From: Polystyrenella longa
GTDB lineage: Bacteria; Planctomycetota; Planctomycetia; Planctomycetales; Planctomycetaceae
DNA: 64,000 nucleotides
Reading direction: 5' to 3'
NCBI RefSeq assembly: GCF_007750395.1
Contig: NZ_CP036281.1
Location: 3,805,001-3,869,000, forward strand
Shown: positions 1 to 64,000 of the stretch, one piece after another
Layout of the letters: each line of letters starts with the position of its first letter
Position numbering within the stretch: position 1 is the stretch's first letter
Made by a program: the position numbers and the translations under genes
Notes under the pieces: model-generated
What the model saw: the letters and a program-made list of their open reading frames with translations, nothing else
Told to the model about the DNA's origin: nothing
Databases searched by the model: none

Positions 1-17
1 TTTTGTAGAGTCTTAAG

Positions 18-40
18 TTCGGCTGAGTTTTTTACGGTAC
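18..40 (+). repeat. edge of a third copy of the integrase-element 3' end
   Basis: These 23 bases match the reverse complement of 5536-5559 except for one base in the length of the T/A run. They correspond to the outer end of the decayed mobile element seen at 5.5 and 11.8 kb. The orientation is opposite to those copies, so the body of this copy would lie to the left, outside the window. Bases 41-46 also resemble the outer end of the 11.8 kb copy. The match is short, so this could be a solo end rather than part of a full element. Confidence 0.45.
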
Positions 41-259
41 GCGCTTCCGTTGTTTGGTATTCGGTATACGGAATAGTCTTCTCGCGAATTCAGTGGGCTT
101 CAGCTTTTTTTCAACAAGCGAATGCCGCATCTGGATCAGACTTTAGTGGTTAAGAAGCGATTGGTTCGAGTGCCTCAAAGCCGGACGTGGGGCGTTACAC
201 CCAATCCATGATCGATATGATTATGAGGTGCTTCAGCATAATGATTCAATCAACCAGAA

Positions 260-3200
260 TTAGTATCCTGGTTTGGACCAATTGACCGTTCCTGGATTTT
301 TAGTCATGTATTCGTTCTTCTGGTAACCTGGTCGGGCATCAAATATCGTCACAATTCCTCTGTCGGTCAATGATGCGAGCTGGTGACCATCTTCGTGCCA
401 TAGAACATCTCGTACTTCAGAAGCATGAGGAAGTGTTAAAGTCCGTTTGTTCGAGATGCCTGATAAACGGTCAGTGTCAAAATTCCAGATCCGAACAGTT
501 CTGTCAGCACTCGCTGAAGCAAGCCGTTTTCCGTTAGGACTCCATGATATCGCATTTACATGTGAATCATGCGCGTAGATTCCCGCGTCTTCAATCTTGC
601 CGCCTTGCTGTCGAGGGAAAATATTATAGTCAAACAGGAATAGGTAATTATGGCTGGTGCCTATAGCGAACAATGTACTATTGGGTTTCCATGCTATTGT
701 ACGAACTCTCACCACCTGATGCCCTTTTCTCCCAAGCAGGAAAAAAGCCTCGCGTTCACCATTATCAATTCTATAAACCTGCAGGTCACCTTTACTGGAA
801 CCTATAACCAGTCGAGTGCCATCCGAATTCCAGGAAATGGCATCTAGCTCACCATTTATCTCAGGATCGAACTTTACAAATTCGGTGGGTGAATCTTTGG
901 ACTGCTCTCGCCATATTTGAACAGACTGTCTGAATTGAATCGCTAGAAGGTTGGATGAAGGGTTCCAAAGTAATCGTCGTGGTATTTGATCAAGATCACT
1001 GTGTGAAACTATTTCGCCACTTTTCCTGATTAACAGTTTGCCTTCGTGAATTGATGCCGCTAACTCATTGTTGTGACTCCAGCAAAGTTGAGTCTCTTTT
1101 TGCTTCTCTTTTGTATTTGTATCTGACTTCCAGATAGTTCCATTGTCCCCGTAAGTAATTCCTAATTGATTATGGTCAGGTAGCCAGCTAAGAGTGGCCA
1201 CATTTGTTTGAACCACCATGGGTTTCAATGCAATCGACCGAATCGGACGGGATTTCTCGAAGTCGATGATGTCCAACTTACCACTTTTGATTGCAGCAAC
1301 CAGTTTTTTACTATTGGGTCCCCAAGCTATCGATTTTACAGATTCAGCTTCTCCTCCTCTGTGCCCATAAACAGCAGTTTGTTCGCCTGTCATTGCATCA
1401 GACAAGATCAATTCCATATCGTCGCCTGCGGAGGCAATGGTTTTTCCGTCCCCACTCCAGGCCACCGCATAAACTGGTTGATGATGCTGTTTAAGCAAAT
1501 GCTTCAATTTCTGATTCTGAACATTCCAGACTCGGACAGTGCTGTCAGAACTTCCTGATACAAGCTCTTGACCATGCGGACTCCAGGAAATTGACTGAAC
1601 TGGTTGAGAATGCGCATTGTCAAACAGGGTTGACACAAGATTTCCTGTCTCAATATTCCAAATATTCACAGGAAATGAATCATCTATACGTGAACCTACT
1701 GCAATCAGTTTTCCATTAGGCGAAACACTACAGGCAGGATTCTTACTCACATTCTCATTAATAGTCTCAAGAATAGTCCCCGTTTCCCAATTCCATATTC
1801 GAATGATGGCATCTTCAGCATGAGTCACCAGCAAGTTTCCGGTATCGTTAAATGAGATTGAACCAACTGCCGCGTCATGTAATAGATTCTGAAGATTTCT
1901 ACGGGATTGAATGTCCCAAATTCCTACTTTTCCATCAACGCCCCCCGTAGCAATGACTTTTTCGTCCGGGGAGAATTTGACAACAGAGGTGTACGCTTCA
2001 TGGGCTGCCCAGGTGACGCCTCCTTTCTCCTGCCTAAACTTAATGGCGGCAAAGTTTTTGTCAAAACCAAATCCAAGAAGGGAATTCTTATTTATATCGA
2101 CTGACAAACACCGTCCTGGTATAGCGATTCTATATCGATCAACAACTCCTAGCAGAAAAAACCATTCCCACTCTCTCCAATCTATAGTCGAGTCTGACAC
2201 TTTTTTAAAATAATAAGGGTTCTTGGGGGACCAGCGCATAAGAGTATCGGAAGTTGCTTCCTGTAATTCTGAACGCTCCAGAACATCATCTGCCAGGTTC
2301 ATCTCAGAAAGATACAAATTCTCAGACATTTCAGTGCGGAGTTTCTTTTCTGCTGATGCCATTTCCCGATAGACAATCGAAGCATAAGAAGTCATTGTGA
2401 TCGTTGAAATAATAGCAAATAATACCGCCGCAAGAAAACTTGCAGCCAGCCGATTTCTTTTTGACCAACGCCACACTCGTCCTAATGTCGAAGTACGACG
2501 AGCTTTAATTGGACGATGTTCCAGATAACGCTGGATATCCTCTCCAAAATCTTTTGCAGAACTGTAACGGTCCGCTGTCTTTTTTCGTAGAGTTTTTAGA
2601 ATAATGGTATCTAGGTCGAGATCAATGGCTGGATTTAAACTACGGACAGAGGCGGGTTCCTGTTTGACAACCTGATCCAGTGTTTCAATCATCGATGCTG
2701 CCCGGAAAGGAACTCGGCCGGTAAGCAAATGATAAAAAATAGCCCCCATGGAATAGACATCAGATGCCGGGGTTATTTCATTGATATTACCCAGAGCCTG
2801 TTCCGGCGGCATATAGCTGGGTGTTCCCATTATCTGTCCCGTGGCAGTAAGGTTGCTGTCCCCCTCAATCCGTTTTGCCAAACCAAAGTCGGTCACTCGG
2901 GGCGATCCGTCAGCATCCAGCATAATGTTTGCAGGCTTTAAATCTCGATGGATAATATTATTCTGATGGGCATACTCAAGAGCCTCAGCCACCTGCACCA
3001 TCAATTTTGAAGCGAGTAACGGCTCCATCGGTTGTTCACGGATAACATCGGACAAACTTGGACCATCTACAAAAGCCATTGAAAAATAATGGTAGCCATT
3101 TGCTTCGCCAACATCATAAATTGGTACGATATTTGGATGGTCAAGGTTAGCAGCAGCTTCAGCTTCAGCTTTAAATCGGTCGATCTCTTCTTGGCCTGCC

Positions 3201-3871
3201 AGATTACCTGAAAGAATCATTTTTAAAGCCACTAAGCGATTCGCTTTTCTTTGCTTCGCTTTATAGACAACTCCCATGCCACCTCGGGCAATTTCTTTCA
3301 GGATCTCGTAGTCGGCAAGAACAACTGGTTGGCTTACGTCGCCGGAAGTCTGATTCTTGAAATCAATTCCACCAGTGGAATATTTAGAATTCGGTGAAAC
3401 AGTTGGGTTCGCCTGAAGAACTGTAGTCTCTGGATCCATTTCTACTATTTTGGTTCCAACTGGATCTGAGACTCTTTGTTCTTCCGGTCCAATCAGTTCT
3501 GAAAACGCCACTTGCGAAATCGAGAATCGTTCCATGTATTCCTCTGCAACAGGTGCATCACCCACCCATTTTCGAACGCGATATTCATGGGCAATGAGTT
3601 CATGAGGGCATTTACTGATCTCTCCCAATTCGGGGAATGCTGAAAAATAATGTTCTAATCTGGGACAGGCGACATCTTCAGTAGTCCTAATGTTTGTGAT
3701 ATTGTTATTCGGACTTGTAACCCGCCACCGATAATCAATATCAATTTTGATCAGTTCACTTAATACTACTCGAAATTCATTACTGCCTTTATCAGGTAGA
3801 TAATCGACTAGATTCGGTGGTGCCGCACCCGATCGCCAGGCAGATTCAAATTCATCAAGTTGCTCATCCAT
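260..3871 (-). CDS. membrane-anchored serine/threonine protein kinase with WD40 repeats
   Basis: The protein has 1203 residues. A Hanks-type kinase domain spans about residues 188-455, with a glycine-rich loop (ARGGMGVVY, 195-203), the ATP-binding lysine K217, HRDLKPAN at 308-315 and DFG at 328-330, so it looks catalytically competent. One membrane helix follows at about 474-500. The rest, from about 590, is a series of WD40 repeats with recurring W-N/D dipeptides (IWDIQSR, IWNWETG, VWNVQNQ, IWNFDTD). The kinase is therefore predicted to be inside the cell and the propeller outside. The first 185 residues are unassigned and resemble the N-terminal leader common in planctomycete kinases of this type. 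The gene lies 60 bp downstream of an ECF-type sigma factor on the same strand, a pairing typical of planctomycetes, so the kinase is likely to signal to that sigma factor. Substrates cannot be read from the sequence. Confidence 0.93.
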   Translation of the reverse strand: MDEQLDEFESAWRSGAAPPNLVDYLPDKGSNEFRVVLSELIKIDIDYRWRVTSPNNNITNIRTTEDVACPRLEHYFSAFPELGEISKCPHELIAHEYRVRKWVGDAPVAEEYMERFSISQVAFSELIGPEEQRVSDPVGTKIVEMDPETTVLQANPTVSPNSKYSTGGIDFKNQTSGDVSQPVVLADYEILKEIARGGMGVVYKAKQRKANRLVALKMILSGNLAGQEEIDRFKAEAEAAANLDHPNIVPIYDVGEANGYHYFSMAFVDGPSLSDVIREQPMEPLLASKLMVQVAEALEYAHQNNIIHRDLKPANIMLDADGSPRVTDFGLAKRIEGDSNLTATGQIMGTPSYMPPEQALGNINEITPASDVYSMGAIFYHLLTGRVPFRAASMIETLDQVVKQEPASVRSLNPAIDLDLDTIILKTLRKKTADRYSSAKDFGEDIQRYLEHRPIKARRTSTLGRVWRWSKRNRLAASFLAAVLFAIISTITMTSYASIVYREMASAEKKLRTEMSENLYLSEMNLADDVLERSELQEATSDTLMRWSPKNPYYFKKVSDSTIDWREWEWFFLLGVVDRYRIAIPGRCLSVDINKNSLLGFGFDKNFAAIKFRQEKGGVTWAAHEAYTSVVKFSPDEKVIATGGVDGKVGIWDIQSRRNLQNLLHDAAVGSISFNDTGNLLVTHAEDAIIRIWNWETGTILETINENVSKNPACSVSPNGKLIAVGSRIDDSFPVNIWNIETGNLVSTLFDNAHSQPVQSISWSPHGQELVSGSSDSTVRVWNVQNQKLKHLLKQHHQPVYAVAWSGDGKTIASAGDDMELILSDAMTGEQTAVYGHRGGEAESVKSIAWGPNSKKLVAAIKSGKLDIIDFEKSRPIRSIALKPMVVQTNVATLSWLPDHNQLGITYGDNGTIWKSDTNTKEKQKETQLCWSHNNELAASIHEGKLLIRKSGEIVSHSDLDQIPRRLLWNPSSNLLAIQFRQSVQIWREQSKDSPTEFVKFDPEINGELDAISWNSDGTRLVIGSSKGDLQVYRIDNGEREAFFLLGRKGHQVVRVRTIAWKPNSTLFAIGTSHNYLFLFDYNIFPRQQGGKIEDAGIYAHDSHVNAISWSPNGKRLASASADRTVRIWNFDTDRLSGISNKRTLTLPHASEVRDVLWHEDGHQLASLTDRGIVTIFDARPGYQKNEYMTKNPGTVNWSKPGY

Positions 3872-3931
3872 CTGTGTTGGCCTGGTTGATTCTGAGATTC
3901 ATAGAATAAGCTCGATATCAAATACGTTTTT

Positions 3932-4546
3932 TTAAGCTTCGAGCAGAGTGGATGCCGACCACTTTTCACGTATCTGTTTTAATCGTCTTTCCACTGTGGC
4001 GAGTGAATGTTTTGTTTTTTCTGCGATTTCAGTATTGGCGTAAGCTTGCATCCGTAAAAGAGCGATCTCGCATTCTTCATCAGTCAGCTTTCCCATTAAC
4101 TCTTCCATTGATTCCTTAAGAGTCAGCACATCTTCAGGAGATGGCTCCACTGATGCAATCCGGTCAAAGCCTCCTTGACCATCTCCTTTAGTGGGGGAAT
4201 AAAATATCGAATCTCCTCTGACATTTCCTGCCCCGCGTTTATCGGCTAATTCACGCCTAAGTTGCTTTCTCGCTTTATTCTCGGTCATTGTTAACAGAAG
4301 ACTCCATAAACCGTCCCTGTCATTTAAATCAGGATATTGACCTTCTTCATAACGAGAACAGAAGCTGGCAAATGCATCGTTGACGGCATCATCCGCATCC
4401 GTCATTCGGTTATTTGTCCCCAGTTGTCTCGTTGCCACACCAATTAGTTGTTTCTGAAAACGATTCCAGATCTCCTGGGCCGCATCGTTATTATTTTCTT
4501 CACGAAGGGCATGTAGCCAATTCGTTACTGAATGATCATCAGACAT
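3932..4546 (-). CDS. ECF-type RNA polymerase sigma factor
   Basis: This 204-residue protein has the two-domain layout of ECF sigma factors. A region-2-like segment around residues 45-100 contains DDAVNDAFASF and a following helix rich in K/R. A C-terminal region-4 helix-turn-helix spans about 155-200, with ANTEIAEKTKHSLATVERRL as the recognition part. It is a little longer than classical ECF factors (about 170-190) because of a glycine-rich linker around residues 113-130. It is followed by the WD40 kinase gene, and the pair probably forms one operon. No anti-sigma factor is visible; in planctomycetes such factors are thought to be controlled by the linked kinase (inference). Upstream is a divergent 197 bp intergenic region shared with the secreted protein at 4744. 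Confidence 0.87.
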   Translation of the reverse strand: MSDDHSVTNWLHALREENNNDAAQEIWNRFQKQLIGVATRQLGTNNRMTDADDAVNDAFASFCSRYEEGQYPDLNDRDGLWSLLLTMTENKARKQLRRELADKRGAGNVRGDSIFYSPTKGDGQGGFDRIASVEPSPEDVLTLKESMEELMGKLTDEECEIALLRMQAYANTEIAEKTKHSLATVERRLKQIREKWSASTLLEA

Positions 4547-4743
4547 CTTAAATCATTTCTGGTTAGCAGCTTACAGAGATGTTGTTTGTTGGATGATGTT
4601 ACCAAATATTACCAAGAATGAAAATTAATTCCAAAAACATGAGGGGTAAGAGTTCTATTTGGGACTTTCTACATCAGCGGCGGACAACTCAAAACAAACT
4701 AACTCACCGCCAACCTTAACCCTTTAAATATGGAGACATTACA

Positions 4744-5397
4744 ATGAATCGTCGAACTTCACTCTTCACACTCGCGTTTGCTGTTACTTCTGCTTTCTTC
4801 GCTCAAGACACCATCTCCCAGGCGGCTGAAATCACTGGAGCCAATGTCAAGAAAGTGGTTTATGGTAAAAATGGCATGATCACTGGTAGCTTTGCCCAAA
4901 CTAAACCAGGGCACTGGGTCGAACAAAACCAGGATGGTCAGTTTGAATTTAAGGAGCTACGTCGTGACGAATGGTCAGTGTATTTAGTCAAATTGGGAGC
5001 TCAGGCGGGACATAAAATCCAACTTGACCTGCACCGTAAAACAGTCAATACGGGAGACTATGTTTACTACCAAATCATGACAGTCTCCGACCGAAATCAA
5101 CCGAAACAAAACCCTAAACCAGCGTCGGGAAAAGCCAATGGCACAAATGTAAAAATGGTGATCTATGGAAACAATGGAACCACATCCGGAACTTTCGTAC
5201 AAACCGCACCAGGAACCTGGGTGGAACGCAATAAAGATGGGCAATTCAACTTCCGGGAAGAAGGCCGGGATGAATGGTCGGTCTACTTGGTCAAAGTGGG
5301 TCGTCAGGAAGGACAAAAAGTTCAACTTGACCTGCACCGTAAAACGATCAGCACCGGGAACTACGTCTTCTACCAAATCATGCAAACTTACAAATAA
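4744..5397 (+). CDS. secreted protein with two copies of an uncharacterised ~83-residue domain
   Basis: The 217-residue protein begins with a Sec signal peptide (cleavage probably near AQA/AE, residues 26-29). The mature part is an internal duplication, residues about 32-114 and 132-215, joined by a proline/lysine-rich linker. Each copy carries the same landmarks: a VxYGxNG start, a G-S/T-F turn, a W-V-E motif, GQF, RDEWSVYLVK, QLDLHRKT and a final YQIM. The strong conservation between copies suggests a recent duplication or a bivalent binding function, such as a carbohydrate- or surface-binding domain, but I do not recognise the family. Upstream is GGAGA as ribosome binding site, 8-10 bp before the ATG. 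A strong stem-loop terminator follows at 5425-5458, so it is monocistronic. Confidence 0.8.
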   Translation: MNRRTSLFTLAFAVTSAFFAQDTISQAAEITGANVKKVVYGKNGMITGSFAQTKPGHWVEQNQDGQFEFKELRRDEWSVYLVKLGAQAGHKIQLDLHRKTVNTGDYVYYQIMTVSDRNQPKQNPKPASGKANGTNVKMVIYGNNGTTSGTFVQTAPGTWVERNKDGQFNFREEGRDEWSVYLVKVGRQEGQKVQLDLHRKTISTGNYVFYQIMQTYK

Positions 5398-5424
5398 TTC
5401 GTAACAAAAATCAATTTACTGCTC

Positions 5425-5458
5425 GGCGGCACAAGTCATACTTGTGTCGCCTTATTTT
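5425..5458 (+). terminator. intrinsic terminator after the duplicated-domain gene
   Basis: An 11 bp stem (GGCGGCACAAG paired with CTTGTGTCGCC, one G-T wobble) with a 5-base loop is followed by TTATTTTG. It sits about 27 bp after the stop codon at 5397. Confidence 0.75.
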
Positions 5459-5535
5459 GTTCTGGGCGAAGTGAGCTTCATAAATCGACCGATAACACAT
5501 TCCAGAAATTAAAGGGCTCGGAGATAGTTGAACTC

Positions 5536-5778
5536 GTACCGTAAAAAAACTCAGCCGAAGTTGAAAACCAGTGATTCCAAGTGTTTGTGTTGCAAACGAG
5601 CGATGGTTTTCGTACGAGATTCGTTTCACTACTCGAAGCCGATTGTCAGATTCAATGCGAAAATAACATGCTGAGCGCAACGGTAGCGGGAAATCACAAC
5701 ACGAGGATCGACATCTATTCGAGGCTGATTCACGCCGCGTTGCGACAGTAAGACTTGAGCAGCCCACCGAGACGTTCT
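5536..5778 (-). repeat. decayed mobile-element end, copy A
   Basis: About 240 bases align without net length change to 11746-11992 (for example both contain TTGAGCAGCCCACCGAGACG, and CGCAACGGTAGCG). The region comprises the last codons of an integrase-type gene and its downstream flank. An inverted match to the outer end lies at 18-40. The two copies are in the same orientation and have diverged substantially, so they are old. Confidence 0.75.
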
Positions 5779-5972
5779 CTGCATTCGATCTTGCCGGCGA
5801 CACATCCAATTTCTTCACCAGGATCAATCAACTGGTTGTCCAGTCCCTGATGGTTTCGTTCAGAATGGTAGTGAGCGACGTATTCTTTCAGCGCTCGTTC
5901 GAGTGAGTGCTGACCGAAGAAGATCATCTTGTTCAGGCACTCAGACTTCTCAAGATCGTTCGACATTAGCAT
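5730..5972 (-). pseudogene. C-terminal fragment of an integrase/transposase (rve-type core)
   Basis: The reading frame gives about 80 residues. From ECLNKMIFFG through HYHSERNHQGLDNQL to [16 protein letters not shown] it matches the C-terminal end of integrase-core transposases (IS3/IS481-like DDE enzymes) that are common in planctomycete genomes; the acidic residue preceding CLNKM corresponds to the catalytic glutamate region. The first residues (MLMSNDLEKS) do not fit the family, so homology begins only about 70 codons before the stop. The remaining two thirds of the gene is absent upstream. It is a truncated, non-functional relic. Confidence 0.75.
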
Positions 5973-6456
5973 TCATGTTGGGATTTTGGGGGAGCAGCAC
6001 TGGTTCAATATTGCTCTGTACCTTCAGGTAAGACGCCGGAGTTGGAAGCAAGCATCTCGATCGAGACCAGATGAGACGCATTTTCTTGGAAACCATCGTC
6101 GGCAGTCAGATTGCGTGCAACGTGAGACCCCCACTGTGAGTTGAGATTCGCCGAAACCTCCGCTACCTCAACGCGTCGTGATTTCTATTCCATCGCCATC
6201 ATGATGGCAATTGTAGCCAGCTCCGTTTTCGCCAGACTTCCACTGTAGTGAAGTTTACGGCGAATATCGCCGAAAGCTTTCACGACCGGCTACCGATCTG
6301 GAACTCACCAGACCGACGATCATGCTTACCACCTCACGTGTCCGTGGCGCGCCTTTTGCGATGACTCATACAGACACATTAAAGCCGGTTTCAATGTTTT
6401 TTTGATCGGCGATCGTTCACAAAGGTCGAATATCGACCATCAGGAAAGGTCATCTA
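5973..6456. other. intergenic, no gene recognised
   Basis: This 484 bp stretch between the integrase relic and the CBS gene has only short frames without family resemblance. It probably includes the debris of the element and the promoter of the CBS gene. The only functional signal I can support is the ribosome binding site AGGAAAGG just before 6457. Confidence 0.4.
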
Positions 6457-6879
6457 ATGAAGATCCAGAAGATCATGACGACGAATGTGGAGTGCATCTC
6501 TCCCGATGCCTCTGTCGCTGAAGTCGCTAAGCGAATGAAAACGCACGATATAGGATCAGTGCCTGTCTGTGAGAATGAAGAAAAGCTGATTGGGATGGTC
6601 ACAGATCGGGACATTGTCGTCCGCTGTATTGCTGAGGGAAGAGACTTAAATTCGACCACCGCCAGAGACATCATGACGACCGATATCATTTATTGTTGCG
6701 AAGATCAGGATGTCACCGAAATGGCAGAAGTTATGGAAGAGCGAAAAATACGCCGCGTCGTAGTTCTTAACGAGGACAAGAAACTGGTGGGGATAGTGTC
6801 ATTAGGCGACATGGCTGTTAAGACCCAGAATGATTCACTCTGCAATGAAGCATTGGAAGCCGTTTCTGCACCTGCTTAG
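6457..6879 (+). CDS. CBS-domain pair protein
   Basis: The 140-residue cytosolic protein consists of two CBS motifs, about residues 1-58 and 70-128. Each begins with an I-M-T-T segment and ends with the G-x-V-x-x-x-D element (GMVTDRDI and GIVSLGDM). Stand-alone CBS pairs bind adenine nucleotides and act as small regulatory modules; the closest well known type is the hypoxic response protein 1 group, but no partner is fused here. A clear AGGAAAGG ribosome binding site precedes the ATG by about 7 bp. The next gene on the same strand starts 216 bp later, so separate transcription is likely. It lies inside the stretch bounded by the two element relics. Confidence 0.88.
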   Translation: MKIQKIMTTNVECISPDASVAEVAKRMKTHDIGSVPVCENEEKLIGMVTDRDIVVRCIAEGRDLNSTTARDIMTTDIIYCCEDQDVTEMAEVMEERKIRRVVVLNEDKKLVGIVSLGDMAVKTQNDSLCNEALEAVSAPA

Positions 6880-7095
6880 AGCTCAATCTCAGCGATTCGA
6901 GACGGCGTGAGCCTGTTTGATTCTCAATGCCGGAGAACTCATTTGCGATGGATGAATATCTCTTTGAAGTATCGTAGGCAATCTGAATGGAAGTCTTTGA
7001 TAAGGAATAGGCACCTGCTGGAGGCACAATGCCATCTAGAAAGTGCTCATCATTAAGTTTTCTTTACCATTTCACTAATCGTAGGATAACTCACC

Positions 7096-7650
7096 ATGAA
7101 TAAACTCAATTTACTCACCTCGCTTCCCATTGTTTTTTCCTTGTTGTTTTGTAATAGCAATCTTCAATCCGAAGATCATGAAGCCCATTCTTCGTCGGAG
7201 AAAGTTCCCAAGAAAGCGGTCGCCGTCCTGTTTCCAACACAAGGTAATGACGTCACGGGAGTGATCACGTTGGAACAGAAGGAGGACGGAGTTTTGTTGA
7301 AAGGAAAAGTCATCAACTTAACTCCGGGCAAACATGGTTTTCATATTCATGAATATGGTGATCTGCGTTCTAAAGACGGTAAATCCGCCGGCGGTCATTA
7401 TTCCCCCGAAGGTCATCGCCATGGGTCACCAGATGATAAGGAGCATCACGCAGGAGACTTTGGCAATATTGATGCTAACGATGAAGGAACGGCAACCATT
7501 GAGGTCACAGCCAAAGACCAGAAATTGCACATGCTTCTCGGACGAGCGATCGTTGTCCATGGCGGCGCTGACGATCTTAAAAGTCAGCCATCGGGGAACG
7601 CCGGACCTCGCGTTTCTCTCGGTGTGATTGGCCTTGCGAATTCAGAGTAA
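7096..7650 (+). CDS. sodC: exported Cu/Zn superoxide dismutase lacking the conserved disulfide
   Basis: The 184-residue protein has an N-terminal signal peptide (about residues 1-24) and a SodC domain. By alignment to the family the copper ligands are H83, H85, H101 and H155, and the zinc ligands H101, H109, H118 and D121; R172 matches the active-site arginine. It would dismutate superoxide in the periplasm. Unusually, both cysteines of the normal intrasubunit disulfide are missing: the loop after GD (residues 88-99) has none, and the C-terminal R-x-x-C-G-V is R-V-S-L-G-V (L175). The only cysteine, C19, is in the signal peptide; the residue before it is F, so a lipobox is unlikely. A strong terminator follows at 7700. 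Confidence 0.92.
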   Translation: MNKLNLLTSLPIVFSLLFCNSNLQSEDHEAHSSSEKVPKKAVAVLFPTQGNDVTGVITLEQKEDGVLLKGKVINLTPGKHGFHIHEYGDLRSKDGKSAGGHYSPEGHRHGSPDDKEHHAGDFGNIDANDEGTATIEVTAKDQKLHMLLGRAIVVHGGADDLKSQPSGNAGPRVSLGVIGLANSE

Positions 7651-7699
7651 CCTAGCGTTATGGATAAGCCCATCTCGGCTATCAGAGACGATCTTGTCA

Positions 7700-7746
7700 G
7701 AAATCGGGAACAGACATTACTGTCGATTGTTCCCGATTTCTTATTT
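7700..7746 (+). terminator. intrinsic terminator after sodC
   Basis: A perfect 13 bp stem (GAAATCGGGAACA with TGTTCCCGATTTC) encloses a 15-base loop and is followed by TTATTT. It lies about 50 bp after the sodC stop codon. Confidence 0.8.
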
Positions 7747-7902
7747 AAGAGACTCTATCTATGTATCAGAGAGGTTTATTAGAGCTAGGATTTTCAGTAG
7801 GTTTCAAGCTTGCCTGTACCTCTTACAACGGCGTGAGCACCGGAGCTGAACATTAACTGTTTAGATTAGAAAGCAAGCAGAGGCCAATTCAAATAGAGTC
7901 TT

Positions 7903-9330
7903 TCAGCTATTTAAAACTCGATCCATGATCGCATGAGCAGTGTTGTACCCGCCCATGCCATGGACTCCTGGTCCCGGGGGAGTGGAAGCGGAGCAGATAA
8001 ACAATTTCGGATTGGGGGTAGCGTAAGGACATCGCTTCAATACAGGCCTCGCCACAATCTGCCTTATTGTCATAGCTCCTCCACTAATATCGCCGCCGAT
8101 ATAGTTCTGGTTATACCGGTGCAAATCCGTCGCTGTCATCGTATGTCGATTTATTATGGAATCGCGAAAACCGCTCGCACAATCCTCTATTCGCTTTTCA
8201 ATAACGGCCGTCATATCTTCGTTTCGCCCAAAAGGAACATGGCAGTAAGCCCAGCCTGTATGTTTTCCTGATGGGGCTCTTGAGGAATCAAACAGACTGG
8301 GCTGCGTCACTATCAAATAAGGTTCCTCAGGTAGTTGGTTGTTCCACGCTTTTTCTTCGCTTTTGCCAATTTCTGAAGTCGAAGCTGCGATATGAACAGT
8401 CCCCGCTCGACGACACTTATCGGAATTCCAGGGTATAGGTTGATCCAAAGCCCAATCGACTTTGCAAATGCCGGGGCCGTGTTTAAACGAGCGCAACTTT
8501 CGATGGTAGAAGGGGGGGAGAGAATCTCCTGCCATATCCAACATTTGACCGGGCGTCGTATCAAATAGAACAGTTCGACAGGGTGGTAATTGAGAAAGAG
8601 TGGTAATGGAGGTTCCTGTTTCTATCGTCCCACCCAGCGATCGAAACCGCTCAGTCAAACAGTCTGTAATCATTCCTGCACCTCCTCTCGCGATTGGCCA
8701 TCCTGTGGCATGGGCCGAGATACAGAACATCAACCCAATGGCAGCAGTCAATATTCGATTCGGTGGTTGCTCCGCGTGGGCGGCCATGCCGGCAAACATG
8801 CCACGGGTTGAAGACTCCTTGAACCACCGTCGCCCAAGTCCTTCTGCCGAACCTGCACCACGCCAACCAAATCTGATTAATGAGAGCACTTGACTCGGCT
8901 TTAAAGGAGGAGAGAAGATCCCCTCGAATAACTCATCGCTAATGTTCAGGAAAGGGGTAACCAGTCTCTCGTACGCAGGCCCATCCTTCCCTAGTTCTGA
9001 CACCGTCGTTGCCAGATTTCTCCAAATCCCAATCGCTCGGTCGGAGCCGAATGCATGAGCTACTGCAATTTCAGGCTCAATGAAGTCAAGAGTTGCTCCA
9101 TCTGCCCTAAGCTCCTTGAAGAATGGGGAAACTGGTACCAAGGGATAGATAGAAGAACAGATATCATGGCGAAAGCCGGACTCCATCAACTCTGCGGTCC
9201 TCATTCCCCCACCAGGGGTAGGGGATGATTCAAAAACGCACACACGATATCCGGCCCGCGACAATGTGATTGCAGCCGCTAGCCCATTTGGCCCCGAGCC
9301 AATAACCACCGCGTCAAAGAGCGATTTCAT
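7903..9330 (-). CDS. phytoene-desaturase-like FAD-dependent oxidoreductase
   Basis: The 475-residue protein starts with an FAD-binding Rossmann motif (VVIGSGPNGLAAA, about 8-20) followed by an acidic strand end (FES, residues 33-35), and ends with a G-x-G-V-H-G-M-G-G segment typical of the COG1233 phytoene dehydrogenase/desaturase-related family. Members oxidise or isomerise carotenoids and other lipophilic substrates, but many bacterial relatives have no known substrate. There is no phytoene synthase or other carotenoid gene in the window, so a carotenoid role is not supported by context. The nearest gene, a dihaem cytochrome 64 bp upstream on the same strand, may be co-transcribed. Confidence 0.85.
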   Translation of the reverse strand: MKSLFDAVVIGSGPNGLAAAITLSRAGYRVCVFESSPTPGGGMRTAELMESGFRHDICSSIYPLVPVSPFFKELRADGATLDFIEPEIAVAHAFGSDRAIGIWRNLATTVSELGKDGPAYERLVTPFLNISDELFEGIFSPPLKPSQVLSLIRFGWRGAGSAEGLGRRWFKESSTRGMFAGMAAHAEQPPNRILTAAIGLMFCISAHATGWPIARGGAGMITDCLTERFRSLGGTIETGTSITTLSQLPPCRTVLFDTTPGQMLDMAGDSLPPFYHRKLRSFKHGPGICKVDWALDQPIPWNSDKCRRAGTVHIAASTSEIGKSEEKAWNNQLPEEPYLIVTQPSLFDSSRAPSGKHTGWAYCHVPFGRNEDMTAVIEKRIEDCASGFRDSIINRHTMTATDLHRYNQNYIGGDISGGAMTIRQIVARPVLKRCPYATPNPKLFICSASTPPGPGVHGMGGYNTAHAIMDRVLNS

Positions 9331-9394
9331 CTATCATCTTTCACGGACTTCAGGGCATGGAACTATAGTTGCAACTTCAGTTTATCTTTCTCTC

Positions 9395-10828
9395 TTAGAG
9401 ACACAGCATGAAGGCGACTAAAGATTTCTTTTCTTCACTGGTAAGATCCAGTTGTAAAACCAGATTGAAGAATTCTACGGTATCATCCAATGTCAATAAG
9501 CGACCATCATGATGGTAAGGTGGAGAGTCCTTAATTCCACGGAGCGTAAATGTTTTAATTGGACCGTCTTCCATATTGAATTGATCGCTGATCTTTTCTG
9601 GTTTATAGAACCGACCTAACTTCAAATCATGCATCTGGTTATCCAGATAAAAGGGAGGTGTGTGACATTCCGCACAACGGCCTTTTCCAAAGAATACTTT
9701 CTGCCCATCAAGTTCCAATTGAGTCGCTTTGTCGGGGTCGAGTTTTCCAAACACATCTAGCTTAGGAGCGGGAGGGAAATCGAACATGTTCTGCATTTGG
9801 GCCATCATAGCAACAGCATCGGAACGATCTGGCAAATGAACCCCTTTTTTGGCGGCAATGACGTGGTCACCATCAAAGTAAGCGGTCCTCTGTTCAAACT
9901 GAGTAAAATCTTCCACACTCCGCAATGAACGCTTGGAACCATGGATTTGTTGATTGAATATTCCCCTTAGACTGACTGTATCAAGACGAAAGCGGGCTGA
10001 TTGAGGACGAGTATCCGGGTTGAGGTGAAAAGCAGCATTAGTATGACCATTAGTATGACAGTCGAGACAGGTGACTCCCAGACTGGGCTCTTTGACCTTC
10101 CGGTCCTCAGTCTGATTAAACTGTTGTTGAGGGAAGGGCGTAAGCAGCAACCGCATCCCTTCCATTTGTACGGGCGTCACTTTTCCCTTCAAAAGGTGGT
10201 AATAGTTTTTGATGGTCAACACCTCCCCCTGTGAAACATCTCCCAGATCGGGACGATTGGATAAGAATACGGGAGGGGGAAACTCAGGCGTCAGGTGAGA
10301 AGGGAGATCAAATGCGACATCGAATCGCTCTAAATCACGATGTTCTGCATCTTTAATGACCTCAATTTGGTTCTCAGGAAATACTTGTCCTCCCACTGCA
10401 TGTTTAGTGTGTGGCAGAGGACGGAACCCCAGTGGAAACAAGTTCTTATCTTTGATTTCCTGTGGTGACCGTTTCGCGAGGCTTTCCCAGGTCTCTCCCT
10501 CGGGGAGTTTAACTCGAACACCCTGTTGAACCGGCTTTCGTCCAGCAGACATCATGACTTTTGCTGGATGATCTTCCAGGACATATCGGTTCTCGAACAA
10601 TTCTGCCTGCCGATCCATGACACCCGGCTTATTCTCAGTATCTGACTGGAAGGTTTTATCGAAGTCCTGATCAATCACCACTGGCATGTAGGTCTGATCG
10701 GGAAGTTTTGACTGGGTTTGGTCTGATTTATCAGTTTCCTGCGCTTTTACGCCGTCTGACATCCCAAAAGGAAGCAGAGCCACAGAGAAGAGAATGACCG
10801 CTCTTTTGTCTTTAAAGAACTGCAGCAT
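9395..10828 (-). CDS. periplasmic cytochrome c peroxidase/MauG-like dihaem protein
   Basis: The 477-residue protein has a signal peptide (about residues 1-30, cleavage near VKA-QE). Two c-type haem sites are visible: C254-x2-C257-H258 and C385-x2-C388-H389. The C-terminal part, with FTLRGIKDSPPYHHDG and a following L-D-D-T-V-E-F-F-N segment, matches the second domain of the bacterial cytochrome c peroxidase/MauG family. The long N-terminal part before the first haem (about 220 residues) is larger than in classical peroxidases. It likely acts in the periplasm in electron transfer or peroxide reduction; the electron partner is unknown. It is the first gene of a likely pair with the oxidoreductase at 7903. 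Confidence 0.82.
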   Translation of the reverse strand: MLQFFKDKRAVILFSVALLPFGMSDGVKAQETDKSDQTQSKLPDQTYMPVVIDQDFDKTFQSDTENKPGVMDRQAELFENRYVLEDHPAKVMMSAGRKPVQQGVRVKLPEGETWESLAKRSPQEIKDKNLFPLGFRPLPHTKHAVGGQVFPENQIEVIKDAEHRDLERFDVAFDLPSHLTPEFPPPVFLSNRPDLGDVSQGEVLTIKNYYHLLKGKVTPVQMEGMRLLLTPFPQQQFNQTEDRKVKEPSLGVTCLDCHTNGHTNAAFHLNPDTRPQSARFRLDTVSLRGIFNQQIHGSKRSLRSVEDFTQFEQRTAYFDGDHVIAAKKGVHLPDRSDAVAMMAQMQNMFDFPPAPKLDVFGKLDPDKATQLELDGQKVFFGKGRCAECHTPPFYLDNQMHDLKLGRFYKPEKISDQFNMEDGPIKTFTLRGIKDSPPYHHDGRLLTLDDTVEFFNLVLQLDLTSEEKKSLVAFMLCL

Positions 10829-11745
10829 TATATAGGTTCCTTTCGCAAGTGAGACTATTTATCGGTGTTCAGAATCCAGAATAGAAGTCTATTCTCAAGT
10901 GCCGACTTCCACCGGAGTTTTGAGAAAGTTCGGTGTTGTGAGACAGTTGAGAAACTTCTTAAATCGGAATGAGAAAAGCTGATCTCTTAGAATGGCTCAA
11001 ATGGGTTTGATAGATGAGCAACCAGAGTGATTTGAGAACTGCCACGCAATTCCCTTTAAAAGTTCAAATAATTTCAATTGCAGATCAACTGTCACGCTAT
11101 TGGTAGCTAAATGGATGCAACGACAATTCTATTAAGAACATCAGCAAAGATTATGCCATCGAACCCGTGATAACTAGAACATAGTCTCAGGCCATGATCT
11201 GAGTCGCCCAGTTGATGTCCAACTTTTGGCCAGTAATCTTGAATGAAATCAGTTGTCTTTTTCCGATAACAGTTGTGCAGAGAGTGATGCAGTTTCCGGT
11301 ACGGGTCATCAATTTGTGACATATATTTTACTTTTCTACCGCATAGCGAGGACTTCCCTTATGATCTCGCAGAAACTGCTTTTTTCAAAGTTTGGTTCGG
11401 AAGGTACGATTTGCTGATTGCAGGTAACTGAGCACTAACTGTTGCTCGCCACGATTACTACTACTTGCGAGACAAAAAGAAGATTCCAGAGCTCGGAAGA
11501 AAAGCGACTCAGATACGTTCCCGACTCACTCAGGTCACCGTCCCTGCGAATTAGATGTGGACTCCACTTGGGTTATTGAAGGATGGTCCGAAAGTCCATG
11601 AATAAGAAGAGAAGCGATGTTATCTAAAAATGATCTTGAAACCCTCTGATGGAGAATATCAACTCTTGTTTAACGACCTTAAGCCAGCCACAACCGGGTT
11701 TCAGCATGGATTCAAGACAATTATTCTGAGAAGGTATCCGGGGGG
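10829..11745. other. long intergenic stretch without recognised genes
   Basis: About 0.9 kb between the dihaem cytochrome and element copy B. Short frames are present (for example a 71-codon minus frame at 11107-11322 and a lysine/arginine-rich plus-strand tail ending near 11552) but none resembles a known family. The composition and lack of intact genes fit decayed accessory DNA. Confidence 0.4.
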
Positions 11746-12098
<353 letters not shown>

Positions 12099-12243
12099 TC
12101 TTGTTGATTATGATAGAATTAAAGTCAGCTCTTGCCCCATCGGGCCATAAGAAACACTGGTGGTGTGTGCATTCCAGCATAACTGTGATATCATTTTTAA
12201 ATGAAGTTACATTATTGAATTGGGAATGTGAGGTCCGGACAAA

Positions 12244-13986
12244 GTGAAAACTGAGAGCCCCCAGGCGATCGTCGCTGGAATGAAACCAGAGCAGTTACCC
12301 ATTCCCCAGCACAAGCTCCACGGCTGGACTCATTTTGCTGGTCTGTATGCAGGTGAGCATGTCGCGGCGACAGAGTTTGTGATTGGCGCAACTTTCGTCG
12401 CACTGGGGGCGACCACCACGGACATTCTGATTGGACTACTGATTGGAAATATTCTCGCTGTCCTGAGCTGGACCCTGATTACTGCACCAATCGCGGTTCA
12501 GACGCGACTGAGTCTCTACACGTATCTTGAAAAGATCGCGGGAGACTCGATGACCACGCTCTACAACTGGGCGAACGTGTTGATCTTCACGGTGATCTCG
12601 GCGGCGATGATTACTGTTTCCTGTACCGCAGTAAGACTGCTGTTCAATATTCCGGCTCAACTGGAATGGTATCCCACCAATAGCTTGTTCGTCGCTGTGG
12701 TACTCGCTGTTGGCGCCATCGTTGTTGTCGTTGCAATGTATGGATTCGATGCAGTCGCTGAGTTTTCGGGGCTGTGTGGCCCCTGGTTGGTCGTCATGTT
12801 TATCAGCGGAGCACTCGTTCTCTTTCCAGCACTCGCCGATTCCGTGCTTGGCCGAACGCAACTGAGCAGTCTCTCCGAGTTCATCACCATCGGTGATCGT
12901 TCCATTTGGACGGGAGTGAACAGCCAAGGCAAACCGGGCATCGGGCTATGGGAAGTCATCGGTTTTGCATGGGCAGCCAACACGATCACCCACTTTGGAT
13001 TGATCGACATGGCGCTATTACGATACGCCAAGCGATCTGTATATGGGCTGTGCACCAGTGCAGGCATGTTGTTCGGTCACTACATCGCTTGGATATCCGC
13101 CGGCATTATGGGTGCGGGAACGGCAGCGTTACTCGAGTCAACGATCGTCGAACTCGATCCGGGCGACGTCGCGTTTCGGGCCCTTGGCTATTCCGGTTAC
13201 GTCATCGTCATCGTGGCCGGTTGGACAACCGCGAATGCGAATCTGTACCGTGCCGGTTTGGCGGCACAAGCAATTTTCCACAACCATTCGCGAAAGAAAG
13301 TAACAGCGACCGTGGGAGTGATCACCGTGATGGTTGCCTGCTTCCCGTTCGTATTCAGCCAGATGCTGCCGTTACTGACGTATGCGGGGCTGTTGGTGGT
13401 TCCTGTGGGAGCGATCGTGTTTGCTGAGCACTTCGTTTTTCCTCGCATCGGTTTGACTCGATATTGGGTACACTACCGCAAGCTGACGCACAGTACGCCG
13501 GCTGTGGCGGCTTGGGCCGCAGGCTTATTTTTCGCATTCGGGCTGCAGGCCATGGAAGTGATGTCGTTCTTTTATCTCTTCTTGCCTACGTGGATCTTTA
13601 CGATAGTCCTCTACACCTTATTGGCTCGCCGATTCGGAGCAGCGGAGACCTACCCTGCCGAACAGGAAGCAGATCAGAAAATCAACGAAGTAATTAAGCA
13701 GATGCAGGATCAGCAAGCGATTGAAGACGGAAAACCTCTCGTTGACGCGACAGTGTTATCGAAGACGCTGGGATTTATAGCGTGGACCAGTTTAGTACTG
13801 ACCCTCCTGCTCGCACTCGTCGTGATGTTCAGAAGCCCGGACATGGTTACTTATGAAAAGAACGTTGCTATCTTTTACACTTGGGGCTTCGTCTTTACGA
13901 TCATCTATTTCACGACATCGTACTGGGCTCTTCGTCGAAGCAAATGCATCGGTAATGATGCGATCACTACAAGCACCACTGCCTGA
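12244..13986 (+). CDS. NCS1-type (purine-cytosine permease-like) membrane transporter
   Basis: The 580-residue integral membrane protein has about 12 hydrophobic segments, the first near residue 45 and the last near residue 555. The early HGWTHFAGLYAGEHVAATEF and the following helices resemble the nucleobase-cation-symport-1 family, which imports purines, cytosine, allantoin or hydantoins with protons or sodium. It is longer than typical members (about 420-500), with a hydrophilic loop at about 460-500 and two extra C-terminal helices. The chosen start is GTG at 12244; an ATG at 12280 is an alternative. Only 17 bp separate it from a mannitol-dehydrogenase-family gene, which suggests the substrate may be related to a polyol or sugar acid rather than a base. 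That is inference from context. Confidence 0.8.
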   Translation: MKTESPQAIVAGMKPEQLPIPQHKLHGWTHFAGLYAGEHVAATEFVIGATFVALGATTTDILIGLLIGNILAVLSWTLITAPIAVQTRLSLYTYLEKIAGDSMTTLYNWANVLIFTVISAAMITVSCTAVRLLFNIPAQLEWYPTNSLFVAVVLAVGAIVVVVAMYGFDAVAEFSGLCGPWLVVMFISGALVLFPALADSVLGRTQLSSLSEFITIGDRSIWTGVNSQGKPGIGLWEVIGFAWAANTITHFGLIDMALLRYAKRSVYGLCTSAGMLFGHYIAWISAGIMGAGTAALLESTIVELDPGDVAFRALGYSGYVIVIVAGWTTANANLYRAGLAAQAIFHNHSRKKVTATVGVITVMVACFPFVFSQMLPLLTYAGLLVVPVGAIVFAEHFVFPRIGLTRYWVHYRKLTHSTPAVAAWAAGLFFAFGLQAMEVMSFFYLFLPTWIFTIVLYTLLARRFGAAETYPAEQEADQKINEVIKQMQDQQAIEDGKPLVDATVLSKTLGFIAWTSLVLTLLLALVVMFRSPDMVTYEKNVAIFYTWGFVFTIIYFTTSYWALRRSKCIGNDAITTSTTA

Positions 13987-14003
13987 AGATATGGAACAAA
14001 CCC

Positions 14004-15479
14004 GTGCAGTTGAATCAACAAAACCTAACGCAGCTCTCCGTGGAGTTGAATCCACCGACTTATGATCGTTCGCAGATCAAAGCTGGCATAGTCCATGTCG
14101 GTGTAGGTGGGTTTCATCGTTCGCACGAAGCATATTATACCGATGAGTTGTTGCGCACGGGTTCCGGATCAGACTGGGGAATCTGTGGTATCGGTCTGAG
14201 AGATGCGGACCGAAAGATGGCAACCCTCCTTAAAGAACAAGATTACCTTTATACGCTCATCATCAAGCATCCCGATGGAACGGTGCAGAATCGTATTATA
14301 GGCTCGCTGGTCGGATTTCTGCTCGGTTGCGATGATGCCACAGCAGTCATTGAACAGATGGCAAGTCCCGATACAAAGATAGTATCGTTGACGATCACTG
14401 AAGGAGGCTACAACGTTGACCCCGCCAGTGGCGATTTTGACGCAAAGAATCCTGACGCCATTCACGATATCCAGAACCCAATGCAACCTCGATTGGTGTT
14501 TTGTTACTTGACAGCCGCTTTGCGATTGCGACGTGAGCGAGGACTTCCGCCATTCACAGTTCAATCTTGTGACAATATCCAACACAATGGTGACCTGACT
14601 CGAAAATTGGTACTCGGTTTTGCTCGTTTGCAAGATGCCGACCTTGCGAAATGGATCGAAGAAGAAGTATGCTTCCCTAATGCGATGGTAGACCGAATTA
14701 CGCCGGTAACCACTCCGACCGATATAGAGTACCTGGAAAATCAATTCCACGTCCATGATGAATGGCCTGTCACATGTGAGCCCTTCTGCCAGTGGATTAT
14801 TGAAGACAACTTCTCAAACGGACGTCCTGAATGGGAGAAGGTCGGCGCACAATTCGTCACCGACGTAACTCCTTACGAAACGATGAAGTTGAGGTTACTC
14901 AATGCCGGCCATTCCGTGCTTGGCCTGCTTGGTTCCGTCTACGGCTATCAGACCATTGACCAAACCATTAGCGACGATCTTTTTGCAAGATTCTTGCGAG
15001 GATTCTTCGACAAGGAGGCAACTCCTATGCTGGATGCGGTCGAAGGTATCGATCTGGACCAATATAAAGACACGCTGATCGAACGATTCGGCAACCCCAA
15101 TATCAAAGACAACTTGGCTCGAATCTGTCTGGAGAGTTCAAGTAAGCTGCCGGTCTTTTTATTTCCCACGATTCGTAAGAACTTAGAGCAAGGCGGCTCG
15201 ATCGACTATGGGGTGCTAGTGATCGCTGCATGGTGCTATTACAGTGACAGCCATACGGACCGTTACGGGAAAGAGCTTGAAGTAGTGGATGCCATGAAAA
15301 CCACGTTGCAGGAAGCAGCCAGAAAGACGTCCACCGACCCCCTCGCCTTCATTAAGCTCAGATCGGTGTTTGGCGATCTCGCTGATGACTCTCGTTTCGT
15401 AGAGACCTACAAGCGACTTGTAACACAAGTTTATAGCAATCCAGATGTTTCAATCCTGATGCAACAGATTAAGGCTTAG
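14004..15479 (+). CDS. mannitol dehydrogenase family oxidoreductase
   Basis: The 491-residue protein is a full-length member of the long-chain mannitol 2-dehydrogenase/fructuronate reductase family. It has an N-terminal NAD-binding motif (GIVHVGVGGFHRSH, about 28-41). The catalytic residues of the family are present at the same numbers as in the well-studied Pseudomonas mannitol 2-dehydrogenase: N191, K295 (in MKLRLLNAGHS), N300 and H303. It should interconvert a polyol and a ketose (mannitol/fructose-like) or a uronate with NAD(H). The exact substrate cannot be told from the sequence. The start is GTG 17 bp after the permease stop, so the two genes are almost certainly one operon. Confidence 0.9.
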   Translation: MQLNQQNLTQLSVELNPPTYDRSQIKAGIVHVGVGGFHRSHEAYYTDELLRTGSGSDWGICGIGLRDADRKMATLLKEQDYLYTLIIKHPDGTVQNRIIGSLVGFLLGCDDATAVIEQMASPDTKIVSLTITEGGYNVDPASGDFDAKNPDAIHDIQNPMQPRLVFCYLTAALRLRRERGLPPFTVQSCDNIQHNGDLTRKLVLGFARLQDADLAKWIEEEVCFPNAMVDRITPVTTPTDIEYLENQFHVHDEWPVTCEPFCQWIIEDNFSNGRPEWEKVGAQFVTDVTPYETMKLRLLNAGHSVLGLLGSVYGYQTIDQTISDDLFARFLRGFFDKEATPMLDAVEGIDLDQYKDTLIERFGNPNIKDNLARICLESSSKLPVFLFPTIRKNLEQGGSIDYGVLVIAAWCYYSDSHTDRYGKELEVVDAMKTTLQEAARKTSTDPLAFIKLRSVFGDLADDSRFVETYKRLVTQVYSNPDVSILMQQIKA

Positions 15480-15594
15480 TAACAGACTTAGAATGAAGCT
15501 GTAGACATGACCGTCAGCAGCGATCTACAATTAAGACATTCCCTTTCTGGAGTCGCCTCCGCTCAGCCTCTATAAGAAACGTCTGGAAAATCAA

Positions 15595-16767
15595 TTGATT
15601 AATCTATCTCGATTCCTGCTTCTTCTTTCTCTCTTCGCCACGACTTCGAATGTGCTTGCTGCACAATATAATATCGAAGATTATGGTGCCATCGCCAATG
15701 ACGAGCTCGATGATACTTTAGCGATCCGCAAAGCGTTCAGTGCTTGTGAAGAGGCCGATGGCGGTGAAGTGTTCATTCCTGCTGGAATTTTCATTGTCTC
15801 CCGGCAAGGCACGGAGAGTCCGATCATTGAAATTCCGTCAAACACCACCGTGTCAGGAGAAGGCACGTCCTCCACTTTGAAATTCGATCCGGAAGTGAAC
15901 AACACCAACTTTTGGAGAATGCTGGGAGCTGGTCCAACAGGTTGTCAAAATGTCACCATCCGGGACATACATCTCGACGGCAGCAATACATTCATGTCAT
16001 ACGATAAAGGGAAGACGCCCGAACAGAATTACGGCGTCTTTTTCTATAATACAAAAGCGACGATTGAGAACGTCACGATACACGATTGCCTGGTAGAAAA
16101 CTTTAGCGGTGACTGTATCGCGATGAGTAAAGGTTGCCGAAACATGACGGTTCGCGACGTCTCATTGCGAAACTTTGTTCGGCAGGGAATCCAGATGGGA
16201 GGCGACAGCGGTTCCCACGATTATCTGGTGACAGGCTGCCAGGATTTGGAAGGTGAAGTGAAATCGGCCGGCTCGACTATTCACGTCGAACACGCCGATG
16301 GACTCAAAGGCGTTCAGATCACGAACAACCGCTGTAGTCAGTCAATTCTAGCGGGAGGCGTCGATGGCATCATTATTAGTAACAACGTCATCCAGGGCCG
16401 CTTGGCAGGCAACGGAAATTTAAATGCCGTCATCACTGGCAATTTTATCCGCGGGCGAGATGACCTGAAAAGATTTGTGGTCCAATTCGGGTACTCCAAT
16501 GGCCTGATCTTCAAGAACAATATCATCATCGGCAACCATGAAGAAGCCGGTGGAATCTACGTTTGGGGAAGTTCGCGTTACCGTCCCGAACCAAGCCGCA
16601 ATGTATTAATAGCTGACAATCTCATTCAGGTCCGAGGTGATGGAATCCAGTTAAATGGTGTCGATCATGGTAGCATTTCAAATAATATTATCTCGCCAGT
16701 AGGCGCAAAAACAAACATCGTTCAGAAGAGATCACAAAACATTCGTCTTGATACCGTTGCACCTTAA
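15595..16767 (+). CDS. secreted right-handed beta-helix (pectate-lyase-superfamily) protein
   Basis: The 390-residue protein begins with a signal peptide (cleavage near VLA-AQ, residue 22-23). It continues with the YNIEDYGAIANDELDDTLAI segment that opens pectate-lyase-3/glycosyl hydrolase 28-like beta-helix proteins. The body is a ladder of short strands with N-x-I/V and asparagine-rich turns. It is probably periplasmic or secreted and acts on a polysaccharide, but no catalytic signature is certain. The annotated start is a TTG at 15595, which gives a good signal peptide; a Shine-Dalgarno is weak. It lies 115 bp after the mannitol dehydrogenase gene on the same strand, so it could be part of the same polyol/uronate utilisation locus. 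Confidence 0.8.
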   Translation: MINLSRFLLLLSLFATTSNVLAAQYNIEDYGAIANDELDDTLAIRKAFSACEEADGGEVFIPAGIFIVSRQGTESPIIEIPSNTTVSGEGTSSTLKFDPEVNNTNFWRMLGAGPTGCQNVTIRDIHLDGSNTFMSYDKGKTPEQNYGVFFYNTKATIENVTIHDCLVENFSGDCIAMSKGCRNMTVRDVSLRNFVRQGIQMGGDSGSHDYLVTGCQDLEGEVKSAGSTIHVEHADGLKGVQITNNRCSQSILAGGVDGIIISNNVIQGRLAGNGNLNAVITGNFIRGRDDLKRFVVQFGYSNGLIFKNNIIIGNHEEAGGIYVWGSSRYRPEPSRNVLIADNLIQVRGDGIQLNGVDHGSISNNIISPVGAKTNIVQKRSQNIRLDTVAP

Positions 16768-17154
16768 ATACTTAGCCGAGACGATAATACTGTAATATCA
16801 GGGGTTCGTGAGACGCCGATAGCTTCTACTTTCGGAGAGCTTCTGGCTTTATACCTTCGGGGCAATCTGCACAGCCGTTTTCTTAGGCGGTCCGTTGTGC
16901 AATCAAACTCAAGTTTTCTGCCTCCTCGTCTCAGTGAGTCGATAAGATTTCCGAGCGTTCCTCCCGGCTGCTCGTGCTATTGGACCATAAGTTGGACTCT
17001 CGTCGAAGGCCCTGAACAACCTCTTTACTATCCATCATTTATAAGGTTGAAGAGGATTCTTTTTTGTGACTCCATTTGGTGGTACACTATCTAGTAGTGC
17101 TCACTCTGGGCCAATTCTTTTAAGGTTTCGATTTCACCCATTGGGGATATTTCA
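16768..17154. other. intergenic, no gene recognised
   Basis: In this 387 bp gap I see no convincing frame, RNA or strong terminator hairpin. It should contain the promoter of the propeller gene at 17155. Confidence 0.4.
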
Positions 17155-18408
17155 ATGCGGGTTGCTGCTTTCTTCTTGCTCTCGTTAATGGCGACTTCAA
17201 TATGCCTCGCATCCGATAGCTGGACCGAGTTCCGAGGTCCCACAGGGAATGGCCATGCTGCTGACAGTCAGCCAGCCATCTCCTGGAGCGAGACAGAGAA
17301 TGTCACCTGGAAAGTTCCAATTCATGATAAAGGCTGGTCTTCACCAGTGATTCTGGGAAATCAGATTTGGATTACGACTGCGACGGAAGACGGACACAAA
17401 CTGTACGCCATCTGTATTGATCGCGAGACGGGTGAGCAACTCCATGACCTATTGATCTTCGAAGTCGAAAGTCCAGAGCCGGTTCCCGCTGAAAACTCGT
17501 ATGCTTCGCCAACCTCTGCCATTGAAGAAGGGCGAGTCTATGTGCATTACGGGACTTACGGAACGGCCTGTATCGATACCGAGACCGGAACCATTCTCTG
17601 GAAGCGACAGAACCTGAAGTGTGAGCACGAAGCCGGCCCCAATAGTTCTCCCATGTTGCTCGGCGAGATGTTAATCATGAATGTCGATGGCCGCGATGTG
17701 CAGTATGTCATTGCACTCGATAAAAAAACGGGAGATACAATCTGGAAAACGGACCGTTCCGTCGATTTCAGTTCCATCGGCGCGTATCAACGAAAGGCAT
17801 ATAGCATGCCGATCCACATCTCGTTTGACGGGAATGAACAACTTGTCAGCCCGGGAGGGCGAGCGATCATCTCATATGATCCCTCAACAGGTAAAGAGCT
17901 TTGGAAGATTCTACATCGCGGTTGGTCCATTGCCCCCCGCCCCGTATTCGGAAACGACCTTGTCTATGCCGTAATGGACCATGATCACCCTGAACTTTGG
18001 GCGATCCGACCTGATGGCCGGGGAGATGTCACAGATAGCCATATTGAATGGAAACTGACGAAAGGAATTCCCGCCCGTTCTTCTCCACTTCTGATTGATG
18101 AATTGCTCTTTTTTGTCGACCGAAAAGGAATTGCCTCCTGCGTCGATGCGGTCAGCGGAGAATCACTCGGAAAAGCTCGCCTCGACGGTAACCATTCCGC
18201 CTCGCCAGTATACGCGGATGGACGGATTTATTTTTTTAATGAAACGGGGAAAGCAACCGTCGTCAAGGCGAGCAGTGATCTTGAAGTCATTGCCGAAAAC
18301 GAATTAACAAACGATATTCTGATGGCAAGCCCTGCCATCGCCGGAGACTCTTTGTTCGTCCGCACTGCCGGCTCTCTCTACCGAATCGATCCACCCACTG
18401 AGAAATAA
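17155..18408 (+). CDS. exported PQQ-type beta-propeller (BamB-like) protein
   Basis: The 417-residue protein has a signal peptide (about 1-19, ending LAS). The mature part starts with W-x-E-F-R-G-P-x-G-N-G, the usual opening of planctomycete PQQ-like propellers. It then shows repeated blades with the tryptophan docking signature A-x-D-x-x-T-G-x-x-x-W (for example ALDKKTGDTIW and SYDPSTGKELW). Proteins of this type share the BamB/PQQ-dehydrogenase fold, but there is no evidence of cofactor binding or of a role in outer-membrane assembly. It is probably a periplasmic scaffold or binding protein. A GH43-like gene converges on it from the other strand, 61 bp away. Confidence 0.85.
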   Translation: MRVAAFFLLSLMATSICLASDSWTEFRGPTGNGHAADSQPAISWSETENVTWKVPIHDKGWSSPVILGNQIWITTATEDGHKLYAICIDRETGEQLHDLLIFEVESPEPVPAENSYASPTSAIEEGRVYVHYGTYGTACIDTETGTILWKRQNLKCEHEAGPNSSPMLLGEMLIMNVDGRDVQYVIALDKKTGDTIWKTDRSVDFSSIGAYQRKAYSMPIHISFDGNEQLVSPGGRAIISYDPSTGKELWKILHRGWSIAPRPVFGNDLVYAVMDHDHPELWAIRPDGRGDVTDSHIEWKLTKGIPARSSPLLIDELLFFVDRKGIASCVDAVSGESLGKARLDGNHSASPVYADGRIYFFNETGKATVVKASSDLEVIAENELTNDILMASPAIAGDSLFVRTAGSLYRIDPPTEK

Positions 18409-18469
18409 TCAACAAAGAGAAATAATCAATAGAAAGAAGTACTTCCAGAGGCCTCGACTGTATTCACCT

Positions 18470-19495
18470 CTAATCCAAATGAGGTAGTCGATCGGCGGGT
18501 ACTGGCAAGACTGTTCCGTGTCGCATCTGTTCCGCCGGCAGAGACATTTCTCCGGTTCGATTAGTCCACTCAACGAGATCGGGACTCGTAGCAAGGCAGT
18601 AGGAGTAGTCACTGTCGGGAGCATCCCAGTAAAGGTACCAGAGACCGTTCAACTTAAAGAGCGACGGTCCCTCTCCCATGGTATCGACGATATCCGTTCC
18701 TGCGCCGACGATGGGGGGCCCTAATTTTGTATCATAAGGTTCCTGCATTTGGTTACTGAAGACAAGTCTCAGGTTTTTGCCGCCCTTATCCACCGACATT
18801 TCATTTTTGATCGCCATGACCCAACGATCATCTTCTCTCGCTTCTGTACCACGATTATCGTGCGCGATAACAGGATCGATCACGCTCATTTCCGGATCCT
18901 GCGGACTGAAAAACAATTCCGGTTCAGTGAACTCTTTAAAATGCGTCGTTCGAATTGCATAGGATCGATGGTCGTGACCATGCCCATCTTCAGATCCATC
19001 TGAATCGTCCAATTCCTCGGCGACGGTCGAACTCCAGAGAATTAAGTATTCATGTTGTTCAGGATCCCAATGGATCTCAGGAGCCCAAGTGTTGGAAACG
19101 TCCGTTCGCTTTCCCCAGACGTCGATCTTCAGCGGTTCACTCCAGTCTTTGAGATCTTTCGAATGAGCATAGCCGATGCTGCGCGACGCCCAACTGGTCG
19201 TCCAAACCATGTGAAATTCACCAGCGTGGTAAATGATAGATGGATCGCGTGTCAGGCTTTCATTCTCCCATTTCGGTGCTGGCATCACGACTTTTCCGTC
19301 ATTTAACCAGTCGAATTTCAAACCATCCCGGCTGTAGGCGAAGTAAACGCCCGTCTCTCCATTACCCAGAAAGTAGGGAAGGAGAAATACGGTGTCCTCG
19401 GGAACGACCAGATTCGGCGATTCTTCTCCAGGAAGTTTTTGGGCATTTGAAACCATAAGCCCAACCAGCATTAAAGCCATACACAACCAACGCAT
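18470..19495 (-). CDS. secreted GH43/GH32-type five-bladed propeller glycosidase-like protein
   Basis: The chosen start is the ATG at 19495, which has GAGGTG 6 bp upstream and gives a 341-residue protein with a proper signal peptide (MRWLCMALMLVGLM); an in-frame ATG at 19528 would add 11 residues without a good signal. The mature part has the features of the GH43/GH32/GH62 five-bladed propeller superfamily: FAYSRDGLKFDW, TRDPSIIYHAGEFHMVWTT, SKDLKDWSEP and WAPEIHWDPE. A catalytic aspartate in RDPS and the WAPE acid are in the expected places. It likely cleaves or binds arabinose/xylose/fructose-type glycans in the periplasm. Substrate is unknown. Confidence 0.83.
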   Translation of the reverse strand: MRWLCMALMLVGLMVSNAQKLPGEESPNLVVPEDTVFLLPYFLGNGETGVYFAYSRDGLKFDWLNDGKVVMPAPKWENESLTRDPSIIYHAGEFHMVWTTSWASRSIGYAHSKDLKDWSEPLKIDVWGKRTDVSNTWAPEIHWDPEQHEYLILWSSTVAEELDDSDGSEDGHGHDHRSYAIRTTHFKEFTEPELFFSPQDPEMSVIDPVIAHDNRGTEAREDDRWVMAIKNEMSVDKGGKNLRLVFSNQMQEPYDTKLGPPIVGAGTDIVDTMGEGPSLFKLNGLWYLYWDAPDSDYSYCLATSPDLVEWTNRTGEMSLPAEQMRHGTVLPVPADRLPHLD

Positions 19496-19647
19496 TAAAA
19501 CACCTCTACATTCAGAAAAAATACACACACATTACAGGATAGATTCACTTACCGACACTCACAGATGATCGTCAGTGATATCTTCACATCTTACCAGGCC
19601 ACAGGAGAGTGTAGCTGTCATTCGACGTCCTGCTACAACTGACTTCA

Positions 19648-20286
19648 TTAGAATAATTTCCCTGACCCTCTTTCATTTAAGCACTGAGGCCCTTCGTTTC
19701 TTGGATTTCCGACGCATTTATTGGCCTCTTCTACTTTCAACTCTCCTTCCCAGGATTGCAACAGGGGTTCGACGAGGTCGTTACCGTTGATATCTGGATC
19801 AAGCCACGGGTCGTAGGCTGCGGGATGAATGATGACCGGCATACGATCATGATAATCGGCAGCGACACCAACCGCCGCCGTCGTGAAGATCGTAAACGAC
19901 TCGGTCTCTTTCCACTTCTCCCACAAACCCGCAAAAGCGAAAGGGATGTTATCCGGTTGATGAAAATGGTAGGGCTGCTTGTTCTTCCACTCATACCAGC
20001 CATCGGCAACAATCAGGCAACGGCGACTTTTCAATGCTCCCCGATAACTTTTCGCGATCTCTTCAGATCGGGCGTTAATCATCTTGTACCCGATTTTCTC
20101 GTCTTTCGCCCAACTGGGAATAAAACCCCAACGAAGCCTGTCGAGTACCGGTTGACCATCGCGAATGCGAACAACGGGCGCAAGCTGAGAAGGAGCAATA
20201 TTAAAACGTGGCTGCCAGTCATACTCGGCCTGTAGCGCTTTCCATAACTCATGCGGTGGAATGCGAAGTGTAAATCTTCCACACAT
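19648..20286 (-). CDS. SOS response-associated peptidase (SRAP/YedK/HMCES family)
   Basis: The 212-residue protein starts with MCGRFTL, so cysteine 2 becomes the N-terminal catalytic residue after methionine removal. Other family hallmarks are NIAPSQ (about 29-34), LRWGFIPSWAKD, the INARSE motif, the ADGWYEW glutamate, and the HDRMPVI histidine. The family binds abasic sites in single-stranded DNA and forms a stable thiazolidine crosslink through Cys2, shielding the site from breakage. No SOS box or lexA gene is visible nearby. The gene stands alone between the GH43-like gene and the divergent FAD oxidoreductase. Confidence 0.92.
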   Translation of the reverse strand: MCGRFTLRIPPHELWKALQAEYDWQPRFNIAPSQLAPVVRIRDGQPVLDRLRWGFIPSWAKDEKIGYKMINARSEEIAKSYRGALKSRRCLIVADGWYEWKNKQPYHFHQPDNIPFAFAGLWEKWKETESFTIFTTAAVGVAADYHDRMPVIIHPAAYDPWLDPDINGNDLVEPLLQSWEGELKVEEANKCVGNPRNEGPQCLNERGSGKLF

Positions 20287-20450
20287 ACTTGTTAGCCTTC
20301 ATTTCATCTCTGAAGTGAATGAATTGAGAATAAAAGGACTACAATACGAACAACCACGACTGGACAGAGACGGTCGTGCTTTCGTTAGAATACAACTATC
20401 TCGCTATTATATCTCGCTGTTTCCAATCTTGTTTGAAGAGTTTCCGCTCG

Positions 20451-22493
20451 ATGATTAAGTATTGTCAGAAACCAGATCATATTGTATTCACATTGATCAT
20501 TTCATGCATCTTCTGGAGCAATTCTGGAATGACGATCGACGCAGCGGAAGAATTGTCTATTGGCCAGTCTAGAAATGTTGACCTCGTCGTTTATGGGAGC
20601 ACCCCCGGAGGGGTTGTTTGCGCTGTCAGGGCAGCCCGGGAGGGATTACAGGTCGAATTAATCAGTCCGAACCAGCATCCCGGAGGGATGATCAGCAACG
20701 GGCTGAGCACGATGGATACTCTCTACAATGGTAGCCGATCCCCTCTTTACGATGAGTTCCGGGAATCGATTTACGATTATTACCGAAAGAAATACGGAAC
20801 GGATTCTCCTCAATTCGCAGCGACCAATCCGGGGTATCCCAAGACTCGCTATGAGGCCAATGTCGCCGAACTCCTGTTTAAGCAACTACTGGAACGGGAA
20901 CCAAATATTAACGTCAGTATGAATTGGATTCCCGAACAAGTCGACAGAGAGAAACGACTCGTTCAATCAGTGACGTTTCGACATCGACAACTCAAGGAAA
21001 CGAAAACGCTTTTCGCCCCTTATTGGGTCGATTGCTCTTATGAAGCAGACTTGTCTGCTCTGGCAAGAGTTCCCTATCGCGTTGGACGAGAAGCCCGATC
21101 CGAGTTCCAAGAGCCGCATGCTGGCATTACTTATGTGCGTGAACGCGATTGGCCACCTGCTGATGGGAACGACCGCAAATGGCAGCTTGCCCGCGATTTG
21201 GAACTGGTACGATACGATAAATGGTACGAACTAATTCCTGGTGCCAGTACGGGAGAAGCAGACGGCGCCGTTCAGGCGTATAATATGCGTGCCATCATTA
21301 CTCGTGATCCGGGCAACCGAGTTCCTATTCCAAAACCGACAAATTATCAGTCCGAAATGTTTACCGAGTTTGGATTTGGGGATCCCGATAAACCGGGGTT
21401 ATCGATGCCAAATCAAAAGTTCGGTTTAAATCATCCAAAACTAGTCGGTCGACAGACTCCTTATGTAGAGGGAGACTGGCAGGCGCGAATCGAAGTCATC
21501 AATCAGCATGTGGACGCGACTTTAGGTTTACTCTATTACCGACAGCATGACCCCGCAGTGCCTGAGATAATCCGGGAAGGCTGGTTGGCATATGGCCTCC
21601 CTAAGGATGAATTCCCTGACAATGCTCACATGCCTTACGAAATCTACGCTCGCGAAACACGGCGAATTAAAGGGCGTCAGGTTTTCACTGAGCACGATGC
21701 CCAATTGCATCCTGAACTGGATAGAGCCCCGATCCATACAGACAGCATTGGCGCAACCGAGTGGTTTCTTGATAGCCACGCCTGCACTCCCCGCCGAGTC
21801 GCGGACAGTGAACAGGAAGGAAAAGTCATGATGAAGAATGAAACCTTCCCCGGACAAATCTCCTACAAGACACTCTTACCGGAAGAACTCGACAACCTCC
21901 TCGTACCAGTATGTCTTTCCTCTTCACACGTTGGCTGGGGAACCATTCGACTGGAGCCTACCTGGATGACTGTCTGTGAAGCCGCCGCGTTGGCCATTGT
22001 TCAAGCGAACGAAAAAGATATTCAACCGGCGAACATTGATGTCGATCAACTGGTGCGACAACTGGCAGACCGCCGGTTTCTAATCACCTTTTTCAACGAC
22101 ATCGAAGACCATCCTCAGGCGGACTGGTACCCGGCAGTGCAGTATCTCGGAACACAAGGATACTTCGGTACCTATAACGCCCGTCCCACCGAAGCGATGA
22201 CGGCTCCCTTAGCCAAATCCTGGTTAAGAAGACTGAAGGCTCACCTGAGAGAGCCAACTTTCTCTCCGTCGCAAGCGGCACAAGAAGTCCTGAAAGCAGA
22301 ACGGATTGACGGGGCAGAAATATCCTCGAAAGCGTTCATTGATATGTTAAGCGAAATCTTGGACCAACATCCCGATCGAAAATCAAATGTTGAATCCGTT
22401 TTCTTAGAGCTTGCGATATCACCGGAGAAGACCCTTTCGCGCGGCGATGCGGCCCGTTTGATTTACGCCTTGAGCAACCCTTCAGAAGAATAA
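20451..22493 (+). CDS. exported FAD-dependent oxidoreductase (FAD_oxidored type)
   Basis: The start is set at the ATG at 20451, giving 680 residues with a signal-like hydrophobic segment (about residues 10-27); an upstream in-frame ATG at 20376 would only add 25 residues before the signal. The mature protein opens with a Rossmann motif (DLVVYGSTPGGVVCAVRAA) followed by HPGGMISNG, the typical FAD-binding pattern of the planctomycete FAD-dependent oxidoreductase family. C-terminal to it are segments such as TEWFLDSHACTP and VCLSSSHVGWGTIRLEPTWM that match the family. The physiological substrate of these exported enzymes is not known; they often occur with glycan-degradation genes, as here. Confidence 0.85.
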   Translation: MIKYCQKPDHIVFTLIISCIFWSNSGMTIDAAEELSIGQSRNVDLVVYGSTPGGVVCAVRAAREGLQVELISPNQHPGGMISNGLSTMDTLYNGSRSPLYDEFRESIYDYYRKKYGTDSPQFAATNPGYPKTRYEANVAELLFKQLLEREPNINVSMNWIPEQVDREKRLVQSVTFRHRQLKETKTLFAPYWVDCSYEADLSALARVPYRVGREARSEFQEPHAGITYVRERDWPPADGNDRKWQLARDLELVRYDKWYELIPGASTGEADGAVQAYNMRAIITRDPGNRVPIPKPTNYQSEMFTEFGFGDPDKPGLSMPNQKFGLNHPKLVGRQTPYVEGDWQARIEVINQHVDATLGLLYYRQHDPAVPEIIREGWLAYGLPKDEFPDNAHMPYEIYARETRRIKGRQVFTEHDAQLHPELDRAPIHTDSIGATEWFLDSHACTPRRVADSEQEGKVMMKNETFPGQISYKTLLPEELDNLLVPVCLSSSHVGWGTIRLEPTWMTVCEAAALAIVQANEKDIQPANIDVDQLVRQLADRRFLITFFNDIEDHPQADWYPAVQYLGTQGYFGTYNARPTEAMTAPLAKSWLRRLKAHLREPTFSPSQAAQEVLKAERIDGAEISSKAFIDMLSEILDQHPDRKSNVESVFLELAISPEKTLSRGDAARLIYALSNPSEE

Positions 22494-22537
22494 TAAATGC
22501 GGGGCTGTTACCAAGATTACTTCCCTGGGTTAATAGG

Positions 22538-24211
22538 TTATTTCTCGACTAAGCCAAGATCGCTGCGGACGTCCGGATTGGTTATCAATGCGGGATGCTT
22601 GTATTGCTCGGCTGTTCCGCCCCGTTTCTTCAGCATCTCCCGATTGTAATCTTCCCAGCGACCTGTCGGAATTAATTCAACGCGGACGGGATGTAACCGA
22701 CCCGATTCCCGTTTAGCCTCGTATTCGATGTTAGACTTTCGAAGCTCCTCTTCGACCGTATCTGCAAGCTGTGTCGCCAACTCAGAATTTGGAAGGTCAG
22801 ATTCCTCGACAAGCAAGCTGTAACCAGCGGTCTCTCCCTCACGGTCCGGAATCAAACCGTATCCGGCTAGCTTCAGTTCCAAGTGTTTGAGTGCCGCGCT
22901 GACAGAACTGGCCACTTGATACTCAGACAACTTTTCACCGGTGAGATTCGAGATATTACTTCCCTTATTGAGAAACGCGATCTCCGGTGTTTTTTCAAAG
23001 AATCCGATACATTTCACGACATCACAAATGTGATATCGGTACAACCCGTTGGGGGTGGTCATGATGATGTAATACTCCCCCTCCTTTTCGAGTTCATGGG
23101 CTTCCAACACGGTTGGTTCGTCCGAATCGATTTCGGCGACGGGAATAAACTCGTAATAACCAGTGGTGATATCGAGCACACCGCCGGGCGTATCGTCTTC
23201 CTTCGGGATCGTCATCCGGTTTTCACTGGCAACGAGCCCGATATCTCGAATCGCCGTTTTGTCACTGAAATAATCAGGGAAATGCTGTAAGTAAGATTGA
23301 AGACTTCCCCCCAGCCAGCAGCCGATCATTCCCAGATTCGGCCAGATGTCTCGCGGCCGTAGTGCCCCTGTCTCTTCAAGAATTTGTTCCAGTTCTGCAG
23401 CTCGTTTCGGGTTCGGTTTCAGTTTTCTCCGAACCGCCTTGCGGACAACGTCCGGGAATTCGAACTCGGTGGTGAGCGTCCCCTCATATAAATCTTTAAT
23501 CAATGTCTGGGCGTGCTCCGTACCGAATCGAGCAAGTTTGACATGCGTACTGGGGTTCGGAGAGATCCACATCCCGACATCACGGCTGACACCCAATCGC
23601 CAAGCCAGGTAATATTTCGCATCGGACTGCTTAATCTTGCCACTTTCCGGCGGCAGAACGTAGGTCATCCGAAAGAACGGGTTCTGCATCTGGGTTGTTA
23701 ATCCACTGATGCTACCGCAGGGAATACCCCCTTCGGAGTAGAACTCTTCGTGGTCCGATACCATCGTAATTTTGGGTTTCGGGAACAGGTGCGGGTAATG
23801 ATAAAAGACACCCAGCCCCCACAGCGACCAACCCCTGCGATAGTCATCAACCGATTCATCTGTAACGGGGATGAATTTGCGCGAACTACTCGTACCGCTG
23901 GTCAGCGCAAACATCAGCACTTGCTGATCGCTGAAGAGAATATTCTTCTCTCCCTTTTTGATCTTATCGATATAGGGAGCGAAGTAGTCGTATTCCGAAA
24001 TAGGCACCCGTTTACGAAACTCTTCGATCGAGTTGATCTCGGAGAAATGGTGCTCCTGACCGAATTCAGAGTTCCGGTTTCGTTTCAGCAGACTGAAAAG
24101 CAGTTCCTGCTGAATCTTCTGCGGTTCTTTGATCGCGGCGAAAAACCGGTTGACCTCTTTATTCGCTTTTCGGCCCAGTACCTTTTGCACGAGGGTCAAC
24201 CATAAAGACAT
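22538..24211 (-). CDS. GH3-family acyl-acid amido synthetase-like enzyme
   Basis: The 557-residue protein matches the GH3 (auxin-responsive promoter) family over its whole length. It has the adenylate-binding loop LTSGTSSS at 103-110, a Y-E-F/T-T-G-Y-Y-E-F-I-P-like segment near residue 350 and a YRYHICDVV motif near residue 400, both typical of the family. Plant GH3 enzymes activate acidic hormones with ATP and conjugate them to amino acids; bacterial relatives are mostly uncharacterised. It is the last gene of the minus-strand arginine cluster, 56 bp after argF, so co-transcription with argF is likely. Its substrates could be an acyl acid and an amino acid, but that is inference. Confidence 0.87.
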   Translation of the reverse strand: MSLWLTLVQKVLGRKANKEVNRFFAAIKEPQKIQQELLFSLLKRNRNSEFGQEHHFSEINSIEEFRKRVPISEYDYFAPYIDKIKKGEKNILFSDQQVLMFALTSGTSSSRKFIPVTDESVDDYRRGWSLWGLGVFYHYPHLFPKPKITMVSDHEEFYSEGGIPCGSISGLTTQMQNPFFRMTYVLPPESGKIKQSDAKYYLAWRLGVSRDVGMWISPNPSTHVKLARFGTEHAQTLIKDLYEGTLTTEFEFPDVVRKAVRRKLKPNPKRAAELEQILEETGALRPRDIWPNLGMIGCWLGGSLQSYLQHFPDYFSDKTAIRDIGLVASENRMTIPKEDDTPGGVLDITTGYYEFIPVAEIDSDEPTVLEAHELEKEGEYYIIMTTPNGLYRYHICDVVKCIGFFEKTPEIAFLNKGSNISNLTGEKLSEYQVASSVSAALKHLELKLAGYGLIPDREGETAGYSLLVEESDLPNSELATQLADTVEEELRKSNIEYEAKRESGRLHPVRVELIPTGRWEDYNREMLKKRGGTAEQYKHPALITNPDVRSDLGLVEK

Positions 24212-24267
24212 GAGACGCCGCTTTCAGTGAGAGAAGAAGTTCGCCTGTGAGGACGACCATGAAAATT

Positions 24268-25185
24268 TTATTGCTGCTGTTTTAACCAGAGCATTAATCC
24301 TTTTGCCAGATGCATTCTGTTTTCCGCTTGCAGGAACGCAGCGGACTGTCCGCTATCCATGACTCCGTCGGTCACTTCATCTCCCCGATGGGCGGGTAGA
24401 CAATGCAGAAACTGACAATGCTTCGGCGTTTTCGCCATCAGCTTTTCATTGATCTGATAAGGCTCGAAAATCTTTTTTCGTTTCTGCTCTTCCGATTCCT
24501 GTCCCATGCTGGCCCAGACGTCGGTGTAAACCACGTCGGCCTCTTTAACCGCCAAGTCGACATCGTTGGTCACGTTGACCGACCAGTTGGGATATTTAGA
24601 GCACAACCGTTTCAGTAATTCAGGATCGAGTTCAAAACCGGCAGGCGTACAGATGGTGATCGGCATCCCCAACTGGGCCGTGATGATCGCCAGCGACGCG
24701 ACGACATTGTTTCCGTCTCCAACGTAGACCAGTCTCCGTTCGCGGTAGTCGTCGAACAGTTCCGACATTGTAAAAATATCCGTCAGCGCCTGACAGGGAT
24801 GATAACTGTCAGAGAGCGCATTGATGACCGGACAACTGGACCAGTCAGCAAATTCATCGATAAACTTCTGTGAGAAAGTTCGAATCGCGACGAAGTCGGA
24901 ATAGCTACTGACGACGCGGGCGACATCGGCGAGAGATTCCCGCCCTTTGAGCCCGGCCTCCTGAGTCGTCAGAAATATGCCGCCCCCTCCCAGATGGATC
25001 ATCGCCGTTTCAAAACTGTGGCGAGTCCGTAGTGAAGGTTTCTCAAAGAGCATGGTAATCACATGCCCGGCCAGATGAGCTTCCCGTTTTCCTGCTTTCC
25101 AGCTCGCTTTCAAATCGCGCGCTGTCTCTAGTACTGCTTCCGTTTCGGAAGGCTGCCAGTCGAGCAAGGTTTTCAGGTGTTTCAT
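24268..25185 (-). CDS. argF: ornithine carbamoyltransferase
   Basis: The 305-residue protein carries the carbamoyl-phosphate binding motif S51-L-R-T-R55, HPCQALTD, and the ornithine-loop motif HCLPAHRGDEV near the C terminus, which together identify OTC rather than aspartate carbamoyltransferase. It makes citrulline from ornithine and carbamoyl phosphate in the cytosol, the step before argG (at 47440). It follows argD by 200 bp on the same strand, but a terminator hairpin lies between them at 25291-25313, so it may be expressed partly from its own promoter. The GH3-like gene follows 56 bp downstream. Confidence 0.95.
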   Translation of the reverse strand: MKHLKTLLDWQPSETEAVLETARDLKASWKAGKREAHLAGHVITMLFEKPSLRTRHSFETAMIHLGGGGIFLTTQEAGLKGRESLADVARVVSSYSDFVAIRTFSQKFIDEFADWSSCPVINALSDSYHPCQALTDIFTMSELFDDYRERRLVYVGDGNNVVASLAIITAQLGMPITICTPAGFELDPELLKRLCSKYPNWSVNVTNDVDLAVKEADVVYTDVWASMGQESEEQKRKKIFEPYQINEKLMAKTPKHCQFLHCLPAHRGDEVTDGVMDSGQSAAFLQAENRMHLAKGLMLWLKQQQ

Positions 25186-25290
25186 AATCCTGAATTCCGT
25201 TAGTTTTAGATGAATAAAATACTTGAATTTATCAATTTTTCAGGATAACAGACCGCAGAGCGGACCCGATTCTCCCTGTCGATAAAATAC

Positions 25291-25383
25291 GAAAAGCCGG
25301 GACGAATCCCGGCGAATAAAGTCGATATTGGTTGTCGTTCAGACAGCAATGTCCCTGATCTTACAGCGGTTATCGACCGCTGT
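25291..25383 (-). terminator. terminator between argD and argF, with an adjacent hairpin
   Basis: Read on the minus strand, a perfect 7 bp GC-rich stem (GCCGGGA with TCCCGGC, 25296-25313, 4-base loop) is followed by TTTTCG, the form of an intrinsic terminator. A second hairpin (ACAGCGGT with ACCGCTGT, 25363-25383) lies immediately after the argD stop codon. Either may reduce read-through into argF or act in attenuation. Confidence 0.6.
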
Positions 25384-25385
25384 CA

Positions 25386-26591
25386 TCAGGCTTCGTCAGC
25401 CATTTCCCGCAGTGCTTCGGCGATCACTTCAAAGCCTTCGTCGAAGATTTCGGTTGTGGTGTTTAGAGAGGGTAGTAACCGAACCACTGTATCGTGAGTC
25501 GCGTTAATCAGCACCCCCTGCTCCATACACTTCTGAACTGCCGGTTTTGCCGGGATCGTCAGTTCGGCACCAATCATCATTCCGCAAACCCGCACGTCCT
25601 GAATTATTGGCAGCTCTTCCTGCAATTCTTTGAATTTGGCCTCAGCGTGAGCAGAAACGATCTGCACATTCTCAAGCAGGTTTTCTTCTTCGATCGTATT
25701 GACCGTCGCAATTCCCGCTGCCATGGCGATCGGGTTGCCGCCGAACGTGCTGGCATGCATGCCCGGTCGCAGGCTCGGAGAAACCTCTTCCGTGGCAAGA
25801 ATTGCTCCACAGGCAACGCCACCGGCGAGCCCTTTTGCTAATGTCATGATATCAGGTTGAACGCCGAAGTGCTGGTAACCGAACCAGGTCCCCAGTCGCC
25901 CCATCCCGGTTTGGACCTCGTCAAAGATCAGCAATGCACCGTATTCGTCGGCGAGTGCTCGCAGACCTTCCAGGAACTCTTTGGTCGCCACATTAACGCC
26001 ACCTTCGCCCTGTACTGGTTCAAGCAGAATCGCGCAGGTCTCGTCGTCAATCAGTTCTCTAACCGCTTCCAGGTCATTGAATGGAGCATACCGGAACCCG
26101 GCCATCAGTGGACCAAGCCCTTCCTGGTACTTCGGCTGAGCTGTCGCCGTTAATGTGGCGAAGGTTCTCCCGTGAAAACCGTTCTCGAACGTGATGACTT
26201 TATGTTTGCCTTCAGAACTGTGTAAGCGGGCCAGCTTGATCGCCCCTTCGTTTGCTTCGGCACCACTGTTACAGAAGAACGCCTGACCGAAACCATGCGT
26301 CGTCAGCTGTCGTGCAAATTCACCCTGCTGCTCGGTGTACCAGGTATTTGGTACATGAATCAATCGGGCAGCCTGTTCCTGAATCGCCGTCACCAGTCGC
26401 GAAGGGGAGTAACCGAGGATATTACAGCCCCAACCGGGAAAGAGGTCGAGGTACCGTTTCCCTTCCGCATCCCAGACATGACACCCTTCTCCGCGAACAA
26501 GGCTGATTGGGTACCGACCGTAGTTCGGGATAACGTGTTTATCAAAGACCTGAATGACTTCCTGACTCGAAAGGAAACCTGTGGTGCTCAC
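25386..26591 (-). CDS. argD: acetylornithine aminotransferase
   Basis: The 401-residue PLP enzyme has the class-III aminotransferase pattern: [17 protein letters not shown] (cofactor phosphate binding), [14 protein letters not shown], and the lysine that binds PLP in LAKGLAGGV. Length and order match ArgD, which converts N-acetylglutamate semialdehyde to N-acetylornithine. It follows argB by 120 bp on the same strand. A related reaction on succinylornithine or GABA cannot be excluded by sequence alone, but argB and argF on either side support arginine synthesis. Confidence 0.94.
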
Positions 26592-26711
26592 GTGCTCGAC
26601 CTCGTTGGGAGTAAATGTGTTTGACTAAATGTAATAATGAGTGATTCAATAATGAAGTAATTCATCGAGGATCAGAACGACTTTTTTCGGGAGCGCGTAT
26701 GTTCCAGAGGG

Positions 26712-27605
26712 TTACTGGACGATCTCGGTTCCGATTCCGGTATTCGAATAAATTTCAAGCAGAACAGTATGCGGCTTTCGGCCATCCACAATATGAACTT
26801 TGTGAACCCCGACATCCAGTGCTTCCAAGGCCGCTTCGACTTTGGGAATCATACCAGATGAGATTGTACCATCCGCAATCAGTTCCCGTACGCGACCGAT
26901 GGTCAAATGGGACTGTAACGTTTCCGGATCATTCGGATCGAGATAGATCCCAGAAACGTCACTCAGGAAAACGAGCTTTTCGACTTCCAGGTCACGAGCG
27001 ACCGCCGCAGCAGCGGTGTCCGCATTGATGTTGTATCGGTTTCCGTTTTCATCCAGTCCAACGGAGGGAATAATGGGGATGAGACCGGACCGACATTTTT
27101 CTTTGATTAAATCGCAGTTAACGCGAGATACCTGACCGACAGCGCCTAGATCGATTGGGTTCCCTGAATCATCCTTCAGAATCAGCTTTTCCGCAATAAG
27201 GCTGTTTTCACTGTCAAAGTGCAGGCCAATAGCCTGGGCCCCCTGACGTTCAATCTCTTGAACCAGAGAAGAGCAAATTTCGTGGGCAAGCACATCGGTC
27301 GCGATCTGGAGCGTTTCTGGATCGGTGTAGCGGCGGCCCTGAACCCAGCGCGATTCAATTCCAGCCGCCTCGACAGCCTTATTAATCGCCTTACCGCCAC
27401 CATGAACAATCACCGGGTGCATCCCGACCGTTTCCATGAAGATGACGTCCGTCAGAAACTTATTAATCGCGTCCCGGTCCTCAAGCGTGCTACCGCCCAA
27501 TTTAATGACGACGTATTTTCCTCTAAACCGGCGTATCCAGTTGAGGGCTTCTACGAGGACCTGTGCTTTCCGGACTGCTTCGTCCAAATCGTTGCTCCAT
27601 AACAT
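26712..27605 (-). CDS. argB: acetylglutamate kinase
   Basis: The 297-residue protein contains KLGGSTLED (ATP phosphate binding), [12 protein letters not shown] (acetylglutamate binding) and a C-terminal [13 protein letters not shown] and LSDVSGI, all characteristic of ArgB. It phosphorylates N-acetylglutamate, the usual first committed step. The N-terminal extension before YVVIKLGG (about 30 residues) resembles the regulatory N-terminal helix of arginine-inhibited ArgB enzymes, so feedback inhibition by arginine is plausible. argB starts the minus-strand argB-argD-argF-GH3 run; its promoter should lie in 27606-27865, next to the 12-bp tandem repeats. Confidence 0.95.
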
Positions 27606-27865
27606 CTTGAGTCGACTCTGCCGACTCGGTCGCCATTATAAACGGCAAAATGGGGAATCACTTATTTTGATTGGTGCGGATGAGGTTGTCAATCAACGGA
27701 GGCAAATTCGGATACGAGATGATGCGACCCACAATGTTGGTGCCCCAGAGTTGATTCGACGACTGCGATCAATTGAAATCGATTTCCCGCTTTTCAAGTG
27801 GGATAAGTTGACACTTCTACCGAATCTGGTTGGAGTAGGTGTATACAGTGTCGTTAGTGCATATC

Positions 27866-27934
27866 CAAACAAACTGTCAAACAAACTGTCAAACAAACTG
27901 TCAAACAAACTGTCAAACAAACTGTCAAACAAAA
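27866..27934. repeat. 12-bp tandem repeat, five copies plus a partial sixth
   Basis: The unit CAAACAAACTGT is repeated five times without error at 27866-27925, followed by a partial unit. The 12-bp length keeps a reading frame, and it lies in the intergenic region between argB and the divergent RidA-like gene, just before its real start. The lack of any change between copies suggests a recent slippage expansion. It could alter spacing in a promoter or leader, but no function is shown. Confidence 0.9.
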
Positions 27935-27985
27935 TATCCATCACGAATCCACCCGATCCAAACAATGAATAACTACTGGTGCTCC

Positions 27986-29233
27986 ATGCTCGATTATCAT
28001 TCTCATCTATCTTATCTCCGACCGTCTCTGCTTACGGCAGCCGTCTTTGCTCTCTGCCTGACGATGGGTGTTACACCTGCACCGGCAGAAGATGCCGTCG
28101 AAAGTATCTGGTTAAACGAATCGAGTCTATATGCAGACGCCGTCGTCGTGCACGATCAGGCACTAGTCCACAGCGGTCTGATCTTGCCTATTGGGAACTT
28201 TGGCGAAATCGCTGAGGGTGATTTCAAGGCCCAGTTATCTCAACTGGGAACGAACATAAGAAGAATTTCACAACCAGTCGACAAAAAGCATCATAAAGTT
28301 CTGATTCGCTACCATTTGGCATCCGAAGAGCATCTGAATTACATGAACGGAGAAGTAAAAAAGCACGCCGGCCCCGCTGATCACTCCCGCCCAATTCCGG
28401 TCATGACCTTGGTCGTCAGTCCTCTGCCACATCCAGAAGCTCTCGTCGGAGCCGAAATCATTTTCGCCACTGAAAACCAATATAAAGAAGTCACCTATCT
28501 TCCCACCTTCTTGAAAGAACACCGACTGACTGTTCTTCCACGTGGTCGAGCTATTTATATTTCCGGACAGCTGGAAAAAGGGGACGGCACCATCGAAACT
28601 GCCCGGTTGACCATGGAGGGGTTGCATAAGACTTTAGAACACATCGGTCTTGATGCGTCTCACGTCGTCAGTATTCGCACATTCCTCGATCCTATGTCCA
28701 AAGTGGGCGAAGTGGACGAAGTCGTCAACAGCTTCTACACAGGCGATATGAAGCCATCCATTACCCACATGGAATGGAAGACGACGGACAGCATCGAAAT
28801 TGAGATGGTCGTATTCGCGCCCGATGATGTCAGAATCGAAGGGGCTGATTCCAAACAGTCCGTACAACACTTCTGGCTTCCCTGGTTGACCGTCTCCCCC
28901 GTTTACTGCCGCTGGACGCTGGTGAACAGCCCGGACCGTATTTATATCGACGACATTCTGGCCCAGAATACGGCCACTCATGAAGAAGAGATCCATGAAA
29001 TCTTCGGAAAGATGAAGGAGATTCTCACCGCGACGGGCAGCGACTTCAACCATTTAGCCAAGGCAACCTACTACACGACTAACGCTGAAGTCAGCAAACC
29101 CTTTGGGCAGATTCGGCCAGAGTACTATGATCCCGAACACCCTCCCGCCGCATCTTTGGCGCGCGTACAGGGAATTGATGGGAAATCGAACTCCATCGCA
29201 ATCGATATGATCGCCGCTCCCGCGTCGAAATAA
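27986..29233 (+). CDS. exported protein with three RidA-like (YjgF/UK114) domains
   Basis: The start is placed at the ATG at 27986, giving 415 residues and a signal peptide (ending near APA-ED, residue 35); an upstream in-frame ATG at 27839 would translate the tandem repeat as a CQTN repeat and is unlikely. The mature protein looks like successive RidA-like modules: about 38-150, about 165-290 (YISGQLEKGDGTIETA, HVVSIRTFLDPM) and about 310-415 (a QNTATHEEEIHEIF helix, LAKATYYTT, PPAASLARVQGI). RidA proteins deaminate reactive enamines or imines; here an exported three-domain version probably has another role. Whether the catalytic arginine is kept in the last module is plausible (ASLARV) but untested. 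A bidirectional terminator follows. Confidence 0.75.
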   Translation: MLDYHSHLSYLRPSLLTAAVFALCLTMGVTPAPAEDAVESIWLNESSLYADAVVVHDQALVHSGLILPIGNFGEIAEGDFKAQLSQLGTNIRRISQPVDKKHHKVLIRYHLASEEHLNYMNGEVKKHAGPADHSRPIPVMTLVVSPLPHPEALVGAEIIFATENQYKEVTYLPTFLKEHRLTVLPRGRAIYISGQLEKGDGTIETARLTMEGLHKTLEHIGLDASHVVSIRTFLDPMSKVGEVDEVVNSFYTGDMKPSITHMEWKTTDSIEIEMVVFAPDDVRIEGADSKQSVQHFWLPWLTVSPVYCRWTLVNSPDRIYIDDILAQNTATHEEEIHEIFGKMKEILTATGSDFNHLAKATYYTTNAEVSKPFGQIRPEYYDPEHPPAASLARVQGIDGKSNSIAIDMIAAPASK

Positions 29234-29264
29234 GCAAGTCAAATTAACCAAAACGAAACTCAAT

Positions 29265-29306
29265 AAAAAAGCGTTCTCACACTTCTTATGTGGGAACGCT
29301 TTTTTT
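29265..29306. terminator. bidirectional intrinsic terminator
   Basis: A run of A, an 11 bp stem (GCGTTCTCACA with TGTGGGAACGC, one G-T wobble), a 7-base loop and seven T form a terminator that works on both strands. It lies between the convergent RidA-like gene and the C45-peptidase gene. Confidence 0.88.
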
Positions 29307-29325
29307 ATTGCGGCGAGGAACTCAG

Positions 29326-30819
29326 TTAGACAACGACTTCTTCCAAGCTCGCTTCTTTCGATGTCTGCAGAAGCAACTGATTAAGATCAAGCTCGTAGTA
29401 ATGATCGTCCCGGGTGGGTTCCATTGGTCCGGGAGTGATGAACAACCGGCCTTCCTGGGGAGCGAATACCAGACTTCCTTGATTGTCGTTCCGCCGAACC
29501 GTGTTCTTGGTCGGGTGATTGGGAATTCGCTCCCGCTGGATATCGTATCGATCCCGTAACGAAGCCTGGGCTAGTTCAAGACTGACTTCCTCTTCCTCAT
29601 TCCATTGAAGTAAATCCTCTAATCGCTGAAGGCGGTATTCCGAGTGGCTGATTCGGTTCCCCGTCTCCGGTAGCATAATGGAATGATTCGTACTGAGTAA
29701 CCGACTCAGATTGCTACGAACGAAGACATCGTGTCCCTCGTATTCCAAATAGCAGATACGACCGGTACTCGCTTCACTCAGACAAAGCGACCAGGCCCCG
29801 TTTCGATCCATATCATGAAACACCGCGAGAGCGGACTCAATGCTGTCAGCTTTCTCCAGAATATTCTTTACAATCGCTGGGTGAATTCTTCCCTTGGATA
29901 TTTCCGGATGACGGGGTCGGTCGAGCAGAATCGTTGTCGAAACAGTCAAACCGCACTCGTTAATGCCGTTAAGGCCCCCCACCTGCCCTGCAATCGAATA
30001 CAGCAAGTTGCGATAGCCATCCTTCGGGTTCCGTAACTGCAACACCCGCCGCATGGCGGAACCGATCAGCATCGTGATGGGAGAATCTTCATTCACGCAG
30101 TGCAGCATTCGGCCGCCACGATTCGCCTCTTCCGAAATCGCAAACTGCGAGCAACCCGGAATGTATTCCGGATACAGACCAAGATTATGCCCCAGGGCCG
30201 CCGGAAAGCTGATTCCCATCGCATCGGCCAGACCGTGGATCTCTTCGATTTCAGATTCGCCGAAAAAGATCGTCGGGTCGGAAATGGCGTCATTGAGTTC
30301 AGGGATATCAAACAGTCGCGGACCCAGGACTTTCGCCACTTTCCGTGTTACCTGCTTCGTTTGCGCCGCTTGATTGCGACCATGCTGGAAACCCATCTCG
30401 TAGGGAGTTCCGCTTAACTCCACGACAGGAATCGGAAAGCCATCCGGAATGGAAGATTCAGACTGCTGACGTAAATCGAGGTTCTGATAAGTTCTTTCAG
30501 AAGATAGTTTTCGCTGGATGAAGTCCAGGATTTGGCGTAAAGAACAGGAGCCTCCCAAGGGCAATTCTTTGATCAAACCGACCAGCGAGCTGAGATTGAA
30601 TTGCTTTGAGACTTCAATCAACATCTCAATCTGCATACACCCGTCGATGAAATAATCATCATCGAGCGCTGCATCCAGATCGAATAGTCGAGCGGGATAG
30701 CCTGTTTTTTGACTCAGAAATTGAACGCACGCTTCAGCTAATGCATCCCTGCGAGAAGACAATCGAGGTGAACTCATTTTACCTGACCAGTAATCGCTAC
30801 CCGTTCCTGACGCGATCAT
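29326..30819 (-). CDS. C45-family acyltransferase/peptidase fused to a degenerate acyl-carrier-like domain
   Basis: The 497-residue protein has two parts. Residues about 25-105 look like a polyketide-type acyl carrier domain (QKTGYPARLFDLDAALDDDYFID), but the serine that normally carries phosphopantetheine (IDS) is replaced by G60. Residues about 130-490 match the C45/acyl-CoA:6-aminopenicillanic-acid acyltransferase family, an N-terminal-nucleophile hydrolase. It has a GC-S pair with the likely self-processing nucleophile C223 (PGCSQF), then GGRMLHCVNEDSP, and a GGLNGINECGL segment. Such enzymes cleave after a Gly to expose Cys and then hydrolyse or transfer acyl groups. No polyketide gene is in the window. 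It is an unusual architecture; whether the carrier-like part binds a partner instead of a cofactor is unknown. An in-frame ATG at residue 15 is an alternative start. Confidence 0.75.
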   Translation of the reverse strand: MIASGTGSDYWSGKMSSPRLSSRRDALAEACVQFLSQKTGYPARLFDLDAALDDDYFIDGCMQIEMLIEVSKQFNLSSLVGLIKELPLGGSCSLRQILDFIQRKLSSERTYQNLDLRQQSESSIPDGFPIPVVELSGTPYEMGFQHGRNQAAQTKQVTRKVAKVLGPRLFDIPELNDAISDPTIFFGESEIEEIHGLADAMGISFPAALGHNLGLYPEYIPGCSQFAISEEANRGGRMLHCVNEDSPITMLIGSAMRRVLQLRNPKDGYRNLLYSIAGQVGGLNGINECGLTVSTTILLDRPRHPEISKGRIHPAIVKNILEKADSIESALAVFHDMDRNGAWSLCLSEASTGRICYLEYEGHDVFVRSNLSRLLSTNHSIMLPETGNRISHSEYRLQRLEDLLQWNEEEEVSLELAQASLRDRYDIQRERIPNHPTKNTVRRNDNQGSLVFAPQEGRLFITPGPMEPTRDDHYYELDLNQLLLQTSKEASLEEVVV

Positions 30820-31424
30820 GCTGTTGGTTCCTTAAACAATGGGAACACTAAACAGAAAGCGTCTTGCGAACGTCGCTTCGTTGCGGTGAGATATCCCCGC
30901 CTGTCGCATCGATCTATTCGAATGCTTATACATGACGGGAACAACTTGTAGAGATCCGTAACAACCCGCTTCGTTGCGAGTTGCCGTTTCCAAGAACTCA
31001 CATTACTCATCTCTTTCCAAATCTTCAATCAGAAAAGAGGAGTCTGCCAAAAATGTTCGCAAGCCGTTTCCGACTTCACGACTAGCTTGCCCGGTCAAAT
31101 GTAAGATTAGGTAAACGACATGTTAATTTCTGGTTCAATATCTATTCGGCTTGCCCTTCTCTGCCTGTTCTACCTCTATTTCGCAGTTTACAGTTTTCGT
31201 CTATCACTGTATCGACGGGGATTACGCTGATTACTGCGGCCCGAAATTCCGCTTGCTGTTCGGAGCGATGCCTCGTTGATCATGGACAGGTTGACCGCCT
31301 CACTCTTAAGATTAAAAAACATCTACATAGAAATATCTCTCGGAGTTCTGGGAGATTCTTTATCTTCTCCAGTTTTCACCAGCGGGGCCTGTTTCGTAAT
31401 CAGCTCCTTTAGAAGGGTAATACC
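30820..31424. other. divergent intergenic region with a possible small membrane ORF
   Basis: This 605 bp gap separates the divergent C45 and aldolase genes and should hold both promoters. The only protein-like feature is a 36-codon plus-strand frame at 31120-31230 whose product is hydrophobic (about residues 10-25) and ends in RRGLR, with a weak AGG upstream. I found no RNA gene. Confidence 0.4.
31120..31230 (+). CDS. possible 36-residue membrane peptide
   Basis: A short frame starting at ATG 31120 and ending in TGA encodes one predicted membrane helix (ALLCLFYLYFAVY) followed by a basic tail with RLSLYRRGLR. The upstream AGG is a weak ribosome binding site. Small size and lack of recognised homology make this tentative. 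Confidence 0.2.
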   Translation: MLISGSISIRLALLCLFYLYFAVYSFRLSLYRRGLR

Positions 31425-32237
31425 GTGCGCCGGAGTAAAGTTTTGGAAAAGATTCGAGCAGGGAAAGTCGCTCGAATCTGCTGTCTGGGACACGTCGTTC
31501 CCGCCTTCGTCCGTTTTGCCGCTGAATTCGGTTTCGACGGTATCTGGCTCGATAATGAGCACCGGGCCATGAGCGACCGCGAAGTTCAGATGATACTTGC
31601 CTATTTTCAACTGCACGACATCGACTGCATTCTGCGACCGCCCACCCTTGAAAAAAGCCGGCTCTACCGCTATCTGGAAGATGGAGCGACTGGCCTGATG
31701 ATTCCCCACGTATCGACGCCTGAGAAGGCTCACGACCTCGCGCAATCGGTCAAATTTCCTCCGCTGGGTGATCGTGGTCTCGACGGAGCCGGGCTCGATT
31801 CCGACTTCATGTTCGATGATATCGATGAATATGTGAAATTCGCGAACAAAGAAACATTTCTCTGCGTACAGATCGAAACCGTTGAAGCAGTAAACAATGC
31901 GGAAGCCATTGCCGCTGTTCCCGGTGTCGACTGCCTGTTCGTCGGTCCTGGAGACCTGGGGCTTCGTCTGCGAAATATGGACAATCCCCCCTTTGACATC
32001 AATGGGGCTCAGAAAATTGTCTCCGAAGCGACGAAGAAACATGGCAAGTCCTGGGGACAGCCCGCGTTCAACAAAGAGATGGTCAAAGATTTACACCAGA
32101 ATCTGAACGCCCAGTTCCTGAACTTCGGTGGAGACTTCGGTGCTCTTCGCGGCATGCTGGAAGAAAATGCCGGACAATTGGACGAAGTTCTGGGCGAAGA
32201 CTATAAATCAGAAAAGCCCAGCCGGAAGACTTATTGA
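31425..32237 (+). CDS. HpcH/HpaI-type aldolase
   Basis: The 270-residue protein fits class II pyruvate aldolases such as HpaI and 2-keto-3-deoxy-rhamnonate aldolase. Landmarks are WLDNEHRAMSDREVQ, a P-H-V segment after the second helix, GLMIPHV, CVQIETVEAVNNAEAIA (metal-binding glutamate) and VDCLFVGPGDLGL with the expected aspartate. It would cleave a 2-keto acid into pyruvate and an aldehyde with a divalent metal. The substrate is not evident. The start is GTG at 31425, with AGAAGG upstream. A 2Fe-2S ferredoxin gene follows 69 bp later on the same strand. Confidence 0.88.
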   Translation: MRRSKVLEKIRAGKVARICCLGHVVPAFVRFAAEFGFDGIWLDNEHRAMSDREVQMILAYFQLHDIDCILRPPTLEKSRLYRYLEDGATGLMIPHVSTPEKAHDLAQSVKFPPLGDRGLDGAGLDSDFMFDDIDEYVKFANKETFLCVQIETVEAVNNAEAIAAVPGVDCLFVGPGDLGLRLRNMDNPPFDINGAQKIVSEATKKHGKSWGQPAFNKEMVKDLHQNLNAQFLNFGGDFGALRGMLEENAGQLDEVLGEDYKSEKPSRKTY

Positions 32238-32306
32238 TTGTATAATCAATATCTCGACCGTTGAGCGATCCCATTTGATAACCAGCCAAAGAGAGGTTTT
32301 AATAAT

Positions 32307-32642
32307 ATGCCGAAATTAACCGTTGAAGGTTATGGTGAGTTTGAAGTTCCCGCAGGTAAACGGCTTGTACTGGCAATGTCCGATGAAGCGGGTGTCGACC
32401 AGCTTCACGCTTGTGGTGGCGCCGCAAGATGTACGACCTGCCGGGTTGAATTCATCGAAGGTGAACCTGAAAGCATGAGAGATGCCGAAAAAGCTGTTCT
32501 GGAAGCACGAGGTCTGGAAGGCGTTCGGCTCAGCTGCCAGATCACCTGTGACCACGACATGCAGATTAAAGCGATCAGCCGACTCGAAGGCAGCGGACGC
32601 AAAGACGCTGGTTCCCGCCCGACTGATGAAATGCAACCCTGA
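32307..32642 (+). CDS. 2Fe-2S ferredoxin
   Basis: The 111-residue protein has a plant-type/adrenodoxin-like 2Fe-2S fold with four cluster cysteines in the arrangement C36-x5-C42-x2-C45 and C77 (HACGGAARCTTC and LSCQ). It should be a cytosolic one-electron carrier. The C-terminal tail (about 95-111) is polar and not conserved in the family. It has a good ribosome binding site (GAGAGG) and ends 67 bp before a strong terminator. Its partner is unknown; the upstream aldolase does not need one. Confidence 0.93.
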   Translation: MPKLTVEGYGEFEVPAGKRLVLAMSDEAGVDQLHACGGAARCTTCRVEFIEGEPESMRDAEKAVLEARGLEGVRLSCQITCDHDMQIKAISRLEGSGRKDAGSRPTDEMQP

Positions 32643-32708
32643 TTCCCCGTCAGCACATATAACGTTACAGGTTATGACGGCCCGAAAGAGTCGTAGCAAA
32701 AAGAAAAG

Positions 32709-32738
32709 CCTTCCCACTCAAGATGGGAAGGTTTTTTT
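32709..32738 (+). terminator. intrinsic terminator after the ferredoxin gene
   Basis: An 8 bp perfect stem (CCTTCCCA with TGGGAAGG), 7-base loop and seven T follow the ferredoxin gene. A-rich sequence before the stem means it may also stop transcription of the giant convergent gene at 32770. Confidence 0.88.
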
Positions 32739-32769
32739 GTTTGGTAAATCAAGTCCGTCAGAACCAGGA

Positions 32770-35700
32770 TTAACGACCGCGGCGACCTCGTCCGCGACGG
32801 GAGTTATTTCCACTTCCAAAGTTATTTTGAGGGAAAAGTTCCTGCAGCACTTCACGAGCGCGGCTGGAGTTAATCTTCTTCAGCGGTACAACTCGGAACG
32901 TCTGAGTCGATTCAGTCTCGGCCTTTTGATCCAATTGTTCGATTAAATCGACGACCTGATTCACCAGTCGATCTGCACCAGCAACGATAATCGAGTTCGT
33001 ATCTTCATCGACCGTCAACGTGAGCAGTGGGCCCGCCATTGTAATGTTGATCTGCTGAATCGTCGTGGCAACTTCCAGCGACACTCCTGTTGGAACCGGG
33101 ATCGGTCGTGCACCTCCTGCACTTCTGAGCTCTGAACTGTAAATATCTCTCAATACTGCTTCGATTCGAACTGCCGGAGCATTTTGGACGGTTACAATCC
33201 GCGGCTGATTCTGTTCAAGGACTTTGTTGCTCTCTTCCGTATCGAGAACCTGCAACAGTTCTTCAACCATGTCTCGTTCTTTTTTGTTTCCATAAACGAT
33301 GAGGGCATTCAATCGTTCGTCTGCCTGAATCGTAATGGAAGAAAACGGTGAGAAGCTGGTTTGACGATTCCGAGCCCCCCCACCTCGTCGGCGATTGTTC
33401 CCGTTGAACAGATCGTCCAGAGTATCTTCCACGCTTTCTGCACTCGCGTACTTCAACTGGAAAATAACAAAGTCCTTCCCAAGAGAAGGCTGTGATTCGT
33501 TACGGGACATTGCTCGTAATAATCGTTCAATCTGATTAAGTGCTTCCGGATCATCGGAAGAGATCGTAATGCTGTCACTACCGGGAGCAATAATGACTGG
33601 AGGTGCCGACTCGTTATCCGCATTCTCTTGCACAGAGATATCGGGTCCGGGTTGTGTAGGCATCGGCTGCTCGGGTTGAGTCGGTGCAGGTTGCGCCGGC
33701 TCAAGTTGATTGTCCTCGACTGCAGCAGAAGGTTTTACGGGTGCGGCTTCCTGGGGTGCCGCAGCAGGTTCATTGAACTGAGACGGAACATCTTGGCTGG
33801 CAGATGGCGTATTCGCTTTCTCCTCTGCTTCTGCTTTCTCCGCTTCTTCAATCGCCTTCAGTTTCGCTCGCGCTTTATCAATGAGCTTTTGCATTTCCTG
33901 CTGTTCCCGCAATTCTTCAGCTGTAGGTTGAGGCTCTGCAGCCTGTTCTGTAATTACCTCTTCCACCGATTCTGTTTCCGCCGGTTCTACAATGGCTTCT
34001 TCCACTAGTTCCGCTTTCTCGGCTTCTACGTCATCTTGAACAGAAAAGTTAGCGTTGTTTTCCGGGTCAGTATTTTCAGGGGTGTCCTCATGAATCTTCC
34101 GAAACTTACGCATGGTCGGTGCGACGGCGGAAGGGACGACTAGTTTAATACGGTTACTCCGCAACTGAGGCCAGATTCTCTGTAACTCTTCAATCGCTTC
34201 CTGGGTGTTTCCTTCGAAAGGAATGACTCGGATTTTCTTGTTATTGGAAGAGGTACTCTCGGCCAGGTGGTTTTCACCCATTTTGACGAGGAACTCACGG
34301 ATATTCTTAATCTGCTGATCCGAGCCACGAACCAGCAACTGCTGATTGGCGACGTCGGAATCGATCAAGGGTGCGGACGGATTGTCGTCCCAGATCGAAT
34401 TCCCGAAGAATCGTTCCACTGCCGCTTCCGCAGTGTAGGCGTCGTTCAGTTGCAGGTTAAAGACTTCGAGTTTTTTACCTTCATCCGGATCCATGTCGAG
34501 TTGCGCAATGGTCTCTTTGACGCGAGCCTGGTCTGTTTCCGAAGCAGTAACGACGATGGAATAGTTACTGGCATCGATACCAACTTGAGCATCAGGAACT
34601 GAACTTCGTAAGGCGACCTGGAGTGAACGTGGATCAGCATTCTCAAGACGATAGACGGCAATCGTGTTTTCTGTGGTTCCCTCTTCGAGAGCGACCATCA
34701 TTTCGCCTATTCGCTCATGCTCGATTGGTTTCGCATACACGACAACCGAGTTTGATTCTCTGTTTTCAGTGACACTCACGGTTCGGCTGTTTCTAAAGAG
34801 ATCCGTGATCACACGAAGCAAAGAGTTCGAAGCAATCTTTTCGCTTTGATAGACTTTCGAAACACGATCCGTCACAACTTGAGACTCTTCGGCTTCCAGT
34901 TGTTGAATCATTTTCTCCACTAGCGCCTGTTCTTCCGCTGATCCGGCCACCATCAGCGTATTACTTTGATTATCAAAAGAGACATTCGCATCAGGCAACA
35001 TTCCTCGTAACACCTGATACATCGCGCGGGCATCAATTTCGTCCAGTTTGTAAACCTGACTAACGATTTCTTTTGCTGATGCTTCAATCGCGGCGACCGC
35101 TTCTTCAATCTCGACCATTTTCTTTTCAGGAGCGAAGGCCATCACCATCCCACCTTGAGGATCGAGAGAAATACTGACTTCCGGATTTCGGCGAAACTGT
35201 GCCAGTAAAAGTTGATACAAGGAACGCCCGGAAACCTTAGAGCTCGAAAAAGCCTTTGATATGGATGTGTTTTTTTGTTGGTCAATTTCGGCGATAGTGG
35301 CAGCGATTTTTTCCTGATATTCAGCAGGCGCATGAGCCATAATAATATTATTTTGCGGGTCTACCGAAAAATAAATGTCCTGTCGGAACCGATACAGATT
35401 CTGCAGCATATTCACTAACGAGTTCGGCTGAACATTTTCGACCGGGTAAGCTTTAATTTCCTGGTTTGTTTGACTTCCCTGGACATCAATTGACTCCAGC
35501 ATTTCCGCAAGTCGTGCGTGATCATTATCAGAACCGACAAACACAATGGATCGGGTCGGTTGATCGGGCACGGCCGGATTTCGAGGAAACATAGCCCGGA
35601 CGATTCCAAACGTCGCATTCACATCGAGGTTTTTTAGTGGATACGCCTTGGATGTCTGTGCTGCACCCACTGAGTCGAGACTGTCGATGAATTCGGCAAT

Positions 35701-38700
35701 CTCCACATGCTGTGGATCGGTTGCGTAAGCAACGAGTGTGCTCGTATTGGCGTCCATCGAGAAGCGGACTTCGGGTTGGAATGCAAACAAAGTTTGCAAC
35801 ATACCCATCATACTGCTCACTTCGACGTTATTAATTTTGTAATGCTTCAGCAGGTTCCCTCGTGAGGAAGCCTCTTTTGAATCCATCTCAGCCACTGCGG
35901 CGGCAATCGTTTCCTGATCCGCCGGCGAAGCAGTGACGACCAGGCTGCGAGCACGTTGATCAACGGCGATATTCGCCTGCGGAGTCAACGTACGTAAAAC
36001 AGCTATAGCCGCATTTGGATCAGCATGTTGAAATCGGTAGACTTTGGGGACTGGTTTTTCATCTTTTGGTAGTTTCTCTACCAGGTCGGTAATGGCTGCA
36101 GCCAACCCCTCCATCTGATCTTCGGGTGCCTGCACAATCAAATTGTCTGTCGCGGTGTTAGGCGTAAAGTTGGCGTTCGCTTTCAAGTCCGGCTTTAAGA
36201 ATTCCAGCAAGGTTATGTGACTGACATTGTTGAGAGGAAAAACCTGAATCGCTCTGTTTTCACTGTCTCCCAGGCTGCTGTCCAGTTTTTCAACAATGGC
36301 AGCCAATCCTTCATGCTCGTTCGGTCTGGCCCAAATGGCCAAGTGCCGTGGATCTTGTGTCGTCGTAATTCGAGTCTGTGGAAAAGCCATCTGCAAAATC
36401 GCGATCGCATTGGCGGCGGGAATCTTGTTGAAGGTATAGGTTTCCACATAAGCATCCTTGGCGGGCGGGCCATCAGATTTAATCTGCTCGATGATCTTGT
36501 CGATCTTTGCCAGTTGAGCAGGTGAACCCCAAACCATCAGTTTGCTGGGGTCCTGACTGTAAGAAACAACAATGCCCGGAACAGCATTGGCAACGATAGG
36601 ATAGGCATAGGCCGACCCTGTCGCTTCTAATGTGTAAATTCTCAACTCGAAATCATTGCCACCTGCTTGGGCATCCAGCTTGGTAACCATTTCCTGAATT
36701 TTGACATGCTGTTCCGGTGTCGCCCAGGTCACTAACTTTTTGTTGTCGGGACTGGCGCCAAAGCGAACGGAAGGGTGGGCGGCCTGAATGATCGACTGCG
36801 CGACACTGGCCGGGACAGTTTCCAGCGAATAGACCGTCATTTCTCCACTGTTTACCGCTGTCTCTTCAGCTTCTAATTTATCCACAATGGATTTGATTTC
36901 ATCATGTTCCGCAGGAGTCGCCCAGACAATCATTTTGTATGGATCGGGCGAGTGACCAAATCGGGCAGAGGTAATCTCAGCCTGAATGATAGGCACAACC
37001 GCAGTTGCCTGTGTTGCATTAAAGCTATAAACCCTCATCTCGGCATCCTTACCGACAGGTCCCTGCTCTTCCAGCTGAGTAATAATCTGAGCAATTTCCG
37101 CATGACCCGACTCAGTCGCCCAGATGATCAACCGTTGCAGAGAATTACTGGTAGCGAAGGTCGCGCGGGGAACAGCCTGTTGAATCACGGGGACGACCAT
37201 ATTGGTATCGATCCCTTTCAATTCATAAATTTTCATCGAAGCATTTGATTGAGGTTTCCAATCGGCATCGATCTGCTCGATCATCTTGGCGTATTCAGCA
37301 TGTTCTTCTTCTGATCCCCAAAGAATGATCTTATAAGGATCGGCAGTTCCGAGCGTGTATTTCGCTTGTGGAAAAACCATCATCAAGGTTTGACCGGCAT
37401 TGGCTCCTGGAATACTTTCGAGCGAATAGACTTTCAATGAAGCCGTTTCATCGATCTGACCTGCATCGAGTTTTACAATGATATCGCGAATGAGCTGAAT
37501 CTGGCTTGGTCGCGCCACCACCATCACAGCGGTGTCATCCCGGGAAGCTCGAACTTCCACGTCGGGTAATGCATCTTCCAATAATCGGCGAACATCGTTC
37601 GCATTGGCTTTCTTCAAAGCGATCCTGGCCGCTTCTGGCTTTTCAGCCGAGTCCGACTGTTCTTTCAGCTTCTGAAGTGTTTCCGATAGTTTCTGGTGTT
37701 CTTCCTCAGTGGCGATGGCGATGATCGTCCCCGCATCGGGGTCGTCTTCCAGAGTCGCTCCGGGAACGAGCTGACGCAGCAATTTAACCAAGTCGCCGCC
37801 GCTTTTACCTTCCAGTCCGGGATAGACAGCCGTGGTTCGATCCGATTCGTCGCTGGCCGCTTTTGTCTGTGCTTGCATTTTTTCCAGGATTGAAGCCAGT
37901 CGATTCTGAGCTTCTTCGTCACCGAAGATAATCACATTATTTGCAGTAGGATCATGAGTGACGCGTGCCGCAGGAGCGGCCTCCTGGAGTATTGGCTGAA
38001 TTACGGCAAAGGTGACATTCTTCAACGGAAGGATGACGAAGTTCTGTTGAAACTCACCCGGTTCGCCACTGTCGATCTGCTCGAGCGAGGATTTAATCGC
38101 TTCCTGCAGAGCTGGACGGGTCCAGGCAAGAATCGAACGGGTCCGAGTCTCCATCATGAATTTTGTATCAGGAAACAAATTCTGCAATACAGCCAGAGTT
38201 TCCGTCGGTTCAGCCACTTTCAACTTATAGGAGATTAGTTGTTGTTTTTCAGCGAGAGGTACATCACTCTTAATCTGCTCCATAATGCCAGTCAGCTTCT
38301 CGTGCTGTTCAGGTCGAGCCCAGATGGCAAGTTCTCCCGGAACGGTTTCCGGCAAGACTTGTAACCCCGGGAAATCTAGCTGCAACGTCGGAACTAAAGC
38401 CTGAAAACGTTGTTTCTGGATCGAAGTGACAGAGTAGCTCTGCAGAACGTTTTCCGCTTTCTCTTCGGTTCCCGCTAACAGTTTTCCAATGTTCGCTTCT
38501 GCTTTTGCCTGATCTTTGCTCTTCGCGATAACCATGATACGACTATTCGGCTCGTCGTGAGTGATCGTTGCCCCCGGTGTCATCTGTTGGAGCAAGCTGA
38601 TGAAGTTTGGCTCCAGCTTTTCGGGAACGGGGTAAAACTTAAAATCAGCTTCTTCTTTTTTAGGCTCTTCCGCGTCGAGTTGATCGACAACCGCTTTCAG

Positions 38701-40779
38701 TGCGGCTTGTTCTTCAATGTCAGCAATCACAATCAAACCACGACGACCGGGGTCGACCATAATCTGAGCCTGTTTGAACAAACCTTGTAAAACAGTCATG
38801 GTGGTTGTGGGATCGGCCCGTTCCAGTTTGATCAATTCAATCTGCCGGTTGGGACGTTCCTCCGAATTGGTCGTCCACTCATCCAATGCACTCTGAACCT
38901 GTTCGTGCTCACGAGCCGTCGCAAACGCAAGTAGCTTGGAAGTCTCGGTATCCCAACTAAGTCGAACAGTGGGTAGCAGTTGTTGTAAATTTGTGACGAC
39001 TACAGTCGAATCGAGCGAACCGATGTCGTAAAAGTCCAATTTCTGAAGTGAATTGTCAGGGACATCAATCTGCTGAAGAGCGGCTTCAATTTCCGTTTGA
39101 ATCGCATCGTCAGCAATCACCAGCAGGCGTTTGCCTTCTAATGTAATTTTGGCAGTCGGAGCAAGCTCCTGCAGTGTTGTAACCAAACTGGTCGAGGGAG
39201 TTTCCTTCAGCACATACGTCTTCAGATTACTCTGATTCTCTGGCTCTTCCTGCAACTGATTGAGTAGAGACTTAATCGCCTCATGCTCTTCCAGTGTCCC
39301 AAACGCAACGATGGCATTCTGGCGTTCATCGGAGGTCAATTTAACACGCGGCAACACCTGCTCCAGCAATACGAGAGCAGTTGCCCGTTCGATGTTTTTC
39401 AACCGGTAGACTTCTACCTGGCGTTCGTTACTGCTGGGGACCCCACCTGAGCCCAGTTTCTCCAGGATCGATTTCACTTTCGACTGTTGATCGGGTGTGC
39501 CAAACACAACCAGTTGTTCCTGGGCCACATCATGACGAACCTGAACTTCGGGCAATCCGAGTTGAACAGCTGCAACCGTCTCGACAGCATTTGCAGGATC
39601 GACCGGATACACTTCCAGCGCGGCACTCATTTCGGGTGCGGTATCAGCACCAATCTGTTCGACAATTTTCGCGATAGCGTCATGTTGTGGAGGAGTTGCA
39701 TAGGCATTGATTCGTTTCGCTGTTGGATCAGCAACGAACTTGGCTCCAGCGACCAGCTTTTCCATCGTTTCAATCGCGGCTTCCGCATCGAAGGTTTCGG
39801 CAGGGTAGAAGCGCAGTTCTGGCTCAGGTGGTTTAGGTTTGTCTTCTTTCTTCGGTGGTTGTGGAACAGGAATGCTTTTGATCAATTCCTGAATACTAAC
39901 CAAACTCTTAACCTGGTCCGTCACGATTATCTGTCCCGTTTTCGGCAACAGTGAACTTTCGCCATGCGGGCCCAGCATGGGTTTTACTTCTGTCTCAACG
40001 TCAGTCGGTACACGTCCTTCCAACGGGAAGACGGTGGTAACCAGTTCGTACCGTCCACGCTCAGCCCACTCTTCCGGTTTAATTCGGGGAATCAATTCCT
40101 TGGGCAGTTTTTCAGAAAGATCAACAACCATCAACATGCTGTCGCGACGGATCAACGTGTAATCCTTGGTTGCCAGCCAGCTGTTCATCTTGTCGATCGC
40201 TTCGCTCGGTGTGTATTCCCGATTGTCGCGGTAGTTAAATGTTCCGGGTGGTGGTGCATCAATGACCAGAGAAAGCCCGGCCTGGTCCGCAAACCATTCA
40301 AGCACGTCCGACCAGCGCGAGTATTTGAAATTGAACCGAATCTTCGGTTGAACCAGTTTCACAAATTGATTCAGTTGCTCGACATTCAATATTCCTCTCA
40401 ATTGCACGTCGCTGGCAGCGATCAGTTCGTCGCGCGCTTCCGGAGCGGCCGAGACGACTGTCTCCGCTCGTGAGGTGAGCAATTCTGCAACTTTCGCCTT
40501 CTGTTCATCGGTCAGTCCAATCCCAGCCTGTATCGTAGGATCGCCCAATCGAGCGTAAGGCACAGCGAAGTCCGTCACGGGTGCCGGAGGTGCAGGAGCC
40601 GGAGTTTCTGGTGCGGGCTGAGCAGGCTCGGCGGGTGCAGGGGTGTCGGCAGGTGCTGCGGCCGCATCTTGCCCGAACGTTGAGGGCAAATTCCAAAGAG
40701 CCAGGCTACACCACAAACTTGCACTCATCAGGCACAAGTATTGTCGGCGGAAGGAAGTGAAACTGAATGCTGAAGTCAT
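32770..40779 (-). CDS. giant exported protein with ~30 tandem secretin N-domain-like repeats
   Basis: From the ATG at 40779 (AGGAAA 11 bp upstream) the product is 2669 residues; an ATG at 40842 would add 21. It begins with a signal segment and an Ala/Pro-rich stretch. A helical part follows, then an N0-like domain (roughly residues 145-225). From about residue 235 to 2220 about 30 successive ~66-residue units repeat the pattern Y-x-L, amphipathic helix with L-x-x-x-x-P, D-strand, I-x-V/W-A, and H-x-x-I helix (KVYSLESIPGAN and WATPEQHVKI are examples). The units resemble secretin N1/N2 domains. A Glu/Pro/Gln-rich linker (about 2230-2405) leads to three more such domains and a basic RG-rich end (NNSRRGRGRRGR). 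No secretin outer-membrane barrel domain is present, so it may be a periplasmic scaffold or pore-lining component; that role is inferred. Confidence 0.85.
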   Translation of the reverse strand: MTSAFSFTSFRRQYLCLMSASLWCSLALWNLPSTFGQDAAAAPADTPAPAEPAQPAPETPAPAPPAPVTDFAVPYARLGDPTIQAGIGLTDEQKAKVAELLTSRAETVVSAAPEARDELIAASDVQLRGILNVEQLNQFVKLVQPKIRFNFKYSRWSDVLEWFADQAGLSLVIDAPPPGTFNYRDNREYTPSEAIDKMNSWLATKDYTLIRRDSMLMVVDLSEKLPKELIPRIKPEEWAERGRYELVTTVFPLEGRVPTDVETEVKPMLGPHGESSLLPKTGQIIVTDQVKSLVSIQELIKSIPVPQPPKKEDKPKPPEPELRFYPAETFDAEAAIETMEKLVAGAKFVADPTAKRINAYATPPQHDAIAKIVEQIGADTAPEMSAALEVYPVDPANAVETVAAVQLGLPEVQVRHDVAQEQLVVFGTPDQQSKVKSILEKLGSGGVPSSNERQVEVYRLKNIERATALVLLEQVLPRVKLTSDERQNAIVAFGTLEEHEAIKSLLNQLQEEPENQSNLKTYVLKETPSTSLVTTLQELAPTAKITLEGKRLLVIADDAIQTEIEAALQQIDVPDNSLQKLDFYDIGSLDSTVVVTNLQQLLPTVRLSWDTETSKLLAFATAREHEQVQSALDEWTTNSEERPNRQIELIKLERADPTTTMTVLQGLFKQAQIMVDPGRRGLIVIADIEEQAALKAVVDQLDAEEPKKEEADFKFYPVPEKLEPNFISLLQQMTPGATITHDEPNSRIMVIAKSKDQAKAEANIGKLLAGTEEKAENVLQSYSVTSIQKQRFQALVPTLQLDFPGLQVLPETVPGELAIWARPEQHEKLTGIMEQIKSDVPLAEKQQLISYKLKVAEPTETLAVLQNLFPDTKFMMETRTRSILAWTRPALQEAIKSSLEQIDSGEPGEFQQNFVILPLKNVTFAVIQPILQEAAPAARVTHDPTANNVIIFGDEEAQNRLASILEKMQAQTKAASDESDRTTAVYPGLEGKSGGDLVKLLRQLVPGATLEDDPDAGTIIAIATEEEHQKLSETLQKLKEQSDSAEKPEAARIALKKANANDVRRLLEDALPDVEVRASRDDTAVMVVARPSQIQLIRDIIVKLDAGQIDETASLKVYSLESIPGANAGQTLMMVFPQAKYTLGTADPYKIILWGSEEEHAEYAKMIEQIDADWKPQSNASMKIYELKGIDTNMVVPVIQQAVPRATFATSNSLQRLIIWATESGHAEIAQIITQLEEQGPVGKDAEMRVYSFNATQATAVVPIIQAEITSARFGHSPDPYKMIVWATPAEHDEIKSIVDKLEAEETAVNSGEMTVYSLETVPASVAQSIIQAAHPSVRFGASPDNKKLVTWATPEQHVKIQEMVTKLDAQAGGNDFELRIYTLEATGSAYAYPIVANAVPGIVVSYSQDPSKLMVWGSPAQLAKIDKIIEQIKSDGPPAKDAYVETYTFNKIPAANAIAILQMAFPQTRITTTQDPRHLAIWARPNEHEGLAAIVEKLDSSLGDSENRAIQVFPLNNVSHITLLEFLKPDLKANANFTPNTATDNLIVQAPEDQMEGLAAAITDLVEKLPKDEKPVPKVYRFQHADPNAAIAVLRTLTPQANIAVDQRARSLVVTASPADQETIAAAVAEMDSKEASSRGNLLKHYKINNVEVSSMMGMLQTLFAFQPEVRFSMDANTSTLVAYATDPQHVEIAEFIDSLDSVGAAQTSKAYPLKNLDVNATFGIVRAMFPRNPAVPDQPTRSIVFVGSDNDHARLAEMLESIDVQGSQTNQEIKAYPVENVQPNSLVNMLQNLYRFRQDIYFSVDPQNNIIMAHAPAEYQEKIAATIAEIDQQKNTSISKAFSSSKVSGRSLYQLLLAQFRRNPEVSISLDPQGGMVMAFAPEKKMVEIEEAVAAIEASAKEIVSQVYKLDEIDARAMYQVLRGMLPDANVSFDNQSNTLMVAGSAEEQALVEKMIQQLEAEESQVVTDRVSKVYQSEKIASNSLLRVITDLFRNSRTVSVTENRESNSVVVYAKPIEHERIGEMMVALEEGTTENTIAVYRLENADPRSLQVALRSSVPDAQVGIDASNYSIVVTASETDQARVKETIAQLDMDPDEGKKLEVFNLQLNDAYTAEAAVERFFGNSIWDDNPSAPLIDSDVANQQLLVRGSDQQIKNIREFLVKMGENHLAESTSSNNKKIRVIPFEGNTQEAIEELQRIWPQLRSNRIKLVVPSAVAPTMRKFRKIHEDTPENTDPENNANFSVQDDVEAEKAELVEEAIVEPAETESVEEVITEQAAEPQPTAEELREQQEMQKLIDKARAKLKAIEEAEKAEAEEKANTPSASQDVPSQFNEPAAAPQEAAPVKPSAAVEDNQLEPAQPAPTQPEQPMPTQPGPDISVQENADNESAPPVIIAPGSDSITISSDDPEALNQIERLLRAMSRNESQPSLGKDFVIFQLKYASAESVEDTLDDLFNGNNRRRGGGARNRQTSFSPFSSITIQADERLNALIVYGNKKERDMVEELLQVLDTEESNKVLEQNQPRIVTVQNAPAVRIEAVLRDIYSSELRSAGGARPIPVPTGVSLEVATTIQQINITMAGPLLTLTVDEDTNSIIVAGADRLVNQVVDLIEQLDQKAETESTQTFRVVPLKKINSSRAREVLQELFPQNNFGSGNNSRRGRGRRGR

Positions 40780-41847
40780 AAGGTCGATTTCCTGTCGGTT
40801 GATCTCACTTGCTCTCAGTCTGGAAAACAAAGAGACCAACACGAATTTGAAAATGAAGCTACGGGTAGCAATAAATCAGAAGCCCGAATTAAATAGGACA
40901 AACAGAGATACTACAAAGCGAAAGGGATGATCCGATTTTTCTCGCCAGTGGAATAATTCAGGGGGAAGTTTCTTAACGGAATGAGATCGTGCAGGTCACA
41001 GTCATTTCTAAAACGGATTCGCAAGAGGTGCGGAAAAGTATCTGTTCAGATATAACTGCGTTCGGGAAAAAAGTTCTTTCTAGTTCAGAACCTTCCTCCC
41101 CGGAGGGTAGGAACTCACGACGTCTAATCAGGGTGGGGTGCTCGACTTTCGTCTCACAAATCATGAATCGAAGGCGGGAGGGAGCAGAACAGGGTCTATT
41201 CCCCAGATGATTCATTTGGAAAGTTCTCTCTAGAATACCTCACGAAGTTGGTCAGGTAAAGAGTTTTGGAGGATTTGTGTCCTTTAGGAAGTCGCATCCC
41301 TTAGGTAGACAATGTTCAGTAGCCTGTTTCACCCTTGATGAGCGCTTCTCAATCATCAGTACACGTTAAAGCAACTCACGTGCCCGGCAGCCAGGTATGT
41401 TTCAGTAAGTCGCTTCCAATGGACTCCAAAACCACTTCTAACTCATGTATTACGCTATTTTGTGATTCCATGAACTCTTGATGAACATCCGCCTGGGGGA
41501 TTCCTCACCCTTCCTTGGGCAAATCGACGTTTCCGAAAAGCAACAGGGCTCCACTCGGGATGTCGCAGAAAATAAACAGTCGTCGGTCTTGTCCTGAGGG
41601 AGATTTCTCTAAAAAAATTAATCCGCGATTCCTCAAATTACAGGCTTTCTCGAATCATTTCAGACTGTATTTCTCGCTCTCAGTCATTCTGGCACACGAA
41701 TCGCGTAATCACTCTTCGTCTCGTCTTTCGTGAATCAGTGCACTGCATTGAATACTCATAACGACCTCCATCAGAGACATGCCGTCCGCAGGCACATGAG
41801 CAGGTTCAAACCATTGAAACTGTAGCCACTTTTCGAGGAATGCCACG
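40780..41847. other. about 1 kb without recognised genes upstream of the giant gene
   Basis: Between the giant gene and the small gene at 41848 I find only short shadow frames. Some G-rich and pyrimidine-rich stretches occur (for example near 41093-41113, a hairpin-like CCTCCCCGGAGG) but none that I can assign. It should hold the promoter and leader of the giant gene. Confidence 0.4.
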
Positions 41848-42309
41848 ATGTTTAAGCATCCACATACGATTGCCAATGCTCCTTCCATCTCCGAATTCGC
41901 GATGACCGAAGAAGAAGATGTGCAGCTGACACCACTCAGTGAAGACTATCCGCTGCACCTGGTCAGTGAATTCAAAGCCTGTGTGATTGGCGACATGCTT
42001 GTCTATAAGCTGGGAGCCTTCATTACAGATTTGAATGCTCAGTTGATTAGCATTGATGATAATCAGGTCTTAATGAAAATCGGTCGTCGCCGTTTCATGC
42101 CAAGCTGGTCCGGATGTGAGTACGACCGTCCGATCGAAATCGAACTCTCCATCACTCCCGTGGACGACTCTGGCACCCATTCAACCGCCCGTCGCTGCCA
42201 GATCAATACTTGCATCCGTCCCGTCGGTTGGGTACGAAACAAAGCAGGCTACGAACAGAAAGTTCGAGAGTTGATCCGGTCGTTGAAGTCGTACTTCATG
42301 GCAGACTGA
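41848..42309 (+). CDS. conserved-looking hypothetical protein
   Basis: The 153-residue protein is soluble and starts at ATG 41848, following CGAGGAATGCCACG with GAGGA as ribosome binding site. I do not recognise a family. Its central part (about 50-150) alternates strands with a C-terminal basic helix (VRELIRSLKSYF), and three segments carry cysteines (residues about 45, 90 and 115-122). It lies between the giant gene and the LPS operon and is not obviously part of either. Confidence 0.6.
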   Translation: MFKHPHTIANAPSISEFAMTEEEDVQLTPLSEDYPLHLVSEFKACVIGDMLVYKLGAFITDLNAQLISIDDNQVLMKIGRRRFMPSWSGCEYDRPIEIELSITPVDDSGTHSTARRCQINTCIRPVGWVRNKAGYEQKVRELIRSLKSYFMAD

Positions 42310-42353
42310 GGATCGGCCAGATCGTCGGAGCCACTCCGCGAGAAGAGAATCGC

Positions 42354-43163
42354 TTAGAGCGCATGACGCTGAGAATGCCGCGCAATCTGCTCCGTCTTTC
42401 GTTTAATCCGCTGTAACAATGCCTGATCACAGGCTGATTTGGACCGCTCGAAATAATTTTCCACGAACAGATCGTGATATCGTGAATCGAGCATGCTGGC
42501 AGAATACCGGAGTTGAGCCAGGTCTTTCACGATCCATCGCTCATGCAATCGAGGACGCTTCAAAACACGTCCAAGATCAATCACATGGATCGTCTGTGGT
42601 GATCCATTCTTCGCAAGCATCAAATGGCCCAGGTAATAATCCTGATGATGCATCCCGGCGGAATGCATTTTACGGGTAATCTCGGCAACCTGCTTGACCA
42701 CCGACTCCAGTTGCTCTTCCTCGGGTTGTTGATCCCGGACCCAGTGCGAGAGCTTCCAGCAATCCTCCAGAGACTCGGTTATCAGAAACGAATAGCGTCC
42801 TTTCTCTCCGAACGCGACAGGGATCATCGTTGAGATTCCAACCTGATGAAAGTTGAGAATCGCCTCCCATTCGTAACGGGCACTCAACAGCGGAGTTCGC
42901 AAACGACTCCAGGCTTTGAGATATTCTTTCATCGGGGCCGGCGTGTGTCGTTTAATATAAAACGAGCGTGAGGCCCCGGAAGTATCAGTTAAGTCGATCC
43001 GCGTAGTGACCCGTTCTGCCAGCACATTCTTGGCTGTTTCGCCGCCCGAGTAGTCCATCAAGGCGTTAAATGTCGTCAGTCCATTCTGTTTTAGAACGGC
43101 GGTAAACTCCTGGTTCACCTGCACCCGACCCTCGTCCCAGTTTTCAAACTCGAAATTTTTCAT
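42354..43163 (-). CDS. WaaP-like lipopolysaccharide core kinase
   Basis: The start is set at the ATG at 43163, with GAGGAAG about 7 bp upstream, giving 269 residues; an upstream ATG at 43202 adds 13 residues and lacks such a site. The protein matches the Kdo/WaaP lipopolysaccharide kinase family: HHQDYYLGHLM is the catalytic-loop equivalent of HxD, and VIDLGRV replaces DFG. It should phosphorylate a heptose or Kdo of the LPS inner core on the cytoplasmic side. It overlaps the upstream glycosyltransferase gene by 20 bp, so translation is probably coupled. It is the last gene of the hldE-waaF-GT4-waaP-like operon. Confidence 0.85.
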   Translation of the reverse strand: MKNFEFENWDEGRVQVNQEFTAVLKQNGLTTFNALMDYSGGETAKNVLAERVTTRIDLTDTSGASRSFYIKRHTPAPMKEYLKAWSRLRTPLLSARYEWEAILNFHQVGISTMIPVAFGEKGRYSFLITESLEDCWKLSHWVRDQQPEEEQLESVVKQVAEITRKMHSAGMHHQDYYLGHLMLAKNGSPQTIHVIDLGRVLKRPRLHERWIVKDLAQLRYSASMLDSRYHDLFVENYFERSKSACDQALLQRIKRKTEQIARHSQRHAL

Positions 43164-44289
43164 GGAGTACTTCCTCAAAAACTTCGAGTGTTCGTTCAAC
43201 ATTTTTTTCGATTGGCATCTGCTCTGCCGTAGCCCAGCAATTGGCCCGCATCGCGTCCAATTCCGAGTCCGATTTTTTGAAATGCGTATCCAGCAGTTCG
43301 ATCATCTCTTCCACGGCATCAATCGCCGAGATTAAATATCCATTTTCCTGTTCTCGAATAATATCTGCCCCGCCCGATGTGCTCGTCGTCAGCACCGGCA
43401 ATCCGCACGCCATCGCTTCCAGATTGACATTCGGAAAAGGTTCGTATGCCGTCGGAAGAATGAAGAGGTCCCCCGCTCCATAAAACCGCTGGATATCACT
43501 GCGGCGTCCTAGAAACTGCACCCGTTCCTGAACATGGAATTCCTTCGCTATTGCCTGGTACTGAGGGATTGGCCCCTTACCGAGCACGGCAAGGACGACA
43601 TTATCTTCCTGCATGCGGGAGAGCGATTCAATAATGTACCTGAGCCCCTTCCCCGGGAAATCCATGGATGCGAAGACCATTAACTTCTGATCGGAACTCA
43701 AGGCGAGTTCTTCGCGTATCTCATCGCGAGAATCCCGTTGAGCGAGATTGAACTGTCCGAGATCAACACCGTTGTAGACGATGCGAATCTTTTCTTCCGA
43801 AATGCCGTAATTCTCCATCACCAATCGTCGGTCCAATTGTGACTGGGTGATAATTCGTTTGGTATCAGACGATTGATAAATCTGCCGTTCCATCTCGACC
43901 AAAGTGCGATGCCGTGGGTTCCACGTCTGCATCTGGTAGCGCCACTGGGGTTTGTAATTGACCCGAAGCCAGTGCGACTGCAACCGTTCTGTTACGCGTA
44001 CTGCATCAAGTCCGAAAGCACGACCGATCCCATAGACGAGATCGAACTTTCGCTTTTTAACTTCTTTGCCACAGTTCTCGGCAAAAGAGCGGTTTTTCGT
44101 CGACGACATCATCATATTTCGTCGCACCGGGATAAACTCAACCTCGTCTTGCAGTTCTTCATCAATCGTATGACCAATGACGGAAACGTCGTGCCCTCGT
44201 TTCTTCAACTGCCGCGACAGATTCACGCAATACCGTTCCGACCCACCATGCCGTAATGAATAGCGACCTTTGACTAATGCAATGTGCAT
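43144..44289 (-). CDS. GT4-family glycosyltransferase (LPS core)
   Basis: The start is placed at ATG 44289 (MHIALVKGRYSL, with AGGA 8-10 bp upstream), giving 381 residues. The frame extends 70 codons further upstream but only through sequence of the preceding gene. The GT-B fold of family GT4 is shown by a G-G-S-E-R-Y start (about 16-21), IRIVYNGVDLGQFN, the LGRRSDIQRFYGAGDLFILPTAYEPF stretch, and the E-x7-E motif with FPNVNLEAMACGLPV near the C terminus. The first strand with RHGGSERY suggests a WaaG-like role, adding a sugar to the heptose region. Its overlap with the WaaP-like kinase supports an LPS core function. Confidence 0.88.
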   Translation of the reverse strand: MHIALVKGRYSLRHGGSERYCVNLSRQLKKRGHDVSVIGHTIDEELQDEVEFIPVRRNMMMSSTKNRSFAENCGKEVKKRKFDLVYGIGRAFGLDAVRVTERLQSHWLRVNYKPQWRYQMQTWNPRHRTLVEMERQIYQSSDTKRIITQSQLDRRLVMENYGISEEKIRIVYNGVDLGQFNLAQRDSRDEIREELALSSDQKLMVFASMDFPGKGLRYIIESLSRMQEDNVVLAVLGKGPIPQYQAIAKEFHVQERVQFLGRRSDIQRFYGAGDLFILPTAYEPFPNVNLEAMACGLPVLTTSTSGGADIIREQENGYLISAIDAVEEMIELLDTHFKKSDSELDAMRANCWATAEQMPIEKNVERTLEVFEEVLHEKFRV

Positions 44290-44360
44290 GGAGTATTCCT
44301 GAGAAACATTTACTGTTTGGTGGAACCATTGAAAAAGAGGGACATTCACGCCCTTAGAAG

Positions 44361-45416
44361 TTACGCCGCGCGGCGAACTTGCCCCGATTGTCCCTGTTCC
44401 CACAGACTCACCACCGTTTGATAAACGGTCTCCACCTTCATTCCTGTCATGCACCGATGATGACCGAGCGGACAGTCTCGCTTCTGGCAGGGGCCGCAAT
44501 CGACTTCTTTCTGGAGGTTAATTCCTTTGTCGTAGTAGGTATCGCTCCAGGCAATATGCGTCGGCCCGTATAGCGAAACCACGGGGACATTAAATGGCTG
44601 GGCGAAATGGCGAGGACCGGAGTCCGTCGTGATGAGGAGTTCACTCTCTCGGATCGCCGCTTTGGTCAGTCCCAGACTCAGTTTCTCACCAGCCAGCGTG
44701 ATCACCTGGGGGTGATCGGCTTGCCGTACAATCTCACGCGCATTGTCGACTTCGGACGGACCACAGAGAACCAGAATCGTTTTGTTCTGCTCAACAGCCA
44801 GCTTGCGTGCCAGTTCTGCAAAATACTCCTTCGGCCAGTCTTTCGCCGCTCCAAATGCGCCGCCAGAATTAATGCAGATGGTCCCCTTGTTATGCAGAAC
44901 CGATCCCTGCTTCCTCCAGAACATTTCAATCGCGTCTTCATCAGCGGAAGTGACGGCCAACTCAGTTTGACGAGTCAATTGCGTGCAGCCCAGGTGCTCT
45001 GCCAGACGCAGGTATTCATCGACAACTGGATTCGGTACTTTTCGGGATAGAGGTTGAAGTCGATCCGTCAGCAACCAGCCTCGGAGATCGCGACTGAAAC
45101 CGACGCGTCGACTTGCACCAGACAACCAGGCCATCGCCGCAGTTCGCAGCGAATTAGGAAACAGCACAGCGATATCGATTTTTTCAGATCGCAATTCCTG
45201 CGACAGATTCCAGGCTTTTAACTCGGGGTTACGCGTGCGGGGCGAATACAACAAGGTCCGGTCGACCAGATCAAGTCCTTCCAGAACTTGCCCGACATAG
45301 GGCCGCATAATGCCGAAGATTTCGGCATCGAGATAATGTTCCCGAATCGCCCGGATAGCGGGCGTCGCCATCACAGCATCGCCGATCCAGTTTGGTAAAA
45401 AGAGAGCGATTTTCAT
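44361..45416 (-). CDS. waaF: ADP-heptose:LPS heptosyltransferase II-like (GT9)
   Basis: The 351-residue protein has the GT9 heptosyltransferase pattern: FLPNWIGDAVMATPAIRAIR at the N terminus, ICINSGGAFGAAKDWPKEYF in the middle, and ITTDSGPRHFAQPFNVPVVSLYGPTH near residue 270. It also has a C-terminal C-G-P-C-x-x-x-x-C-P cluster common in WaaF. It transfers L-glycero-D-manno-heptose from ADP-heptose to the LPS inner core. Its ATG overlaps the hldE stop codon by four bases (ATGA), so both are co-translated, and hldE makes its donor. Confidence 0.92.
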   Translation of the reverse strand: MKIALFLPNWIGDAVMATPAIRAIREHYLDAEIFGIMRPYVGQVLEGLDLVDRTLLYSPRTRNPELKAWNLSQELRSEKIDIAVLFPNSLRTAAMAWLSGASRRVGFSRDLRGWLLTDRLQPLSRKVPNPVVDEYLRLAEHLGCTQLTRQTELAVTSADEDAIEMFWRKQGSVLHNKGTICINSGGAFGAAKDWPKEYFAELARKLAVEQNKTILVLCGPSEVDNAREIVRQADHPQVITLAGEKLSLGLTKAAIRESELLITTDSGPRHFAQPFNVPVVSLYGPTHIAWSDTYYDKGINLQKEVDCGPCQKRDCPLGHHRCMTGMKVETVYQTVVSLWEQGQSGQVRRAA

Positions 45417-46978
45417 CCTGCTTTTCGCTCCAATGGGTTGGGAGTAGTGACTGGGGGTTTGGTCGGCATTGTGAATGTAGTCGGTGCGACAGGTTCCGTC
45501 GGTGTCTGACGTAATCGCTCAACGATGTTCGTCGTCGACAGGCCCGCCACGATGGTCAGTGGTTTCACTTCACCGCCATACGCTTCAACGACTTCCTTGC
45601 CCACGATCTCGTCTTTGGAGTAGGTACCCCCTTTGACAAGCAGATCGGGCTGCAATTCTTTCAACAACTGATTGGGAGTGGCATCGTTGAAGATAATCAC
45701 ATAGTCAACTGATTCCAAACTGGCGAGCATTGTCGCGCGATCGTCCTGACTGAATAGTGGCCGGTCAGGGGCTTTGTCCAACATGCGAACGCTCTCATCG
45801 CTGTTGAGCGCCACAATCAGACAATCCCCTTCCTGCGAGGCTTGTTTCAGATAGGAAACATGACCCACATGCAACAGATCAAAACAACCATTCGTAAACA
45901 CAATTTTTTGATCGAGCCGTCTTCGAGCATGTAGTTGCCGTTTGAGATCGACCAGCTCACAGATTTTGTCTTCATGGTGTCGTCGCGACGCGAGCAAATC
46001 ACCCAGGATTTCGTTTCGGTGAACAAGAACCACACCGACCTGCTCCACTTGAAGACCACCCGCAACGTTGGACAGCTTGGACAAGTTTTCCGGGTCAATA
46101 CCCGCTGCCATGCCAATGCCAATCATCGCGAGAACTGTATCGCCCGCCCCGGTGATGTCGCATACTTCTCGTTTTCGAGTTGGGTGATGCACGCCTTCCT
46201 CGCTGGCCCGAGCGAGGACGACGCCATCTCTATCGATGGTGATGTAAGCGTGATCCAGTTCCAAGTCCCGGCAGAGCTGTTGTCCTGCCCGGCTCGCGTC
46301 TTCAATCGAATCGATATCGAATCCAACAGCCCGGCCCGTCTCGGCCCGGTTGGGAGTGATGGCCGTCACTCCTTTATATAAATCCCAGTTTCCATGTGCC
46401 GGAGGATCGACGAGAACAGGAATTCCATGTTTTTTCGCTTCAGCGACAATCGCGCCGATCACTTGAGGAGTACAAACACCCTTCGCGTAGTCGGAGATCA
46501 AAATCGCAGCATGCTCGGAAATGAGGGGGAGTAATTTGGCAATTAAGCGTGCTCCATCCTCTTCACCCAGGGGTGTGCGGACTTCCCGGTCGACTCGCAG
46601 CATTTGATGGGGGTGACGATGCTGGGCTCGCCCCAGAAATCGTTCTTTAACGGTTGTGGGACGATCTTCTACCTCCAGTAGGCCATCGCAACAGACGCCC
46701 GCCCCTTCGAGTTGGACACGAAGATCCTTCGCATCGAAGTCAGCGCCCACGAGACCGGACATGGTGACTTCAGCCTCCAGCCCGCGCAGCAGGTTGGCCA
46801 CATTCGCAGCACCACCCAACCGAGTCTCCCGCTTTTCTTCTGAAAGCAGTATGACGGGGGCTTCCTGACTGATCCGATCCGCTTCACCCCAGATGTACCG
46901 ATCGAGAATAAGGTCCCCAAGAACCAGAATCCGAGGATTTCCCAGCCGCTCCACCGCATCAATGAGATAATAAGACAC
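45413..46978 (-). CDS. hldE: bifunctional heptose-7-phosphate kinase / heptose-1-phosphate adenylyltransferase
   Basis: The 521-residue fusion has a ribokinase-type kinase (about 1-325) with GDLILDRYIWGEADRISQEAP, ISDYAKGV and the catalytic DITGAGDTV. A cytidylyltransferase-like domain (about 355-490) starts with VFTNGCFDLLHVGH. These are the two activities of HldE/RfaE, which makes ADP-glycero-manno-heptose from sedoheptulose-derived intermediates (a phosphatase and epimerase are not in the window). It is the first gene of a four-gene LPS-core operon and implies LPS with heptose in this organism. The last 30 residues are a Pro/Thr-rich tail after the catalytic domain. Confidence 0.94.
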   Translation of the reverse strand: MSYYLIDAVERLGNPRILVLGDLILDRYIWGEADRISQEAPVILLSEEKRETRLGGAANVANLLRGLEAEVTMSGLVGADFDAKDLRVQLEGAGVCCDGLLEVEDRPTTVKERFLGRAQHRHPHQMLRVDREVRTPLGEEDGARLIAKLLPLISEHAAILISDYAKGVCTPQVIGAIVAEAKKHGIPVLVDPPAHGNWDLYKGVTAITPNRAETGRAVGFDIDSIEDASRAGQQLCRDLELDHAYITIDRDGVVLARASEEGVHHPTRKREVCDITGAGDTVLAMIGIGMAAGIDPENLSKLSNVAGGLQVEQVGVVLVHRNEILGDLLASRRHHEDKICELVDLKRQLHARRRLDQKIVFTNGCFDLLHVGHVSYLKQASQEGDCLIVALNSDESVRMLDKAPDRPLFSQDDRATMLASLESVDYVIIFNDATPNQLLKELQPDLLVKGGTYSKDEIVGKEVVEAYGGEVKPLTIVAGLSTTNIVERLRQTPTEPVAPTTFTMPTKPPVTTPNPLERKAG

Positions 46979-47113
46979 GTCGTCTGCAATCCTTTGCTGT
47001 ACCAGGAATGGTCAAGAAAACCAGGTGCGCCCGGGTCACCGCGAACTTTTCCGCGAGTCAGCCTCTCAAAACCGAGGCCGTTCTCAATACCATCCTATTC
47101 AGAGATGAGAGAT

Positions 47114-47150
47114 TGCGGGTCCGAAAACCGCCGTGGATTCGGGGCCCGCA
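47114..47150. other. GC-rich hairpin in the divergent hldE/argG region
   Basis: TGCGGGTCCGAA pairs with TTCGGGGCCCGCA (one bulge or mismatch), with a 12-base loop. It lies 290 bp before argG and 136 bp before hldE in a 461 bp divergent intergenic region otherwise without features. It could be in the leader of either gene; it is not followed by a T-run long enough to call a terminator. Confidence 0.35.
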
Positions 47151-47439
47151 TTGTAGTTTTGACAATTTTGACATAAGTAGCCAATAAGGTCAATGGGATT
47201 CGGGTACTGTCACTGGCGAGTTGATTCGTCCGTTCTTATAATGTCCGCTCGCACGGGAACCCCTCGAAATCGAAGGTTTCTCCAGCCAGGTAGCGTTTGG
47301 CCTCAAGTTTCGAATTACGTTGATCGTCAGATTATTCGAAATTGGGTAAATTTGACATTGAGCGATTAAATAAACAGTACAAACCAAGAAATAAGGCAAC
47401 GTCCTTCAGATTTTCCAACGTGAAAGACAGGTACCCAAC

Positions 47440-48690
47440 GTGGCAAGAGAAAAAGTGATTCTGGCGTACAGTGGTGGACTCGATACTTCCGTCGCTGTGA
47501 AGTGGATCAACGAAAAATACGACATGGACGTGATCACCTACACCTGTGATCTCGGCCAGGGTCGCGAACTGGATACGATCAAAGAAAAAGCGATCAAAAC
47601 CGGGGCCGTTGAAGCCATTATCGAAGACGTTCGTAATCTGTTCGTCGATTGCTTCGTCTGGCCAGCCTTGATGACGGGCACCATGTACGAAGGCAAATAC
47701 CCCCTCGCCACCGCCCTTGGACGCCCCCTGATCGCACACCGAATGGTGGAATTCGCCAAGGAACATGGCGCCACCGCCGTCGCACACGGTTGCACGGGCA
47801 AAGGAAATGACCAGGTCCGATTCGACGTCGCTTTCAACACCCTCGCCCCCGACCTCAAAATCATCGCTCCAGTACGAGAATGGCGTTTCACCCGTACCCA
47901 AGAGATTGAGTACGCCCAGGAACACGGGATTGAAGTCGACGCAACAAAAGAGAACATCTTCAGCATCGACCAGAACCTCTGGGGCCGCTCTGTTGAAGCG
48001 GGTGTCCTCGAAAACCCCTGGAATGCTCCACCGGAAGCAGCCTACAACTGGACAGTCCCTCCCGAGGAAGCTCCAGACACTCCTCTCGAAATCGAAATTG
48101 AATTCGAGCAGGGACGCCCCATCGCTCTCGATGGCAAAGAGATGGACGGCGTCTCGATTATTGAACATCTGAATAAAGTGGGTGGCGAACATGGCGTCGG
48201 TCGAATTGACCACGTAGAAAACCGTCTCGTCGGTATCAAAAGCCGGGAGATTTACGAAGCTCCCGCCGCGATGATTCTCCATGAAGCTCACCGCGAACTC
48301 GAATTTCTGACATTAAGCCGTCAGGCCCAGCGGTTCAAAACCTACGTCGCTCAAACTTGTGCCGACATCATCTACGATGGCCTCTGGTACAGCCCATTCC
48401 ATCAGGACCTGATGGGATTCGTCGAGAAAAACCAACGATTCGTCTCCGGACATACACGCATCAAGCTGTATAAAGGGAACTATGTTGTCACGGGCCGCAA
48501 AAGCCCGCACAGCCTGTACTCAGAGGAACTGGCGACTTACGAAGAGGGAGACTCCTTCCCCCACGAAGCAGCTGTCGCCTTCATCCGTATCCACGGAATG
48601 GCCCTCAAAACACAGGCTCAGCAACAACTCCTCAAAGGGGAACCCATCGTCCGACCGGCGCGCATCATGCCGACCAAAGACGCCAAGTAA
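47440..48690 (+). CDS. argG: argininosuccinate synthase
   Basis: The 416-residue protein contains the ATP pyrophosphatase P-loop LAYSGGLDTSVA, TCDLGQGREL, and VAHGCTGKGNDQVRFD, diagnostic for ArgG. It couples citrulline and aspartate with ATP, using the citrulline produced by ArgF (24268). The start is GTG at 47440 with an AGGT 8 bp upstream. It stands apart from the argB-argD-argF cluster and is followed by a strong terminator at 48768. No argH is present in this window. Confidence 0.96.
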   Translation: MAREKVILAYSGGLDTSVAVKWINEKYDMDVITYTCDLGQGRELDTIKEKAIKTGAVEAIIEDVRNLFVDCFVWPALMTGTMYEGKYPLATALGRPLIAHRMVEFAKEHGATAVAHGCTGKGNDQVRFDVAFNTLAPDLKIIAPVREWRFTRTQEIEYAQEHGIEVDATKENIFSIDQNLWGRSVEAGVLENPWNAPPEAAYNWTVPPEEAPDTPLEIEIEFEQGRPIALDGKEMDGVSIIEHLNKVGGEHGVGRIDHVENRLVGIKSREIYEAPAAMILHEAHRELEFLTLSRQAQRFKTYVAQTCADIIYDGLWYSPFHQDLMGFVEKNQRFVSGHTRIKLYKGNYVVTGRKSPHSLYSEELATYEEGDSFPHEAAVAFIRIHGMALKTQAQQQLLKGEPIVRPARIMPTKDAK

Positions 48691-48767
48691 TATCGATACC
48701 GACAATAGGGAAACAATGCCGTTAAAAACGGGGGCCACCCTTCTGACAGTTGATTCGGTTCACCACG

Positions 48768-48803
48768 AAACCGCACACCCACCCGTGTGCGGTTTTCGTT
48801 TTC
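48768..48803 (+). terminator. intrinsic terminator after argG
   Basis: A 10 bp perfect stem (AACCGCACAC with GTGTGCGGTT) with a 6-base loop is followed by TTCGTTTTC. It lies about 80 bp after the argG stop codon. Confidence 0.82.
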
Positions 48804-48873
48804 AACCTGTCTACTTTCGATCCTTGATTCTGGCAGGACACCGGCAAAAGGACTCCGACATAAGGACATAGTC

Positions 48874-49584
48874 ATGATAAACGACGAAATCATGGCCGGA
48901 CGAACCATTGCTATCGGTGACATTCACGGTTGCAGCACCGCCTTCGAGACGTTGCTCGACATGCTGCAGGTCACCAGTGAAGATACGATCGTTCTCCTGG
49001 GAGACATCGTCGACCGGGGTCCCGGCACAAAGCAAGTCATTGAAACAACAATTAATCTGAAAAGTCGCTGCAAACAGCTTATTTACATTCGCGGCAACCA
49101 TGAAGAAATGCTGTTGGATGCACTGAAGGCTGGCCCACTCACATCGACATGGCTGTTCTACGGCGGACAGGAAGTTCTTGATTCTTACGAGATAGAGAGC
49201 GTCGAACAACTACCGGAATCACATGTCAATTTCATCGAGTCCTCACGCGATTACTGGGAAAACCAAACGGACATTTTTGTGCATGCCAATGTGCAACACG
49301 ACCGCCCGCTGGACGAACAACATCCACAGGTTTTGCGATGGGAACGGTACACAGGAACGAAACCTCCCCATTTCTCCGGCAAGCGAGTGATTGTCGGACA
49401 CACAGTCATGCCGCAGGGCATGCCCAAATTCAGTCCCGGTTGGTTGGCGATAGACACGGGTGCTTATGAAGGCAATCCACTTACCGCCTTCGACACGACA
49501 ACTAAAACATTTTACCAGGCCGACGAATCTGGTAATCGCTATCCCACTTTTCCATTGGTTGAAGAACCGACCGAGAATCCATGA
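48874..49584 (+). CDS. calcineurin-like metallophosphatase
   Basis: The start is the ATG at 48874 with AAGGA 10 bp upstream, giving 236 residues; a longer frame from 48787 lacks a site. Metal-binding motifs of the PPP/MPE superfamily are in order: GDIHGC (about 15-20), GDIVDRGPGT (near residue 43), GNHEE (near 74), and HTVMP with a later DTGAYEGNPL. It resembles the ApaH/PrpE-like serine/threonine phosphatase type found in bacteria. The stop codon overlaps the pdxA start by four bases (ATGA), so they are translated together, though the link is not obvious. Confidence 0.85.
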   Translation: MINDEIMAGRTIAIGDIHGCSTAFETLLDMLQVTSEDTIVLLGDIVDRGPGTKQVIETTINLKSRCKQLIYIRGNHEEMLLDALKAGPLTSTWLFYGGQEVLDSYEIESVEQLPESHVNFIESSRDYWENQTDIFVHANVQHDRPLDEQHPQVLRWERYTGTKPPHFSGKRVIVGHTVMPQGMPKFSPGWLAIDTGAYEGNPLTAFDTTTKTFYQADESGNRYPTFPLVEEPTENP

Positions 49585-50627
49585 CCAAAACTCCCCTTCC
49601 ACGCATCGGATTAACTCTGGGCGACGTCGCTGGCATCGGCCCCGAAGTGACCGCCCGCGCGATTTGCGACGCCCAAGTCCGTGCGACTTGCCAACCGATT
49701 GTCATTGGGCACCCGCGAATACTGAACGAGGCCCTGGAACTTATCCGTCCGCATGTCGCTTCGGTACCCCCAGTCCAGGAAATCCATTCCCTGAAAGAGA
49801 TCGATACCAACGACTCTCCCATCTACTGCTTCAATCCCGCAGGCGACGAAGTATTAGCAGCTCCGCGAAATCAATTTAATGCCGCCGCCGGGAAAGCCTC
49901 GTACGATTATCTTCTCGCCGCCATTCGCGGAGCACAAGCGGGAACGATTGACGGCATCACAACAGCTCCGCTGGCAAAAGCTTCGTTACATCTGGCCGGG
50001 ATCAACTATCCTGGTCATACCGAAATTCTCGCGAAAGAATGTGGCGTCGACGAGTTTGCTATGATGCTATACCTACCGCCCGGTGAACAAGTGCGGGGAA
50101 TTAACGGTCTCGCGGTCTCGCACGTTACCTTACATACTTCAATCAAAAGTGTGCCCGATTTGCTTTCGGTCGATTCCATCTATGGCAAGATCGGTCTCAC
50201 CTATCGCTTCATGCAGGCCCAGGGAGTTGTGGATCCCCGAATTGCTGTCTGTGCCTTAAATCCTCATGGGGGCGAAGAAGGTCTGTTTGGTAATGAAGAA
50301 AGCGAGTTGATCGCCCCCGCCATCGAACGAGCCCGCGAAGAATTCGGAACTTCCGTCACAGGCCCCTTCCCCACGGATACGATGATGAAACGCGCCATCC
50401 GCGATGGTGAGTTTGACGGCGTCGTCGCGATGTATCATGATCAGGGCCACATTGCCATTAAACTGGTCGCCTTCGATACCGCAGTTAATGTCACCCTCGG
50501 TCTCCCCATCGTTCGCACCAGCCCCAGCCACGGCACCGCCTACGATATCGCCTGGCAAGGCACCGCCCGCGCCGACGGGATGATCACCGCAATCCAAGTC
50601 GCCGCCAACCTGGCAAAAATAAATTGA
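49581..50627 (+). CDS. pdxA: 4-hydroxythreonine-4-phosphate dehydrogenase
   Basis: The 348-residue protein begins with RIGLTLGDVAGIGPEV, continues with YPGHTEILA (metal-binding His) and MYHDQGHIAIKLVAFD, and matches PdxA in length and order. It oxidises 4-phosphohydroxy-threonine in pyridoxal phosphate synthesis (DXP-dependent route). Its ATG overlaps the metallophosphatase stop codon. A dispersed inverted repeat begins 10 bp after its stop. PdxA2-type homologues act on other substrates, but no accompanying gene suggests that here. Confidence 0.93.
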   Translation: MTKTPLPRIGLTLGDVAGIGPEVTARAICDAQVRATCQPIVIGHPRILNEALELIRPHVASVPPVQEIHSLKEIDTNDSPIYCFNPAGDEVLAAPRNQFNAAAGKASYDYLLAAIRGAQAGTIDGITTAPLAKASLHLAGINYPGHTEILAKECGVDEFAMMLYLPPGEQVRGINGLAVSHVTLHTSIKSVPDLLSVDSIYGKIGLTYRFMQAQGVVDPRIAVCALNPHGGEEGLFGNEESELIAPAIERAREEFGTSVTGPFPTDTMMKRAIRDGEFDGVVAMYHDQGHIAIKLVAFDTAVNVTLGLPIVRTSPSHGTAYDIAWQGTARADGMITAIQVAANLAKIN

Positions 50628-50636
50628 TTTCTAATC

Positions 50637-50805
50637 GGGTGGCCCAGACAATCACGAAGTGTTGTCTGGGTTGCACAGCAACACTCAAGCTTTGATCACA
50701 CATTAAATCCAAGACGCTCATTCGACCAACTCATACAAAATATTATTCAGCACCTAGTGTGCCTTTCGGCACCCAGACAACACTTCGAGGTTGTCTTGGC
50801 CACCC
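50637..50805. repeat. 35-bp inverted repeat pair, cruciform-forming element
   Basis: Arm 1 (50637-50671) and arm 2 (50771-50805) are reverse complements over 35 bp with three or four differences, separated by 99 bp. Each arm itself contains a 9 bp palindrome (CCCAGACAA with TTGTCTGGG, around a CGAAGTG core). The element sits between pdxA and the histidine phosphatase gene. It looks like a small repetitive extragenic or MITE-type element. A partial copy is found at 51483. Confidence 0.8.
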
Positions 50806-50827
50806 CTGAAATCAAGGAGTTCCCCTC

Positions 50828-51469
50828 TTGTCTGGTTCTTACACACGGTTGTTATTAATTCGTCACGGAGCGACGGCAGCGAACGAGCAGCGGCCTTATA
50901 TTCTTCAAGGTAATGGCATCAATGGTCCGCTCAGCGAGAAGGGCGAAGCCCAGGCGAAGTCGGTCAGTGAGTTCCTGAGCCAGACGAAGATCGATGCCAT
51001 CTACTGCAGCCCGCTTGTCCGGGCTCAACAGACGGCCACGGAGATTGCCCGTCCGCATGGGATCGCCCCGACCCCCATTGAAGGTATTCACGAAGTGAAC
51101 GTCGGGCTCTGGGAAGGGCAAAGCTGGGAGGCGATAATGGAGTCGCACCCGGAAGAATACAAAACCTTCATTAACGCCTCTGGTGAGATTCCCTACCTCG
51201 GTGGCGAATCCTATCAGGACGTTCTTAACCGCAGCAAACCAGTGATTGAAGGGCTCGTAGAAAAACATCCCGGCGAAACCGTAGTCATCGTGGCTCACAA
51301 TGTCGTCAACAGAGCCTATCTGGCCGACATCATGAACAAACCCATCAACGAAGCCAAAGCGATCCGCCAGGTGAATACCTGCGTAAATATCATCCGCTAC
51401 CAGGAAAATGACCGCGAACTGGATACGTTGAATTCATATCTGCATTTGACTGAAGACTTGGTGCTGTGA
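50828..51469 (+). CDS. histidine phosphatase family protein
   Basis: The 213-residue protein has the branch-1 signature LLLIRHGATAANE with the catalytic H13, YCSPLVRAQQTATEI, and a second histidine in VIVAHNVVNRA. It resembles cobalamin/GpmB-type phosphatases acting on small phosphate esters. The start is an unusual TTG at 50828, supported by AAGGAG 8 bp upstream; no in-frame ATG lies close. The gene is flanked by repeat copies on both sides (50771-50805 and 51483-51501). Confidence 0.87.
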   Translation: MSGSYTRLLLIRHGATAANEQRPYILQGNGINGPLSEKGEAQAKSVSEFLSQTKIDAIYCSPLVRAQQTATEIARPHGIAPTPIEGIHEVNVGLWEGQSWEAIMESHPEEYKTFINASGEIPYLGGESYQDVLNRSKPVIEGLVEKHPGETVVIVAHNVVNRAYLADIMNKPINEAKAIRQVNTCVNIIRYQENDRELDTLNSYLHLTEDLVL

Positions 51470-51482
51470 TTTGACCAACCGA

Positions 51483-51501
51483 GGTGGCCCAAACAATCTT
51501 A
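51483..51501 (+). repeat. partial copy of the 35-bp repeat
   Basis: The bases GGTGGCCCAAACAATCTT match the start of arm 1 at 50638 with one internal difference, then diverge. It lies immediately after the histidine phosphatase stop codon. Confidence 0.5.
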
Positions 51502-51513
51502 GCATCGGGTGAA

Positions 51514-52791
51514 TCACTCCACGATTCCACTGATATCAAACAAATACAACTGCCGACCCTGGTCCTTATAAGGTGAATCGACCACGATCAATTTTCCGTC
51601 GGGGCTGTGGCGGGGGTGGGTGTCGCAGCGCCATTCACCGGTGTAAACCTTGGGCGACGGGACTTTGCCGATTTCGTGGGTTTTTCCAGTCGGAACATGA
51701 TACAGGAAGATTGACTGTTCTCGATTCTTATCGGGATAGGTGTCGTTCAGGATCCAGTCGGTGTCCGGGAGATAGGTGCAGTGGCCGTCCCGTTTCATGA
51801 CATCCTCACCAACCGGGGTAATGGCTCCGTCGTTGGCATCTTCAAACAGGTAGAACCGGCGTCCCAATGGTTCGTGATCGGACCAGGCGAGAATATGATT
51901 CGGATCGCGCCAGTCGAAGTGGGATGTCATACCGTTGTCGTCGATGATGCGAATATCAGTGCCGTCATCCTTCGCGGTGATCATCCGCGTTTTGCGGGAG
52001 CCATTCGGATAACGCCAACGATGCAGGAAGACGAATCGGGAACCGTCGGTGTTGTACAGCAGATGATTAAAGTAGTGCTTGATGCCAGGCTGCTGGTCAG
52101 GAATGGTTCCCATATTGGCGATCTGTTCGAGCGAAATAATCATCTTCGTTTCGCCACTATCGAGATCAATGTGGAAGATGCCTGTGTCTGAAGGAGCCAA
52201 GTCTTCTGCAAACGGATCCGGAAAGCCGGTGTACCCGTATCCAGGGCGGACATCGTTAATCCGCCGGAAATCTGCTGTGACGGCAGACTTGCCAGTGGGG
52301 CTGACCGTATAGATCGGTGAATCAATCGACTTCGTTTCGCCCGAGAAGACATCTTTAATGTGGCTGATGTAATTATTTTCTCCGCGAGCATTCCAGATCA
52401 CTTTTGATTTCGAACCCGGAATCCATTGGAACATACACCCCTGCTGCCACCCCCAAGCCGTAGTTTTGCCGATTGGAATCCAGCGGTCATTATCTTCGAG
52501 ATCGATCATACCGATTGTGATTTCATCTTCTGGTGTCGGCGAACGATGTTCAAAATCGACTTCCATACTCAGCAGGTAACGCTGTGTCGGATCGAATTCC
52601 AACTTGTCGTAGTAACCAAACCAGTGGTGCTTTGGTCCCTGAGTGACGACCCGCATCGGCACCTGCGATGCTAATTCTGCCTGAGCCAAGGACGGAAACA
52701 TTTCCCCCAGGGAAGCAGCGGCAGCAGAACCAGCGATTATTTTCATGAAGTCTCGGCGAGAGCAGAAATCAAAATTCATCGATAGAAGCAC
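51514..52791 (-). CDS. Tat-exported TolB-like beta-propeller protein
   Basis: The 425-residue protein starts with a twin-arginine signal (SRRDFMKIIAGSAAAAS, about 11-27) and so is probably exported folded. The mature part (from about residue 38) starts with HHWFGYYDKLEFDP and has repeated D-G-x-x-I/L-V strands like those of TolB/oligopeptidase propellers, for example SPTGKSAVTADF, NTDGSRFVFLHRW and SPDGKLIVVDSPY. It lacks a recognisable catalytic domain. Proteins with this HWFGYYD start are frequent in planctomycetes, with no known function. The second in-frame ATG (residue 6) is an alternative start. Confidence 0.82.
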   Translation of the reverse strand: MLLSMNFDFCSRRDFMKIIAGSAAAASLGEMFPSLAQAELASQVPMRVVTQGPKHHWFGYYDKLEFDPTQRYLLSMEVDFEHRSPTPEDEITIGMIDLEDNDRWIPIGKTTAWGWQQGCMFQWIPGSKSKVIWNARGENNYISHIKDVFSGETKSIDSPIYTVSPTGKSAVTADFRRINDVRPGYGYTGFPDPFAEDLAPSDTGIFHIDLDSGETKMIISLEQIANMGTIPDQQPGIKHYFNHLLYNTDGSRFVFLHRWRYPNGSRKTRMITAKDDGTDIRIIDDNGMTSHFDWRDPNHILAWSDHEPLGRRFYLFEDANDGAITPVGEDVMKRDGHCTYLPDTDWILNDTYPDKNREQSIFLYHVPTGKTHEIGKVPSPKVYTGEWRCDTHPRHSPDGKLIVVDSPYKDQGRQLYLFDISGIVE

Positions 52792-53104
52792 CTTGAACTT
52801 ACGTCAGCGGACGGGGCTTAATATTCGCCCGGCGAACCGCGAACGTTTCGTATTCGAAGTTATGGTAAGACTCCCCGATTTTTCCCTATCAGCCAGGGAA
52901 ATACAACCGGACATGTCAAAATAGAGAATCCCACCGGCGAGTCGATCTCAATGTGGGCAACCTGCACAGTTCGGAAAAACTGGCTTCTACTCACTGATCT
53001 TGACGAAAACGACGTCTCCGCATACCGTCCGCCCTTTGCCAAATCTACATCGTGAGTCTGTTTATTACGAGTTCATCTGGCCCAAATCAGAGGATACAAA
53101 AAAC

Positions 53105-54319
53105 GTGGCATGTAGCAGAACTACCTGGATCGCGGCTTTATCAAGTCTGCTCTGTTTGTTTACGCTGTCACTGTTTGCGCAGAATTCAACGACTCAGTCA
53201 CCGCTCCGCGAATCCACCCGTTCCAATAGATCTCCTCAAGAGGAAGACTCCTCTTTTCAATCTGTCCTGCTGAGAGATGGTTCGGTCGTTCGGGGTAAAG
53301 TGCTACAGGCTCGTGGGCAGGTGCAGGTCAAGGTCGGACAGTCGATTCGCTCTTTTCCGGCCAACGATATCCGCATCATCGGGGATGATATCCACGATAT
53401 CTATGATCGACTCAGCCATCAGGTTCCGGCCGATTCCTCTTCGGCGCGCATGTCTCTGGTCCACTGGTGCATGAAATATAACTTACGCTCAGAGTTGATC
53501 AAAGAACTCCGTCTTGTTCTGACGCTTGATCCGGGAAACAGCGACGCCAGAAGCCTACTGGAGGAATTTCTGGACGAACCTTCCCCAGACGATAGTATTA
53601 TTATCGTCAACATTCCTACGAAGAGCGCGCATCTGAAGTTCAAGGGAAAACAACTGGAAACGCTCGCCGGTCTGCCTGCTCCCATGGCTCGCGAATTTAC
53701 TCGGGGAGTCCAGCCGATCATTAAGAAGAAATGTGGTTCAGTCAGTTGCCACGGTGGTGAACAAAATCATGGATTTCAACTAAACGTCGACGTCAGTTCC
53801 AGCCACCACAGTCGCCGCTCGTCCGAAGACAATTTTCAATCGATCTTCAAACTTCTCGATCTCGAAAAGCCCGTTCAAAGCAAAGTATTCACTATCGGTC
53901 GCGCTCCTCACGCCGACCTGAGAGAACCTCTTTTCGGAACAGATCCTTCCAGCCTGGTACAGCTACAACGTATTTACGAATGGATCGTGGTCTCGAAACC
54001 CGAACTCGAAAAACTAAAACAGCAGTTTGACGAAGAAATTTCACCTGCACCTCCCAACAGTCCGGGCTTGCTAGCCAGTGGCGCCTTGGACGAAGCGGGA
54101 AGTGGTCAAGCCGACTCGATGGCCACTGAAATGCAGACAACTCAGCAACGAAATCGCATCCAACAGATTAACGCTGAAACCGTTCCCGGAAAAATACAGC
54201 AACAGGCTGATGCATTAAAAGATGATGGGTTCAATAAAGACTTGGTGAACGAGCTCATTAATAGCGTGCAGGCGGATAAGTTCGATCCCGCCGATTTCAA
54301 TCGCCGTTTCAAAAAGTAG
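53105..54319 (+). CDS. exported protein with a c-type-haem-like CxxxxCH site
   Basis: The start is set at GTG 53105, which has GAGGA about 12 bp upstream and gives a signal peptide (MACSRTTWIAALSSLLC, ending FAQ); an ATG at 53000 would add 35 residues before the signal. The protein (404 residues) has an N-terminal part with a short strand domain (GSVVRGKVLQARGQVQVKVG, about 65-85). It is followed by a helical region and, near residue 210, GVQPIIKKKCGSVSCHGG with C210, C215 and H216. The spacing is CxxxxCH instead of the normal CxxCH, as in some planctomycete cytochrome-like domains. The C-terminal 90 residues are charged and coiled. Whether it binds haem is open. Confidence 0.7.
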   Translation: MACSRTTWIAALSSLLCLFTLSLFAQNSTTQSPLRESTRSNRSPQEEDSSFQSVLLRDGSVVRGKVLQARGQVQVKVGQSIRSFPANDIRIIGDDIHDIYDRLSHQVPADSSSARMSLVHWCMKYNLRSELIKELRLVLTLDPGNSDARSLLEEFLDEPSPDDSIIIVNIPTKSAHLKFKGKQLETLAGLPAPMAREFTRGVQPIIKKKCGSVSCHGGEQNHGFQLNVDVSSSHHSRRSSEDNFQSIFKLLDLEKPVQSKVFTIGRAPHADLREPLFGTDPSSLVQLQRIYEWIVVSKPELEKLKQQFDEEISPAPPNSPGLLASGALDEAGSGQADSMATEMQTTQQRNRIQQINAETVPGKIQQQADALKDDGFNKDLVNELINSVQADKFDPADFNRRFKK

Positions 54320-54382
54320 CAAGAACTTGCCGCAGAACAGAGAATTCTTCCACCCAGCCCCGAACCCAGGCGCCATTTCCGT

Positions 54383-54649
54383 ATGCAGCAGCTAATTATT
54401 TTTCACGGTCATGTCCAGGGAGTCGGGTTCCGCTACACCACCCGCCAATTGGCCCGCCGATTTCCAGTCACCGGGTACGTTAAGAACCTGCCTGATGGGA
54501 CCGTCGAACTCTTCATCGACGGTGACCAGGATGACTTGGAACAATTAGTTACTGCCATTCAGGGGCGTTTTGAGAGAAATTTCACCCGGACGGAAGTAAC
54601 CAAACAGGATACAAAAGAGCACTACACTTCTTTTGATATCCGTCGTTGA
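54383..54649 (+). CDS. acyP: acylphosphatase
   Basis: The 88-residue protein is a complete acylphosphatase: GHVQGVGFRYTT gives the phosphate loop with catalytic R17, and GYVKNLPDGTVEL supplies catalytic N35. The family hydrolyses acyl phosphates such as acetyl phosphate and 1,3-bisphosphoglycerate. It starts 63 bp after the haem-like gene on the same strand and may be co-transcribed with it. Confidence 0.94.
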   Translation: MQQLIIFHGHVQGVGFRYTTRQLARRFPVTGYVKNLPDGTVELFIDGDQDDLEQLVTAIQGRFERNFTRTEVTKQDTKEHYTSFDIRR

Positions 54650-55106
54650 GACTGATTACCGCCGAGTTTCCTACTTGCGTTCCAATGGTCTTAGTCTAGT
54701 TTCGGCCCTGCAAGGCTCTCTAACCGTTTCAGGCAGTCCATAGTCTCCGTGAACCCTCAAATCCCCCTTCAAATGTGAGGAACAGGGACTTTCTTTTGGT
54801 TCGGACGCTCGGTAGAGTAGCGGCTGATGAGAGGAAATTGGTGCCATTTTCTGCCATAATCATTGGTGGAAAATGTAGGGATCGCAAGATTCCTGAAAAC
54901 CGCTCCAACGCTGAGTTCCAAATCAGCGTAAGTTCCACGGGGATGGTCTATTCGCTCTATTGCGTAAGGTAGATTCACTCTTCGCCTTTCCTTTCAGCTC
55001 TGCCAGCCTGGTTAAGTCGCTCTGATTTCATCCCGGAAAAATCATGTCTTCGTCACAGAATCCTCCCACATCTTCGTTATATTTTGTCGTTTGAAAGAAT
55101 TCATCG
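54650..55106. other. intergenic, no gene recognised
   Basis: This 457 bp gap has no convincing frame, RNA or strong hairpin. It separates acyP from the ABC-2 permease gene, and must hold the promoter of the latter. Confidence 0.4.
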
Positions 55107-56051
55107 ATGGGTGCTGAACTCGCTCTGTTTGCCCAAAGTGGTCCTCCCACGCTCAGTCAAATCCTTTCTTCACCAGGCTGGATCTGGACCGGAATTACTT
55201 CGGTATTGGTGCTGGCCGTCTTTTTCGGCATGCAGTACTTCACCCAGATGGGCGTGATTGCTCGCGCGACGGCGAAGGAAGCGATTCGCCAACCGATTTT
55301 CATTCTACTGCTGCTGTTTGGTATTTTCTTTCTGGTGCTGGTCACCTTTTTGCCGTTCTTCTCTCTGGGTTCCGACCTGAAGATGATGAAGGACTGCGGT
55401 TTGATGCACATCCTCATCAGTTGCCTCCTCTTGGCCGTCTGGACTTCGAGTACCAGTATTGCCAACGAGATTGAGGGCAAAACAGCAATGACATTGCTTT
55501 CAAAACCAGTCAACAGACGTCAGTTCATCGTGGGAAAACTGATGGGCATCGTGAACGCCGTCTTTGCCCTCTGGTTGCCGTTATCAATTATGTTTCTGAT
55601 GCTCGTATTTTACAAAACAATTTATGAGAGCCGCGAGTCGGGCGAGAGTATGGAATTGCGGATGCGGTTTCTGCTCACTTTCCAGATGGTGCCAGGTCTG
55701 ATTTTGATTCTGCTTGAATCAATCGTGATGGCCTCAATCAGCGTGGCGATCTCAACCCGCCTGCCGATGTTTGTGAACATGGTCGTCTGCCTGGTCATTT
55801 TCATTCTCGGCCAGCTGACCCCCATTCTGGTTGAGCAAAGTGCCTTCAAAATTGAATTCGTCCAGTTTATCGCTCAATGGCTGGCAACGATTATTCCATC
55901 ACTGGAAAGTTTTAACGTACAAACGGCCATCCAGCGCGACCGATTGGTCCCGCCGGAGTACCTGGGATGGATTGCCTTGTATTCATTCTTATACAGTTCC
56001 GTGGCGATGCTGTTTGCATTCATCCTGTTTGAAGACCGGGACCTTGCTTAA
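55107..56051 (+). CDS. ABC-2-type transporter permease
   Basis: The 314-residue protein has six or seven membrane segments: about 30-50, 65-90, 105-125, 150-170, 195-215, 220-240 and 285-310. ANEIEGKTAMTLLSKPVNRRQFIVGK is the typical cytoplasmic elbow of ABC-2 permeases of the NosY/YhaP type. No ATP-binding subunit lies next to it; the nearest ABC gene (56417) has lost its ATPase motifs, so its functional ATPase must be encoded elsewhere. Substrate unknown. Confidence 0.85.
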   Translation: MGAELALFAQSGPPTLSQILSSPGWIWTGITSVLVLAVFFGMQYFTQMGVIARATAKEAIRQPIFILLLLFGIFFLVLVTFLPFFSLGSDLKMMKDCGLMHILISCLLLAVWTSSTSIANEIEGKTAMTLLSKPVNRRQFIVGKLMGIVNAVFALWLPLSIMFLMLVFYKTIYESRESGESMELRMRFLLTFQMVPGLILILLESIVMASISVAISTRLPMFVNMVVCLVIFILGQLTPILVEQSAFKIEFVQFIAQWLATIIPSLESFNVQTAIQRDRLVPPEYLGWIALYSFLYSSVAMLFAFILFEDRDLA

Positions 56052-56416
56052 GAACATCGACATCAGCAGTTTGACTCAATCAGACGGATGAAGCCAAAAG
56101 AACTGCGCAACTCCGCTTGTTTTGAATTAGAATGAGAGACAGAAGTTATTTCGGACTTGTTTCGCCAACAGGGTCCGCATGACGTTCGAAATAGTCACTT
56201 CGCTAATTATTTCGGGAGCGGCGAAGTCGAATGGAATCCACAGATACAACGTTGTTCAGGAAGACCGCGTGTATCTTCATCGAGACTTATCAGGCCGGAA
56301 GTTGCTCTATTTGACTCATAATTGAGTTGATTCAATAATGAGCAAACACGACCCCAGCGGAGCTACATGACGTAGTTCGATTATCGCTATAAGTCGATTT
56401 CAGACAGGTTTTTCGT
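56052..56416. other. intergenic, no gene recognised
   Basis: This 365 bp gap contains only short frames and no strong terminator. The start of the next gene is a GTG with a weak AGG upstream. Confidence 0.4.
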
Positions 56417-58549
56417 GTGGCAACAGTCGAAAAGGCCTCAGTAAAACGGCTTCTCGCCGGACGGCATTTCCTGAAAGGGCAGCGACGCTTCACCCTTATC
56501 TGGGCAGTGCTCGCCTCGTGTATTTTCTGTCTGGCATTGCTCACTCTCTTTCTACTGCTCGACCTGCTCCACACGCGCGGTTCTGTTCAGATCAATCCAG
56601 ATCATGAAGCTGAGTTCAGGCAACTGCTTCCCAAATTCAACTCGAGGGTCAAAATAGATCTCCCTGTCGATCTTGCAAGAATGTTCAAGGCTGATGGTGA
56701 CGGAGGAGAAGAAGTATCAGAATCTTCGACTGAAGATTCTGATACGAACGACAAAACAAAGTCCGAGTCGGAAGTTTCCAATCTCTCTGAAAAGTTCACT
56801 GAGAAGGATTCGAGTCATATACGGTTGCGTCTCGATTATTTCGAAAGAGGGATTCTCCCTTCCGTCTGGTGGCTGAGAAATACAGTCTGGGGTTATCCCG
56901 TAGCGAGTGCTTACGACCGAATCACTTGGTTAAACACCAACACGACAGCGTTGATCTTTTTGATTCTGACGCTCGTATTTCTCATGTTACTATTCAATCT
57001 GATGACCTCCCGAATCTGGAATGTTTCCGCGCAGATCGGAATGGAAGTCGCCCAGAAACTTCGGCGCGAATTATACCGTCAGGTCCTTCGGCTTGGCCCG
57101 GCCGACTTATGTGAGCAACAACAGCAACACGCCGTCGAACTATTCACTAAAGACACAGAAGAGGTGCGGACCTCTGTGGAATCGCTGGCTTACCGTTACG
57201 CCCGCGACACCGTCCTGTTAGTCACCTTAGTCCTGTTCGCCCTTACTCTGAACTGGTTACTCGCTCTCGAATGTCTGATTCCCCTGGGAGCCTGTTGGTA
57301 CCTGATTCGTCAGGAATTGATCCGGTTCCGGGAATCTCGCGCACTTCTCGATGCTTCCGCCAACAAGACGCTCAACGTCCTCTCGCAAAGTTTCCGTAAT
57401 ACGCGGCTCGTCCGAGCCTATGGCATGGAAACATCAGAGCATGAAACTTTTTCCAGAAATCTGGACCGATTAAAAGAGCGACTCCTCAATGTGAACCGAC
57501 GGGAACGCTGGTCTCGCTGGTTTTGCCGAATGCTGATTTTGTTCTGCGCATCCATTGTGCTGATCCTTGTCTGCATGAAGGTCTTGATTGACTCAAGCAA
57601 TTTACCACTGGCCGCCGGCTTAAGCCTGTTAGTCACTTTTATTGCGCTGCATTGGCCTCTTAAGAACTTGGCGAAGATCCCTGTCGAGAAAAAAATCGCC
57701 GGGCATGCGGCCGATCGAATTTATCGTTATCTCGACAATGTCCCTCCTGTCAGCCAGGCGGTCGGTGCAAAATTCATGTCACCCCTCGCGAACTCGCTCG
57801 CTTTTGAATCAGTTCACTATCAAACCGAATCTGGACAGAAATTACTCAACGGACTTGATCTGACTGTGAAAGCGGGCGAAAAAATTGCCTTGGTTTCACT
57901 CAATCGCCTGGAATGCGTCGCGGCTGCCAATCTGATTTCGCGATTCATCGAACCTTCAGACGGTCGTCTCCTGATCGATGGCGAAGATATTTCCTGGGCG
58001 ACTTTAGAGTCATTACGGGCCGAAATTGCTTACGTAGGTGGAAACGATCAATTCTTCACAGGCTCGGTGTTCGAAAACATACGCACGGGAAATAATTCCT
58101 TTTCCCATTCGGCAGTCATGGAAACGGCCAAGCAGGCCCGTGCACACAATTTCATCCTACGTCTTCCCAATGGATACGAGACGATCCTCGGCCCGAACGG
58201 TGAAACTCTGACCCCCGGACAACGGTTTCGATTGGGAATCGCTCGCGCCCTGCTTCGCAATCCGGCACTCCTAATACTGGCGGAACCGGCGGAGCCCTTG
58301 GATACTGACACGAAATCACGACTGGACGATGCCTACACGCAGATTATACAGGGACGGACCACAATATTTCTGCCCAATCGGCTCTCCACTGTTCGGCGGG
58401 TCGATCGCATTGCCTTGATACATGAAGGTAAGGTTGAGTCGATCGGAACTCACGCCGAACTCGTCAAGAAGTCTCCCATCTATCGCCATTGGGAGTACAT
58501 GAATTTCAACGCATTTCGAACCAATGGTTCCGCTGATTGCGATTCCTGA
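56417..58549 (+). CDS. full-length ABC exporter-like protein with a degenerate nucleotide-binding domain
   Basis: The 710-residue protein has the exporter layout: membrane helix near 30-55, a polar acidic insertion (about 60-140), further membrane helices between about 175 and 400, and an ABC ATPase-like domain from about residue 455. The ATPase domain aligns well with family members, but the catalytic residues are gone. The P-loop is VSLNRLECVAAANLI, with V501 where the lysine of GKS/T would be. The signature is LTPGQRFRLG instead of LSGGQ, the Walker B aspartate is A622 (LILAEPAEPLD), and the switch histidine is N654 (FLPNRLST). It is thus likely unable to bind or hydrolyse ATP normally. 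The intact reading frame argues for a retained, non-transport function. The start is GTG at 56417. Confidence 0.85.
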   Translation: MATVEKASVKRLLAGRHFLKGQRRFTLIWAVLASCIFCLALLTLFLLLDLLHTRGSVQINPDHEAEFRQLLPKFNSRVKIDLPVDLARMFKADGDGGEEVSESSTEDSDTNDKTKSESEVSNLSEKFTEKDSSHIRLRLDYFERGILPSVWWLRNTVWGYPVASAYDRITWLNTNTTALIFLILTLVFLMLLFNLMTSRIWNVSAQIGMEVAQKLRRELYRQVLRLGPADLCEQQQQHAVELFTKDTEEVRTSVESLAYRYARDTVLLVTLVLFALTLNWLLALECLIPLGACWYLIRQELIRFRESRALLDASANKTLNVLSQSFRNTRLVRAYGMETSEHETFSRNLDRLKERLLNVNRRERWSRWFCRMLILFCASIVLILVCMKVLIDSSNLPLAAGLSLLVTFIALHWPLKNLAKIPVEKKIAGHAADRIYRYLDNVPPVSQAVGAKFMSPLANSLAFESVHYQTESGQKLLNGLDLTVKAGEKIALVSLNRLECVAAANLISRFIEPSDGRLLIDGEDISWATLESLRAEIAYVGGNDQFFTGSVFENIRTGNNSFSHSAVMETAKQARAHNFILRLPNGYETILGPNGETLTPGQRFRLGIARALLRNPALLILAEPAEPLDTDTKSRLDDAYTQIIQGRTTIFLPNRLSTVRRVDRIALIHEGKVESIGTHAELVKKSPIYRHWEYMNFNAFRTNGSADCDS

Positions 58550-58642
58550 GGAGCCTCCCTCATCACGTTGAGTTCTATGATTTATGCCTGACTCATCGAG
58601 CACAGACATTACAATGAAAATACAGCACAGGAGGTGACTACG

Positions 58643-59245
58643 GTGATTTATTCAGAGTTAGTTGACCGAGCATTGCGGTTAAGTGCCCGTGCCCATCGGG
58701 ATCAGAACCGCAAAGCATCCGACCTGCCCTACCTCATGCACCCTGCGGCGGTCACGCTAATCTTGGCACAGGCTGGCTTCGAAGAAGAAGACAATATTCT
58801 CGCGGCCGCCCTCCTGCACGATGTTGTGGAGGATACGACCGTCACTTTGGAAGAACTGGAAAGCAAACATATCTTTCCCGCTGAAGTAATCGAACTTGTC
58901 GCGGAACTAAGCGAGCAGAAACAGGATGAAAAGGGAAACAAGATCCCCTGGAAGCCTCGCAAGGAACATCACCTTGAAGTCATCCGTCAATCAAGCGACG
59001 GCGCCTGCGCGATAGTGCTGGCTGACAAACTTCATAATCTGAAATCGACGTTATTCGACCTCGAACACGAAGGTCCCCAGGTCTGGGATCGATTCTATTC
59101 GTCTGAGGAAGAATTCCTGTGGTATCACCACGAAATGTTGAGTGCCGCCGATCGAGATGAAAAACGAATTCAACGGCTGATCCAGGAAAACAGGCACTTA
59201 CTCAACGAATTGGCCCTCGCATCTGATGGACCGGAAGACAAATAG
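58643..59245 (+). CDS. HD-domain hydrolase related to (p)ppGpp hydrolases
   Basis: The start is placed at the second GTG, 58643, because an AGGAGG at 58628-58633 is 9 bp before it; the first GTG (58634) overlaps this site. The 200-residue protein has HD-domain residues in the RelA/SpoT-MESH1 order: H18, H33 in LMHP, HD59-60 and ED63-64 (ALLHDVVEDT), and the later LADKLHNL. It lacks the synthetase and TGS parts, so it would be a small hydrolase of (p)ppGpp or another nucleotide. Substrate specificity is not certain from sequence. Confidence 0.82.
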   Translation: MIYSELVDRALRLSARAHRDQNRKASDLPYLMHPAAVTLILAQAGFEEEDNILAAALLHDVVEDTTVTLEELESKHIFPAEVIELVAELSEQKQDEKGNKIPWKPRKEHHLEVIRQSSDGACAIVLADKLHNLKSTLFDLEHEGPQVWDRFYSSEEEFLWYHHEMLSAADRDEKRIQRLIQENRHLLNELALASDGPEDK

Positions 59246-59302
59246 CCTCCATTCAGACTTCTCTGCGAAGGCGGCCACAGGGTTCATTTGCCCCCAGCGC
59301 AG

Positions 59303-59332
59303 AAAAAACGCATCCTCCGAAGAGGACGCGTT
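59303..59332 (-). terminator. intrinsic terminator with a UUCG loop
   Basis: On the minus strand an 11 bp stem (AACGCGTCCTC with GAGGATGCGTT, one G-T wobble) closed by a very stable TTCG loop is followed by TTTT. It stops transcription of the gene at 59384 and converges with the HD gene. Confidence 0.82.
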
Positions 59333-59383
59333 CGTCCGACACATGAATTGTTTCGCTGCCGTACCGCTTCTAGCGGATTGAAT

Positions 59384-59857
59384 TCAGGCGGCTTGAATTT
59401 GCTGATAGTGATCCGGGTGATGTTCAACGGCATCGGTCGGAGTCTGATTGAAGAGAGCCAGCCCGCGAGTTCCCCAGGCACCCTCTTGATAATAGAAAAC
59501 AGCGACGGCTGATTTACGAATCTTCATTCCCGCATGTTCATCCGATTCGCGGAAATTGGGCGTCAAAATGATTTCTAATGAGACTAACGCGTGAATACAG
59601 CCACTCATACGATCCCGGGCGAATTGGACTTCGCTTTTCCAGTCGCAGTCGACCTGCTTGAAATCGTGAGGGGTATTCTGAGTTATGGCCAGTTCTGAGA
59701 ATCGCGCTTCCAGATGTTCTCTCTGGTACCCAAAACGCCTAACGACCATCTGCTCTTCCCGCAGGGACAGCATGGGAACGATTTCCGTTTTCAGCACCCG
59801 GTGTACAAAATAGATAGTCGCGGCTGCTGTGCAAGCCAACCAGATAGCGGTTTCCAT
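59384..59857 (-). CDS. hypothetical membrane-anchored protein
   Basis: The 157-residue protein starts with a hydrophobic anchor (METAIWLACTAAATIYFVH) and continues as a soluble domain. The region about 50-120 includes a LEIILTP and a W-G-T-R-G-L-A-L-F turn near the C terminus. I do not recognise a family. It stands alone with its own terminator (59303). Confidence 0.55.
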   Translation of the reverse strand: METAIWLACTAAATIYFVHRVLKTEIVPMLSLREEQMVVRRFGYQREHLEARFSELAITQNTPHDFKQVDCDWKSEVQFARDRMSGCIHALVSLEIILTPNFRESDEHAGMKIRKSAVAVFYYQEGAWGTRGLALFNQTPTDAVEHHPDHYQQIQAA

Positions 59858-60536
59858 CCTGAATGACTCCTGAGTGAGAGAGGTTTTGCGGAGATTTTCT
59901 CGTCAAACAGTTACAGACCGAAAATAAACGAATTACTAACACCCTCAAAGATGTTTCAAGGAAGTCATTCGTCCGTTGTTTTCCGAACTGATCGGAGAGA
60001 GAACTGATTGTCGAGACAAATCGAAAGATGTGTTCAGCTTAAGCACAGCAGCTGTGTTATTATTCTACGAGACTGAATTCAAAAAGGCGGAAAAGATTTG
60101 TAACAATTACATAAATATTTCAACATTTGTTAATGCAAATCTTACCCAAACCCCCATTTCTGCCTGCTGTACTAATACCTGAACAATTAGATAACTCAGT
60201 AACCCTATTTATCGGTACGATTGACTGTCGAATGCGCCCCAAACCGGGACGGATATAGTAGATAGGTGAACGTTTCCGGTGCTGGAATAGTGCCGGGATT
60301 CAGTTTCGAACTGGGATTCAAACCCCACAACGCCGGAAGACTTCCAATTTGACGGGACATCGGTGAAATGAACTTCCCGTGAAAACGGGAGAGCATTGGG
60401 ATAGCAGATTTATTCAACGGGCTCAATGTTAATTTCGATAGCCCCCTGCTAAGCTTCGAGTCCAAAAACAAGTCATTTCTCCCCGCCCAATTCATGAACT
60501 GTGGGGCTCGTTCAATTTCAGTACAGGTGGAAAGCT
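59858..60536. other. intergenic, no gene recognised
   Basis: This 679 bp stretch separates the minus-strand hypothetical gene from the endonuclease IV gene. A 96-codon minus-strand frame at 60205-60495 has no recognisable domain and was not called. There is no clear RNA or terminator. Confidence 0.4.
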
Positions 60537-61421
60537 ATGGGACTTCTGGGAGCACACATGTCGATCGCCGGTGGCTACTACAAAGCCGCCAATGCTGCAG
60601 GCGAATTTGAGATGGAATGTGTCCAAATCTTCACTAAGAATAACAACCAGTGGAAAGCCAAAGAGTTAACGGACAAGGATGTCCATCTGTTTCGTGAGTC
60701 GATGGAAAAGCACCATTTATCGAATGCTTGCTCCCACTCAAGTTATCTGATCAACATGGCCAGCCCCAAGCCGGAACTGTGGCAAAAATCAGTGGATGCG
60801 TACGTTATCGAGTTGGAACGAGCCGAAAGACTGGGACTGGGGGGAGTGGTGATTCATCCGGGGAGTTATGTCGAATCGTCTCCCGAAGAAGGGCTGGATA
60901 AGATTGTCCGCGGAATCGACGAAGTTCTCGAACGGACAGACGGCGCCGCGGTCGAGATCTGGTTGGAAACCACGGCCGGACAAGGCTCAAATCTCGGTTA
61001 TCAGTTCCCGGAATTGCAGTACCTCATCGATAATGCAGCCGATTCATCGCGGATTGGCATTTGCATCGATACCTGCCATATTCACGCTGCCGGATACAAA
61101 ATCACGACCGAGGCAGACTTCAAAAAAACGATGCAAGAGTTCGACGAACTCATTGGGACAGACCGAATTCGGGCTTTTCACCTGAATGACAGCAAAAAAG
61201 AGTTCGGTAGCCGCAAGGACCGGCATGAACATATTGGCGAGGGGACGATTGGCGTCGAGGCGTTCCGGTTCCTGGTGAATGACAAAAGATTCGCCAAAAT
61301 CCCGATGTATATGGAGACTCCTAAGGGAGAACGGGATGGCATGCAATTGGATGCTATGAATCTGCAAACGCTCCGGGATCTGATCAAGTCGCCGAAAAAG
61401 CCAAAATCGAGCTCGAAATAG
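60537..61421 (+). CDS. nfo: endonuclease IV (AP endonuclease)
   Basis: The start is ATG 60537 (MGLLGAHMSIAGG) with AGGTGG 6-9 bp upstream, giving 294 residues; an upstream GTG/ATG frame adds 12 unlikely residues. The Nfo metal-binding ligands are in place: GAHMS near the N terminus, VIHPGSY (H), WLETTAGQG (E), ICIDTCHIHAAGY (D, H), AFHLNDSKK (H, D), DRHEHIGEGTIG (H), and a final MYMETPKG (E). It cleaves DNA backbones at abasic sites in base excision repair. It complements the SRAP abasic-site protein at 19648 in function, though they are far apart. Confidence 0.95.
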   Translation: MGLLGAHMSIAGGYYKAANAAGEFEMECVQIFTKNNNQWKAKELTDKDVHLFRESMEKHHLSNACSHSSYLINMASPKPELWQKSVDAYVIELERAERLGLGGVVIHPGSYVESSPEEGLDKIVRGIDEVLERTDGAAVEIWLETTAGQGSNLGYQFPELQYLIDNAADSSRIGICIDTCHIHAAGYKITTEADFKKTMQEFDELIGTDRIRAFHLNDSKKEFGSRKDRHEHIGEGTIGVEAFRFLVNDKRFAKIPMYMETPKGERDGMQLDAMNLQTLRDLIKSPKKPKSSSK

Positions 61422-61623
61422 TTCCTTTTTCAAACAGACGAAATGGTCTTCAGGTGTCAAACCCGTCTTGTCGCCAAAATCCTTCCGAGCTACGATAGCT
61501 GAACGCCTATAAACACCTTCCCTGAGATCAGTTAGCGGATACCAGCCTGACTGGAACCACGATTGATGGTCCTTGGGGAATTCATTCAGTTAAACCTCCA
61601 GTTTCTGGAACAAGGACGTTCCC

Positions 61624-62379
61624 ATGTCTGTCATCGGTCTGATTCCTGCCCGCGAACGATCGACCCGGCTCCCTAATAAGTTGCTGCTGGACCAAACTGG
61701 CAAACCCCTGTTGCAATACACTTGGGAAGCCGCCTGCTCCGCCAACAAGCTGGATCGCGTGATCGTGGCCACTGACAGCCGCAAAATTGCGGATGTCGTC
61801 ACCCGCTTCGGCGGTGAAGTCGCGATTACGGGCGAACATCCTTCGGGAACCGACCGAATTGCGGAAGTCGTGCGGAATCTGGGTTCTGAAGTCAGCATCG
61901 CAGTGAACATTCAGGGGGATGAACCCGACATCGACCCGAACCAGATCAATAGTCTGGTCGAAACGCTGGAACAGGCCCCAGGGGTTCAAATGTCTACCTT
62001 GGGGACACCCATTCGGGAAATGTCGGTTCTGAAAGACCCTTCTTGCACTAAAGTTGTCTGTGATGAACAGGGGCGGGCTTTATATTTCAGTCGTTCCATG
62101 ATACCGTTTTGCCGTGACCATAATCCGGAGGAACTGCTCGATGATGAGTCCCCCTGGTTACTCCATTTGGGACTGTACGCGTACCGTCGCGACTTCCTGC
62201 TGCAGTTGACCGAACTCCCGCCTTCGCGCCTGGAGAAACTGGAAAAGCTGGAACAATTACGAGCACTCGAAACGGGTGCCCGTATTCAAGTTGCCGTTGT
62301 AGAGCATCGCTCGGTTGGAATCGACACCCCTGAAGACTATGCTCAGTTTGTAACTCGCAAAATACGAAGAGCTGCCTGA
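61624..62379 (+). CDS. kdsB: 3-deoxy-manno-octulosonate cytidylyltransferase
   Basis: The 251-residue protein has the KdsB pattern: IGLIPARERSTRLPNKLL at the N terminus (usually PARYxSTRLPGKPL), VIVATDSRKIAD, NIQGDEPDIDP and the C-terminal EKLEQLRALE with GIDTPEDYA. It activates Kdo with CTP for transfer to lipid A, so with hldE/waaF it shows that the LPS inner core is made. pyrG, which makes CTP, follows 166 bp downstream on the same strand. That spacing is also seen in other Gram-negative genomes, where kdsB and pyrG are often close. Confidence 0.93.
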   Translation: MSVIGLIPARERSTRLPNKLLLDQTGKPLLQYTWEAACSANKLDRVIVATDSRKIADVVTRFGGEVAITGEHPSGTDRIAEVVRNLGSEVSIAVNIQGDEPDIDPNQINSLVETLEQAPGVQMSTLGTPIREMSVLKDPSCTKVVCDEQGRALYFSRSMIPFCRDHNPEELLDDESPWLLHLGLYAYRRDFLLQLTELPPSRLEKLEKLEQLRALETGARIQVAVVEHRSVGIDTPEDYAQFVTRKIRRAA

Positions 62380-62545
62380 TCTGCGATGGTTGTTCCTGGT
62401 CAAATTGGCGGCTCTCTGAGAAACAGCAACAGAGTCAGCCAACCTGCCTGTTGAGTACACGAGGAAACTCGAAGCCTCCGACGGGCAACTGCCTTTATTT
62501 GACCACCTGGAACAAACAGAACCTGAAACGAGATCAGAATAGCCG

Positions 62546-64000
62546 ATGACTAAGTACATTTTCGTCACTGGAGGAGTAGTCAGTTCGCTGGGTAAGGGAC
62601 TCACCTCGGCTTCAATCGGGCTTCTACTGGAGCGACGCGGCCTCAAAGTCCGCATGCAGAAACTCGACCCTTACTTGAATGTCGACCCCGGCACGATGAG
62701 CCCCTACCAACACGGGGAAGTCTACGTTCTCGATGATGGTTCCGAAACTGACCTCGACCTGGGCCACTACGAACGCTTTACCAATGCTTCTCTCACCCGC
62801 GAATCCAACTACACGACGGGGCAGATCTACCAGACGGTGATTCACAAAGAACGCCGTGGAGAATACCTGGGCCGAACTGTACAGGTCATCCCGCACATTA
62901 CGGATGAGATCAAAAAGGCGATCTTGAACCTGTCCCATCCGGATGTTGACGTGGTGATCACGGAGCTGGGTGGCACGATCGGAGACATTGAAGGCTTGCC
63001 CTTCCTCGAAGGAATTCGTCAGATCCCCCTGGAAATTGGCAAAGACAATTGCCTCTTTATCCACCTGACGCTGGTCCCCTATCTGAAAGCAGCCAGAGAA
63101 GCGAAAACCAAGCCGACACAACATTCCGTTGGCCAACTCCGCGAGATCGGTATCCAACCCGATATTTTGATCGTCCGCACTGAGCGCCCTCTGGAACGAG
63201 AGCTTACCGATAAGATCGCGATGTTCTGTAACGTCGAAAAGCGTGCCGTGATCGTGGAAGTCGATACCGAATATTCGATTTATGAAGTCCCCATTGGGCT
63301 GGCCGAAGACAATATCGACAAGCTGATCGTCGAGAAGCTTTCTTTGACGCAGGCCGGTCCGCTGAACCTGGACGACTGGCAACATCTTATGCACCGGATT
63401 CGACATCCCGAGCAGGAAGTAACCATCGCCGTCGTCGGAAAATACATTGAGCATCGTGACGCTTACAAATCGATTTATGAATCACTCGACCACGCCGGCT
63501 TTTCACACAACACACGAGTGCTAATCAAACGAATTGAAGCAGAAGAACTGGAAAAGAAAGATGCCGAACTGTTACTGAGCGGTATCGATGGCCTATTAGT
63601 ACCGGGCGGATTCGGTATGCGGGGTATCGAAGGCAAAATCAAAGCGATTCAGTTTGCTCGTGAGAACTCCATTCCGTTCTTCGGAATCTGTCTGGGAATG
63701 CAATGTGCCGTCATCGAATTCGCCCGGAACGTTCTCCATTTAGACGATGCCAACAGTACAGAGTTCGCCGGCGACTCGCCGCACCCCGTGATCTGTATGC
63801 TGGAAGATCAGAAAACGATCGTCAACAAGGGAGGTACCATGCGTCTGGGTGCTCAGCCTTGTGTCCTTCGTGAAGGTTCTCGCTCAGCAGAGGCGTATGG
63901 TTCGTCTGAGATCAGCGAACGACATCGACATCGTTACGAATTCAACCCGAACTATCGCACCGAATTTGAGCAGGCAGGCATGCTGGCTGCCGGCACCAGC
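62546..64000 (+). CDS. pyrG: CTP synthase, cut by the window edge
   Basis: Translation from ATG 62546 is open to the last base, 485 codons; the family has about 540, so the last 50 or so are outside the window. The N-terminal synthase has [18 protein letters not shown] and [23 protein letters not shown] with LDLGHYERF. The glutaminase domain shows GGFGMRG and [15 protein letters not shown] with catalytic C382. It makes CTP from UTP, ATP and glutamine. It probably forms an operon with kdsB. The final third includes GTMRLG and RHRHRYEFN as expected. Confidence 0.95.

Follow-up and report, generated by a model that had tools for sequence, protein, structure and literature searches.

The gene considered here raises the question of why an apparently intact hydrolase of the C45 N-terminal nucleophile (Ntn) family should be joined to an acyl carrier protein (ACP)-like domain lacking the phosphopantetheine serine, and from what such a protein might have been derived. 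The window analysed is a stretch of 64,000 nucleotides (G000:C1:3805001-3869000) from the complete 6.13-Mb genome of Polystyrenella longa, and its relevant features are collected in Table 1.

Domain architecture of the solo protein

The open reading frame begins with an ATG preceded by an upstream AAGGAA, and its product, hereafter the solo protein, has two orthologues within the genus (G001, 77% identity; G002, 74%), where the flanking genes are also the same as far as the contigs reach. No KS, AT, KR or DH domains were detected either in the 497-residue protein or in the products of neighbouring genes. Between the gene and the convergent RidA-like gene (window positions ~29265-29310) lies an inverted repeat with flanking A/T runs that by eye resembles a terminator.

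The N-terminal domain has no Pfam match, and its assignment comes from profile, pairwise and structural comparisons. Against the PfaA model, residues 18-107 align precisely with its ACP region (1203-1289; E 1.3e-5), blastp pairs the domain with one of the tandem ACPs from a planctomycete megasynthase (E 5e-10), and a profile of the solo protein's family recovers the PigH ACP doublet (PDB: 5y08; E 2e-14). Folded alone, the domain is predicted to form a helical bundle with the four-helix ACP fold (pLDDT 82), and nearly all of the PDB matches listed for this model are carrier proteins (best Z 10.1), although this structural evidence is not fully independent, since ACP homologues were present in the alignment used by the model. 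The initial annotation had described a carrier domain without its serine, and the predicted fold of the N-terminal part, together with the residue at the pantetheine site, agrees with that description. Gly60, numbered there exactly, aligns with the phosphopantetheine serine (FIDGCM versus GIDSIK), and the D-S-[ILV] motif of the phosphopantetheine-accepting serine is absent from the solo ACP domain. That this is a lone mutation can be dismissed: glycine occupies the position in all three orthologues of the genus (G001 and G002 included), and a solo protein from another genus (G105) also lacks the serine. The serine is, however, present in nearly all of the aligned megasynthase ACPs. Given the conservation of Gly60 across the three orthologues, the domain is best regarded as derived from an ACP and not as a working one. 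It also shares a longer loop with the ACPs of most ACP-C45 megasynthases, and its linker to the C45 domain is 28 residues long, versus 46-92 in the megasynthases that carry ACP and C45 on one chain (type A, below).

The C45 domain matches the NCBIfam model NF040521 over its entire length (residues 136-459 against profile positions 1-313 of 313; 135 bits versus a cut-off of 85; E 2.9e-39) and Pfam PF03417 (E 1.7e-12; score 48 versus a cut-off of 23.2). In the full-length model (pLDDT 85) the closest structures to this part are Penicillium IAT (Z 36.0), acid ceramidase (30.0) and NAAA (29.8), and in structural alignments with mature Ntn hydrolases the catalytic chain begins at model residue 223. 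The Gly-Cys pair ending in Cys223, which the initial annotation had singled out with the correct residue number, thus aligns with the Ntn nucleophile, and all of the family-invariant residues of C45 are retained. Among the orthologues the ACP domain is 57-78% identical versus about 80% for the C45 domain, with dN of 0.17-0.33 and 0.08-0.15 respectively and dS near or above 2, that is, saturated. The ACP domain therefore evolves at roughly double the rate of C45, though with low dN/dS, and the low dN at near-saturated dS indicates that both domains are under constraint.

Table 1. Features of the solo gene and its surroundings (window positions)
Feature	Position	Strand	Evidence or remark
Solo ACP-like/C45 Ntn-hydrolase protein, 497 aa	29326..30819	-	ORF, family matches and orthologues
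First residues, MIA[SL]GTGSDYW	30777-30819	-	conserved in three species; predicted disordered
ACP-like domain without pantetheine Ser, residues 20-113	30481..30762	-	PfaA ACP region, E 1.3e-5; ACP fold
Gly60 codon replacing phosphopantetheine Ser	30640..30642	-	alignment with orthologues and megasynthase ACPs
Shortened ACP-C45 linker, residues 106-131	30427..30504	-	28 aa
C45 Ntn-hydrolase domain, residues 130-489	29353..30432	-	NF040521, E 2.9e-39; Penicillium IAT 2x1c, Z 36.0
Cys223 codon, predicted autoprocessing site and nucleophile (Gly222-Cys223)	30151..30153	-	invariant in family alignment
GH3 acyl-acid-amido synthetase, megasynthase-cluster type	22538..24211	-	PF03321, E 3e-77; also PF23571, PF23572
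argF, ornithine carbamoyltransferase	24268..25185	-	OTCace, OTCace_N
argD-like class-III aminotransferase (acetylornithine aminotransferase)	25386..26591	-	Aminotran_3; argD name from context
argB-like amino acid kinase (acetylglutamate kinase)	26712..27605	-	AA_kinase; argB name from context
RidA-like (Endoribonuclease L-PSP) double-domain protein	27839..29233	+	PF01042, two stretches
HpcH/HpaI aldolase, divergent neighbour of solo gene	31425..32237	+	PF03328; conserved neighbour

Relatives within lipid megasynthases

Beyond the orthologues, few of the best matches to the solo protein are small proteins; most are segments of larger ones, which reach about 3,600 residues. In these segments tandem ACPs are followed by a C45 domain within PfaA-like type I synthases (KS-AT-ACPn-C45-KR-DH) of related planctomycetes, and the alignments pass through ACP and then C45 in order, as in G025 (residues 24-483, 38% identity, E 7e-106), G062 (39%, E 4e-127) and further colinear matches in G034, G124, G012, G117, G093, G122, G026 and L005. 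The G034 synthase has the architecture KS-KS-AT-ACP4-C45-KR-DH-DH and is followed by genes for a phosphopantetheinyl transferase, an enoyl-reductase-like SDR and a GH3 amido synthetase. The view of the ACP-C45 pair as an isolated new fusion is accordingly abandoned, the pair forming a regular part of PfaA-like megasynthases in planctomycetes. Planctomycete pfa-like types have been listed by Shulse and Allen, and in the literature searched we found no description of a C45 domain in PKS or PUFA synthases.

On the whole, three types of C45-bearing synthase can be recognized. In type A the ACPs lie in cis and the nucleophilic cysteine is kept, as seen in 13 synthases with an ACP visible directly upstream and in G125, whose upstream part lies beyond view; together with G690 and all four solo proteins these make up the domains that retain the equivalent of Cys223. 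In type B the ACPs reside on a separate protein wherever the flank is covered, and glycine replaces the cysteine in all nine domains; these form one clade (support 100/100), and the loss of cysteine hence counts as a single event. Type C (L089, L090, L091, L149, L150, L193 and L194) combines serine-bearing ACPs with a strongly diverged C45-like domain without the cysteine. The ACPs of the ACP-C45 megasynthases carry GIDS, with the exception of the synthase at L005:162-9767, both of whose ACPs have threonine at the pantetheine site (GIDT). G690 has the arrangement AT-C45 with the cysteine and no ACP between, which rules out the generalization that a live C45 domain always needs an adjacent ACP. 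Fisher tests were set aside as evidence, since their rows are related and G690 breaks the grouping that they presuppose.

The genome of P. longa encodes a type B synthase of its own (G000:C1:3267580-3275862; KS-KS-AT-C45-KR-DH), one of the nine with glycine for cysteine, about 560 kb from the solo gene. Its hgl/pfa-like cluster (G000:C1:3264582-3276766, equivalent to L078:4583-16767) comprises a thioester reductase, a two-ACP protein, the synthase and an SDR. Thioester reductases are encoded in all four type B clusters with a covered upstream flank and in three of five type C clusters examined, and among the clusters with live C45 domains only in G122 and G528. This distribution suggests that reductive release may have replaced C45-mediated release where the cysteine was lost.

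Origin of the free-standing form

In trees of the C45 domain the solo proteins and the megasynthase domains form one clade to the exclusion of ordinary free-standing C45 proteins (96/96), within which the four solo proteins group weakly (59/52). The fourth of these is the G105 protein (539 residues), which keeps the cysteine and has lost the serine by a different change; its N-terminus bears only a faint resemblance to an ACP (hhalign probability 4.7%, E 0.0086), and its classification as a clear ACP was dropped. No further solo forms were found among 170 genomes of the family, 392 across the phylum and 397 across the class (overlapping sets). Since the ACP-C45 pair is standard in megasynthases with serine-bearing ACPs, the solo protein appears to be a derived piece of that architecture. 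A recent duplication of the C45 domain of the synthase in the same genome is rejected (AU test, p 4e-6), and that domain has glycine for cysteine. Architecture and kinship are well supported, and the solo gene is best read as an ACP-C45 di-domain split off a PfaA-like synthase other than the one in its own genome.

The direction of this event is less firmly settled. Fission is favoured over fusion, though not proven, mainly because the solo ACP is of the type found in tandem arrays. The converse, in which synthases acquired the pair by insertion of an ancestral solo ACP-C45 protein, finds room in the AU test, which does not reject a sister relationship of the solo proteins to the synthase C45 domains as a whole (p 0.084). 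We nevertheless consider it quite unlikely: it is not obvious why an ACP of the PfaA tandem-array type should exist on its own, solo forms occur in only two genera among the 170 family and 397 class genomes searched, and a GH3 gene of the type found in megasynthase clusters still lies close to the solo gene.

The GH3 gene and its neighbourhood

The GH3 gene closes a same-strand argB-argD-argF run 5.1 kb from the solo gene, and this order of arg genes and GH3 is kept in G001. A tree of 43 GH3 proteins places it in a clade of ten (100/99) that comprises the window copy, its G001 orthologue, a G022 protein and seven GH3s from C45-megasynthase clusters; other planctomycete GH3s, including the second copy of the same genome, lie outside. 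GH3 genes as such are common, being found in 136 of 170 genomes of the family, so that mere presence means little and only the placement in this subclade and the distance count. On these two grounds, and not on presence, the GH3 gene was set aside from the class of generic neighbours. By a rough estimate the chance of a cluster-type GH3 lying so near the solo gene is about 0.2% (2 x 5.1 kb / 6.1 Mb), making it unlikely that two relics of one cluster type came to lie within 5.1 kb by chance. The description of the fusion as lying outside any polyketide cluster accordingly holds for the gene itself and needs qualification in two respects, namely the PKS with a dead C45 domain elsewhere on the chromosome and the cluster-type GH3 nearby; the lipid or carrier-protein context suggested along with it stands.

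The pairing with GH3 is not obligatory, given that a cluster-type GH3 is absent from G105, the genome of the second solo form, and that no GH3 lies near the C45 synthases of G012, G091, G181, G122 and G528. Nor do the solo and GH3 genes form one transcription unit, as the opposite-strand RidA-like gene, which adjoins the solo gene in both sister genomes too, separates the latter from the arg run. No alpha/beta-hydrolase gene lies beside the window GH3, which is adjoined by the ornithine genes instead. The G022 member of the clade (L177:3175-4923) comes from a genome without a close match to the C45 synthases, and by eye its neighbours are not of that cluster type.

Two further features of the neighbourhood may be recorded. 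The 5' end of the RidA-like frame (27839-27960, plus strand) contains a short tandem repeat, reading TNCQTNCQ or NKLSNKLS in other frames, and the true start of that gene may lie downstream. On the minus strand, positions 32770-40842 encode a protein of 2690 residues, whose C-terminal 1000 residues alone contain at least six Secretin_N stretches.

Functional implications

The overall reading, which we regard as about evenly poised between right and wrong, is that the solo protein is a free-standing ACP-C45 unit of megasynthase origin that releases acyl chains in trans and feeds the GH3 enzyme. The C45 domain would cleave itself between Gly222 and Cys223, leaving Cys223 as the probable nucleophile. 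In the parent synthases it would act as the chain-release domain, taking the chain from acyl-S-ACP to acyl-S-Cys and on to an acid or amide; in the solo protein Cys223 would accept the chain in trans from an ACP or CoA thioester and pass it to water, or perhaps to an amine. The GH3 enzyme encoded 5 kb away could then couple the freed acid to ornithine or a related compound, yielding an N-acyl amino acid. The dead ACP, having lost the capacity to carry an acyl group at the usual site, may persist as a structural or stabilizing element or as a docking remnant. Two published systems serve as precedents. OlsH, a planctomycete GH3 protein, uses ATP to join free fatty acid and ornithine into N-acyl-ornithine (PMC12493201), a product that fits a GH3 gene beside ornithine genes. 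The C45 peptidase AzsT acts on a substrate bound to a carrier protein, and the related Tri14 has been described as freeing a polyketide from its ACP (PMC10445470).

As C45 relatives also make and cleave amides, thioester hydrolysis is one option only. The solo enzyme could instead be an amidase in the manner of acid ceramidase or NAAA, cleaving or remodelling the N-acyl amino lipids made by GH3 and no longer releasing chains at all. After IAT these two are indeed its closest folds (Z about 30), GH3 enzymes make the very amide that such an enzyme would cleave (PMC12493201), and AzsT offers a precedent in that it takes off a succinyl group in amide linkage (PMC10445470). Yet a fold match does not fix the reaction, and the nearest relatives in sequence are synthase domains that directly follow ACPs, a position pointing to thioester substrates on a carrier; we therefore rate the amidase as doubtful. 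A different role in release, as a trans-acting stand-in for the dead C45 domain of the type B megasynthase in the same genome, draws on an apparent complementary loss: that synthase has two serine-bearing ACPs and glycine for cysteine, the solo protein a dead ACP and a live cysteine, and G105 too combines a solo form with type B synthases. This we consider unlikely, as type B is an old clade that has lost the cysteine throughout, most type B genomes have no solo gene, and the thioester reductase found in the type B clusters can release the chain by reduction; the stronger claim, that a solo protein is needed wherever the synthase C45 is dead, is ruled out by the same genomes. Finally, a dead ACP, a vanished parent synthase and the faster divergence of the ACP domain might describe a functionless remnant of a lost megasynthase cluster in decay. 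The frame is, however, intact at the corresponding locus of three species (74-77% identity), both domains show low dN at saturated dS, and every family-invariant C45 residue is retained, which makes this very unlikely.

Returning to release in trans, a wider scenario may be sketched, possible as a whole though put forward tentatively. Planctomycete PfaA-like synthases might use a built-in IAT-type Ntn release domain together with GH3 to make aminolipids; one lineage would have lost the synthase but kept the release domain with a fossil docking carrier, along with its GH3, moved beside ornithine genes, while in a sister lineage of synthases release would have passed to a thioester reductase and the nucleophile been lost.

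Comparison with known systems

Of the characterized systems, Penicillium IAT (acyl-CoA:isopenicillin N acyltransferase, MEROPS C45; PDB: 2x1c, 2x1d) shares its fold with solo residues 130-489 (Z 36, 15% identity) and has its Gly-Cys nucleophile at the same position, but it has no carrier domain and acts on acyl-CoA and 6-APA. AzsT and Tri14, of the azaserine and triacsin pathways, are comparable by description as C45 enzymes acting on carrier-protein-bound substrates (PMC10445470), although they are discrete proteins of actinobacterial clusters for which no ACP-like domain is described there. OlsH of Singulisphaera acidiphila, a GH3-like N-acyl-ornithine synthase, resembles the window GH3 in Pfam family and in the ornithine/arginine gene context, with the difference that the published planctomycete olsH genes lie in an operon with olsI, encoding an O-acyltransferase, and no olsI accompanies the window gene. 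The closest parallel is with the megasynthase C45 domains, which share about 38-46% identity over C45, the colinear ACP-C45 order and the same cysteine; these are embedded behind serine-bearing ACPs with a longer linker, whereas the solo protein is free-standing with a dead ACP.

What appears to be new, judging from sequence, is a C45 Ntn hydrolase of lipid-megasynthase origin that is joined to a dead ACP, the ACP-C45 pair itself occurring inside synthases as well. It points to an IAT-like Ntn-hydrolase release domain in type I lipid megasynthases, distinct from release by thioesterase or reductase, of which the solo protein would be a small, natural stand-alone version, and it would tie this mode of release to the recently reported synthesis of bacterial aminolipids by GH3 enzymes. 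Both the release step and the class of product could thereby be tested on a protein of normal length.

What the first reader, a model, noticed from the sequence alone, without database searches (positions are those of the whole stretch)
32770..40779. Giant protein of about 30 tandem secretin N-domain-like repeats without a secretin pore domain
The sequence shows one uninterrupted frame of about 2,670 codons. After a signal segment and an N0-like domain come about 30 similar ~66-residue units, a Glu/Pro/Gln-rich linker, three more such units and an RG-rich basic tail. Established knowledge: N0/N1/N2 domains of secretins form stacked rings in the periplasm, and the barrel is formed by a separate C-terminal secretin domain. 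Here the stack would be about ten times longer than in a normal secretin and no barrel is visible. Inference: it could build a long periplasmic scaffold or a component of the large crateriform pores of planctomycetes, or bridge inner and outer membrane.
Basis: partly seen in the sequence, partly recalled or inferred. Interest (0 to 1): 0.85.

Follow-up and report, generated by a model that had tools for sequence, protein, structure and literature searches.

The report
Giant barrel-less partner of secretion pore
A planctomycete makes a 2,669-residue exported protein of about 31 copies of the ring-building domain of bacterial secretion pores but no pore of its own; relatives encode it with a type II secretion machine whose pore protein lacks the inner docking domain that the giant carries, so the two are probably halves of one greatly lengthened channel or tether.

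Summary
The minus-strand ORF (ATG 40779 to stop 32770, 2,669 aa) has a signal segment, an N0 domain, an N1 domain, about 31 βαββα Secretin_N units and no secretin barrel. It is not a lone scaffold. In relatives it belongs to a type II secretion system (T2SS): 25 of 46 non-redundant giant loci carry T2SS genes, often in the order gspD–lipoprotein–giant–gspE–gspF–gspG, and none contains a barrel. Fuerstiella marisgermanicae has it at the head of a complete operon that ends with the barrel GspD. T2SSs with giants form one GspE clade (99/100) that includes this genome's own T2SS, although its giant is unlinked. Every full-length barrel GspD of that lineage lacks N0, and 11 of 11 GspDs from systems with a short (~1,200 aa) companion keep it. 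Unit number runs from 11 to at least 49 and changes by whole-unit blocks. Best reading: a split secretin, in which the giant supplies the inner-membrane docking domain and a long N-domain extension, and GspD supplies the pore. Ring stacking is inferred, not shown. A role in crateriform pores is disfavoured. This is a new variant of a known machine.

The parts
32770..40779 (-). CDS of the giant N-domain protein, 2,669 aa
   Evidence: ORF; start supported by L083; Pfam Secretin_N E 3e-152
40672..40779 (-). Sec-type signal segment (aa 22-57), read by eye
   Evidence: hydrophobic stretch after FRRQ, ending TFG-QD; no signal predictor was available
40351..40557 (-). LTDEQ-type helical region (aa 96-164), faintly like the Spy chaperone
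   Evidence: weak PDB profile matches to Spy, E about 0.05-0.09; suggestive only
40093..40350 (-). N0 domain (aa 165-250)
   Evidence: AlphaFold model vs GspD N0 4jtm Z 12.2, rmsd 2.0 A over 80 aa; most conserved part vs L083, 86% identical
39859..40086 (-). N1-like domain (aa 253-328)
   Evidence: profile match to GspD N1, E 0.002; model
34498..39825 (-). 27 contiguous Secretin_N units (aa 340-2115)
   Evidence: Pfam; the first six units were modelled
34279..34473 (-). degenerate unit 28 (aa about 2124-2188)
   Evidence: weak repeat match; [quoted passage not shown]
34138..34233 (-). first half of split unit 29 (aa 2204-2235)
   Evidence: predicted secondary structure; conserved motif in A3 consensus
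33598..34137 (-). Glu/Pro/Ala/Gln-rich, mostly disordered insertion inside unit 29 (aa 2236-2415)
   Evidence: pLDDT about 40 except one helix; least conserved part outside the signal and LTDEQ regions, 50% vs L083
33493..33597 (-). second half of split unit 29 (aa 2416-2450)
32908..33477 (-). units 30 and 31, most like the N2-N3 region of GspD (aa 2456-2645)
   Evidence: TIGR02517 best stretch 2416-2639 vs model 126-333; PDB matches
32773..32907 (-). terminal half-unit and RG-rich basic tail, where a secretin barrel would otherwise follow
   Evidence: the half-unit is conserved, the RG tail only in some relatives
32709..32731 (-). terminator-like hairpin right after the gene
   Evidence: 9-bp stem then T-rich tail; a consensus match only

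Best explanation
The giant is the inner-membrane-side half of a two-part ('split') type II secretion secretin. It is exported to the periplasm. Its N0 domain takes over the docking to the inner-membrane platform that N0 of ordinary GspD performs. Its roughly 31 N-domain units extend the periplasmic conduit, and its GspD-like C-terminal units meet the N domains of a separate GspD, which lacks N0 and forms the outer-membrane pore. Unit number acts as an adjustable length, fitting the machine to the unusually deep and variable planctomycete periplasm. If units stack as rings, at an assumed 2.5-3.8 nm per layer, 28-31 units would span about 70-120 nm. Shown here: the domain make-up, the lack of a barrel, genetic linkage to a T2SS in relatives, the one-clade history, the matching absence of N0 in GspD, and change in unit number by whole-unit blocks. 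Inferred: co-assembly with GspD, ring stacking, docking by N0, and the length-adapter role. Confidence that it is a T2SS component is about 0.9; that it is a split secretin as described, about 0.55.
For: Domains and folds. No barrel in any giant ORF of 46 non-redundant loci; 25 of these loci carry T2SS genes, with recurrent gspD-lipoprotein-giant-gspE-F-G-H-I order (gene identities by Pfam). In G042 (8,920,478 bp, the length published for F. marisgermanicae NH11) one stretch runs giant-gspE-F-G-H-I-J-K-L-M/C-like-gspD (L053 and L155). GspE tree: giant T2SSs form one clade at 99/100, own GspE inside. Own genome: T2SS operon in L080 and N0-less barrel GspD in L018 followed by the conserved lipoprotein. 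N0 is found in none of the full-length GspDs of the giant lineage and in 11 of 11 GspDs of short-companion systems; four genomes hold one of each. N0 of the giant is the best conserved part against L083 (86% vs 68%). Precedent: Thermus PilQ has six N rings, is 350 A long, and this is said to let it span a wide periplasm (PMC5745081). F. marisgermanicae is described with an unusually enlarged periplasm (PMC5177795).
Against: In the window's own genome the giant stands alone: flanks are LPS-core genes and a C45/AAT-type hydrolase, and the T2SS operon and gspD lie elsewhere. The same flanks are seen in relatives L082 and L083. 21 of 46 giant loci show no T2SS gene, though many are short contigs. 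The link between N0 loss and the giant may be one evolutionary event, so it is not statistically independent. The model does not fix the arrangement of domains (pTM 0.40; overlaps spanning several domains have rmsd up to 28 A and more), so no stack is shown. Short companions coexist with GspDs that keep N0, so N0 in a companion does not require its loss from GspD. The GspC-like (HR) domain in the gspM-like protein was seen by eye only; profile searches did not support it. Deep periplasm also occurs in planctomycetes whose giant status was not checked here.
Confidence: 0.55

Rival explanations
1. A flexible tether of the same T2SS: one or a few giant chains run as beads on a string between the inner-membrane platform (N0 end) and the GspD channel (C-terminal end). 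They hold the two membranes together over a variable gap and do not form a continuous tube.
For: Same genetic evidence as the best explanation. The predicted model gives confident single domains but no fixed arrangement (pLDDT 85.8, pTM 0.40). Unit number varies from 11 to at least 49. A long disordered insertion lies near the C-terminal end.
Against: N domains of this family are ring-formers in known secretins, and a pure tether would not need N1- and N3-like domains at both ends. A low pTM is expected for any isolated multidomain chain, so it does not favour a tether.
Confidence: 0.27
2. A periplasmic scaffold or cell-envelope organiser that descends from a T2SS protein but, in this lineage, no longer works with the T2SS.
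For: The gene is unlinked to the T2SS in the window and shows no T2SS gene in the flanks of L082 and L083. A terminator-like hairpin follows it.
Against: Own GspE still falls in the giant clade, own GspD still lacks N0, and the giant's N0 and C-terminal units are its best conserved parts.
Confidence: 0.1
3. A component of the crateriform pores of planctomycetes.
For: Crateriform structures join outer and cytoplasmic membrane like press studs and bear pilus-like fibres (PMC5394234), which suits a secretin-type complex. Short barrel-less companions are widespread in the family.
Against: Full-length giant N-termini occur in about 9 of 61 sampled genomes of the family and, at E <= 1e-45, in 2 of 294 of the phylum sample. 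S. vulcanicus and A. californiensis, identified by exact genome length, are cratered and showed no giant; F. marisgermanicae has a giant and craters only at the pole.
Confidence: 0.05
4. A non-functional or artefactual ORF: a repeat expansion without selected function, or an assembly error.
For: Repeat arrays expand easily by unequal recombination, and unit number differs between close relatives.
Against: Single-contig genome at 99.95% completeness, an intact frame in 27 complete relatives, codon-position divergence 0.245/0.155/0.61, and units too different from each other (21% mean identity) for a recent or collapsed array.
Confidence: 0.02

Closest known systems
T2SS secretin GspD (NCBIfam TIGR02517; Pfam PF03958 + PF00263)
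   Same: Signal segment, N0 and N1 domains, Secretin_N units, GspD N2-N3-like C-terminal units; TIGR02517 score 350.4 bits, just under the cut-off 351.35
   Different: No secretin barrel; about 31 N-domain units instead of the usual three after N0; encoded next to a separate barrel GspD in relatives
Thermus thermophilus PilQ (six-ring secretin, PMC5745081)
   Same: Extra beta-alpha-beta-beta-alpha N domains that lengthen the periplasmic part, said to span a wide periplasm
   Different: One polypeptide with its own barrel and six N rings, not a separate barrel-less protein with up to 49 or more units
Short barrel-less N-domain companion of planctomycete T2SS (about 1,200 aa; not found described in the papers searched)
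   Same: N0 plus Secretin_N units, no barrel, gene directly upstream of gspE (L063, L067, L069 and others)
   Different: About six Secretin_N stretches by Pfam in L063; its GspD partner keeps N0; its GspEs lie outside the giant clade
T2SS connector proteins GspC and GspB/OutB
   Same: Proposed job of linking the inner-membrane platform to the outer-membrane secretin (general knowledge; PMC9239104 title)
   Different: Far smaller; no relation in sequence was looked for or seen

Membership tests
T2SS secretin GspD | N0 domain | tested here: met
   Z 12.2 vs 4jtm, rmsd 2.0 A over 80 aa
[quoted passage not shown]
   PF03958 E 3e-152; prediction and PDB matches
T2SS secretin GspD | C-terminal secretin barrel domain (PF00263) | tested here: not met
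   Absent in the giant and in all 46 non-redundant giant loci; the own-genome PF00263 matches all lie in other genes
T2SS secretin GspD | Homo-oligomeric ring in the outer membrane | not testable with these tools
   Needs purification or microscopy
Component of a T2SS (by genetics) | Encoded with gspE/F/G-type genes | tested here: met
   25 of 46 giant loci, GspE clade 99/100; not linked in the window's own genome
Component of a T2SS (by genetics) | A partner barrel GspD in the same genome | tested here: met
   Own GspD in L018; further giant genomes
Component of a T2SS (by function) | Needed for T2SS-dependent secretion | not testable with these tools
   Needs a deletion strain
Crateriform pore component | Present wherever craters are present | tested here: not met
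   No giant found in cratered G013 and G007

The most novel reading that the evidence does not exclude
Giant and N0-less GspD assemble into one ring-symmetric hollow tube about 70-120 nm long in this species (more in species with about 49 units). It is a secretin split into two polypeptides whose length is set by the number of N-domain units and lets a T2SS secrete across a deeply enlarged periplasm.
Probability: 0.3. Interest if true: 0.93.

Novelty: new variant of a known kind. Interest (0 to 1): 0.75.

Why it matters
Secretins are described as one polypeptide that holds both the docking N0 domain and the outer-membrane barrel, with a few N rings between. Here an entire T2SS lineage of planctomycetes appears to have divided those jobs between two proteins and enlarged one of them by tens of N-domain units. 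That would give a concrete, testable answer to how an envelope-spanning machine copes with a periplasm that can be far deeper than in model bacteria, and F. marisgermanicae NH11, a cultured strain with an unusually enlarged periplasm, carries the complete operon.

Tried and rejected
Self-BLASTP of the giant gave no off-diagonal match, so units were found with an iterated profile instead. A first genome search with the whole protein failed, so the N-terminal 240 aa were used. Crateriform-pore role: tested against named cratered strains and disfavoured. A closed ring made by a single chain: disfavoured because unit number varies freely (11 to at least 49). Ring stacking from the predicted model: not decidable (pTM 0.40). 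GspC-like HR domain in the gspM-like protein: by eye only; Pfam and PDB profile searches did not show it (the PDB hits were designed Pizza proteins, judged spurious). Identifying the window's organism by its 6,125,480-bp length: Calycomorphotria hydatis (5,163,473 bp) and Stratiformator vulcanicus (5,228,745 bp) excluded, not pursued further. Literature: no paper found that describes a barrel-less secretin-like protein or a split secretin in planctomycetes; the library is open-access only, so this is not proof of novelty.

Full report
Observation. The window carries one uninterrupted minus-strand frame, 32770..40842. The ATG at 40779 is the likely start, because L083 begins at the same residue with the same upstream ACAGGAA; the protein then has 2,669 residues. 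Residue numbers here count from the GTG at 40842. Pfam finds Secretin_N at E 3e-152 with 20 stretches and no secretin barrel. An iterated repeat profile finds 27 contiguous units between residues 340 and 2115 and partial matches after that.

Anatomy. A signal segment (by eye) and an Ala/Pro linker are followed by a helical LTDEQ region with faint likeness to Spy (E about 0.05), then N0 (165-250), N1 (253-328), 27 units, a degenerate 28th, a 29th that appears split by the 180-residue disordered insertion, two more units, a half-unit and an RG tail. AlphaFold on residues 157-732 gives mean pLDDT 85.8, each unit βαββα. N0 matches GspD N0 (4jtm, Z 12.2, rmsd 2.0 Å over 80 residues), and a repeat matches GspD/PilQ N domains at 1.5-1.9 Å over 58-59 residues. 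The arrangement of domains is not resolved (pTM 0.40). The C-terminal model is weaker (pLDDT 71.2), but its units again match GspD N domains. The mature protein has no cysteine.

Selection and growth of the array. Own units are 21% identical to each other on average, maximum 47%, while against L083 they are about 68% identical in register, with whole-unit gains and losses. Codon-position divergence in the repeat region is 0.245/0.155/0.61. Other giants show block duplications, for example a period of four units in L098. Complete giants range up to 3,259 aa and 35 units, and truncated ones reach 49 units.

Genomic setting in relatives. The N-terminal piece hits 60 of 61 family genomes, but only about nine have the full giant N-terminus; most have a shorter, about 1,200-1,400 aa, companion, or N0 of a GspD. 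Pfam shows T2SS genes after the giant or companion: gspE, gspF, gspG and pseudopilins. Of 46 non-redundant giant loci, 25 carry T2SS genes and none has a barrel in the giant. Repeated order: gspD–lipoprotein–giant–gspE–gspF–gspG (L107, L108, L110). G042 holds giant–gspE–F–G–H–I–J–K–L–M/C-like–gspD in one stretch (L053 and L155). Its contig length, 8,920,478 bp, equals the published F. marisgermanicae NH11 chromosome.

Own genome. Five PF00263 matches fall in four ORFs. One is a 1,295-aa GspD with eight Secretin_N stretches and a barrel (L018). The T2SS operon gspE-F-G-H-I-J-K-L-M/C-like lies in L080 (gene names by position and similarity, several without a Pfam match). Neither is next to the giant. 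Flanks of the giant are shared with L082 and L083, so the separation is a trait of this small lineage.

Split-secretin evidence. Own GspD starts with a Secretin_N-type unit directly after its signal segment. Across fetched loci, all full-length barrel GspDs of the giant lineage lack N0, whereas 11 of 11 from short-companion systems have it at 26-52 bits; G023, G042, G047 and G053 hold one of each. L127 and L131 are N0-less GspDs near short companions, so the rule is not perfect. Among the genomes examined with PF00263, eight with giants (own, G015, G020, G023, G029, G042, G047, G053) have an N0-less GspD and eight without giants have only N0-bearing GspD; for G007 this rests, because my ORF filter dropped its gspD, and for G054 the GspD was fragmented and is not counted. 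Fisher p of about 2e-4 ignores shared descent. The GspE tree puts all giant T2SSs in one clade, 99/100, including the window's own genome.

How it probably works. N0 of ordinary GspD docks to the inner-membrane platform (established knowledge; a GspC-GspD structure is among the hits). In the giant lineage only the giant carries N0, so I infer that the giant docks, extends and hands over to GspD. Thermus PilQ, with six rings and 350 Å, is the precedent for adding N domains to span a wide periplasm. Planctomycete periplasm can be greatly enlarged (PMC5394234), and F. marisgermanicae is described as having an unusually enlarged one. At an assumed 2.5-3.8 nm per layer, 28-31 units make 70-118 nm. 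Whether the units form rings or a flexible string cannot be told here.

Crateriform idea. Cratered S. vulcanicus (G013, 5,228,745 bp) and A. californiensis (G007, 5,475,215 bp) showed no giant, while F. marisgermanicae has one and only polar craters. The giant is therefore unlikely to be a general crater component; the short companion was not tested for this.

Verdict. By family rules it is not a GspD, because the barrel was tested for and not found, but it is very likely a T2SS part and probably works like the inner half of a secretin. New variant of a known kind; interest 0.75.

Noticed in passing
window 41106..41277 (minus strand), in the ~1 kb intergenic region upstream of the giant: A block of about 115-175 bp is 76-82% identical in L083 and L082 although no ORF or Rfam family is there; it could hold the promoter, a leader or a small RNA.
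   Followed up: partly
window 42354..46978 (minus strand): LPS core cluster directly upstream: heptose kinase RfaP-like, glycosyltransferase, heptosyltransferase II and HldE-like genes; order shared with L083.
   Followed up: no
window 29326..30819 (minus strand): C45/AAT autoproteolytic acyltransferase-type enzyme whose first ~110 residues weakly match part of polyketide synthase PfaA, perhaps a fused carrier-like domain.
   Followed up: no
window 27839..29233 (plus strand): 464-aa protein with two Rid/L-PSP stretches, apparently a tandem Rid domain protein.
   Followed up: no
window 260..3871 (minus strand): 1,203-aa protein with a protein kinase domain followed by WD40 propeller repeats.
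   Followed up: no
L018 12349..13659 (own genome): A lipoprotein-like gene follows gspD and has homologues beside most N0-less GspDs; a candidate pilotin-like partner.
   Followed up: partly
L093 954..7500: The giant is split into two ORFs of 1,058 and 1,131 aa, possibly a frameshift or a genuine two-part version.
   Followed up: no
L021 3136..7704 (own genome): 1,522-aa secretin-like protein whose barrel domain is matched in two pieces and interrupted by long TGT-rich repeats; similar large frames exist in relatives.
   Followed up: no

Follow-up and report, generated by a model that had tools for sequence, protein, structure and literature searches.

What keeps an ABC exporter gene open and at full length when nearly every motif that its ATPase would need has been replaced? 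The question is raised by a gene of Polystyrenella longa that lies in a window of 64,000 nucleotides, by which we mean the whole stretch of DNA analyzed; coordinates are positions in that window unless a contig is named. We call the protein the dead exporter, and its parts are as follows.

56417..58549, + strand: dead ABC exporter gene, 710 aa, GTG start, open frame (PF00664, PF00005, AlphaFold2 model)
56480..57736, + strand: type IV exporter transmembrane domain, residues ~22-440 (helices in the model; PF00664 at residues 174-391)
56576..56851, + strand: insert between transmembrane helices 1 and 2, residues 54-145, partly disordered, acidic, and of variable length
57779..58486, + strand: nucleotide-binding-domain (NBD) fold, residues 455-690, the most conserved domain (column entropy, 64 rows)
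58487..58531, + strand: conserved C-terminal tail, residues 691-705, with HWEY (alignment)

By fold, the protein is a type IV ABC exporter, with the transmembrane domain and the NBD fold in one chain. Both halves score above the Pfam cut-offs (PF00664, 71.1 bits; PF00005, 60.4 bits), and the AlphaFold2 model, made with 64 sequences, has a mean pLDDT of 87.3 and a pTM of 0.78. The model aligns with TmrA (5mkk_A) at a VIA-align Z of 31.6 and an rmsd of 4.8 over 582 residues, and its top Foldseek match is MsbA (9fur_A; E 2.6e-29). Against the MsbA equivalog TIGR02203, the protein scores 260 bits, below the cut-off of 602. Low pLDDT is found at residues 95-131, inside the insert, whose length ranges from 5 to 127 across the dead-exporter rows printed. 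The coding region of this disordered loop also contains a perfect 14-bp inverted repeat with a 4-base loop (56714-56745).

Alignment to intact exporters was used to assign the positions of the ATPase motifs.

57896..57922, + strand: Walker A replaced, residues 494-502, SLNRLECVA; family consensus SLDPLEARA
58034..58048, + strand: Q-loop replaced, residues 540-544, VGGND; Gln is G542
58208..58222, + strand: signature replaced, residues 598-602, LSGGQ to LTPGQ; family consensus LDxGQ
58271..58288, + strand: Walker B, residues 619-624, LILAEP; Asp lost (A622), Glu kept (E623)
58373..58390, + strand: switch region, residues 653-658, PNRLST; His is N654, the next Arg invariant

Where an intact exporter has GxxGxGKST, the window protein has SLNRLECVA, with C500 at the lysine position and V501 in place of the next Ser/Thr, and in the model a helix starts at residue 497, inside the former P-loop. 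The initial annotation had described the losses at the signature (LTPGQ), Walker B (A622), and switch (N654) just as the alignment places them; its P-loop lysine, put at V501, was off by one. Its statement that all motifs are replaced holds for most of them and is slightly too strong, in that E623 and the last G-Q of the signature are retained. Judged from the residues present, the Walker A, Q-loop, signature, Walker B, and switch histidine positions are not fit for ATP hydrolysis.

The dead site is common to homologs, which a comparison proposed by the initial annotation has now brought out. In an alignment of 64 Planctomycetaceae proteins (the window copy and 63 of the 65 full-length dead proteins from named Planctomycetaceae-type records), K500, Q542, and H654 each occur in 0/64, the Walker B aspartate in 3, and the signature serine in 1; E623 is present in all 64, the D-loop aspartate in 58, and the A-loop aromatic is mostly retained, as tyrosine in 47. 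The new residues form a consensus of their own, namely, SLDPLEARA at Walker A, LDxGQ at the signature, EEP at Walker B, and PxRLST at the switch. None of the 35 proteins from the window's family retains any of five core residues (K500, S/T501, Q542, D622, and H654). Among 18 dead exporters of other families, 6 keep none of these residues, 6 keep one, 2 keep two, and 4 keep three, with K500 in 9, Q542 in 7, and H654 in 6. The Walker A Ser/Thr and the Walker B Asp are absent from all 53 sampled members of the clade.

Several observations bear on whether such a protein is kept by selection. Mean column entropy over the 64 rows is 1.38 bits in the NBD versus 2.35 in residues 141-440, and comparison with a same-genus ortholog gives a pN of 0.112 for the NBD, 0.178 for the transmembrane part, and 0.303 for residues 1-140. 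The overall dN/dS against that ortholog is ~0.08, a rough figure with dS near or beyond saturation. A search of 59 genomes (the own genome and relatives) found one strong ortholog in 35 of 36 same-family relatives; the only one without it (G002) is 65% complete, and one match (G018) is a fragment. In a tree of 53 dead exporters sampled across the class and only 7 other exporters, the dead ones form one side of a branch with an SH-aLRT of 100, although the exact placement of the very long branches (L101, L114, L115, and L052) is unsure. Among the rows used, a 275-aa contig-edge fragment (L056) was retained, and L052 was counted once. Because the loss of core residues is graded within a single clade, we infer that the loss of the site probably had a single origin and then proceeded in steps.

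These results bear out the earlier proposals of an intact reading frame and of selection for a pseudo-ATPase. They also dispose of the view that the gene is a decaying pseudogene. That view could draw on the alteration of all ATP-binding motifs in the window copy and on five of 30 fetched loci, each of which has a single stop codon inside the aligned stretch. The same five loci nevertheless have open frames of 633 to 738 residues, which places the stops at the ends. With dN far below dS, the NBD the most constrained domain, and one clade spread across the class, we rule decay out and leave it a negligible probability.

The main clue to function is a gene that the initial annotation did not mention, an ABC-2 permease immediately upstream. 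This gene and a recurrent neighbor are listed here.

55107..56051, + strand: NosY-like ABC-2 permease, 314 aa, with no ATPase gene beside it (PF12679, model, Foldseek)
54383..54649, + strand: acylphosphatase gene, recurrent neighbor upstream of the permease (PF00708, 75.3 bits)

The permease scores 27.7 bits to PF12679, just over the cut-off of 27.2, and its model (pLDDT 86.3) has the NosY chain 7qba_E as its top Foldseek match at a modest E of 7e-5; its predicted fold is thus NosY-like. The permease is present in 144 of 148 class genomes, and the dead exporter (E <= 1e-130) is present in 101 of 148, a count that misses divergent dead copies adjoining the permease in two genomes (G055 and G131). 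All 101 genomes with the dead exporter also carry the permease, and in 89 the genes are adjacent and on the same strand, with the permease upstream; in the remaining 12, the pair lies far apart on one contig (2 genomes) or on different contigs (10 genomes). At the same threshold, 43 of the 144 permease genomes lack the dead exporter, and so the permease does not need it. Of 37 genomes sampled from the window's family, 36 carry both genes and one (G138) carries neither. Named permease records, which include Gimesia, Schlesneria, Fuerstiella, Planctomicrobium, and Alienimonas chondri, give a similar picture, with a dead exporter downstream in 69 of 80 and a GxxxxGK[ST] motif in 0 of those 69. 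In ten other records, the sequence extends far enough but the expected place is without a dead exporter (in one of the ten, L184, it comes slightly further on), and one record ends too soon. A gap of 365 bases separates the two genes in the window, so that each may have its own transcript.

A near-invariant EIEGKTAxTLLSKP segment runs through the permease alignment (the window copy and 48 of 80 permeases) and occurs also in families without the dead exporter. We take this segment to be the coupling helix, where ABC-2 permeases meet their NBD. Its retention in the absence of the dead exporter is as expected if the permease still meets an NBD.

Other features of the permease loci were recorded as well. 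The acylphosphatase gene occurs in 25 of 67 permease loci, always on the same strand and with or without the dead exporter, and in 3 of 20 loci outside the class. Those 20 loci (L235-L254) often have what we presume, from sequence starts, to be a metallophosphoesterase-like gene after the permease (12 of 20), and genes that we would likewise guess to be parB-like (10) and parA-like (6) lie upstream on the other strand. In several class loci without the dead exporter (L098, L100, L102, and others), the permease frame is 500 to 630 aa long, with an N-terminal extension. An HD-domain gene downstream of the dead exporter was considered as a system part and rejected as not general, since its cluster has 5 members versus 36 in the exporter cluster.

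Which ATPase, then, would serve this permease? Scans with a home-made profile built from seven ATPases of the window's genome, which could miss distant ATPases, covered 20 sampled loci outside the class and 16 class loci that lack the dead exporter. No ABC ATPase was detected near the permease at any of the 20 or at 14 of the 16; in the two exceptions, one is encoded on the opposite strand, 3 to 5 kb off. An ATPase gene beside the permease, as expected of an ABC-2 or NosDFY transporter, was not found at these loci, and the two share a gene cluster only in the loci L269-L273 described below. A dedicated orphan ABC-2 ATPase in the window's genome was also sought, in 37 stretches with ABC ATPase genes, a part of the 58 PF00005 places, and this candidate was rejected: by a crude hydropathy count of membrane helices, a multi-helix protein is encoded close to every ATPase there with an ABC-2-like P-loop but one (L198), which resembles LptB.

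A more promising source is the ATPase partner of a related permease. The own genome encodes a 537-aa permease that scores 41 bits to the permease profile and is paired with a 307-aa ATPase (L212; C1:3408463-3409383), ~450 kb from the window. The permease (>= 100 bits) is present in 64 of 149 sampled phylum genomes; of these, 59 also encode an L212-type ATPase (E <= 1e-75), as do 31 of the 85 that lack the permease. This co-occurrence is confounded by kinship, which alone might produce the counts. In all five of the loci L269-L273, an L212-type ATPase shares one gene cluster, at a distance of ~4 to 7 kb, with a permease that belongs to the same clade (SH-aLRT 99); these loci lie outside the class and were picked because coordinates suggested permease-ATPase linkage. 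The other 5 of 10 fetched loci have an L212-type ATPase with only the related permease. Four class genomes without the permease still have an L212-type ATPase, as expected given that this ATPase has its own permease. In the L269-L273 clusters, several further membrane and large proteins are encoded between the two permeases.

We propose that the dead exporter is a pseudo-ATPase and a nonhydrolyzing accessory subunit of a split ABC-2 (NosY-like) transporter, whose ATPase is supplied in trans from the L212-type locus, and we give this proposal as a whole an even chance. A type IV (MsbA/TmrAB-like) exporter line would have been deprived of a functional ATP site just once, early in the history of the class, and retained from then on. 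The dead exporter would work as a nonhydrolyzing subunit together with its operon-neighbor permease, and the ATPase would come from elsewhere in the genome, with the L212-type enzyme as the best candidate. The dead NBD might form an immobile block for docking or gating, through which the exporter transmembrane domain is coupled with the permease or with the shared ATPase. The lost site, its conservation, the single clade, and the gene link to the permease are observed; that the proteins form a complex, which ATPase powers it, and this mechanical role are inferred. A disarmed exporter that is under strong selection and nearly always beside an ATPase-less membrane protein suggests that a former pump has become a permanent component of a different membrane machine. 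The scaffold form of the earlier "receptor or scaffold" idea comes close to this proposal.

The alternatives differ mainly in what they make of the permease and of the altered site. The protein might instead stand alone as an ATP-free homodimer that serves as a receptor, lipid scramblase, channel, or scaffold, with the adjacency to the permease being inherited gene order. The full-length, well-predicted exporter fold agrees with this, as do the 12 of 101 genomes in which the genes are apart and the retained D-loop aspartate (58/64) and signature end, through which NBD dimer contacts may survive. However, inertia alone hardly explains adjacency in 89 of 101 genomes over several families, with no dead exporter lacking a permease, and we regard this reading as unlikely. 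A nucleotide sensor, in which the NBD would bind ATP or another nucleotide without hydrolysis and gate a partner, would account for the invariant E623, the A-loop tyrosine in 47 of 64 proteins, and the core residues kept outside the window's family (K500 9/18, Q542 7/18, and H654 6/18). Yet all five core residues are absent in 35 of 35 proteins of the window's family, none of the 53 clade members has the Walker A Ser/Thr or the Walker B Asp, and the model begins a helix at residue 497 inside the former P-loop, all of which make a sensor quite improbable.

The suggestion that the protein forms the inactive side of a heterodimeric exporter, its intact counterpart being encoded at another place in the genome, has some points in its favor, since the genome does contain an intact exporter (L229, C1 near 110 kb) and degenerate sites are described as common in full-length and heterodimeric exporters (PMC7756269). 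Several findings weigh against it. Only three PF00664 proteins were found in the genome, neither of the other two adjoins the gene, and the conserved adjacent gene encodes an ABC-2 permease, not an exporter. In ABC NBD dimers, which assemble head to tail, each ATP site is built from the Walker A of one subunit and the signature of its partner. The altered Walker A and the altered signature of the dead exporter therefore sit in different composite sites, both of which are damaged, and no consensus site is left. This idea, raised by the initial annotation, is thus disfavored and in our estimation very unlikely. A further possibility, which we consider distinctly improbable, is an ATP-free ABC-derived complex in which the dead NBDs meet the coupling segment of the NosY-like permease as a static or regulatory stand-in for ATPase subunits, forming a passive flippase, a channel, or a membrane-organizing scaffold.

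Degenerate ATP sites in exporters are known, but in the literature consulted they accompany a functional one. In this case, an entire exporter chain is disarmed; across a bacterial class it has been retained with the NBD as its best-conserved domain, and it is tied to an ATPase-less permease. Families that keep the Lys, Gln, or His, compared with those that keep none, provide a natural series for testing NBD roles besides hydrolysis. Also, if the proposal of an ATPase in trans is true, it gives a functional handle on a permease found in 144 of 148 sampled planctomycete genomes. The own genome encodes a second exporter-like protein of 716 aa (C1 near 5560449-5562600; L230:2950-5100), with an intact Walker A, LNEKQ at the signature, LDG at Walker B, and no switch histidine; the genes that flank its own encode an outer-membrane efflux protein (PF02321) and an HlyD-like protein (PF13437), and from its motifs it is possibly another degenerate exporter.

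We found no paper on a dead planctomycete exporter in the literature searched, which covered few subscription journals. The dead exporter resembles type IV ABC exporters (MsbA, TmrAB, Sav1866, and ABCB) in whole-length fold and domain order and differs from them in having no usable ATP site and in its gene pairing with an ABC-2 permease. Degenerate-site exporters (TAP, TM287/288, BmrCD, and ABCG5/G8) share with it the stable, inherited replacement of catalytic motifs, and their ATP sites are described as composite (PMC7756269). They keep one consensus site per dimer, whereas the dead exporter chain has lost both Walker A and signature, retains no consensus composite site, and has no partner exporter half encoded beside it. 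Shared (multitask) ABC ATPases, each serving permeases encoded elsewhere, are known (PMC7658222), with MsmX, MsmK, and MceG as examples of the kind; they serve importers, and the window permease may share an ATPase in a comparable manner. The closest likeness of the permease itself is to NosDFY: its predicted fold is nearest to NosY, and it differs in having a dead exporter, instead of an ATPase gene, beside it.
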